From the NCBI RefSeq assembly GCF_900109365.1, contig NZ_FNZR01000016.1:1-34518 (forward strand): a stretch of 34,518 bases of DNA, written 5' to 3'. Below the pieces are notes generated by a model. That model was not told where the DNA came from. It made no database searches and saw nothing but the letters and a program-made list of their open reading frames with translations. The position numbers and the translations under genes were made by a program. Within the stretch, counting starts at the first letter, position 1; every line of letters begins with the position of its first letter. Shown here piece by piece: positions 1 through 34,518 of the stretch. The stretch is from Parapedobacter koreensis (GTDB lineage: Bacteria > Bacteroidota > Bacteroidia > Sphingobacteriales > Sphingobacteriaceae).

Positions 1-498
1 ATGGCCAACGCGCTTGCGGGCACTGGGGTGATGTTTCCGTTTTTCGCGCCTTTGCTGGGGTGGCTTGGGGTGTTCATCACGGGTTCGGACACGTCAGCCA
101 ACGCGCTTTTCGGGAAGCTTCAGTCGACGACGGCGTCGTCCATCGGTGTTGACCCCGTGGTGACGGTGGGTGCCAATGTATCGGGGGGCGTTGTTGGGAA
201 GATGATTTCGCCGCAGTCGATAGCCGTTGCGGCGGGAGCGGGTGGTCTTATCGGCCGGGAGTCGGAGCTGTTCCGTTTCACGGTGAAGCACAGCTTCATC
301 ATGCTGCTGTTCATCTCGTTGCTGGTGCTGGCGCAGGCGTACGTGTTCACGTGGCTGATACCGGAGTACACGGCATCGGCGGGCGAGCAGGCGCATGCCG
401 CCTCGGGCGGTTCGGCGGGCTACCTGTACCTGGGGATAGTGGCCGCGGTGGTACTGGTCATTGCACTTCTGGTCGCCAGTACCAGAAAACACAGGTAG
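1..498 (+). CDS. LldP-family lactate/glycolate permease, C-terminal part (5' end outside window)
   Basis: This is the last 165 residues of an inner-membrane permease of the L-lactate permease family (LldP/LctP), which takes up lactate, glycolate and similar short hydroxyacids. The reading frame is open from the first base. The methionine at base 1 is internal, because it aligns with about residue 416 of the complete paralogue at 11955-13703. Visible hallmarks shared with that paralogue are the stretch [14 protein letters not shown], the stretch [18 protein letters not shown] and the closing hydrophobic segments followed by a basic tail ending STRKHR. Codon choice is rich in G- and C-ending codons, unlike the paralogue in the middle of the window but like the partial permease at the right edge. 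It is probably the terminal gene of an upstream module. Family assignment is firm; the substrate is not known. Confidence 0.93.
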
Positions 499-592
499 TT
501 CACCTGCATAAGAAGGTCGGTAATGTGCCGTCATGCTAAATAGTATGTCGGGTTTATCGGGGTGTATTGTATTGGTTGTACTCAAAAAAACA

Positions 593-622
593 CTTGTCGG
601 TTAAAAAAAAACTGTATCTTAG
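593..622 (+). promoter_or_regulatory. Candidate Bacteroidota-type promoter for the first ECF sigma gene
   Basis: A CTTG at 593-596 is followed after 18 bases by TATCTTAG at 615-622. This resembles the Bacteroidota housekeeping promoter (TTG near -33 and TAnnTTTG near -7), with one mismatch in the -7 element and a slightly short spacer. It would place transcription start about 15-20 bases before the ATG at 647. The surrounding 499-646 gap is AT-rich and holds no gene. This is inferred from consensus only. Confidence 0.4.
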
Positions 623-646
623 TCTCGATCAATTATTACCAAGATT

Positions 647-1237
647 ATGCAAGCAAGGGTTTCAAATGTACCTGAGCTTTTTAAGAAGGTAGCTGGTGGA
701 GACGATGCTGCTTTCAAACAGGTGTATGAATACTTTTTTCCGAAAATCCACGCGTTTGCCCTCCGTGTACTTCACGATCATGAGCATGCGCAAGAAGTAG
801 CTCAGGAAGTCATGCTGGCTATTTGGCAAATGGGAAACCGGCTTGCCGATATCCGGAATCCAGATGCTTTCCTGAAAACATTATCCAAAAGGCGTACCAT
901 CGACGCTTGGCGGCGTTTGCAAATGGAACGAACGGCAGAACAGCTTATGCAAGCCAACTGGAAGGAAAGCGACGAGGAGACGGAGGAGCGCATCCTATTG
1001 AATGAAACCCGGCAAATCATCGAAGAGGCAATCCTTTTATTGCCACCCCAGCAGCGAACAGTTTATCAATTATGCCATCAGCAGGGAATGAAATATGAGG
1101 AAGCTGCCCGTCAACTGGACATTGCTCCAGGGACGGTTCAGGTACATATGAAGCTTGCTTTGAAGTTCCTGCGTTCATACCTGCAACAACGTATTGATGT
1201 AGCGGTATTATTGTTCGTCTTCAACCTGTCTTTGTAA
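647..1237 (+). CDS. ECF-type RNA polymerase sigma factor (FecI-like), module 1
   Basis: A 196-residue sigma-70 family protein of the extracytoplasmic-function class. Region 2 spans roughly residues 13-85 (it includes the HAQEVAQEVMLAIWQ segment, the usual core-binding and -10 recognition part). Region 4 spans roughly residues 125-180, with a helix-turn-helix in YEEAARQLDIAPGTVQVHM. The tail ends in a short hydrophobic stretch (VAVLLFVFNLSL), which is common in FecI-like sigma factors of this phylum. It is followed after about 100 bases by a FecR anti-sigma gene and then by SusC with an STN domain. It is therefore expected to be held by FecR and released when SusC is occupied, switching on module 1. 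The regulatory role is inferred from gene order and family knowledge. The ATG at 647 sits just behind a plausible promoter. Confidence 0.93.
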   Translation: MQARVSNVPELFKKVAGGDDAAFKQVYEYFFPKIHAFALRVLHDHEHAQEVAQEVMLAIWQMGNRLADIRNPDAFLKTLSKRRTIDAWRRLQMERTAEQLMQANWKESDEETEERILLNETRQIIEEAILLLPPQQRTVYQLCHQQGMKYEEAARQLDIAPGTVQVHMKLALKFLRSYLQQRIDVAVLLFVFNLSL

Positions 1238-1277
1238 TTTAATTTGCGTTAAATCAGCTTTTTGCAAAATTTTTGTT

Positions 1278-1296
1278 TTTTCGATTACCTCGAAAA
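1278..1296 (+). other. Short inverted repeat between sigma and FecR genes
   Basis: TTTTCGA and TCGAAAA form a perfect 7-base stem around a 5-base loop, in the 103-base gap between the sigma gene and FecR. It lacks a following T-run, so it does not look like a standard terminator. It could be a regulatory hairpin or a chance AT-rich palindrome. Confidence 0.25.
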
Positions 1297-1340
1297 TTGA
1301 TTCCATTCGACATACCTATAAGTTGCACCAAATAAAAAGG

Positions 1341-2474
1341 ATGGATCAGGAACGATTGATATACTTGTACCAAAAGTACCAAGCTAAGCAGCTTACGGAA
1401 GCAGAGCGCGAAGAATGGGAAGCCGCTGTGCTTGACCTTTCGCAAGACGAAGCCATCCAGCGCCTTATCGATCCCGAGTGGCGACAAGCGGAGGAAGCTC
1501 CCACAGCACTCCATCCGGACGAGTATGAGCGCATTTACCATTATATCATCAGCCATGCGCAGCAGCGCAATACGCATAATCGATTCCGCAATTGGGTGCC
1601 ATATGCTGCTGCGCTGATTTTTGCATTGGGTCTCGGATTTTTCTTTTTGGACAACGACCCAAAAATTGAAAAACAACAAATTGCCCAAACGGATATCTTG
1701 CCCGGCGGTAATAAGGCCATACTGACACTGGCAGATGGGCGTACAATCGATCTAAGCGCTGCACAATCCGGGATAATTGTCGGGGATCAGATTACCTATG
1801 AGAATGGCGATATGGTTGCCGCAATAGCTGATGGTGTCCCAATTAATAATAATCTTCAGCTTGCAACGCCTAAAGGAGGAACCTATCAAGTGACGCTTCC
1901 AGACAGTACAAAGGTGTGGCTCAATGCTGAATCTACATTGCAATACCCGGTTCAGTTTGCAAGTGACAAACGCGAAGTCTCCTTAACGGGAGAAGGATAT
2001 TTTGAGGTAGCCAAAGATAGTAAACGCCCTTTTTTGGTGTCGACTGCCGGTCAAAATGTAGAAGTATTGGGTACCCAATTCAATGTAACGGCTTATCCAA
2101 ACGAACCGTTGACGAAAACCACGTTGGTTGAAGGACGGGTTAAAGTTTCCAATAGGCGATCCGGGGTTGTGCATGTGCTAAAACCTGGCCAACAAGGGAT
2201 TGCGGCAGGAATGGATACGCATGTGAAAGACGTAATGGCCACACAATTTACCGCTTGGAAAGACGGCTACTTTAGCTTTGCAGAGACGCCATTTCCCGAA
2301 GTCTTGGAACAATTGGCGAGGTGGTACGACATCGAAATCGTATATCGCCAAACACCGCATCAAACATTCAGCGGAAAAATGAAACGGAATGCACAGCTTC
2401 TCAGCGTTTTGGACTTTTTCGAAGGATCGGGTATCCAATTCCAATTGGAAGGGCGCAAACTAATTATTAAATAA
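1341..2474 (+). CDS. FecR-type anti-sigma factor / transmembrane sensor, module 1
   Basis: A 377-residue single-pass inner-membrane regulator. The cytoplasmic N-terminus (about residues 1-84, starting MDQERLIYLYQKY) would hold the sigma factor. One membrane helix follows from W85 to about residue 104. The periplasmic part has the LPGGNKAILTLADGR motif, a FecR domain (about residues 180-285, with LNAESTLQYPV and VLGTQFNVTAYP), and a C-terminal DUF4974-like domain (about 305-377) that resembles the STN fold and is expected to contact the STN domain of SusC. The upstream TTG at 1323 would add only six residues. The ATG at 1341 was chosen because the family usually starts this way. It lies directly between the sigma gene and susC. 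Its role in cell-surface signalling is inferred from the FecIRA paradigm. Confidence 0.92.
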   Translation: MDQERLIYLYQKYQAKQLTEAEREEWEAAVLDLSQDEAIQRLIDPEWRQAEEAPTALHPDEYERIYHYIISHAQQRNTHNRFRNWVPYAAALIFALGLGFFFLDNDPKIEKQQIAQTDILPGGNKAILTLADGRTIDLSAAQSGIIVGDQITYENGDMVAAIADGVPINNNLQLATPKGGTYQVTLPDSTKVWLNAESTLQYPVQFASDKREVSLTGEGYFEVAKDSKRPFLVSTAGQNVEVLGTQFNVTAYPNEPLTKTTLVEGRVKVSNRRSGVVHVLKPGQQGIAAGMDTHVKDVMATQFTAWKDGYFSFAETPFPEVLEQLARWYDIEIVYRQTPHQTFSGKMKRNAQLLSVLDFFEGSGIQFQLEGRKLIIK

Positions 2475-2547
2475 GATAACCAATAACTATTTATAAACTT
2501 AAAACAACAAAAAATTATGAGCGGATAAAAAAAGGATAGCTAACAAA

Positions 2548-2635
2548 GCAGAGAGGTGATGACAGCACCTCCCTGCGGTGTTCAGATTAAAGATTATAAA
2601 CTGAAATTGATAACCGGATTATAAGTATATAATCC
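2548..2635 (+). promoter_or_regulatory. Two-hairpin 5' leader upstream of susC (copy 1)
   Basis: The 177-base gap between FecR and SusC holds two inverted repeats. Hairpin A is 2548-2576: arms GCAGAGAGGTG and CACCTCCCTGC, one A-C mismatch, 7-base loop. Hairpin B is 2616-2635: arms GGATTATA and TATAATCC, perfect, 4-base loop. Exactly 16 bases separate hairpin B from the SusC ATG. Neither hairpin is followed by a T-run, so they are not typical terminators. A matching pair lies before the second susC at 24155-24240, with the same loop sizes and the same 16-base spacing. This implies a conserved structured leader acting on transcription or translation of susC. Its function is inferred. Confidence 0.6.
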
Positions 2636-2651
2636 AAACCAGACAAAGTTA

Positions 2652-5600
2652 ATGAAAAATTATCTTTTGTTGCGTTGGGGAATGCTCTTACCCAACGTAA
2701 TTAACCGATTATTCCTCGTCATGCGATTTACGGCGATATTTTTATTGTTGGGAACAATGCATCTGAGCGGAAAGACGTTGTCACAAACCATCACACTTAA
2801 TGTGCAAAATACCGGCTTAAAGCAGGTTTTTGCCCGAGTAGAACAACAGACTGGATACGCTGTGCTTTATAGTGATGAGGTAGTGTCAGGAATTAAACCT
2901 GTAAGCGTAAACGTTACTGAAATGCCATTGGAAGTGTTTTTAAGAAAGGTATTATCTCCGGTTTTCCTTACTTATCGCATAGATGGCACGAGTATATTTA
3001 TCAAGCCGAGCAATAAGCTGCCCAGCAGCTCACAAAAACTTAAGCTCGTTGTTCCGTCATTGCAACAGCGTTCGATCACCGGGAGCGTGACTGGCGGTCA
3101 AGAAGTGCCATTGGAAGGCGCATCCGTAAACATTAAGGGAAGCCAAGTAGGCACGACTACAAATCGTGAAGGCAGGTTTACGCTGAATGTCCCCAATGCC
3201 AATGTCACGTTGGTGATTTCCTACATCGGCTATCTATCGCAAGAGGTATCGTTGAATGGCCGCACTACTGTTGAAGTCGTATTGCAGCCCGATGACACGG
3301 AATTGGAAGAAATTGTAGTGGTAGGCTATGGAACCGTAAGGAGAAAAGATCTGACGGGATCCGTAGGTTCCGTAGGTGCAGACGCCATCAGAGATCTGGC
3401 GGTCTCCAGGGTTGACCAAGCATTGCTGGGGAAAGTCCCGGGCGTACAGGTCTCACCGGTAACAGGGGAGCCTGGCGGTGCACCACAAATCCGAATCCGT
3501 GGGATCGGAAGCATATCGGCGGCTGGGGGGCCGTTGTATGTAGTCGATGGGTTTCCCATAGACAACATACAAGCATTGAATCCAAACGACATCGAAACCA
3601 TAGATATCCTGAAGGATGCATCAGCCACAGCCATTTATGGATCCCGAGGTTCCAACGGCGTGGTCATCATCAACACGAAGCGTGGCAAAACCGGCAAGCC
3701 AGTGATTTCGTTTGACACCTACTTTGGGTACCAGCAGGTCTCTAAACTGCCCGAATTCATGAATGCCAGGCAACAAGCGGAGTACTATTTTGACGGTGTG
3801 AGAAATGAGAATATCGATAATGGATATGATGTTTCCGGACCTGTAGATACGTGGCAACTCAAAGTGCCACAAACAATATTGGATGTGTTGGAGGGACGCA
3901 ATGCAAATGATGTGAGCGCGCTCGATGCCGTGTTGCGTACGGCCCCTCAACAACAATATCAATTGGCCGTCACCGGGGGGACAGAAAGCATAAAATATGC
4001 CATCAGTGGCGAATACATGAACCAAGAGGGGATTATTTTAAACAGCAATTTCGACCGCTATTCACTTAGGGCCAATTTTGACACCAAGCTTTCGGAACGA
4101 TTGTCCTTGAAAATGAACCTGAATGCTTCAATGACCGACGAAAATAGGATTACTGCAAGTGGTGGCGGTGGCGGCAGCAACGAAGGGGTAATTGCACAAG
4201 CGACCTCTGCCCAGCCCTATTACCCCCTGTATAATCCGGACGGGACCTATTTTGAGTATAATAACATCGACGCATCTACAGTCCTTTTTAATCCCGTCGC
4301 TGTGGCTAATGAAATCCAAAGCAAACGGCAGTTAACGCGGTTTTTGGGCAATTTGGTCGCGGAATATGAAATCGTGGAAGGATTGAGGTTGAATGTGCTA
4401 CTGGGAGCGACCTCTGGAAATACCAAAGGCATGTATTTTCGGCCGAGACTCCCTGCATTGTTGAATAATCCGGCATTGGGTAGGGACGAGGCGAGAACGC
4501 AGTTGAATTGGCTGACTGAAACGACGCTGAATTACGACAAAAGCTTTGGCCAACATAACCTATCACTTTTGGGCGGCTATACCACACAAAAAGAAGTTTT
4601 TCGGATGAATTCGCTTTCCAGCAACAACTACCCGAACAACTTGGTGCCGTCATTGAGTGCGGTGAGTGGCATCATTACCGAAGGTACCTCCGAATTGGGC
4701 GAATGGTCGATTCTTTCTTATTTGGCCCGTGTGAACTACAATTTTGCCAGTAAATATTACATTACGGCGTCTGTGCGAACTGACGGTTCGTCCCGGTTTG
4801 GAGCGAATAGAAAATACGGCGTTTTCCCATCAACCGCATTGGCTTGGCGGATATCGGAAGAAGCGTTTTTAAACGATGCGGCTTTTCTTAATGAACTCAA
4901 ACTCCGTGTAAGCTATGGGCGGACCGGCAACAACAACATCGGGAATTATGAACACTATGCAACCATCGATTATGAGAAATATAACTTAGGGAATGGTGAA
5001 CCGATTGCTGGTTTTGGACAGGCAAGGCTGGCCAATCCCAACCTGACATGGGAAAAGCAACAGTCGTTTAACGTTGGTATGGATGTGTCTGTATTCAATA
5101 ACCGCTTAAATCTGACCGTCGATCATTTTATCTCTACCAATACCGACCTGCTACTTAGCGTAAATATCCCGGGCATCACTGGGTTCAATACCGCTTTGCA
5201 AAATATTGGAGAAGTGAGGAATAGGGGTTGGGAGTTTGTCTTGGGGACTGTAAACGTCGATAAGGCATTTCGGTGGTCTACCGATTTCAACATTTCCAAT
5301 TACCGCAATGAAGTACTGAAACTTGGACCCACAGGCGATCCGATATTTTCATCTCGACACATCACCATGATTGGCCAGCCCATTGGTATGTTTTATGGGT
5401 TTTTAGTAGATGGTATCTACCAGAGCCAAGCTGAAGTAGATGCCGGACCTATCTATAATCCGGGTGCGCCAGATCGGTCGCGGCCAGGCGATATACGGTT
5501 TGTCGATATCAGCGGTCCTGATGGAGTACCGGACGGCATCATCGACAATAGCGATAGGACCATCATGGGATCCCCCTATCCGGATTTTTATTATGGCATG

Positions 5601-6083
5601 ACCAACAACTTTTCCTATAAGAACTTCGGGTTGACCGTCAATCTTCAGGGATCCAAAGGAAATCAGCTCCATAGTGAAGCTAATGTAATCCGGCTCTTGA
5701 CGAGGTCGCGGAGTAGGACATTGATCTCACAACTTGACTACTGGAAATCGGAGAGTGAGCCTGGTGATGGTGTGACACCGAGGCCTAACAATGCGCCAAC
5801 AGGAGGGATACGATTGTCTAATGCACGGTATTTGGATTCGGGAACTTACCTCCGTATCAATAACATAACACTGAATTATACATTCCCTGAAAGATTGATT
5901 AGTGGGTTGAAAATCAATTCGCTACGGGTGTATCTAAGCGCAACGAATCCATTTATATTCACAAAAAATACATCGTTTAATCCCGATGTAAGTAACAGTA
6001 CAAATGCATTGACCCCAGGTATCGACCAAAATAACTATCCGTTGCCGAAGAGTTATATGATTGGTCTCAATGCAGCTTTTTAA
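2652..6083 (+). CDS. SusC-like TonB-dependent outer-membrane transporter with STN signalling domain, module 1
   Basis: A 1143-residue outer-membrane receptor. In order it shows: an N-terminal extension and export signal (hydrophobic core about residues 24-40), an STN domain (about 46-118) for signalling to FecR, a carboxypeptidase-regulatory-like beta domain (about 140-215), the SusC plug with VVVGYGT at 222 and the RGSNGVVIINTKRGK motif, and then the long beta-barrel. SusC proteins form a lidded pair with SusD and import oligosaccharides or other ligands using TonB energy. The STN domain together with the upstream sigma/FecR pair marks it as a transducer as well as a transporter. The SusD gene follows after 22 bases. 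It is closely similar to the second SusC at 24257-27712, which suggests module duplication. The ligand cannot be read from sequence. Confidence 0.96.
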   Translation: MKNYLLLRWGMLLPNVINRLFLVMRFTAIFLLLGTMHLSGKTLSQTITLNVQNTGLKQVFARVEQQTGYAVLYSDEVVSGIKPVSVNVTEMPLEVFLRKVLSPVFLTYRIDGTSIFIKPSNKLPSSSQKLKLVVPSLQQRSITGSVTGGQEVPLEGASVNIKGSQVGTTTNREGRFTLNVPNANVTLVISYIGYLSQEVSLNGRTTVEVVLQPDDTELEEIVVVGYGTVRRKDLTGSVGSVGADAIRDLAVSRVDQALLGKVPGVQVSPVTGEPGGAPQIRIRGIGSISAAGGPLYVVDGFPIDNIQALNPNDIETIDILKDASATAIYGSRGSNGVVIINTKRGKTGKPVISFDTYFGYQQVSKLPEFMNARQQAEYYFDGVRNENIDNGYDVSGPVDTWQLKVPQTILDVLEGRNANDVSALDAVLRTAPQQQYQLAVTGGTESIKYAISGEYMNQEGIILNSNFDRYSLRANFDTKLSERLSLKMNLNASMTDENRITASGGGGGSNEGVIAQATSAQPYYPLYNPDGTYFEYNNIDASTVLFNPVAVANEIQSKRQLTRFLGNLVAEYEIVEGLRLNVLLGATSGNTKGMYFRPRLPALLNNPALGRDEARTQLNWLTETTLNYDKSFGQHNLSLLGGYTTQKEVFRMNSLSSNNYPNNLVPSLSAVSGIITEGTSELGEWSILSYLARVNYNFASKYYITASVRTDGSSRFGANRKYGVFPSTALAWRISEEAFLNDAAFLNELKLRVSYGRTGNNNIGNYEHYATIDYEKYNLGNGEPIAGFGQARLANPNLTWEKQQSFNVGMDVSVFNNRLNLTVDHFISTNTDLLLSVNIPGITGFNTALQNIGEVRNRGWEFVLGTVNVDKAFRWSTDFNISNYRNEVLKLGPTGDPIFSSRHITMIGQPIGMFYGFLVDGIYQSQAEVDAGPIYNPGAPDRSRPGDIRFVDISGPDGVPDGIIDNSDRTIMGSPYPDFYYGMTNNFSYKNFGLTVNLQGSKGNQLHSEANVIRLLTRSRSRTLISQLDYWKSESEPGDGVTPRPNNAPTGGIRLSNARYLDSGTYLRINNITLNYTFPERLISGLKINSLRVYLSATNPFIFTKNTSFNPDVSNSTNALTPGIDQNNYPLPKSYMIGLNAAF

Positions 6084-6105
6084 TGAACTATTAAGCATAA
6101 ACACG

Positions 6106-7563
6106 ATGAAGAGACTAGACATAATACAACGCGTTGCACTGCTAGTGGCATTGCCTATCGTGATGCAGTCCTGCAGTAATGATTTTATTGAGTTGCCACC
6201 GCAATCAACGGTAAGCATCGATGTCTTATATAAGACGGACAAAGATTTCCAGGACGCAGTCGTCAGTTGCTACCGTACCATGCAGCAACAGTATCAAAGT
6301 TTTTGGATTTTTGGCGATGTACGGGGCGACGACTCCGAGCAACAAGTGGTCAAAAATGACGCTTGGTACCTTTCCGATGCATTTATACTCGAAAGTGACA
6401 ACAACCTGATTCGCGATACATGGCGCAATTATTACCGCTTGATAAACCGGGCCAATACCATATTGGAACGCATTGAAGAGGCAGATCCGTCGGTTGTAAC
6501 CAATAAGGACAGGCATATCGGTGAATCACGGTTTCTGCGAGCACTGGCTTATTTCGACTTGGTCAGGATTTTTGGTCCTGTCCCGATTGTGACAAGGCCG
6601 ATTACGCCAGAAGAAGCCTATCAAATGAGCCGGGAGGATGTTGAGCGGATATATAACGAGGTGATCATACCGGATCTGTTGGATGCAGAAAACAAATTGC
6701 CTACCCAATACACCGGTGCCAATATTGGTAGGGCCACGAGCGGTGCTGCCAAATCAATGCTTGGCAAGGTTTACCTGACGATCCATGATTTTGCAAGTGC
6801 GGAAAGTAAACTCCAAGAGGTGACAACAATGGGGTATGCGCTGTTGGAGGATTACAATGCACTTTTCGACTACAGCAATGAGCACCACAGTGAGTATATT
6901 TTTGATATTGAGTACCAGGAAGGATTGGGGGATCAGGGAAGCGTTTTCACTAATAGGTTTATGCCCATCTCAGGGTTGATGAATGAATTTTATGGGGTGA
7001 CTGGTGTTGGTGTGGAGACGAATTCGCCCTCCGAGGAATTGATGGCGTTATTTGAAGACCACGATGCACGGAAGGATATTACGGTAGCGATTCGGGGTGG
7101 CTTCATCAATGATGAAGGGGAATTTGTCGCATTTCCGCAGGCCACGTCACAGACGTATACCAAAAAATACCTCACACCGGTCGCTATGAACAATGACAGC
7201 AGAGCAAACTGGAAGGTCACCCGCTACGCCGATGTGCTGTTGATGTACGCTGAAGCACTCAATGAAAACAATAAAACAACGGATGCATTGATCTACTTAA
7301 ACCAGATCAGGGAACGAGCTGGTGTTGCGGCCTATTCGGGACTATCCCAAGACGAAGCGCGGGAAAGGATATCTGATGAAAGGCGGTTGGAATTGTCATT
7401 TGAGGGGCATCGATGGTTTGATTTGGTTCGCACTGGGCGTGCTTTCGAGGTAATGGAGCCTTTCGGCATGAATGAATATATGACTGTTTTTCCGGTACCG
7501 CTGGAGCAAATACAGATTATAAACAATCAAGAGATTTTTCCACAAAACCCAGGGTATAATTAG
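6106..7563 (+). CDS. SusD/RagB-family surface ligand-binding lipoprotein, module 1
   Basis: A 485-residue SusD-family protein. The ATG at 6106 gives a clean lipoprotein signal peptide with lipobox MQSC and lipidated Cys23. The longer frame starting with TTG at 6061 would overlap susC and place 15 extra residues in front of the signal. Family hallmarks include FLRALAYFDLVRIFG in the TPR-like N-terminal part, RYADVLLMYAEALNENN, RRLELSFEGHRWFDLVRTGRA, and a C-terminus ending in NPGYN. It should cap the SusC barrel at the cell surface and capture the ligand. It lies 22 bases after susC and 23 bases before a secreted hydrolase, consistent with one transcript. No SusE/SusF-like accessory binding protein follows. 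Confidence 0.95.
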   Translation: MKRLDIIQRVALLVALPIVMQSCSNDFIELPPQSTVSIDVLYKTDKDFQDAVVSCYRTMQQQYQSFWIFGDVRGDDSEQQVVKNDAWYLSDAFILESDNNLIRDTWRNYYRLINRANTILERIEEADPSVVTNKDRHIGESRFLRALAYFDLVRIFGPVPIVTRPITPEEAYQMSREDVERIYNEVIIPDLLDAENKLPTQYTGANIGRATSGAAKSMLGKVYLTIHDFASAESKLQEVTTMGYALLEDYNALFDYSNEHHSEYIFDIEYQEGLGDQGSVFTNRFMPISGLMNEFYGVTGVGVETNSPSEELMALFEDHDARKDITVAIRGGFINDEGEFVAFPQATSQTYTKKYLTPVAMNNDSRANWKVTRYADVLLMYAEALNENNKTTDALIYLNQIRERAGVAAYSGLSQDEARERISDERRLELSFEGHRWFDLVRTGRAFEVMEPFGMNEYMTVFPVPLEQIQIINNQEIFPQNPGYN

Positions 7564-7586
7564 AAAAGCATATCAAAAACGGTATC

Positions 7587-9752
7587 ATGTATAGAAGAGA
7601 TTTCATCAAAGCAGCGACTGTATTGGGGAGTTCCCTTGCGGTTGCACGTTCAGGCTTACTGGCCCACGGCATGGACAATATGCAAGCTCCATGGTTTGAC
7701 AAAGCAATGCGATGGGCACAGCTGGCCTATGTTGAGCGAGATCCCGGCCATTACGACCCGGATTTCTGGTTAGATTATTTCAAGCGCATCCACGCAGACG
7801 GGGCGTTATTGAGCGCTGGTGGGGTAGTGGCATTTTATCCAACGAACATTCCGCTGCATTATCGCAGTGCATGGCTCAACGATACAGATCCGCTTGGGTA
7901 TTTAATGGCGGGCTGCCGCAAAATGGGGATGTCCGTGATCCTGCGGACAGACCCGCATGCGGTACGTGACAATGTATATCAAGCGCATCCGGATTGGATT
8001 GCAGTGACCGCTGAGGGCGAAAAAAGAAGGCATTGGGCAAATCCTGAGTTGTGGGTCACCTGTGCGTTGGGGCCCTATAATTTTGAATTCATGACTCAAG
8101 TGAATCAAGAAATTATGGAGCGGTATGAACCCGAAGCAATCTTTTCCAACCGTTGGGCGGGGCATGGTATATGCTATTGCGAGCATTGCCAGAAAAACTT
8201 TAGGGCGTTTTCGGGGTTGGATTTGCCCAGGACAACGGATAGGCTGGACACCACATACCGCAAGTACAATGAATGGCGTATCGCCCGCTTGCAGGAGCTC
8301 TGGTTTCTGTGGGATGAAGAGATCCGGAAGCAAAAACAGACAGCCCGATACATCCCCAATGGATTCCCGGACAAGTTGATTACCGGAAAGCATTCTGATT
8401 TCTTTTTTGCCGACCAACAAGCGAGAAGCGGGGTGATCCCTCCTTGGGCCAATGGAAGGCACGCCAAAGAATTGCGTGCAACGATGGGCATGAAGCCCCA
8501 AGTGGGCATATTCAGCGTGGGTGTAGAAGAACGGTACCGGTGGAAAGATTCTGTACAAAGCAATGCCGAGATACGGATATGGGTTTCGGAGGGGGTGGCC
8601 AACGGCTTGCGTCCCTGTTTTGTGAAGTTTGGTGGCGTGATTTTCGATAAACGTTGGATGAGTACCGTGGAAAACCTATACAACACTTACCACCGCAACG
8701 AGCGGTACCTGCGCAACACGGCACCCCTGGCTGACGTGGCCATCGTCTATTCGGAACAGACCGACCGGAATTATGGCGGGCAACCGTGGCAACAGAATCT
8801 CCGTGATCATGCCAGTGGAATGTACCACGCGCTTATCGAAGCCCGTATACCATTCGAGATGGTCAGCGATCGCTTGATGGATGATGAGCACCTGAAGCAT
8901 TTTAAAGTGCTTATCCTCCCCAATGTTGCCGCTTTGTCTGATGCGCAGTGCGAACAATTGATAAAATACGTAGAAAATGGCGGAAACATCGTGGGCACGT
9001 TCGAGACGTCGTTGTATGACGCAGAAGGGAATCAATTGGCTGATTTCGGATTGTCGCGGCTATTTGGAGTTTCTTACGACAAAGCCGTAGAGGGGCCGCT
9101 GCAAAATAGCTATCTGACGATTAGGAAAGGTTCGGAAGGTTACCACCCTATTTTGGAAGGATTGGAGGATGCCCCGCGCATCATCAACGGTACACACCGG
9201 ATAAAAGTGACCCCACATCACAATGACTTCCCAAGTCCGATTACGTTGGTACCCACATACCCCGATTTGCCGATGGAGGATGTTTTTCCACGAGTACCCG
9301 AAACCGATATCCGGGAAGTATACCTCAACGTGCATGGCAAGGGTAAGGTCGCGTATATACCATGGGATATCGACCGTGCGTTTTGGCAACTCATGCATAG
9401 CGATCACGGTCGGCTTATCGGTAATATCGTGAAATGGGCAATTGGCGAAGATAAACTTATCGAATCGACGGGGGCAGGGGTATTGGATATTACCGTTTGG
9501 CAGCAAGATCGGTCCATGACCGTACACCTGGTCAACTTATCGAATCCCATGATGATGAAAGGGCCTTTCAGGGAGATTTTGCCCATTACGAACCAGCAGG
9601 TGCAGGTGAAACTCCCGGATGCACGTACCGTGTCAAACGTAAGGCTTTTGGTGAGCCAGCAATCGGCATCGTATACACAGGACGGAAACCGGCTTAATAT
9701 CGTGGTGGATCAGATAGCTGACCATGAAATCATTGGTATAGACCTGTCGTGA
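7587..9752 (+). CDS. Secreted GH42-like / GHL6 putative glycoside hydrolase, Tat signal (paralogue 1)
   Basis: A 721-residue exported protein starting YRRDFIKAA, a twin-arginine signal (R3-R4) of the kind common in this phylum. The N-terminal half (about residues 30-380) looks like a TIM-barrel of the hypothetical glycosyl hydrolase 6 / GH42-like group (GGVVAFYPT, AIFSNRWAGHGICYC). The second half has a beta-galactosidase trimerisation-like, glutamine-amidotransferase-fold domain (about 385-490, with VAIVYSEQT and LIKYVENGGNIVGTFET). Cys159, Cys196, Cys198 and Cys201 match the C-x(n)-C-x-C-x2-C zinc site known from GH42 beta-galactosidases. I could not assign the catalytic acids: the Asn-Glu pair typical of clan GH-A is not evident. 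It is more divergent than the two paralogues downstream. A role in cutting the SusCD ligand in the periplasm is inferred. Confidence 0.8.
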   Translation: MYRRDFIKAATVLGSSLAVARSGLLAHGMDNMQAPWFDKAMRWAQLAYVERDPGHYDPDFWLDYFKRIHADGALLSAGGVVAFYPTNIPLHYRSAWLNDTDPLGYLMAGCRKMGMSVILRTDPHAVRDNVYQAHPDWIAVTAEGEKRRHWANPELWVTCALGPYNFEFMTQVNQEIMERYEPEAIFSNRWAGHGICYCEHCQKNFRAFSGLDLPRTTDRLDTTYRKYNEWRIARLQELWFLWDEEIRKQKQTARYIPNGFPDKLITGKHSDFFFADQQARSGVIPPWANGRHAKELRATMGMKPQVGIFSVGVEERYRWKDSVQSNAEIRIWVSEGVANGLRPCFVKFGGVIFDKRWMSTVENLYNTYHRNERYLRNTAPLADVAIVYSEQTDRNYGGQPWQQNLRDHASGMYHALIEARIPFEMVSDRLMDDEHLKHFKVLILPNVAALSDAQCEQLIKYVENGGNIVGTFETSLYDAEGNQLADFGLSRLFGVSYDKAVEGPLQNSYLTIRKGSEGYHPILEGLEDAPRIINGTHRIKVTPHHNDFPSPITLVPTYPDLPMEDVFPRVPETDIREVYLNVHGKGKVAYIPWDIDRAFWQLMHSDHGRLIGNIVKWAIGEDKLIESTGAGVLDITVWQQDRSMTVHLVNLSNPMMMKGPFREILPITNQQVQVKLPDARTVSNVRLLVSQQSASYTQDGNRLNIVVDQIADHEIIGIDLS

Positions 9753-9789
9753 GCTTTCAGGTCAATTATGTAATTTTATATACTAGATT

Positions 9790-11922
9790 ATGAAGACAAT
9801 ACCTAACATATTGATTTTACTTGGCGTTTCGTTATCCGGTGCGGTGCTTGGACAAACAGCGAAAACCGATTTCGACTATACTGCGATACAACCGGGTTCC
9901 TACGACGGGACTTGGTGGAACCGCACACCGATAAGGCTGATCCAGACGAATTTCCCAGCCGTTTATGCGAGCATGGCCGTAGACGATTATGTGGATGCGC
10001 TGGTCGATGCGTCTGCTAACACCGTGTTGTTTAACACCGGGGGGATTGTTGCAAATTACCAGACAAAACTGGATTTTCAATACCGGAATCCTCACATGGG
10101 CGAACGGGATTTCGTTGGGGAGCTTATTGAGCACGTGCACGAAAAAGATATCAAGTACATCGCTCGGTTTGATTTCAGTAAATTACATCCGAGTATTGCC
10201 GATAAACACCCGGAATGGCTATATGTGGGCACGTATGGTCAAAACCAAACGTTCAACGGTTTGGTTTCGACATGTATTAATGGGGCCTATTATCAGGAGC
10301 ATTCGCTTGACATACTGAAAGAGGCGATTGAAACCTACCCACTGGACGGTATCTTTTTTAACATGATGGGATACACGGGGGCTACCTATTCGGGCGAATA
10401 CCATGGAATATGTCAATGCGGGAGTTGCAAGCGGAGGTTTAAGGAATCGACCGGATTGGACTTGCCTACATCCAATGATGATTCCCATATCAGCGAATAC
10501 AGGCGGTTTCAACAGGAAACATCCCGGGAATTGTATACGAAGGTGACCGATTTCATCAAAGCTACCAACCCGAATTTGATTATTTACAACTACAATGATG
10601 TGGGTACTTCGTGGATTGCCTCCGAATCCGGAGGTACGCCGCTACGGAACGGGCCGGAGTACATTTACAATGCCACCAACAACGTAAAACAAGTCCTGGG
10701 ATCGTACAAAGACGTATCCCCAGTCAATTTGACCATGGGTTTCTTGGCAATAGGGTACAGGAATATCATGAACAACCCCAATCTGTTGCGGGGATGGATG
10801 CTTGAAAACATGCTGCATGGCGCTCCCCTCGGATTTGTCGTTGTAGGTACCTTGAATCATTATGAAGATCGGGTATTCTTACCGAAAGTGAAGGAATTGT
10901 ACACCTTTCACAAAACCCATGAGCCGTTGTTTACCAATGTCCAATCCGTCAGTAACATTGCGTTGATCCAAGATCGTGGAGGAGAAGATGCACGCGGGAT
11001 GATACGGTTAGCGTCGGAGGAGCACCTCATGTATGACATCATCAATCCATCTCAAATCGGGGGCACTCGACTCCCCCGTCAATTGGAAGACTACGAGCTG
11101 GTGATTTTAAATAACGTGGCGATGACGGACAAAGAGCTCGCGACTGCAGTGTCGGATTATGTGAAAAAGGGAGGCAAATTATTGGTGCTGGGTAGCGCCG
11201 TAGCCAATGGCATCGAAAAAGGAACGGGCACATTTAGCTTGGAGACTTTGGGCGTTGCATCTGTCGTTGATGTGTTTCCCAAGGCTCAAGCCACGTATCT
11301 GAAAGTTTCTCCAACTGATCAACAGCTATTGAGCCAAAGTAAGGAATTTAGCTTAATGATGATGAATGCCAGGTTTCTCCAATGTGAGCTAACGCCGGGC
11401 GCCAAGGGCTATTTAAGGCTCCTCCCAACGAATTTATATGGCCCCGCTGAAGTAACCTGGTACGAAGAAAGCCAAATTACGCAATACCCCGGCGTGGTAT
11501 ACAACGATTCTGGAGAAGGAAAGACGGTGTTTATCCCCTGGGATATCGGAGCTGAATATGAACAAAGGGGTAATTATGCGCACCGCTCGCTTTTATTGGG
11601 CACGATTAAAAACCTGCTGTCAGTAGACAACACCGTTGAAACCGATATGTCTCCGACCATTGAGTTGACCCGGCTCGCCAATAGAAATGGGCAGTTTGAA
11701 TGGATGGGCATGATAAATCATTCTGGATTTCTGGGAAATTCAGTTAGGGAACCGATAACTATCACCAATACAAGCCTAAAATTCAAGCCTTTGAAACCCG
11801 TAAAGCAAGTTCGTCTGGTCAACGCAGAGACGGATGTAGCTTTCAAAGAAGTCGATGGTTGGATCGAATGCACAATCCCCCGGATAGCTGATTTTGAAAT
11901 GTTGTTATGTCTTTACGAGTAA
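9790..11922 (+). CDS. Secreted GH42-like / GHL6 putative glycoside hydrolase, Sec signal (paralogue 2)
   Basis: A 710-residue protein with an ordinary Sec signal peptide (hydrophobic core I7-G21, likely cut before Q22) instead of the Tat signal of paralogue 1. The mature start has the block PGSYDGTWWNRTPIRLIQTN, shared almost unchanged with paralogue 3. The barrel half contains GGIVANYQT, RFDFSK and LDGIFFNMMGY. A four-cysteine pattern (Cys162, Cys208, Cys210, Cys213) matches the GH42 zinc site. A trimerisation-like domain (about 395-480, with ALIQDRGGEDARGMIRL and VSDYVKKGGKLLVLGS) and C-terminal beta domains follow. No catalytic acids were assigned. The gene sits 37 bases after paralogue 1 and 32 bases before the permease. 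Substrate specificity is unknown; membership of the GHL6/GH42-like group is the confident part. Confidence 0.8.
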   Translation: MKTIPNILILLGVSLSGAVLGQTAKTDFDYTAIQPGSYDGTWWNRTPIRLIQTNFPAVYASMAVDDYVDALVDASANTVLFNTGGIVANYQTKLDFQYRNPHMGERDFVGELIEHVHEKDIKYIARFDFSKLHPSIADKHPEWLYVGTYGQNQTFNGLVSTCINGAYYQEHSLDILKEAIETYPLDGIFFNMMGYTGATYSGEYHGICQCGSCKRRFKESTGLDLPTSNDDSHISEYRRFQQETSRELYTKVTDFIKATNPNLIIYNYNDVGTSWIASESGGTPLRNGPEYIYNATNNVKQVLGSYKDVSPVNLTMGFLAIGYRNIMNNPNLLRGWMLENMLHGAPLGFVVVGTLNHYEDRVFLPKVKELYTFHKTHEPLFTNVQSVSNIALIQDRGGEDARGMIRLASEEHLMYDIINPSQIGGTRLPRQLEDYELVILNNVAMTDKELATAVSDYVKKGGKLLVLGSAVANGIEKGTGTFSLETLGVASVVDVFPKAQATYLKVSPTDQQLLSQSKEFSLMMMNARFLQCELTPGAKGYLRLLPTNLYGPAEVTWYEESQITQYPGVVYNDSGEGKTVFIPWDIGAEYEQRGNYAHRSLLLGTIKNLLSVDNTVETDMSPTIELTRLANRNGQFEWMGMINHSGFLGNSVREPITITNTSLKFKPLKPVKQVRLVNAETDVAFKEVDGWIECTIPRIADFEMLLCLYE

Positions 11923-11954
11923 TAAATTTTTTAATAGCACTAAAAACCATTTGA

Positions 11955-13703
11955 ATGAACTGGACCCAAGTTACCGACCCTTTTGATAATATTGCGCTGT
12001 CCGCACTCGTGGCGGTAATACCAATAGTCTTTCTATTCTGGGCACTCATCATCAAGAAGATGAAAGGCTATATAGCGAGCCTTTTTGCTACGCTGATTGC
12101 CCTGTTGATTGCTGTAAGTATCTACGGTATGCCCATCAAGCTGGCATTGCTTTCTACTGGACACGGTGCCCTTTACGGCTTGTTTCCGATTTGCTGGATT
12201 GTGGTGACGGCCGTTTTTCTCTTCAACATCACGGTAAAGAGCGGCCAGTTTGAGGTCATCAAACACTTTATGGCTACCATTACCGACGATAGGCGGTTAC
12301 AGGCACTGATTATTGCATTCTCCTTCGGTTCGTTTCTGGAAGGAACCGCGGGGTTTGGGGCACCCGTAGCGATCACGGCTGCAATGCTCGTCGGATTGGG
12401 ATTCAACCCGTTGTATGCAGCGGGGATCTGCCTCATCGCTAATACGGCCCCTGTTGCCTTTGGTGCCATAGGAACACCAATCCTAGTGGCTTCCCAGGTT
12501 TCGGGAATCCCTGAAATGGGCATTTCACAGATGGTGGGCCGTACATTGCCCATCCTATCGCTACTGGTGCCCCTATATCTGGTGGTATTGATGGCGGGAT
12601 TCAGGAAAGCAATGGACGTTTTGCCAGCGGTGTTGGTCACAGGTGGGGCCTTTGCCGGGCTGCAATGGTTTTCGTCCAATTTCTTGGGGCCCAGCCTGCC
12701 CGATATAATTTCGGGGCTCGGCTCCATTATCTGCTTGATTATCTTCCTTAAATTCTGGAAACCCAAGCAGGTTTGGCGGTTTAAGGACGAACCCCAGGCG
12801 GCTGCACAGACGAGTTATTCCTACACTGCCGGTCAGATCTTCCGGGCATGGTCACCTTTTATCGTCCTGACCATCATGATGATTGCATGGGGTATCCAGC
12901 CCATTAAAGCAGCGCTCAACCATTTGGGTATGGTCCAGTTTGAGATTCCGGGTTTGCACAATACCATACAAGCTGCAGACGGAACGGCATTGCCGCATGT
13001 TTTCAATTTGAACTACCTATCTGCCGCAGGTACGGCCATCCTGATCTCGGCATTGATTTCCATGCCATTGATTGGCATAGGATTCAGGCAAGGGGCAAAG
13101 ATTTTCGGAGCGACGCTAAGCCAGTTGAAGTTTCCCATCGTCACGGTAAGTTCGGTATTGGGATTTGCCTATGTCGTAAACGATTCGGGTATGACCATCA
13201 GCATGGCCAATGTATTAGCGGCTACCGGTGGGCTTTTCCCGTTTTTTGCACCGGTATTGGGTTGGCTCGGCGTGTTCATCACCGGTTCCGACACGTCAGC
13301 CAATGCGCTGTTTGGTAGGTTGCAGGCCGCAACAGCGACTTCTATTGGCGTGGATCCCGTTGTCACGGTAGCCGCTAATGTCTCGGGTGGTGTTGTGGGC
13401 AAGATGATTTCCCCCCAATCCATTGCAGTGGCCGCAGGTGCGGGCGGATTAATCGGACAGGAATCCGATCTCTTCCGTTTTACGGTGAAACACAGTTTCA
13501 TCATGCTATTTTTTATCTGTGTCATCGTGTTTGTACAAGCTTACCTCTTTGCTTGGCTAATTCCAGCATATGGGACATTAGGCACGCAGAGCACTATAGC
13601 CACCCCTGATAGAAGCGTGGGGTATATCTACCTGCTTGTGTTGGCCCTTCTGCTGGCGGCCATAGCGATTGGTATACGGTTATCATCAAAGAAGCACATC
13701 TAA
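11955..13703 (+). CDS. LldP-family lactate/glycolate permease, complete copy
   Basis: A 582-residue, highly hydrophobic inner-membrane permease of the L-lactate permease family, close to the usual length of about 550-580. Characteristic segments are FGSFLEGTAGFGAPVAITAAML, split here as FGSFLEGTAGFG plus APVAITAAML, IANTAPVAFGAIGTPI, and in the C-terminal half [14 protein letters not shown] and [16 protein letters not shown]. Characterised members carry L- and D-lactate and glycolate with protons. By context this one may carry a small hydroxyacid such as glycerate released by the neighbouring hydrolases. It is placed between two secreted hydrolase paralogues and 14 bases before a sugar isomerase, so it is part of the catabolic operon. 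Its codon usage is more AT-rich and matches its neighbours, unlike the two partial copies at the window edges. Confidence 0.95.
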   Translation: MNWTQVTDPFDNIALSALVAVIPIVFLFWALIIKKMKGYIASLFATLIALLIAVSIYGMPIKLALLSTGHGALYGLFPICWIVVTAVFLFNITVKSGQFEVIKHFMATITDDRRLQALIIAFSFGSFLEGTAGFGAPVAITAAMLVGLGFNPLYAAGICLIANTAPVAFGAIGTPILVASQVSGIPEMGISQMVGRTLPILSLLVPLYLVVLMAGFRKAMDVLPAVLVTGGAFAGLQWFSSNFLGPSLPDIISGLGSIICLIIFLKFWKPKQVWRFKDEPQAAAQTSYSYTAGQIFRAWSPFIVLTIMMIAWGIQPIKAALNHLGMVQFEIPGLHNTIQAADGTALPHVFNLNYLSAAGTAILISALISMPLIGIGFRQGAKIFGATLSQLKFPIVTVSSVLGFAYVVNDSGMTISMANVLAATGGLFPFFAPVLGWLGVFITGSDTSANALFGRLQAATATSIGVDPVVTVAANVSGGVVGKMISPQSIAVAAGAGGLIGQESDLFRFTVKHSFIMLFFICVIVFVQAYLFAWLIPAYGTLGTQSTIATPDRSVGYIYLLVLALLLAAIAIGIRLSSKKHI

Positions 13704-13717
13704 ATAAACATATATAA

Positions 13718-14629
13718 ATGAACGAATCAATGTATCGATACATGAAGGTAGGCCTCGTACACTTCATGGCATTCCCCACTACGATGAGGGGAAACGGACC
13801 CGTACTGGAAACGATCCGCGCTTTGGCAACGGACGATTATTTCAATGCGATTGAAATCACCACCATTGCAGACAGGGAAGAACGCCAACAAGCGAAACGC
13901 ATCTTGGAGACCTCGCACATGACAATTGCCTATGGCGCCCAGCCCCGGCTCCTAACAGCTGGATTAAACATCAACGACCTTGATGAGGAAAGAAGAAAAG
14001 AAGCCTTGACGGTTTTATTTGATGGGGTTGATGAAGCTTATGAGATGGGTGCAAGTGGGTTTGCTTTTCTAAGCGGTAAGTATGACGAGGAAAATAAGGA
14101 GCAGGCGTTTGGAAGGTTGGTGGAATCAACCAAGGAAATCTGCCGTTATGCAAAAAGTAAAGGAGATTTAAAGGTTGTATTGGAGATCTTTGATTATGAT
14201 GTAGACAAAAAAAGCCTCATTGGTCCCGCTTCCTTGGCACTGCGCTATGTAGAGGAAGTGCGCAAGGAATGCGATAATTTCGGATTGATGGTAGATTTAA
14301 GCCACATTCCACTTTTGCATGAGACAATCGAAGAGGCGATATTGCCGATCAAGGACTACATCGTGCATGCACATATCGGTAATTGTGTGGTGAAGGACCC
14401 GGCGTTGGAAGGGTACGGCGACCAACACCCTCGATTTGGATTTCCCAATAGTGAAAACGATGTTGATGAAGTGGCTGATTATCTAACTATTCTTTTAGAC
14501 ATCGGATTTCTAAACAAAGAGCATCCACCCATCGTGAGTTTCGAAATAAAACCCTATGGAGATGAAGATCCTTATGTGGTCATTGCAAATGCAAAACGAA
14601 CGCTGAACGAAGCTTGGGCAAGGCTTTAA
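13718..14629 (+). CDS. Sugar phosphate isomerase/epimerase-like TIM-barrel protein (AP endonuclease 2 superfamily)
   Basis: A 303-residue cytoplasmic protein with no signal peptide, of the xylose-isomerase-like TIM-barrel family (PF01261 type). The four metal ligands expected at the barrel mouth can be placed: Glu156 (LEIFDYD), Asp193 (MVDLSHIPL), His219 (VHAHIGNC) and Glu276 (SFEIKP). The family includes hydroxypyruvate isomerase, tagatose/fructose epimerases and inosose isomerases, and sequence alone does not decide between them. Hydroxypyruvate isomerase would fit the reductases and glycerate kinase downstream, but this is inference. Start codons at 13730 and 13742 are also possible; the last gives MKVGLVHFMAFP, a natural barrel start. 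It lies 14 bases after the permease. Confidence 0.85.
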   Translation: MNESMYRYMKVGLVHFMAFPTTMRGNGPVLETIRALATDDYFNAIEITTIADREERQQAKRILETSHMTIAYGAQPRLLTAGLNINDLDEERRKEALTVLFDGVDEAYEMGASGFAFLSGKYDEENKEQAFGRLVESTKEICRYAKSKGDLKVVLEIFDYDVDKKSLIGPASLALRYVEEVRKECDNFGLMVDLSHIPLLHETIEEAILPIKDYIVHAHIGNCVVKDPALEGYGDQHPRFGFPNSENDVDEVADYLTILLDIGFLNKEHPPIVSFEIKPYGDEDPYVVIANAKRTLNEAWARL

Positions 14630-14669
14630 TTGACAGGTATTGCTACAAAACGGCAACTATAGACACGAT

Positions 14670-16862
14670 ATGCATTATAGTTCAAGAAAAGATTTTATCA
14701 AAAAGACGCTCTTCGGTGCAGCAGCGCTCTCCATAGGTAGTACAGTGAATAATGGAGTATCCGTGTTTCGTAACGAAAGAAGCATCGATGATGTCGATTT
14801 CGATGCGATAGACCCGGGCAGCTACGATAACACCTGGTGGAATAGGGCTCCCGTTAGGCTAATACAAACGAATCTCCGAGAAATCGATGCAATGATGGAT
14901 GTAGAAGCGTATGTGCAATCTATCCTTGACGGCTCTGCCAATGTTGTACTGTTAAATGTGGGCGGCATCGTTGCCAACTATCCAACCCAACTACCCTATC
15001 ATTATCGTAATCCGTTCATGAAGGGGGATCTAGTTGGAACCTTAGTTGATCGGCTTCATCAGCACGACGTCAAAGTGATTGGTCGTTTTGACTTTAGTAA
15101 GCTTAATGAAGTATTAGCCGAAAAAAAGCCGGAATGGCTATATGTCGGTACTCATGGTAAAAATGTCAACTATAACGGGCAGGTACACACTTGTATCAAC
15201 GGCGGTTATCAACAGGAATATTTGTTCCATATCCTGAAAGAGGCGATCATCCAATACCCGTTAGACGGTATTTTCTTTAACATGATAGGTTATACTACGA
15301 CTGACTACAATGATGAATCCCACGGTATCTGCCAATGTGAAAATTGCAAAAACAGATTCTTTAATGCTACTGGGGCACAGTTACCCGTAGTAGAAGATAT
15401 TGATGACCCAGTATTCCGTGAATACAATGCATTTAAGTCCGCAACTTCAGATGAATTGTTTAATCGGATTGGCAAATTTATTAAAGAGTTAAATCCAAAT
15501 CTTGTTGTCAATACCTACACGGATGCGGGAGTGGACATGATTCGCATGGAATCCAGTTCGCATATTAGAAACCAGCATGAGTGGAATTACTTTTCAACGG
15601 ACCACGTAAAGCGTGTGTTAGGCTCATACGATGACCGGGCTCCAAGCAATTTGTTGCAATATTTCCTCGCGTTGGGCTATAGACATGTAGCCGCTGCACC
15701 CAGCCTTTCAAAAGTTTGGGTGTTGCAGAATATGCTTCAGGGAGGGGCACTTGATGTATATGTAATCGGTACCTTGGTCAATCAAGCGGATCGCGCCTTC
15801 ATAGCGATAACCAACGATCTTTATGCGTTTCACAAAAAGCACGAAAAGTTGTTTACGAACTTAGCGCCTCGAAGCAAAGTGGCGTTGGTGCGTGGCAATG
15901 GAGAGGAGTACAAAGGAATGATCAGATTGCTATCCGAGGAGCATATTTTGTTTGATATTATCGAACCTTCGGCCATTGGCAGCGACCACATTCCGCGTAA
16001 TATTGACAGTTATGATGCACTTATTTTAGGCGATGTCAGTATGATGGGCGATGAGCTTATCGGACATATCGATAGTTACGTGCAGCAAGGAGGGAAGGTT
16101 CTGGCTACTGGTTTTACCGCTACGCGGGACAAAACAGGCAATCCGATGGCTAATATCCGGTTAAAATCATTGGGAGTGAAACCCGGCTACGAATTAGTTC
16201 CACGGGCTAAATCCACCTATCTTAGTATCAGCACAACTGATAAGGACGTATTGGGCGATTCGGCTTTTCGGGATATCGATTTGATGATGGTATATGCTGA
16301 CTTCCTGAAATGTGTGCCCACCGATCAAGCAAAAGGTTATTTCAGGCTTGTCCCATCCACGATGTTCGGACCACCTGAAAAATGTTATTTCATGGCGGAA
16401 GAAATCACCGATATTCCAGGGATGATCGTCAATGAATATGGTAAAGGACACACCGTCTTTGTTCCTTGGCCAATTGGTGCTCAATACAATTTTAAAGGAC
16501 ACCATGCTCATCGCGCACTTTTTGCCACAGTACTTAACGATGTGTTGAAAATTGAAAAAACGATTGAAACAGATGCATCGCCACTCATTGAAATCTCTCA
16601 TATGGTTAATCGTAAAGGAGCGTATGAGTGGATTGGCTTAATCAACCATGCTGGTCAGCTGGGTGCTACATTTCGCGATCCCGTATCGATACATCAAATA
16701 ACATTACGGTTTAAACCAGTTGATAACATGAATATAAAAGCGATAAGGATGTTGCGAGCCGAACGCCACATTGACTTTAAGGAAGTTGACGGTTGGGTGG
16801 AATGTGAGGTGCCAAGGCTTGATGATTTCGAGGTGGTACTTTGCCTTTATGACGGACATTAA
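14670..16862 (+). CDS. Secreted GH42-like / GHL6 putative glycoside hydrolase, Tat-like signal (paralogue 3)
   Basis: A 730-residue protein closely related to paralogue 2: both share the block PGSYD-TWWNR-P-RLIQTN, RFDFSKL, PEWLYVGT and LDGIFFNM. The N-terminus SRKDFIKKTLFGAAAL looks like a Tat signal in which the second arginine is replaced by lysine (R6-K7). The four-cysteine GH42-type zinc pattern is Cys175, Cys221, Cys223 and Cys226. A trimerisation-like domain follows (about 410-500, with VALVRGNGEEYKGMIRLLSEEH and VQQGGKVLATG, quoted in parts). The ATG at 14670 was preferred over an upstream TTG at 14640 because it starts directly before the Tat motif. It is separated from paralogue 2 by the permease and isomerase genes. 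Catalytic residues and substrate are unassigned. Confidence 0.8.
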   Translation: MHYSSRKDFIKKTLFGAAALSIGSTVNNGVSVFRNERSIDDVDFDAIDPGSYDNTWWNRAPVRLIQTNLREIDAMMDVEAYVQSILDGSANVVLLNVGGIVANYPTQLPYHYRNPFMKGDLVGTLVDRLHQHDVKVIGRFDFSKLNEVLAEKKPEWLYVGTHGKNVNYNGQVHTCINGGYQQEYLFHILKEAIIQYPLDGIFFNMIGYTTTDYNDESHGICQCENCKNRFFNATGAQLPVVEDIDDPVFREYNAFKSATSDELFNRIGKFIKELNPNLVVNTYTDAGVDMIRMESSSHIRNQHEWNYFSTDHVKRVLGSYDDRAPSNLLQYFLALGYRHVAAAPSLSKVWVLQNMLQGGALDVYVIGTLVNQADRAFIAITNDLYAFHKKHEKLFTNLAPRSKVALVRGNGEEYKGMIRLLSEEHILFDIIEPSAIGSDHIPRNIDSYDALILGDVSMMGDELIGHIDSYVQQGGKVLATGFTATRDKTGNPMANIRLKSLGVKPGYELVPRAKSTYLSISTTDKDVLGDSAFRDIDLMMVYADFLKCVPTDQAKGYFRLVPSTMFGPPEKCYFMAEEITDIPGMIVNEYGKGHTVFVPWPIGAQYNFKGHHAHRALFATVLNDVLKIEKTIETDASPLIEISHMVNRKGAYEWIGLINHAGQLGATFRDPVSIHQITLRFKPVDNMNIKAIRMLRAERHIDFKEVDGWVECEVPRLDDFEVVLCLYDGH

Positions 16863-16880
16863 TAATTAATTGTAGCAAAT

Positions 16881-19079
16881 ATGAAAGACATGTTTTTTCT
16901 TGTCATGATGATGTGTGTGCTCATTGGGAAAGGGCAGGCACCCGGTGGCCTATCCATCGTGTACGACTCCGATAGCCCCAGGGAGGTATTTGGTGCGATA
17001 CTGTTGCGTCAAGCATATGCCAAACAAACAACGTTCGTTGATAAGAAAAGCAAACTCGCTACGCATCCTACGATAACATTTATGATAGACTCCATCCATT
17101 TGGCTCCTGAAGCTTATGCCGTGAAAAAAAATGGAGATACCATTGCAGTAAAAGGAGGTGACGCAACAGGCGTGATGTATGGTGCCACGGATCTCGCTGA
17201 TAGGATTAGTTTGGGGGAGAACATCTCCGCTTTTGAAGGGGCGCCTTATCTCAAAAAAAGAGGAATAAAATTTAATATTCCATTGGACGCGCGTACACCA
17301 AGCTACGATGACCGCGGGGACGCCGCCCAACACGCGATTTCGACGGTGTGGGAGTTCGATTTTTGGCAAAATTTTATTGAAAATATGGCCCGGTATCGAT
17401 ACAATGTACTTTCACTATGGATACCCCATCCTTTTCCCTCTATGGTAAAAATACCGGAGTATCCCGATGTGGCCTTAGACAACGTCTGCGTATATACCGG
17501 CAAAATAAGGCCTGATACGAGAAGAGAGTGGGACGATCCGCGAGATGACATCCAAAACCCAGCGAATCTCCGTATAATCAAACAGCTAAGCATTGATGAG
17601 AAGATAGCGTTCTGGAAGAAGGTATTCAGCTATGCAGCCGATTTAGGCATTGAAATCCATCTATACACGTGGAATGTTTTTGTCTATGGAGCCGAAGGCA
17701 AGCATGGAATTACCTGGGAACAGGACAATCCCATTACCATCGATTATGTCCGTCAAAGCGTTAAGCAGTTCTTGCTCACCTATCCGAATGTCAAAGCAAT
17801 CGGGCTCACCGCCGGAGAACATATCGATAGAGATATCGCTCCTGAATATGGTATTGAAAACTGGCTTTACATGACGTATGGGAAGGGCATTATGGACGCG
17901 AAGGCACAGATGCCCTCGCTTGATGTACGGATCATCTTCCGGCAACACCATACAAAGATGGAATATATCCGTAAGGCATTCGAAGGCTATGATGGTCCAT
18001 TCGAGACGGAGTTTAAATATTCAAGATCGAGGATGTTCAGCAGCGTAGTGCCTCCTTTTTTCGACAAAATATACCGAGCAGATGTTGAGCAAAACCACAT
18101 GCTATGTTGGATGAATGTACGCAACGATGATTGTTATGTACTCCGTTGGGGAGATCCGGTATATGCGGCAGATTACATTAAAAACATACCCTATGACGTT
18201 ACCGCTGGTTTTATTATGGGGGGCGATGGATACGTATATGGAAAAGATTTTGCCAGTAAGCATCCAGACGCTGTGGGGCAATATGAGATGGATAAGCATT
18301 GGTATTATTTTATGATATGGGGTAGAGCATCCTATGACCCTGATCTTCCAGCCAACTTCTACATTAATCAGCTTAGCCTACGGTTCCCGGAAATTGATGC
18401 ATCGGCTTTATATCACACGTGGCGAAATACGGCTGCAATCAACTCATGGGTAAATAAACTCCATTTTGGCCCCAATGATTATGAGTTTTGCTTCGAAGGA
18501 TCGTTCCGTGGACATCCTGAGACACGCGAACAGCAATTTGTCAGCATAAATGACGCGATAGCAATGGACGTAATGCCCGAGCAAAGTGTAATTTCAATTG
18601 CTGAATATGCAAACGATCCAAGCCTCAAGGGAATTACGCCTTTTGACGTAGCCGATTCTATCGATGCGGCAGCAGATCAGTTGCTAAATGGGATGAATAC
18701 TATCCCGGCTGGAGGCAGTACGGCACTTTCGGAAACGCTGGGTGATTTCCATGCCTGGGCGCGATTGGGACGTTATTATGCTGCTAAATTTCGAGGAGCC
18801 ACATGGACTGCTTTATTACGGAAGACCGGCAAGGAGGAATACCGGGGAAAGGCCATCGCGTCGCTTAGGCAAGCCCTTAATGAATGGACACAATACGCAG
18901 CAATTGCAGGTGGGAAATATAAGCCCCAGACACTTGCCCGGCAAGGGAGATTGGATTATTATGCCGCGATAAAAGAGGTGGAAAACGATATTGAAATTGC
19001 GAAGCAGGCAAAGCAAGGCGAACCAGTAGCCCTTCGTAAAAGTAACAAACTTTGGGAAATCAAATCGTTATATTACTGA
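16881..19079 (+). CDS. Secreted GH67-like (alpha-glucuronidase-like) putative glycoside hydrolase
   Basis: A 732-residue exported protein with a Sec signal peptide (likely cut near A20-P21). Residues about 75-110 carry the pattern AYAVKKNGDTIAVKGGDATG followed by VMYGATDLADRI. This is typical of the GH20/GH67 N-terminal alpha/beta domain that precedes alpha-glucuronidase and hexosaminidase barrels. The barrel seems to begin at RGIKFNIPLDAR (about residue 129). Candidate acidic catalytic residues are Glu313 (LTAGEHID) and Glu377 (ETEFKYSR), but I cannot align them reliably with characterised GH67 or GH115 enzymes. The C-terminal 150 residues look helical. It is 18 bases after paralogue 3, so probably co-transcribed. 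A role in removing an acidic sugar is a guess from the N-terminal domain, and the family number is uncertain. Confidence 0.65.
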   Translation: MKDMFFLVMMMCVLIGKGQAPGGLSIVYDSDSPREVFGAILLRQAYAKQTTFVDKKSKLATHPTITFMIDSIHLAPEAYAVKKNGDTIAVKGGDATGVMYGATDLADRISLGENISAFEGAPYLKKRGIKFNIPLDARTPSYDDRGDAAQHAISTVWEFDFWQNFIENMARYRYNVLSLWIPHPFPSMVKIPEYPDVALDNVCVYTGKIRPDTRREWDDPRDDIQNPANLRIIKQLSIDEKIAFWKKVFSYAADLGIEIHLYTWNVFVYGAEGKHGITWEQDNPITIDYVRQSVKQFLLTYPNVKAIGLTAGEHIDRDIAPEYGIENWLYMTYGKGIMDAKAQMPSLDVRIIFRQHHTKMEYIRKAFEGYDGPFETEFKYSRSRMFSSVVPPFFDKIYRADVEQNHMLCWMNVRNDDCYVLRWGDPVYAADYIKNIPYDVTAGFIMGGDGYVYGKDFASKHPDAVGQYEMDKHWYYFMIWGRASYDPDLPANFYINQLSLRFPEIDASALYHTWRNTAAINSWVNKLHFGPNDYEFCFEGSFRGHPETREQQFVSINDAIAMDVMPEQSVISIAEYANDPSLKGITPFDVADSIDAAADQLLNGMNTIPAGGSTALSETLGDFHAWARLGRYYAAKFRGATWTALLRKTGKEEYRGKAIASLRQALNEWTQYAAIAGGKYKPQTLARQGRLDYYAAIKEVENDIEIAKQAKQGEPVALRKSNKLWEIKSLYY

Positions 19080-19161
19080 TATAAGTTTATGAGGATATAA
19101 TTGATATTTATACTTAGCTTAGCCATTTTCTTAATAATTGGATTTTTAAACACTTGATTTG

Positions 19162-20121
19162 ATGAAAATAGTAATTCTGGACGGATACACACTGAATCCC
19201 GGAGATTTGACCTGGGAAGGCTTGGAGAAACACGGCGAACTGAAGGTATACGATCGAACCGCTAAGGACGAAATTGAGGAGCGGGCCAAGGGCGCGGAAG
19301 TCGTGTTGACAAATAAAGTGCCTTTAAGTGAAGAAGTGCTGGATAAATTGCCTGATTTGAAGTATATCGGTGTATTGGCTACGGGCTATAATATTGTAGA
19401 TACCGACCATGCAAAAAAGAAAAGCATTGTCGTAACCAATGTACCGGGGTACGGTACCACATCGGTCGTCCAATTGACATTCGCGCTGTTGCTCGAACTT
19501 TGCCACCGTGTGCAGCGACACAGTGATGCCGTGGCCGAGGGTAAATGGTCGCGTTCACCCGATTTTTGTTTTTGGGATTACCCATTGATAGAACTTTTGG
19601 GCAAGACCATGGGTATTATTGGCTTTGGAGATATCGGTCAGAAAGTAGCAGACATCGCCACGGCTTTTGGAATGAACATCCTGGGATACAGCCGCACGGA
19701 AACCGACCAATCCCATCGGAAGAATTTTCAATGGGTAAGCTTGGATGAATTGTTTCAGCAATCCGATGTGGTCAGTATTCATTGTCCGCTTACCCCGCAA
19801 ACGTCCGGATTAATTAACCACATTACGCTGGCAAAGATGAAAAAGACAGCTTTTCTGCTTAATACTTCGAGGGGGCCCATTGTCAATGAAGCCGATCTTG
19901 CAACTGCATTAAACGATGGCAAGATAGCTGGTGCAGGACTAGATGTGCTCGCTACGGAACCTCCACCTTCGGATAATCCCTTGTTTGCTGCCAAAAACTG
20001 CCTGATCACCCCTCATATTGCGTGGGCGACCAAGGAAGCCAGGTCGCGATTGATGGAAATAGTTGTCAGCAACTTTGTCGCTTATTTGGGCGGAAATCCT
20101 GTGAATGTGGTCAATAAATGA
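19162..20121 (+). CDS. D-2-hydroxyacid dehydrogenase (hydroxypyruvate/glyoxylate reductase-like)
   Basis: A 319-residue cytoplasmic NAD(P)-dependent dehydrogenase. The Rossmann motif is GFGDIGQ in the middle of the protein. The catalytic triad is visible: Arg237 (NTSRGP), Glu266 (ATEPP) and His285 (PHIAWAT). The sequence GYSRT after the second strand, with Ser-Arg where NAD-specific enzymes have an Asp, suggests NADPH preference. Family members reduce hydroxypyruvate or glyoxylate to D-glycerate or glycolate, or oxidise 2-hydroxyacids. Just upstream is an 82-base AT-rich gap, the longest inside this catabolic run, which might hold a secondary promoter, although I could not identify convincing elements. 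ATG 19162 was chosen over TTG 19159. The two following genes give the glycerate context. Confidence 0.9.
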   Translation: MKIVILDGYTLNPGDLTWEGLEKHGELKVYDRTAKDEIEERAKGAEVVLTNKVPLSEEVLDKLPDLKYIGVLATGYNIVDTDHAKKKSIVVTNVPGYGTTSVVQLTFALLLELCHRVQRHSDAVAEGKWSRSPDFCFWDYPLIELLGKTMGIIGFGDIGQKVADIATAFGMNILGYSRTETDQSHRKNFQWVSLDELFQQSDVVSIHCPLTPQTSGLINHITLAKMKKTAFLLNTSRGPIVNEADLATALNDGKIAGAGLDVLATEPPPSDNPLFAAKNCLITPHIAWATKEARSRLMEIVVSNFVAYLGGNPVNVVNK

Positions 20122-20131
20122 ACGTAAAACT

Positions 20132-21016
20132 ATGAATGACAAAAAGATAGGATTTATTGGGTTGGGTATCATGGGCAAACCGATGGCCGCAAACTTGATA
20201 AAAGCGGGATATGAACTATTGGTGCCGCGCAGCAGCAAAGCATCCGGCGAATTGGAAAAGCTGGGCGCAGCATTGGTTGATGGCTATAGCACGATTGCGC
20301 AACGGAGTGAAGTGTTGGTGACCATGCTTCCCGACTCACCACAGGTGGAGGAGGTCGTATATGGTGCTGGGGGGCTACTCTCAGGCCTTAAAGAAGGATC
20401 GCTTTTTATCGATATGTCTACAATAACTCCCGCGATATCCATCAGGTTACATGAAGAGCTAACAGAAAGGGGCATCGAGGCCTTGGATGCACCGGTGTCC
20501 GGGGGGCAGGTGGGGGCAGAGACGGCTACGCTTTCCATCATGGTAGGTGGAAGCGAACGTGCATTCGAGCGAGCAATACCTATTTTTGAAGCCATGGGCA
20601 AGAATATTGTGCACATCGGCAAAGCGGGGGCCGGCCAAACGGCAAAGGCATGTAACCAATTGATCGTTGGGATGACGATACAGGCTATTGCGGAGGCATT
20701 TACATTAGCGAAAAAAGCCGGTGTCAACCAAGCGAAGCTACGCGAAGTGCTTTTGGGTGGATTTGCCCAAAGCCGTATTTTAGATTTACACGGCAATCGC
20801 ATCGTAAATCGCAATTTTGAACCTGGGTTTAGACTTAAATTGCACCGAAAAGACATGAACATCGTTTTACAAACGGGTAAGGAACTGGCTACACCGCTAT
20901 ATGGGGCCTCACAGGTAGCAGCTCATATGGACGCAGCAATTGCTGCGGGCGACGGTGATTTGGATCACAGTGCGCTTGCATTGTTGATGGAACGGCTTGC
21001 TGGAATAACGGATTGA
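20132..21016 (+). CDS. garR: 3-hydroxyisobutyrate dehydrogenase family reductase, probably tartronate semialdehyde reductase
   Basis: A 294-residue beta-hydroxyacid dehydrogenase, the usual length for tartronate semialdehyde (2-hydroxy-3-oxopropionate) reductase. Visible hallmarks are the N-terminal dinucleotide motif GFIGLGIMGKPMA, the substrate-binding signature DAPVSGGQVGAETATLSIMV, and the catalytic lysine Lys172 in GAGQTAKACNQ. The reaction would be NAD(P)H-dependent reduction of tartronate semialdehyde to D-glycerate. The frame can be read from ATG 20105, but this would overlap the previous gene and add nine residues before the Rossmann strand, so ATG 20132 is preferred. It is 10 bases after the 2-hydroxyacid dehydrogenase and 11 bases before glycerate kinase, which supports the assignment over 3-hydroxyisobutyrate dehydrogenase proper. 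Confidence 0.87.
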   Translation: MNDKKIGFIGLGIMGKPMAANLIKAGYELLVPRSSKASGELEKLGAALVDGYSTIAQRSEVLVTMLPDSPQVEEVVYGAGGLLSGLKEGSLFIDMSTITPAISIRLHEELTERGIEALDAPVSGGQVGAETATLSIMVGGSERAFERAIPIFEAMGKNIVHIGKAGAGQTAKACNQLIVGMTIQAIAEAFTLAKKAGVNQAKLREVLLGGFAQSRILDLHGNRIVNRNFEPGFRLKLHRKDMNIVLQTGKELATPLYGASQVAAHMDAAIAAGDGDLDHSALALLMERLAGITD

Positions 21017-21027
21017 TAAGGTAAGTT

Positions 21028-22167
21028 ATGCATATTCTGATCGCACCCAATGCGTTTAAACATGCCCTTGATGCTCCTGAAGCTGCAGCAAGTATTCAAA
21101 CGGGTCTGTTGGCAAGCAAACTCCCCTGTACGTGCGAATGTTTCCCGATTGGCGATGGTGGGAATGGAACTTGCAAGTTGATTATCGATAAATTGCACGG
21201 CGAGGTGATTAACGCGTGGGTTACCGATCCGCTGGGCAGGTCAATTGAGGCAAGCTATGGGTTAGTCCACGACGGCCAAACAGCAGTGATAGAAATGGCC
21301 GATGCTTCAGGGTTGCATCTATTAAAGCGGGAGGAACTTGCGCCATTACGGGCAAATTCTTATGGGACAGGGCAACTCATCAAGGCGGCATTAGACAAAG
21401 GAACAACACAAATCATCCTTGGTATGGGCGGCTCCGCCACGGTTGATGGCGGCAGTGGCATCTTGGCGGCCCTGGGTGTCCGATTCTTAGACAAACAGGG
21501 AAGCGAGCTTACCGAACTTCCAGCTGGGTTGGTGCATCTGCATGCCATAGACACCTCTGGATTGGACAAACGGCTGGCATCCTGTACAATCGATATCCTC
21601 TGTGATGTGGCAAACCCATTGCTAGGGCAGGATGGCGCTGCATATGTTTTTGGGCCGCAAAAGGGCGCTTCGGCCACAGAGGTCGCACAATTGGATGCCA
21701 TTTTAGCCCATTATGCACAGGTTATATTGGACAAAACAGGACGTGATACCACGGCGATTGCCTCCGGTGGAGTAGCGGGTGGGGCAAGCGCTGGATTGTA
21801 TGGTGTGTTAGGTGCCCGCTTGGTTAATGGCATCGATTACTTTTTGCAGCTTACGCATTTCAGCGAATCACTGAAAAAGAGCCATCTAGTGATCACCGGC
21901 GAGGGGAGCCTTGATGCCCAAACGTTATATGGAAAAGGCCCGTATGGTGTCGCTGTACAGGCAAAAGCGTCGAAAATACCGGTTATCGGCCTTGCCGGAA
22001 GTGTTCCCATGAATCAGGCAACAAGATTGGAAGATTACTTCGATATGGTATTGGCAATAGGGAATGGGCCGATGCCACTGGAAAAGGCGCTCCAAACAAC
22101 GGCTACAAACCTTGAACGGACGGCGCAGCAAATTGGAAATCTCCTTGCAGGGTTTGAAACTCGATAA
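21028..22167 (+). CDS. garK: Glycerate 2-kinase (GarK/GlxK family)
   Basis: A 379-residue kinase of the type I/GarK glycerate kinase family (PF02595 type), full length. It converts D-glycerate and ATP to 2-phosphoglycerate, which enters lower glycolysis. Hallmarks are the start HILIAPNAFKHALDAPEAA, IEMADASGL, GMGGSATVDGGSG, and ITGEGSLDAQT near the C-terminus. The usual acidic residue in the early DGG(E/D)GT motif is asparagine here (GDGGNGT, about residue 50). It is the last gene of module 1 and meets the second sigma gene tail to tail with only six bases between stop codons. It anchors the prediction that module 1 ends in glycerate metabolism. Confidence 0.93.
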   Translation: MHILIAPNAFKHALDAPEAAASIQTGLLASKLPCTCECFPIGDGGNGTCKLIIDKLHGEVINAWVTDPLGRSIEASYGLVHDGQTAVIEMADASGLHLLKREELAPLRANSYGTGQLIKAALDKGTTQIILGMGGSATVDGGSGILAALGVRFLDKQGSELTELPAGLVHLHAIDTSGLDKRLASCTIDILCDVANPLLGQDGAAYVFGPQKGASATEVAQLDAILAHYAQVILDKTGRDTTAIASGGVAGGASAGLYGVLGARLVNGIDYFLQLTHFSESLKKSHLVITGEGSLDAQTLYGKGPYGVAVQAKASKIPVIGLAGSVPMNQATRLEDYFDMVLAIGNGPMPLEKALQTTATNLERTAQQIGNLLAGFETR

Positions 22168-22173
22168 GCTATG

Positions 22174-22758
22174 TCATCGAATCACATGTACAAACATCAA
22201 GACAACTATCCAAGGATAATGGGATAGGGCTTGCCTTAAATGCCTGAGGGCTTGTGTAATGTAATTTTCGACAGTACGTGTCGAAATGCTCATCTCCTGA
22301 GCTATTTCTGGAATGGTTTTGCCCGAATAACGGCTTAGCCTGAAAACCTGCTGGCATTTTGGGGGCAGCTGAGATACATGTTCTTCAATGGCAGTTTTTA
22401 GATCCGTTAAATTGATGAGTTCTTCGGTATTTTCCGATTGCATGCTGGCAAAGATGGCAAAATGCTCGGCATATTTATGACGGACATTTTCAGCGCGGAT
22501 ATAACTCAATAACTGGTATTTTGCCGCAGCATATAAATAAGCATCTATGGAACTATGAATGTCAATCTCCTGCCTACGTACCCACAATGACACAAAAATC
22601 TCCTGAACCATTTCCTCGCTGTATTCCTTGTTGTGTATCCGGCTATGGATGTATTGCAACAATTTACCTGCCATGCGGTGATAGATGGAGTCAAAAGCAT
22701 CAGTATCACCATTTTGCAGCGCAATCAGCAAACGACTGTCTTCGGAATCAAGATTCAT
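22174..22758 (-). CDS. ECF-type RNA polymerase sigma factor (FecI-like), module 2
   Basis: A 194-residue sigma factor, read on the minus strand from ATG 22758. The TTG at 22779 that would extend it lies inside the predicted -7 promoter element, so it was rejected. Region 2 is about residues 13-85 (EEMVQEIFVSLWVRR). Region 4 is about residues 120-170, with the helix-turn-helix GKTIPEIAQEMSISTRTVENYI. The C-terminus is hydrophobic (IVVLMFVHVIR), as in the first sigma. It is transcribed away from its presumed FecR partner at 22900, unlike module 1 where both genes run the same way. Its sequence is clearly different from the sigma of module 1, so the two modules probably answer to different signals and recognise different promoters. 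Confidence 0.93.
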   Translation of the reverse strand: MNLDSEDSRLLIALQNGDTDAFDSIYHRMAGKLLQYIHSRIHNKEYSEEMVQEIFVSLWVRRQEIDIHSSIDAYLYAAAKYQLLSYIRAENVRHKYAEHFAIFASMQSENTEELINLTDLKTAIEEHVSQLPPKCQQVFRLSRYSGKTIPEIAQEMSISTRTVENYITQALRHLRQALSHYPWIVVLMFVHVIR

Positions 22759-22776
22759 AATAAAGGTTCTTTCTGC

Positions 22777-22784
22777 CAAACTTA
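22777..22784 (-). promoter_or_regulatory. -7 promoter element for the second ECF sigma gene
   Basis: On the minus strand this reads TAAGTTTG, an exact match to the Bacteroidota TAnnTTTG element. It sits 18 bases before the ATG at 22758. No good TTTG is present at the expected -33 distance; an ATGG is found there instead. Confidence 0.45.
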
Positions 22785-22805
22785 GCGGTTTTCTTAATGA
22801 AATCC

Positions 22806-22823
22806 ATTTTTTTTAAAAAAAAT
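22806..22823. other. Perfect A/T palindrome in the divergent sigma-FecR control region
   Basis: One A, eight Ts, eight As and one T form an 18-base perfect palindrome. It lies in the 141-base region between the divergent sigma (ATG 22758) and FecR (ATG 22900) genes. It may bend or destabilise DNA, bind a regulator, or simply reflect AT-rich promoter DNA. It overlaps an in-frame ATG at 22822, which argues mildly against that codon as the FecR start. Confidence 0.35.
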
Positions 22824-22899
22824 GAAAAAAGACTATGTGTATCGACCACGCTGCGCTACATATCAATACAAAGCGGTCTTCGAAAGCTTTGCAACAATT

Positions 22900-24081
22900 A
22901 TGAATCAAGCGGAATTTAATACACTTATTAAAAAATATCAGTCAGGCGAGCTGGATCCTAAGCACAAAGCTATTGTCGATCAGTGGCTTGAAACCCTCGG
23001 TACCAACAATGAAGAGGTATGGACCCCAGCAGAGTTGGAAACGTTGCATAAGCGAATAATGGAAGATATAGACGTACGGATGCCACAAAGACGCAACGCT
23101 CCACTTATACCTATATGGCGTCGTTGGCTGCCTTACGCGGCGGCAATCTTACTTGTTGGCTTTGGCGGTGTATATTATTTTCAAACCATTATTCCGTCGG
23201 CTAAAAATCAAACCGCTGATAAAGATGGATCAACTACAGAAAGCGCCCAGCATATCCTTCCCGGAGGAAATAAGGCGACGCTCACATTAGCCGATGGCCG
23301 CATTGTCGAATTAAGCAGCGATCATGCAGGTATTGTTGTGGGAGATAAACTTTCCTATGATGATGGGACGGCATTATTGGATGAGAAGCCAGCAAGCGGC
23401 CAAGATGTTGGCTCAAAGCCCGACGACTTGGTACTAACCACCCCGAAGGGGGGACAATATCAATTGACCCTGCCCGATGGGAGTCGTGTGTGGCTCAATG
23501 CGGCAAGCACCTTGAAATACCCGATCAAGTTTACAGGTAGTCAGCGGGAAGTTGAATTGATTGGCGAAGCCTATTTCGAAATCGTAAAACGAACTAATCA
23601 GTCAGGGTTAGTCCCTTTTGTTGTACGGACAGCAGATCAGGAAGTTGAAGTATTGGGCACACAGTTTAACGTTGCTGCATATGAAGATGAGGCGGAAACA
23701 AGGACAACACTTGTAGAAGGATCCGTTAAAGTTCGTCAGTCCGCTAATGGCGTCGCAGGAAAGGGAACAGCGTTAAAATTGATTCCCGGTGAAGAATCTG
23801 TATTAACACCATTGGGTATACACGCGCGTAAGGCTAATTTGACAGCTTCGATCGCTTGGAAATCCGGAATATTCGCTTTTGAAGATATTCCTTTCGACCA
23901 AATGATGAAGCAAATAGCCCGATGGTATGACATCGAAGTGGTATACGAGGGGAAAGTCCCGAAAGAACAATTCATAGGAAAGATGGGCCGCGATGTCAAT
24001 TTACAAGTATTGATAAACTTCTTTCGGGACTCAGGTATCAACCTGCGTGTCAAAGGCCATATAATCTATGTTGAAGAATAG
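22900..24081 (+). CDS. FecR-type anti-sigma factor / transmembrane sensor, module 2
   Basis: A 393-residue single-pass regulator matching the module 1 FecR in layout. The cytoplasmic N-terminus starts MNQAEFNTLIKKYQSGELD, one membrane helix runs from W76 to about residue 97, and then come the LPGGNKATLTLADGR motif, a FecR domain with LNAASTLKYPIKF and VLGTQFNVAAYED, and a C-terminal DUF4974-like domain (ARWYDIEVVYEGKVP). The frame extends upstream to ATG 22822, giving 26 extra residues of unusual composition. I chose 22900 because it matches the family's normal start and leaves room for a divergent promoter. The partner sigma is encoded on the opposite strand. The expected role is to keep that sigma inactive until the downstream SusC signals. 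Confidence 0.9.
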   Translation: MNQAEFNTLIKKYQSGELDPKHKAIVDQWLETLGTNNEEVWTPAELETLHKRIMEDIDVRMPQRRNAPLIPIWRRWLPYAAAILLVGFGGVYYFQTIIPSAKNQTADKDGSTTESAQHILPGGNKATLTLADGRIVELSSDHAGIVVGDKLSYDDGTALLDEKPASGQDVGSKPDDLVLTTPKGGQYQLTLPDGSRVWLNAASTLKYPIKFTGSQREVELIGEAYFEIVKRTNQSGLVPFVVRTADQEVEVLGTQFNVAAYEDEAETRTTLVEGSVKVRQSANGVAGKGTALKLIPGEESVLTPLGIHARKANLTASIAWKSGIFAFEDIPFDQMMKQIARWYDIEVVYEGKVPKEQFIGKMGRDVNLQVLINFFRDSGINLRVKGHIIYVEE

Positions 24082-24154
24082 TTTTAGTTAACCATATTAT
24101 GAAAACCAATTATTAAATCAGTTAGCATATGAAACCAATATAACGAAAATTGAA

Positions 24155-24240
24155 GCAGGGAAGTGGTACCAGCACTCCCCCGCTATTATTCAGATCGCGT
24201 CATTTATCAAATCAGGGAATAACCGGATTGTAAACGATCC
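24155..24240 (+). promoter_or_regulatory. Two-hairpin 5' leader upstream of susC (copy 2)
   Basis: This is the counterpart of 2548-2635. Hairpin A is 24155-24183: arms GCAGGGAAGTG and CACTCCCCCGC, two A-C mismatches, 7-base loop. Hairpin B is 24225-24240: arms GGATTG and CGATCC with one T-G wobble, 4-base loop. Again exactly 16 bases separate hairpin B from the SusC ATG, and both copies share AACCGGATT and ACAAAGTTAATG. In hairpin A one pair changes from G-C to A-T, and in hairpin B one pair changes from A-T to G-C. Such compensatory changes favour a conserved RNA structure over simple sequence conservation. Confidence 0.6.
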
Positions 24241-24256
24241 AAACTTTACAAAGTTA

Positions 24257-27200
24257 ATGAAAAAACATGTAAAATGTTCACGGGGTACTCTTATGCCTGT
24301 GAATAATAACCAATTGATTGAGCCAGGCTCAATCCGACTACCCAATGCGACATTTAGAAAGAAAGTCATTATGAGCATTAATATCACGTCACTCTTATTG
24401 TTATTTGGGTGTATGCAACTTAGTGCAAAGTCTTTATCGCAAACCATTAGTTTCAAGGGAAAAGCCGAATCACTTACCAAAGTGTTTGCTGCTGTCGAAG
24501 CACAGACGGGTTATTTTGTTATTTATAATGCCAAAATCGTTAAATCGGCAAAGCCCATTACCATAACGGCTAATAATATGCCGCTGGATGAATTTTTGAA
24601 TAAGGTTTTAAAACCGCAGGCATTAAAATATACGATTAACGAAAACACCATTCTTGTTGCCAAAGCAGGAGACAGCAACAGTTTGAAGCCAATGGCTTTG
24701 ATGGCTTTGCAGCAGCGAGAAATTACCGGTCGAGTGACAAATAATTTGGGAGAACCCTTGGGAGGGGTGACCGTTTCGTTGAAGGGGCAGGAAACCGCCG
24801 CTCAAACCGATGGCGGAGGCAATTACCGCTTGGCCCTTCCTTCGGACTATACGGGACCGCTGGTTTTTACCATCGTGGGCTACGAAACCTTGGAAGTACC
24901 GCTACCGGCCGGAAATACCGCAAATGTGACCTTAAACGAAAAGGTCAATGATTTGGACGAAGTGGTGGTTGTTGGATACGGAACAAGCAGAAGGCAGGAT
25001 TTAACCGGATCCGTTGCCTCCATCGGTGTCAACCAAATCAAGGACCTCGCTGTTTCGCGTATCGACCAAGCTTTGTTGGGGAAAGTAGCTGGTGTACAGG
25101 TAAAAACCGCTACGGGAGAACCCGGTGCGCCACCCCAAATCCGGGTTAGGGGAATTGGTAGTATCTCAGCGGGTGTGACGCCTTTGTACGTGGTCGATGG
25201 TTTTCCGACAGACAATATCGAAACATTAAATCCAAATGATATCGAGAGCTTGGACATCCTAAAAGATGCTTCTGCAACAGCTATTTACGGTTCGCGTGGC
25301 TCAAACGGTGTGGTAATCATTAATACAAAGCGAGGCAAATCTGGAAAAGTGATGCTGAATTTTGATACGTACTATGGTTATCAGAGTGTCTTGAAACGGC
25401 CGGAAATGAAAAATTCAATAGAACAAGCGCAGTTTTTCTTTGATGGAATGCGGAATACAAATTTGGATAAAGGGAATGATGTATCGGGTGATCCGACGAA
25501 ATGGACAGCTCCAGTTCCACAAATTATCTTGGACGTGCTTGAAGGCAGAAACACGACAGATGAGGACGCACTGGATGGAATATTACGCACAGCACCTCAA
25601 CAGCAGTACCAACTGTCGGCAAGTGGCGGTTCTGAAAATGTGCGGTTTGTCCTGTCTGGTGAATATTTGAAACAAGATGGCATTGTCGTCAATAGCGACT
25701 TTGAACGGTATTCATTCAGAACGAACATAGACGGTAAAGTATCGGATAGGGTGACCATCAAGGCAAGCCTAAATCCTTCATTTACCAATAAAAGGGCGTT
25801 GCCCTCCACCGGCGTATGTTGCTTGGGTTCGGGCATCGTGGCCGCAGCCATGAATATTCATAATTTCAGGCCGTTGCGCGATGCGAATGGTGGATTTACG
25901 AATTATGACGGCTTGTCCGATATGGCAGCGGTATATAATCCATTGGCGGTCGCACATGATACGCAAGTCGGCCAGCGTAGGTTGCGTCTTTTGGGAAATA
26001 TCTCGTCTGAGCTAAAAATTACCAATGATCTTAGTTTTAACGTGTTGTTGGGTGGTAGTATCTTAAATGACAAAGGATTCATATTCAAGCCTTCCCAGCC
26101 TTATTTTTTCAATGAACCGGCCTCAGGAACAGATGATGCGGCAATGAGTGTCAATTGGCTGAACGAATATATCCTGAATTACAACAAGACGTTCAATGAC
26201 AAGCACAACCTCGCCGTCATGGCAGGCTACACGATTCAAAAGGAATGGGGCGAATTGAATTCGTTGACCAGCAACCGGTACCCGAACAATATGGTACCGA
26301 CGTTGAATGCGGTGAGTGGGATACTTACTGGCGGCGGCTCGGAACGGTACGAGTGGTCTATCCTTTCTTACCTGGGAAGAATTAACTATAACTATGCAAG
26401 TAAATACTATTTGACAGCATCCATACGTACCGATGGTTCTTCTCGTTTTGGACGTGATAATAAATATGGGTTGTTCCCATCGTTTGCTTTGGCTTATCGC
26501 ATTTCAGAGGAAGATTTCGTCGATCTTAGCTTCTTGAATGATTGGAAATTGCGCGTGAGCTATGGGGAAACAGGAAATAACAATATCGGTAACTATGCAC
26601 ATTTAGCGACGATAAACTATGAGAAATATGCCTTCGGCGGTGACGCAGTGGGTGGTTTTTCGTTGAATAACCTGGCCAATCCGAACCTCACATGGGAAAA
26701 GCAAAAATCCATGAATATCGGGACCGATATCAATCTTTTTAACAGTAGACTGAATGTCGTCATTGATTACTTCCGGTCACAAAACACCGACTTATTACTG
26801 AATGTCGCAATACCCGGTACGACGGGCTTCAGCAATGCATTGCAGAATATCGGGAAGGTGCAAAACACAGGTTGGGAGTTCGTCGTCGGCTCTCAAAACT
26901 TTACGGGCAATTTCCAATGGTCTACCGATTTCAACCTGTCTATGTACAGAAACAAAGTACTGGAACTGGGAGCAGGAGGCGATCCGATTTATGCAGGCAA
27001 TAATGTGACGATGATTGGGCAGCCAATTGGTATGTTCTTCGGCTTTTTGACCGATGGTATATTCATGAATCAGCAGGAATTGGCGCAAGGCCCCATTTAT
27101 AATCCCAATGGTGCAGACGCTTCCCGTGCTGGCGATATCCGGTTTGTAGATATGAACGGTGACGGTATTATCAATTCTGCGGATAACACCATCATGGGGT

Positions 27201-27712
27201 CTCCTTATCCTGATTTTTATTACGGGATGACCAATAACTTTTCGTATCGCGATTTCAGTTTGTCCGTTAGTTTCCAAGGTTCTCAGGGCGGTAAAATTTA
27301 CAACATGTCAAGAGACGGTGGAAATAGCGGCAGAGCGCGGGTAAGAGGTTATGCTTTCAGCAACAACTATTGGAAATCCGAGCAAGAACCCGGTGACGGA
27401 GTGACCCCTCGCCCCAACGATGTTCCTACAGGCGGAAGACGCCTTCCAAGCCAAGCGTTATTGGATGAGGCCTCTTTTCTGCGGATTAATAACATCACGT
27501 TGTCTTATGCTTTTTCAAGCGCGGTTATCCAACGCATAGGCGTCGGCGGCTTACGGCTTTATTTCAGCGCAAATAATCCGTTTATCTTCACTAAAAATAC
27601 CGCCTTTAATCCGGATGTAAGTATGAATGATAATCCCCTTCAGCCCGGGATAGAATCTAATAATTATCCAATACCCAAGAGCTTCATTTTAGGGTTAAAC
27701 TTGTCGTTTTAG
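24257..27712 (+). CDS. SusC-like TonB-dependent outer-membrane transporter with STN signalling domain, module 2
   Basis: A 1151-residue paralogue of the first SusC with the same domain order: a long N-terminal extension before the hydrophobic export core (about residues 39-57), STN domain (about 66-137), carboxypeptidase-regulatory-like domain (about 155-230), plug with VVVGYGTSRRQDLTGSV near residue 236 and RGSNGVVIINTKRGK, then the beta-barrel. The ATG at 24257 keeps the same leader spacing as the first susC; an internal ATG at 24371 would trim the extension. Plug and many barrel segments are almost the same in the two proteins, whereas several barrel segments differ, for example a Cys-Cys pair in STGVCCLGSG (about residue 518) with no counterpart in the first copy. 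The SusD gene follows after 21 bases. Confidence 0.96.
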   Translation: MKKHVKCSRGTLMPVNNNQLIEPGSIRLPNATFRKKVIMSINITSLLLLFGCMQLSAKSLSQTISFKGKAESLTKVFAAVEAQTGYFVIYNAKIVKSAKPITITANNMPLDEFLNKVLKPQALKYTINENTILVAKAGDSNSLKPMALMALQQREITGRVTNNLGEPLGGVTVSLKGQETAAQTDGGGNYRLALPSDYTGPLVFTIVGYETLEVPLPAGNTANVTLNEKVNDLDEVVVVGYGTSRRQDLTGSVASIGVNQIKDLAVSRIDQALLGKVAGVQVKTATGEPGAPPQIRVRGIGSISAGVTPLYVVDGFPTDNIETLNPNDIESLDILKDASATAIYGSRGSNGVVIINTKRGKSGKVMLNFDTYYGYQSVLKRPEMKNSIEQAQFFFDGMRNTNLDKGNDVSGDPTKWTAPVPQIILDVLEGRNTTDEDALDGILRTAPQQQYQLSASGGSENVRFVLSGEYLKQDGIVVNSDFERYSFRTNIDGKVSDRVTIKASLNPSFTNKRALPSTGVCCLGSGIVAAAMNIHNFRPLRDANGGFTNYDGLSDMAAVYNPLAVAHDTQVGQRRLRLLGNISSELKITNDLSFNVLLGGSILNDKGFIFKPSQPYFFNEPASGTDDAAMSVNWLNEYILNYNKTFNDKHNLAVMAGYTIQKEWGELNSLTSNRYPNNMVPTLNAVSGILTGGGSERYEWSILSYLGRINYNYASKYYLTASIRTDGSSRFGRDNKYGLFPSFALAYRISEEDFVDLSFLNDWKLRVSYGETGNNNIGNYAHLATINYEKYAFGGDAVGGFSLNNLANPNLTWEKQKSMNIGTDINLFNSRLNVVIDYFRSQNTDLLLNVAIPGTTGFSNALQNIGKVQNTGWEFVVGSQNFTGNFQWSTDFNLSMYRNKVLELGAGGDPIYAGNNVTMIGQPIGMFFGFLTDGIFMNQQELAQGPIYNPNGADASRAGDIRFVDMNGDGIINSADNTIMGSPYPDFYYGMTNNFSYRDFSLSVSFQGSQGGKIYNMSRDGGNSGRARVRGYAFSNNYWKSEQEPGDGVTPRPNDVPTGGRRLPSQALLDEASFLRINNITLSYAFSSAVIQRIGVGGLRLYFSANNPFIFTKNTAFNPDVSMNDNPLQPGIESNNYPIPKSFILGLNLSF

Positions 27713-27733
27713 TGGCCATTATAACTGAATAAC

Positions 27734-29182
27734 ATGAAAAATATACATATTATCTGCTTATTAGCTATTTCGTTAATCATAGCGTCATGTAGCGATAAAT
27801 TCATCGAACTCGATCCGATCTCTACCGTGAATGTGGATAATCTTTATAAAACCGATAAAGATTTTCAGGATGCTGTTTTGGGGTGCTATGCTGTATTTCG
27901 CGAACAGTATAAAAGTTTTTGGGAATTGACGGATTTGCGTAGTGATGATTCGTGGCACCAGCTGGGAAACGATTCCCGGAGAATTTCTTATGACGTGTTC
28001 ACGCTCGATCCGAATGTGAGTTCTCTACGGAATAATTGGTTGAATTATTACAAAGTCATCAACCTCGCCAATACGATGCTTGTAAAAATCGAGGGGGCAG
28101 ACGAGGCCATTGTCGTCAATAAAGCGCGGCACATTGGTGAAGCAAAATTTCTGCGTGCACTTGCTTACTTCGACCTCGTGCGGCTGTTTGGGGATGTTCC
28201 GATGCCGACTACACCATTGACCATCGAGGAGGCCTATAATGCTGGACGGACGAGTGTCACGACCATTTATAATGACGTGATAATACCCGATTTGATGGTC
28301 GCAGAGACCAATTTGCCTACCAGTTATGCAGGGGCAGACGTGGGACGGGCCACCAGTGGAGCCGCAAAAGCACTGCTTGGAAAAGTATACTTGACCGTTA
28401 AGGATTTTCCGAAAGCGGAAGCTAAACTACAAGAGGTGACCACCATGGGATATGATCTGCTTGCCAACTATACCGATCTGTTTGATTATACCAAGGATGA
28501 GCACCACAGCGAATATATTTTTGATATCGAATACGAGCAGGGATTGGGGGATCTGGGCAGTCCATTTACCAACAATTTTCTTCCCAAGTCCGTCGGCGGA
28601 ACAGCGGAGGCGTATTTCGGTGTGATTGGAGGAGCAGAAGAAATGAATCAACCTACACAGGATCTGATCGATGCGTTTGAACCGCAAGATTTGCGTAAAG
28701 ATGTTACCGGTATCGGTGGTGGTGGATTTTATGATGAGACCGGGTTTTTCCACCGGTGGGTAGCCATGAACACCTTCACAAAAAAATACGTCACGAACAT
28801 CACCACGCATCATGATAGCCCCGCTAATTGGAAAGTAATACGGTATGCTGATGTCTTATTGATGTACGCAGAAGCCCTTAATGAAAACAATAAAACAGAT
28901 GAAGCACTTGCCCCATTAAATCGGATACGCCGGAGAGCCGGTGTGGAAGAATACGAAAACCTGGATCAGGGAACAGCGAGGGAAAAGATATGGCAGGAAA
29001 GAAGATTGGAATTAGCCATGGAGGGGCATCGTTGGTTTGACCTATTGCGTACGGAAAGGGCGTTTTCCGTCATGGAAAAGTACGGGATGAAAGCGTACAT
29101 GACGGTTTTCCCGATACCGTTGGGCGAAATCCGTGTTATCAACAATGAGAATGTGCTCTATCAAAACCCTGGATACAACTAA
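27734..29182 (+). CDS. SusD/RagB-family surface ligand-binding lipoprotein, module 2
   Basis: A 482-residue SusD-family protein with a lipoprotein signal peptide (lipobox IASC, lipidated Cys19). It is clearly paralogous to the first SusD: both share the N-terminal pattern NLYKTDKDFQDAV or a near version, FLRALAYFDLVRLFG, ATSGAAKALLGKVYLT, RYADVLLMYAEALNENNKT, GHRWFDLLRT and the C-terminal QNPGYN. It should form the lid of the second SusC and bind the ligand at the cell surface. The GH92 gene follows after 12 bases, so susC, susD and both GH92 genes are likely one transcript. Confidence 0.95.
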   Translation: MKNIHIICLLAISLIIASCSDKFIELDPISTVNVDNLYKTDKDFQDAVLGCYAVFREQYKSFWELTDLRSDDSWHQLGNDSRRISYDVFTLDPNVSSLRNNWLNYYKVINLANTMLVKIEGADEAIVVNKARHIGEAKFLRALAYFDLVRLFGDVPMPTTPLTIEEAYNAGRTSVTTIYNDVIIPDLMVAETNLPTSYAGADVGRATSGAAKALLGKVYLTVKDFPKAEAKLQEVTTMGYDLLANYTDLFDYTKDEHHSEYIFDIEYEQGLGDLGSPFTNNFLPKSVGGTAEAYFGVIGGAEEMNQPTQDLIDAFEPQDLRKDVTGIGGGGFYDETGFFHRWVAMNTFTKKYVTNITTHHDSPANWKVIRYADVLLMYAEALNENNKTDEALAPLNRIRRRAGVEEYENLDQGTAREKIWQERRLELAMEGHRWFDLLRTERAFSVMEKYGMKAYMTVFPIPLGEIRVINNENVLYQNPGYN

Positions 29183-29194
29183 TCAAAATCGTTT

Positions 29195-31486
29195 ATGCGA
29201 ACAGAAAAGAAAATAGCTGCATTCCTGCTTTTGGTTGCAGGGTCTCAGTTGCTGAGTTTGACAAGTACGTATGCGCAAAATAACAAGGGAGTCTTGGATT
29301 ATATCGACCCCAACATCGGTACGGTTGCGCCCTTGCTGAATATGAACCGTCCGGTGGTGCACCTGCCCAACCAGCTGATCCGGGTATTCCCCACGCAGCA
29401 GGATTACCTGGACATGCAGCAGACGGCATTCCCGATGACGACGCTGAACGTAATCACACCGCAATATGTCTTTGGCATCAAGCCCTCTGTGGGTGCGCTG
29501 CTGGATACGGGCTGGTACCGGCGGCTCACCTACGACCACGACTTCGAGGTGACGCGGCCGTGGTATTATTCGGCGTTGCTGACGGATGATGACGTCCGCG
29601 TGGAGTTCACGGCGGGTTCCCGTACGGGCATCTACCGGTTTACCTTTCCGGAAGGTGTCGACAAGAACCTGCACCTGTCGCACTACTACGAGGGCGGTGA
29701 CTACGAGGTGACCGATGGCCACGCGGTCATCGGGACGGAATACGTGGAAGACCCGGGGCACCAGCAAAAGGGCAAAGTATATATTTACGGGGTTTTCTCG
29801 GGTTCGCCGGAGCTGGGCACGAAAGCGGGCGACAAGAATTTCGGCCGGTATTCGGTATTAGGCCCGGTAGGTGATCCAGCACTTATGGAAGGCGAGCGTG
29901 CCTGGGCCCGATACGGTTCGGGTGAAGGCAATGTGGTCGAATTCCGCTATGCGATTTCGTTCATCAGCACGGAGCAGGCCAAGCAGAATTTCAAGGAGGA
30001 GGTCGCATCGGCGAGCTTCGAGGATTTCAAGTCAAACGGGGAGTCCGTGTGGGCAAAGACCATCGGGCGGATCCGGGTGGAGGGCGGTACGGAGGCCCAG
30101 CGGCGGAGCTTCTACACGGCGCTGTACCGGACTTATGTGCGCATGGTGGACATCACCGAGCAGGGGCGTTATTTCAGCGGGTTTGACGGGCAGGTTCATG
30201 CCGACACGCGGCCGTTCTATACGGAGGATTACACGTGGGGCAACCATCCGGCCATGCATCCGTTGCGGAGCATCCTGGATCCCCAGCGGGAGGCGGATAT
30301 GCTCCAGTCGTATGTGCGGATGTACGAGCAGGGCGGCTGGATGCCGGAGTACCCGAAGTATTTCGGCGATAGGGAGGGGATGTTCGCGTTCCATTCGGCG
30401 GTGATGTTCCTGGATGCCTACCGCAAAGGCATCCGGGATTTCGATGTGGAGAAGGCGTTTGAGGGCATTCTGAAGAATGCCGAGCAGGCCACGATGCTGC
30501 CCTTCCGCAACGGCCCCCGCGGTGCGCTGGAGGATTTCTACGACGCACATGGTTATTATCCCGCACTGCACCCCGGGGAGGAGGAGACCGACCCGTTTGC
30601 AGCGGAAAAAAAGGGGCAGCGGCGTTCTGCGGTTGCCGTCACCCTGGCACATAGCTATGACGACTGGGCGCTGTCCGAACTGGCCAGTGAGCTGGGGAAA
30701 CCAGCTATTGCACAGCGGTATGCGCCAAAGGCGAAGAACTACCGGAACCTCTGGCAGGATGATATCGGCATGTTCATGCCGAAAGATGCCAAGGGGCAGT
30801 GGATACCCATAGACCCTAAATTCGATGGCGGTTCTCATGGGTTTGATTACTACAACGAGAACAACGGCTGGAGCTACCTCTGGCATGTGCAGCATGACAT
30901 ACCGGGATTGACGCAACTGATGGGGGGCAAGGAGCAGTTAGAAGCTAAACTCGACCAGCTCTTTCGGGAAGGACTGGATCGGCCGAAGCCAGACTTTTGG
31001 GCCAAATTTCCAAATTCGACAGGTATGATCGGCCAGTTTTCAATGGGCAATCAAGTGGCCTATCATGTCCCTTACCTGTTTAACTTCACGGACTCACCCT
31101 GGAAGACCCAGAAATATACCCGCCTGACACTGGATACCTGGTTTCAGGACAACATCTTCGGTGTACCCGGAGATGAAGACGGCGGTGCGCTTTCGTCCTT
31201 CGTGGTTTTCACGGCCATGGGCTTTTATCCGGTCACGGCCGGTGTACCGATATACGCTATTACCAGCCCCGTCTTCAGCAAAGTGAGCATTGCGCTGGAT
31301 AACGGCAAGACATTCACGGTGGACGCCAAAGGCGCCTCGCGTACCAACAAATACATCCAATCGGCCAGCCTGAATGGGAAGGTGCTCGACTCCCTATGGT
31401 TTTCGCACGACGAACTTATGAATGGCGGGACATTGGAGTTGATCATGGGACCTGAAATTCCTAATAAAAAACAATCGGTACATTGA
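29195..31486 (+). CDS. GH92-family glycoside hydrolase (alpha-mannosidase family), Sec-exported copy
   Basis: A 763-residue GH92 protein of the usual length. It has a classical signal peptide cut near A27-Q28. The mature start DYIDPNIGT is a GH92 hallmark (usually DYVDPFIGT). The general acid is most likely Glu555 in NENNGWSYLWHVQHD. The catalytic base pair is most likely Asp660/Asp662 in PGDEDGGALSSF, consistent with the acid and paired aspartates described for characterised GH92 enzymes. TAMGFYPVTAG and ITSPVFSKV follow, as usual. GH92 enzymes are calcium-dependent, inverting exo-alpha-mannosidases. Differences from common family motifs (VQHDI instead of VPHDV, IGT followed by a divergent block) suggest an unusual subgroup. 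It is the upstream member of a tandem pair, and the codons are strikingly G/C-ending. Confidence 0.88.
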   Translation: MRTEKKIAAFLLLVAGSQLLSLTSTYAQNNKGVLDYIDPNIGTVAPLLNMNRPVVHLPNQLIRVFPTQQDYLDMQQTAFPMTTLNVITPQYVFGIKPSVGALLDTGWYRRLTYDHDFEVTRPWYYSALLTDDDVRVEFTAGSRTGIYRFTFPEGVDKNLHLSHYYEGGDYEVTDGHAVIGTEYVEDPGHQQKGKVYIYGVFSGSPELGTKAGDKNFGRYSVLGPVGDPALMEGERAWARYGSGEGNVVEFRYAISFISTEQAKQNFKEEVASASFEDFKSNGESVWAKTIGRIRVEGGTEAQRRSFYTALYRTYVRMVDITEQGRYFSGFDGQVHADTRPFYTEDYTWGNHPAMHPLRSILDPQREADMLQSYVRMYEQGGWMPEYPKYFGDREGMFAFHSAVMFLDAYRKGIRDFDVEKAFEGILKNAEQATMLPFRNGPRGALEDFYDAHGYYPALHPGEEETDPFAAEKKGQRRSAVAVTLAHSYDDWALSELASELGKPAIAQRYAPKAKNYRNLWQDDIGMFMPKDAKGQWIPIDPKFDGGSHGFDYYNENNGWSYLWHVQHDIPGLTQLMGGKEQLEAKLDQLFREGLDRPKPDFWAKFPNSTGMIGQFSMGNQVAYHVPYLFNFTDSPWKTQKYTRLTLDTWFQDNIFGVPGDEDGGALSSFVVFTAMGFYPVTAGVPIYAITSPVFSKVSIALDNGKTFTVDAKGASRTNKYIQSASLNGKVLDSLWFSHDELMNGGTLELIMGPEIPNKKQSVH
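29344..31449 (+). repeat. Tandem GH92 duplication, upstream unit
   Basis: This stretch aligns without gaps to 31643-33748 at a constant offset of 2299 bases. The first part, 29344 to about 30663, is nearly identical at the DNA level, with only scattered mostly third-position changes. Two more divergent patches follow, about 30664-30736 and about 30911-31040. Similarity begins just after the export signal and ends just before the stop codon. Confidence 0.9.
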
Positions 31487-31496
31487 CAAAATATAA

Positions 31497-33776
31497 ATGC
31501 AAATGTTGAAAAAAAGTACACCGAAAGGCCTGTTGCTTTTGGCGATATGGACGGCCATGGGCTGCCACGCCGATAGGCCGTCAGACAACAACCTGGATTA
31601 TATCGATCCAACAATCGGTAATATCGCACCACTGTTGAATACGAACCGTCCGGTGGTGCACCTGCCCAACCAGCTGATCCGGGTATTCCCCACGCAGCAG
31701 GATTACCTGGACATGCAGCAGACGGCATTCCCGATGACGACGCTGAATGTGATCACACCGCAATATGTCTTTGGCATCAAGCCCTCTGTGGGTGCGCTGC
31801 TGGATACGGGCTGGTACCGGCGGCTCACCTACGACCACGACTTCGAGGTGACGCGGCCGTGGTATTATTCGGCGTTGCTGACGGATGATGACGTCCGCGT
31901 GGAGTTCACGGCGGGTTCCCGTACGGGCATCTACCGGTTTACCTTTCCGGAAGGTGTCGACAAGAACCTGCACCTGTCGCACTATTACGAGGGCGGTGAC
32001 TATGAGGTGACCGATGGCCACGCGGTCATCGGGACGGAATACGTGGAAGACCCGGGGCACCAGCAAAAGGGCAAAGTATATATTTACGGGGTTTTCTCGG
32101 GTTCGCCGGAGCTGGGCACGAAAGCGGGCGACAAGAATTTCGGCCGGTATTCGGTATTAGGCCCGGTAGGTGATCCAGCACTTATGGAAGGCGAGCGTGC
32201 CTGGGCCCGATACGGTTCGGGTGAAGGCAATGTGGTCGAATTCCGCTATGCGATTTCGTTCATCAGCACGGAGCAGGCCAAGCAGAATTTCCAGGAAGAG
32301 GTCGCATCGGCGAGCTTCGAGGATTTCAAGTCAAACGGGGAGTCCGTGTGGGCAAAGACCATCGGGCGGATCCGGGTGGAGGGCGGCACGGAGGCCCAGC
32401 GGCGGAGCTTCTACACGGCGCTGTACCGGACTTATGTGCGCATGGTGGACATTACCGAGCAGGGACGCTACTTCAGCGGGTTTGACGGGCAGGTTCATGC
32501 CGACACACGGCCGTTCTATACGGAGGATTACACGTGGGGCAACCATCCGGCCATGCATCCGCTGCGGAGCATCCTGGATCCCCAGCGGGAGGCGGATATG
32601 CTCCAGTCGTATGTGCGGATGTACGAGCAGGGCGGCTGGATGCCGGAATATCCGAAGCATTTCGGTGACCGTGAGGGAATGTTCGCCTTCCATTCGGCGG
32701 TGATGTTCCTGGATGCCTACCGCAAGGGCATCCGGGATTTCGATGTGGAGAAGGCGTTTGAGGGCATCCTGAAGAATGCCGAGCAGGCCACGATGCTGCC
32801 ATCTCGCAACGGCCCCCGCGGTGCGCTGGAGGATTTCTACGACGCACATGGTTATTACCCCGCACTGCACCCCGGGGAAGTGGAGACCGACCCGTTTGCA
32901 GCGGCAAAACGGGGGCAGCGGCGTTCTGCGGTTGCCGTCACCCTGGCACGTAGCTATGACGATTGGGCACTGTCTGAGTTTGCCCGTGAATTAGGTAAAG
33001 GTGATGTTGCTGAAAGGTTTTCCCCTTTGACAAAAAACTACCGGAACCTCTGGCAGGATGATATCGGCATGTTCATGCCGAAAGATGCCAAGGGGCAGTG
33101 GATACCCATCGATCCCAAATTCGATGGTGAACATGCCGGCAACGACTATTATAATGAGAACAACGGCTGGAGCTACCTCTGGCATGTGCAGCATGACATA
33201 CCGGGATTGATGGAATTGATGGGCGGCAAGAAAGGGATGGAGGCTAAACTCGATCAGCTTTTCAGGGAACCAATAGGAAGAAGTAAGTACCAGTTTTGGG
33301 CAAAATTTCCTGACCAGACGGGTTTGATTGGCCAGTTTTCAATGGGCAATCAGGTGACATACCACATTCCTTACCTGTTCAACTTCACGGACTCGCCGTG
33401 GAAGACCCAGAAGTACACGCGCCTGATACTGGATACCTGGTTTCAGGACAACATCTTCGGTGTACCCGGTGATGAAGACGGCGGTGCGCTTTCGGCCTTC
33501 GTGGTTTTCACGGCCATGGGTTTTTATCCGGTAACAGCCGGCGTACCGATGTACACCATTACCAGTCCCGTCTTCAGCAAAGTGAGCATCGCCCTGGATA
33601 ATGGCAAGACGTTCACGGTGGATGCCAAAGGTGCCTCGCGTACCAACAAATACATCCAATCGGCCAGCCTGAATGGGAAGGTGCTCGACTCCCTGTGGTT
33701 TTCGCACGAGGATCTCATGAATGGCGGGACATTGGAGTTGGTCATGGGCGATAAACCAAAAGGGATATCCCAATAA
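31497..33776 (+). CDS. GH92-family glycoside hydrolase (alpha-mannosidase family), lipoprotein copy
   Basis: A 759-residue GH92 protein nearly identical to the preceding gene over the first two thirds of the catalytic region. The predicted catalytic residues are conserved: Glu554 and Asp659/Asp661. The N-terminus differs completely. It is a lipoprotein signal with lipobox AMGC and lipidated Cys23, so this copy should be membrane-anchored while its twin is soluble. It begins 10 bases after the stop of the first copy. An alternative ATG at 31503 would shorten the signal by two residues. Divergent patches fall near residues 489-513, 546-551 (just before the acid) and 572-614, which could tune substrate specificity. 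Surface or periplasmic orientation of the lipoprotein is not resolved. Confidence 0.88.
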   Translation: MQMLKKSTPKGLLLLAIWTAMGCHADRPSDNNLDYIDPTIGNIAPLLNTNRPVVHLPNQLIRVFPTQQDYLDMQQTAFPMTTLNVITPQYVFGIKPSVGALLDTGWYRRLTYDHDFEVTRPWYYSALLTDDDVRVEFTAGSRTGIYRFTFPEGVDKNLHLSHYYEGGDYEVTDGHAVIGTEYVEDPGHQQKGKVYIYGVFSGSPELGTKAGDKNFGRYSVLGPVGDPALMEGERAWARYGSGEGNVVEFRYAISFISTEQAKQNFQEEVASASFEDFKSNGESVWAKTIGRIRVEGGTEAQRRSFYTALYRTYVRMVDITEQGRYFSGFDGQVHADTRPFYTEDYTWGNHPAMHPLRSILDPQREADMLQSYVRMYEQGGWMPEYPKHFGDREGMFAFHSAVMFLDAYRKGIRDFDVEKAFEGILKNAEQATMLPSRNGPRGALEDFYDAHGYYPALHPGEVETDPFAAAKRGQRRSAVAVTLARSYDDWALSEFARELGKGDVAERFSPLTKNYRNLWQDDIGMFMPKDAKGQWIPIDPKFDGEHAGNDYYNENNGWSYLWHVQHDIPGLMELMGGKKGMEAKLDQLFREPIGRSKYQFWAKFPDQTGLIGQFSMGNQVTYHIPYLFNFTDSPWKTQKYTRLILDTWFQDNIFGVPGDEDGGALSAFVVFTAMGFYPVTAGVPMYTITSPVFSKVSIALDNGKTFTVDAKGASRTNKYIQSASLNGKVLDSLWFSHEDLMNGGTLELVMGDKPKGISQ
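31643..33748 (+). repeat. Tandem GH92 duplication, downstream unit
   Basis: This is the second unit of the 2299-base-period duplication and pairs with 29344-31449. The near-identical section is 31643 to about 32962. The absence of any insertion or deletion across the whole unit, despite patches of clear divergence, points to recent duplication or gene conversion between coding sequences under selection. Confidence 0.9.
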
Positions 33777-33823
33777 TAGGCTAAAGGTTGATCATAAGAT
33801 AGTTTACACATTTCAAAAAAAAC

Positions 33824-34518
33824 ATGATGACTTGGACACAAGAGACGAATCCTGCTGGCAGTGTTTGGATATCGGCGTTGCTTGCGGTTGTTCCGATATT
33901 ATTTTTATTCTGGGCGTTGATTATCCGTCGGATGAAGGGCTATATGGCGAGCCTGTCGGCTACGGGGATAGCGCTGCTTATCGCCGTGGCGGTTTACGGG
34001 ATGCCGGCGGGTCTTGCGGCGCTGTCGGCGGGCCACGGGATACTTTACGGTCTGTTTCCGATATGCTGGATAGTGGTGACGGCTGTATTCCTGTTCAACG
34101 TCACGGTATCGAGCGGCCAGTTCGAGGTCATCCGCCATTTCATGGCCTCGGTGACGGACGACCGGCGTTTGCAGGCGCTTCTGATAGCGTTTTCGTTCGG
34201 TTCGTTCCTGGAGGGTACTGCGGGCTTCGGGGCGCCTGTTGCCATCACGGCTGCGATGCTGGTTGGGCTGGGTTTCAACCCGCTGTACGCTGCGGGCATC
34301 TGCCTGATAGCGAACACGGCCCCGGTGGCCTTCGGTGCCATCGGCACGCCCATCATTGTGGCTTCGCAGGTATCGGGTATCCCGGAGATGGCCATCTCGC
34401 AGGCGGTTGGGCGTACGCTTCCTGTACTGTCGTTCCTGGTCCCGCTGTACCTGGTGGTGCTGATGGCGGGATTCCGGAAGGCGTTGGAGGTTCTTCCGGC
34501 GATTCTGGTGACGGGGGG
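33824..34518 (+). CDS. LldP-family lactate/glycolate permease, N-terminal part (3' end outside window)
   Basis: The first 231 residues of a third LldP-family permease; the frame is open to the window edge. It starts MMTWTQETNP, and the second ATG at 33827 aligns with the first residue of the complete paralogue at 11955. Diagnostic segments are LFPICWIVVTAVFLFN, FGSFLEGTAGFGAPVAI and IANTAPVAFGAIGTPI. It is 47 bases after the second GH92 gene in the same orientation, so it probably closes the module 2 operon. Codons are strongly G/C-ending, like the partial permease at 1-498 and the GH92 genes, and unlike the complete paralogue. Two- or three-carbon hydroxyacid transport is expected from the family. 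Confidence 0.95.
   Translation, partial: MMTWTQETNPAGSVWISALLAVVPILFLFWALIIRRMKGYMASLSATGIALLIAVAVYGMPAGLAALSAGHGILYGLFPICWIVVTAVFLFNVTVSSGQFEVIRHFMASVTDDRRLQALLIAFSFGSFLEGTAGFGAPVAITAAMLVGLGFNPLYAAGICLIANTAPVAFGAIGTPIIVASQVSGIPEMAISQAVGRTLPVLSFLVPLYLVVLMAGFRKALEVLPAILVTG

Follow-up and report, generated by a model that had tools for sequence, protein, structure and literature searches.

PULs (SusCD loci) are usually read as sugar-harvesting systems, and their substrates are guessed from the glycoside hydrolases that they encode. The locus described here, from Parapedobacter koreensis, follows the plan of a Sus-type PUL under FecI/FecR control, with FecI, FecR, SusC and SusD first, then enzymes that look exported and a transporter for the inner membrane; what sets it apart is that this transporter belongs to the LldP family of permeases and that its catabolic genes serve C2/C3 acids. 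With the glyoxylate glycerate pathway (Gcl-Hyi-GarR-GlyK) it has in common a GarR-like reductase, a glycerate kinase (GlyK), a D-2-hydroxyacid dehydrogenase (2HADH) and an LldP/GlcA-type permease; in contrast to that pathway, no match to glyoxylate carboligase in the genome passes the cut-off, the TIM barrel cannot be recognised as Hyi, and the setting is a SusCD operon. A further point of comparison is BPa0997, which, along with the NCBIfam model NF049878, we take to represent the GH138 alpha-galacturonidases. One protein of the locus resembles it in its N-terminal part, and the 730 aa paralogue in C22 of the same genome does so in the TIM-barrel part too (E 6e-24, residues 102-329), but the match of the protein in our locus is partial, covering residues 68-195 at 66 of the 1300 bits that NF049878 requires, with no full-length family match.

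In C. necator, glyoxylate has been shown to be routed through malate synthase, malic enzyme and pyruvate dehydrogenase (PMC7486775). Sister loci of the genome and loci of its relatives recall this glycolate malate cycle in that a malate-synthase homologue accompanies LldP, LutABC or both, joined by malic enzyme in G940; unlike the cycle, they tie these genes to SusCD and exported GH-like proteins, and their malate-synthase homologue is divergent, lying below the TIGR01344 cut-off.

Organization of the operon

Within the window, by which we mean the whole 34,518-nucleotide stretch that was analysed, positions 647-22167 hold a single gene run, FecI-FecR-SusC-SusD-GHL6-GHL6-LldP-TIM barrel-GHL6-GH138-like-2HADH-GarR-GlyK, with all named genes closely spaced on the + strand, no gap exceeding 177 bp, and intergenic gaps of -23 to +79 bp from SusC to GlyK. 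It opens with a FecI-type ECF sigma factor (647..1237; PF08281, PF04542) and a FecR anti-sigma factor (1323..2474; PF04773, PF16344), followed by a SusC-type TonB-dependent transporter (2652..6083; PF07715, PF13715, PF07660) and a SusD-type lipoprotein (6061..7563; PF07980, PF14322), the adjacent homologues that define a PUL. A sequence-only reading had already described a SusCD/FecIR locus with LldP, a TIM barrel, 2HADH, a GarR-like protein and glycerate kinase, and profile matches bear out every one of these on one strand. The span that it gave, 9790..22167, belongs to the same gene run but leaves SusC and SusD (2652-7563) outside. 2HADH-GarR-GlyK form the end of the operon, as it had said; the permease lies in the middle. 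Scans for sigma-70-type promoters (27 found versus 30.7 in shuffles), a model outside which Bacteroidota promoters fall, and for terminators (11 versus 15.2) gave results at or below chance.

Flanking LldP on both sides are exported-looking GHL6 (PF14871) and GH138-like proteins, the candidate carbohydrate-active enzymes of this PUL; their N-termini, judged by eye, point to probable export. GHL6a (7587..9752; PF14871 E 7e-15), which has a GH42M-like part (PF08532), occupies in relatives the conserved position immediately 5' of LldP, and GHL6b (9790..11922; E 2e-24) is 48% identical to GHL6c (14640..16862; E 1e-24). AlphaFold yielded a poor model for the three GHL6 paralogues (pLDDT 42.5). The GH138-like protein (16881..19079; BPa0997 chain 6hze, E 3e-11) is homologous to proteins of C22 and C16 across 659-773 aligned positions.

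The permease itself (11955..13703; PF02652 E 8e-180) belongs to the LctP/LldP family (TIGR00795 580 bits, cut-off 341) and scores below the equivalog cut-offs of the models for LldP/GlcA proper (PRK10420, 630 of 918 bits; PRK09695, 589 of 1121), with whose function it is nevertheless compatible. The xylose-isomerase-like AP_endonuc_2 (AP2) TIM barrel that follows (13718..14629; PF01261 E 1.6e-15), is present in 9 of 52 LldP runs in relatives. No hydroxypyruvate-isomerase (Hyi) model occurs among its NCBIfam matches, the best of which is IolO (40.7 bits against a cut-off of 300), and its best PDB chain is Art22; we have dropped the Hyi assignment. The three terminal genes encode 2HADH (19159..20121; PF02826 E 4e-63, PF00389), a GarR-like tartronate semialdehyde reductase (20105..21016) that passes TIGR01505 narrowly (350.8 bits, cut-off 340.75) and stays below cut-off with PRK11559 and PRK15059, and a glycerate kinase (21028..22167; PF02595 E 2e-129; TIGR00045 410 bits, cut-off 168), for which the models do not separate phosphorylation at position 2 from that at position 3.

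A second PUL and the sister loci of the genome

Downstream on the + strand lies a second PUL with FecR (22822..24081; PF04773), SusC (24257..27712; PF07715), SusD (27734..29182; PF07980), two tandem GH92-like proteins and a further LldP. The first GH92-like protein (29195..31486; PF07971 E 1.6e-145) matches PDB GH92 chains with E down to 8e-100, and its tandem copy (31497..33776; PF07971) shares 92.3% DNA identity over 2163 bp; these are the candidate carbohydrate-active enzymes of this PUL. They match GH92 generally, which neither favours nor excludes mannosylglycerate or digeneaside as a substrate; PMC6298971 lists digeneaside among further substrates. The window is an entire contig, both ends of which break within further lldP genes: the LldP of the second PUL is cut by the contig end (33824..34518, +; PF02652 E 3e-80, profile 1-216), and the 3' part of another is cut by the contig start (1..498, +; PF02652 profile 411-520), its first 95 bases being identical to the start of C22.

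This association extends through the genome, where all five LldP matches fall within SusCD loci or at their edges, as do both glycerate kinases (2/2) and every malate-synthase homologue (4/4), the latter at four SusCD loci outside the window operon, one of them with LutABC. The malate-synthase homologues exceed the PF01274 cut-off in all four loci, align with 3cux over 8-549 (E 7e-47) and presumably keep the catalytic R, E, D and D; at 235 bits against 594.5 for the malate synthase A model TIGR01344, they form a divergent group. Isocitrate lyase is the usual partner of malate synthase. DUF386 adjoins LldP in C16.

The absence of glyoxylate carboligase, earlier remarked for the locus, holds for the genome (best 313 bits, cut-off 711), and no HpcH/HpaI (GarL-type) aldolase rises above cut-off either (best 22.9 bits, cut-off 25), in an assembly that is 99.99% complete, with gaps; no glucarate or galactarate dehydratase occurs within the window. 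With the carboligase and the aldolase both below cut-off, we reject them as suppliers of tartronate semialdehyde, which is thus left without a standard source.

LldP loci in relatives

Of 66 listed LldP matches, 42 were read, including G661 and G780; they were chosen chiefly among the highest entries and not at random. They contributed to 54 examined loci, of which G974 and G970 were left out because the simple ORF caller lost their lldP frame (n=52). That caller undercounts in high-GC genomes and picks antisense frames (corrected in G940), and some gene runs end at the edge of the sequence stretch. Genes of relatives were assigned to families by BLAST against an hmmscan-annotated set; for part of this set (LutA, several clusters) the names were first given by eye, with later checks on single members. 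A scan with two of the genome's own LldPs returned 5 loci titled as other phyla (46-58% identity), which are left out of the counts.

Comparison of these relatives places SusC/D in the LldP run of 28/52 loci (absent in 24) and an acid-metabolism gene in 31/52 (absent in 21), with both in 17 and neither in 10. GHL6 immediately precedes LldP in 16/52 loci, 2HADH follows within two genes in 19/52, and the order GHL6-LldP-(AP2)-2HADH-(GlyK) is repeated in relatives of two families; this conserved order together with the positional counts indicates that the arrangement is not due to chance. The recurring theme is an exported-looking GHL6, GH92 or GH138-like protein with LldP, followed in the C3 form by 2HADH, glycerate kinase or both, and in the C2 form by LutABC-malate synthase. 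Recurring types include FecIR-SusCD-GHL6-LldP-AP2-2HADH-GHL6-(GlyK), FecIR-SusCD-GH92-GH92-LldP and, in 3 genomes, SusCD-BNR_4-LldP. Among the C2 variants are SusD-GH138-like-LldP-LutABC-malate synthase (G1011), SusCD-propeller-DUF386-2HADH-ADH-ALDH-MFS-LldP-malate synthase-malic enzyme (G940) and GH138-like-LldP-LutABC-malate synthase, with no SusCD seen there (G022). In the LldP tree, PUL types cluster, requiring 15 label changes against a shuffled mean of 29.3, and switch repeatedly; in G1002 and in G996, the type A and type B LldPs from the same genome cluster with each other, which fits one acid serving several types.

GarR had been counted as part of the pathway. It occurs in only 7/52 LldP loci, six at 36-38% identity and one (G068) at 72%, and is therefore no constant component. 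Linkage of the kinase and reductases to SusCD in relatives, on which the earlier interpretation had staked itself, is mixed. Twenty GlyK loci, plus G068 and G188, were read of 57 matches in other genomes. In the window's own family GlyK is often paired with 2HADH, as a chromosomal pair in several relatives, and is mostly without SusCD (SusC/D near 3/20 GlyK loci, by eye, a figure that serves as a rough background for SusC/D linkage); within the genus, 7/8 other genomes have no close LldP, the exception being G068 (74%), and none of the 8 has a malate synthase match. Conversely, the genome itself has both of its glycerate kinases at SusCD loci, and several genomes from the G661 family encode GlyK within the LldP operon.

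Proposed function and alternatives

We lean, without great confidence, towards reading the locus as one of a recurring kind of SusCD operon whose harvest includes a small hydroxyacid. A glycan or glycoside would pass the outer membrane through SusCD; while still outside the cytoplasm it would be cut by exported GHL6 and GH138-like proteins (GH92-like in the second PUL), releasing a small 2-hydroxy or 2-oxo acid, and LldP would import that acid. In this operon it could be a C3 acid, either glycerate itself or else hydroxypyruvate or tartronate semialdehyde, for which 2HADH and GarR, respectively, would be the reductases; GlyK would convert the resulting D-glycerate to phosphoglycerate. In the sister PULs and in relatives, a C2 acid (glycolate, glyoxylate, malate) would pass through LutABC and malate synthase. 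As predicted sources of the acid we considered a substituent, an aglycone and an oxidised sugar fragment, and it may be any of the three. The earlier proposal of a SusCD-imported, acid-bearing substrate whose acid enters via LldP gains from the recurrence of SusCD, exported enzyme, LldP and acid genes, and from the other PULs of the genome with LldP, a malate-synthase homologue or LutABC, while its tartronate semialdehyde part is weakened; its C3 product agrees with the genes present here, but it overlooked the C2 branch. Assimilation of C2 and of C3 acids follows two separate pathways, and we know of no single substrate that yields both kinds of acid.

The acid might instead be a piece of the sugar: oxidoreductases that are exported would oxidise the glycan or sugar, GHL6-type proteins would split it, and the C2/C3 pieces would enter via LldP. 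Beside GHL6-LldP there is a GMC oxidoreductase in 9/52 runs, partnered by Gluconate_2-dh3 in 8 loci, a DUF7133-cytochrome c protein immediately precedes LldP-2HADH in G188, G415 and G360, and a GSDH-like protein lies near LldP in G123. However, the window operon has no exported oxidoreductase and 43/52 runs are without GMC, and we regard this as unlikely. Import by LldP of a larger sugar acid, namely an aldonate or ketoaldonate, with AP2 as epimerase, 2HADH as 2-ketoaldonate reductase, and GlyK and GarR as the last steps, is in our estimation quite improbable. The nearest models of AP2 are keto-sugar epimerases (IolO, psicose epimerase), DUF386 accompanies LldP in the G940 operon as in C16, and in G068 an HpcH/HpaI aldolase, GntP and a UxuA-like protein come ahead of GarR-GlyK-2HADH; yet that module employs GntP rather than LldP, the genome has no such aldolase above cut-off, and the genes next to LldP at other loci, LutABC-malate synthase and malic enzyme, point to C2/C3 acids.

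That LldP is an exporter or general lactate permease for overflow (for example, of L-lactate from deoxysugar breakdown), with the kinase module a housekeeping passenger, would accord with GlyK-2HADH pairs lacking SusCD in relatives and with the remote C-terminal match of GHL6 to an alpha-L-fucosidase (6tvk, E 6e-6). Against this stand the acid-consuming enzymes adjoining LldP, whether 2HADH or, elsewhere, LutABC and malate synthase, and the siting of both genomic glycerate kinases at SusCD loci, which make it very improbable.

Among the titles listed in a literature search that covered few subscription journals, we found none joining lactate permease and SusD in the sense of acid harvest, including with a glycoside hydrolase. 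More broadly, and only tentatively, we propose that two or more Bacteroidota families possess a class of SusCD loci built to extract a small hydroxyacid from glycans or glycosides, with LldP exchangeable among GHL6, GH92, GH138-like and BNR_4 types and the acid passing to GlyK (C3) or LutABC-malate synthase (C2). A PUL group with permease and catabolism for C2/C3 acids would point to unrecognised acid-bearing glycan or glycoside substrates, acid harvest would give the GHL6 and GH138-like proteins a role, and an LldP gene close to SusD, with no more than a few genes between them, would become a genomic marker for further such loci. The loci of G934 and G936, which consist only of FecI-FecR-SusC-SusD-LldP, would then be SusCD systems for the acid or an acid-bearing small molecule.

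Gene organization of the window

The window spans the whole of contig C24 (34518 bp), which belongs to a 5.55 Mb assembly in 27 contigs that is 99.99% complete. At 647-22167 a single strand encodes FecI, FecR, SusC, SusD, GHL6a (7587-9752), GHL6b (9790-11922), the permease LldP (11955-13703), an AP_endonuc_2 TIM barrel (AP2; 13718-14629), GHL6c (14640-16862), a GH138-like protein (16881-19079), a D-2-hydroxyacid dehydrogenase (2HADH), a tartronate-semialdehyde-reductase-like protein (GarR) and glycerate kinase (GlyK); from SusC onward, neighboring genes are separated by -23 to +79 bp. The gene content described in the sequence-only reading is confirmed, all the named genes being present. A second SusCD utilization locus (PUL), 654 bp further on, comprises FecR, SusC, SusD, two GH92-like genes and the 5' start of another lldP. 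The tandem GH92-like genes (29195-33776) share 92.3% DNA identity over 2163 bp and are therefore a recent duplication; the N-terminal part of their products lies outside the coverage of the best PDB matches. Judged by eye, the N-termini of the GHL6, GH138-like and GH92-like proteins carry export signals, and those of AP2, 2HADH, GarR and GlyK carry none. Against the PDB, GHL6 finds only remote relatives: a C-terminal match to an alpha-L-fucosidase (6tvk; E 6e-6) and, amid unrelated matches, a short one to a beta-galactosidase (3tts; E 0.001).

Related loci in the same genome

The genome has five LldP matches, one each on contigs C16 and C22 and three on C24, the first of these three being cut by the contig start. 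At its end, C16 encodes FecI-FecR-SusC-SusD-880 aa GH138-like-malate-synthase homologue-DUF386-LldP; the DUF386 (YhcH family) protein between malate synthase and LldP (L010, 14417-15031) has a lipoprotein-like N-terminus. C22 carries LldP(3')-GarR-GlyK-FecI-FecR-SusC-SusD-three GH138-like proteins-malate-synthase homologue. The four large GH138-like proteins of these two contigs had no Pfam matches; they are homologous to one another and to the 16881-19079 protein of the window, and BPa0997 is matched by the 730 aa protein (E 6e-24), by the 880 aa protein (5e-6) and, at only 0.2, by the 872 aa protein. On C7, SusC-SusD-513 aa weakly GHL6-like-LutA-LutB-LutC-malate-synthase homologue places a hydroxyacid oxidation module within a PUL (L018, 15539-19417; L019, 300-6495). 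The C10 locus reads FecR-SusC-SusD-enolase superfamily-propeller-2HADH-ADH-ALDH-MFS-LeuB-type dehydrogenase-TonB-dependent protein-enolase superfamily-malate-synthase homologue (L020, 1-18900), partly sharing its content with a locus of the relative G940. All four malate-synthase homologues and both glycerate kinases of the genome lie at SusCD loci.

The first 95 bases of C24 and C22 are identical, and C22 closes with a sequence almost the same as that at the start of C10, including 74 consecutive identical bases. The assembly therefore broke in near-identical malate-synthase and lldP repeats at these ends, and consequently the acid-linked PULs of C24, C22 and C10 may form one recently duplicated array, inferred rather than assembled.

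Distribution and operon types in relatives

Of the 201 genomes in the window's family, 26 encode LldP, and in five of them, not counting the window's own, the identity is 57% or higher; LldP also occurs in 29/400 of an order sample, in 4/395 of a phylum sample (E 1e-100) and in 50/222 from the family of G661 (E 1e-150). Among the eight other genomes of the genus, a close LldP was found in G068 only, and a malate-synthase homologue in none.

We examined 54 LldP loci, mostly from the top of match lists, of which 52 were usable. SusC or SusD shared the gene run of LldP at 28 loci, and an acid gene (2HADH, GlyK, GarR, Lut or malate synthase) did so at 31; 17 loci had both and 10 had neither. As a rough background judged by eye, SusC/D lies near 3/20 glycerate-kinase loci of the window's family (G057, G028, G087). 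GHL6 is present in 17 runs (immediately 5' of LldP in 16), GH92 in 11, GH138-like proteins in 10, AP2 and GMC oxidoreductases in nine each and BNR_4 in three. Of the C3 genes, 2HADH occurs in 20 (within two genes downstream of LldP in 19), GlyK in 11 and GarR in seven, six of these at 36-38%.

Several architectures recur. Type A, represented in the window by its first PUL, is SusCD-GHL6-LldP-AP2-2HADH-(GHL6)-(GlyK), with a variant lacking SusCD, Gluconate_2-dh3-GMC-GHL6-LldP-2HADH-GlyK (G995, G983). Type B is FecIR-SusCD-GH92-GH92-LldP-545 aa protein, the last with a weak GHL10 match below the cut-off; G989b and G856b add a GarR homologue (36-38%) and GlyK. In type C, LldP, LutABC and malate synthase accompany GH138-like proteins (G1011; G988, with LldP at the end; G022, with no SusCD seen). 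Type D, SusC-SusD-propeller-DUF386-2HADH-ADH-ALDH-MFS-LldP-malate synthase-malic enzyme (G940), resembles the C10 locus, and type E is SusCD-BNR_4-LldP (G073, G052, G063). FecI-FecR-SusC-SusD-LldP also occurs without an enzyme (G934, L195 5222-14089; G936, L201 5030-13936). In g21 genomes (L107, L109, L111), LutABC-malate synthase adjoins a secreted-looking esterase, with a weak PHB-depolymerase match in G123, and LldP lies elsewhere, adjoining an amidohydrolase.

On a 51-row LldP tree these types are clustered, with 15 label changes against a minimum of 5 and a shuffled mean of 29.3. The LldP of the window clusters with its counterparts from C16 and G068, and in G1002 and G996 the permeases of type A and type B operons fall together. 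Exchange or gene conversion explains such groupings across types; one acid common to several types would be consistent with the tree, which is no proof of it. Individual placements are unsure because the tree program flagged several long branches.

The predicted pathway and its acid

Glycolate and lactate are cargo of LldP/GlcA permeases. We propose that exported enzymes release a small acid, which LldP would then import; 2HADH and GlyK, joined by GarR in the window, would convert C3 acids to phosphoglycerate, and in the sister loci LutABC with malate synthase would process C2 acids. One study names isocitrate lyase as the usual partner of malate synthase and describes, in C. necator, a malate synthase-malic enzyme-pyruvate dehydrogenase route from glyoxylate that needed CO2 fixation for growth (PMC7486775).

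The interpretation offered by the sequence-only reading, in which a small hydroxyacid is freed outside the cytoplasm, taken up by LldP and assimilated, is partly supported and can be widened. The 17/52 runs uniting SusC/D with an acid gene favor it; its inclusion of tartronate semialdehyde fares poorly, with GarR in 7/52. As 2HADH and GlyK recur but GarR does not, hydroxypyruvate or glycerate is the better guess for the acid. In G068, GarR-GlyK-2HADH follows an HpcH/HpaI aldolase, a GntP permease and a UxuA-like protein, the usual sugar-acid arrangement, whereas in the window LldP replaces these three; no HpcH/HpaI aldolase scored above the cut-off in the P. koreensis genome.

One alternative deserves to be retained: the sugar itself may be the source of the acid, formed from it by exported oxidoreductases, enzymes that adjoin LldP in some relatives. 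A DUF7133-cytochrome c protein lies immediately 5' of LldP-2HADH in three g14 genomes (G188, G415, G360). A GMC oxidoreductase and its Gluconate_2-dh3 partner lie a little upstream of GHL6-LldP in others (L171, 12922-14631; L204, 5930-6508), which suggests an oxidation step outside the cytoplasm. In g21 genomes (L107, L109, L111), LutABC-malate synthase adjoins a secreted-looking esterase, with a weak PHB-depolymerase match in G123, and LldP lies elsewhere, adjoining an amidohydrolase.
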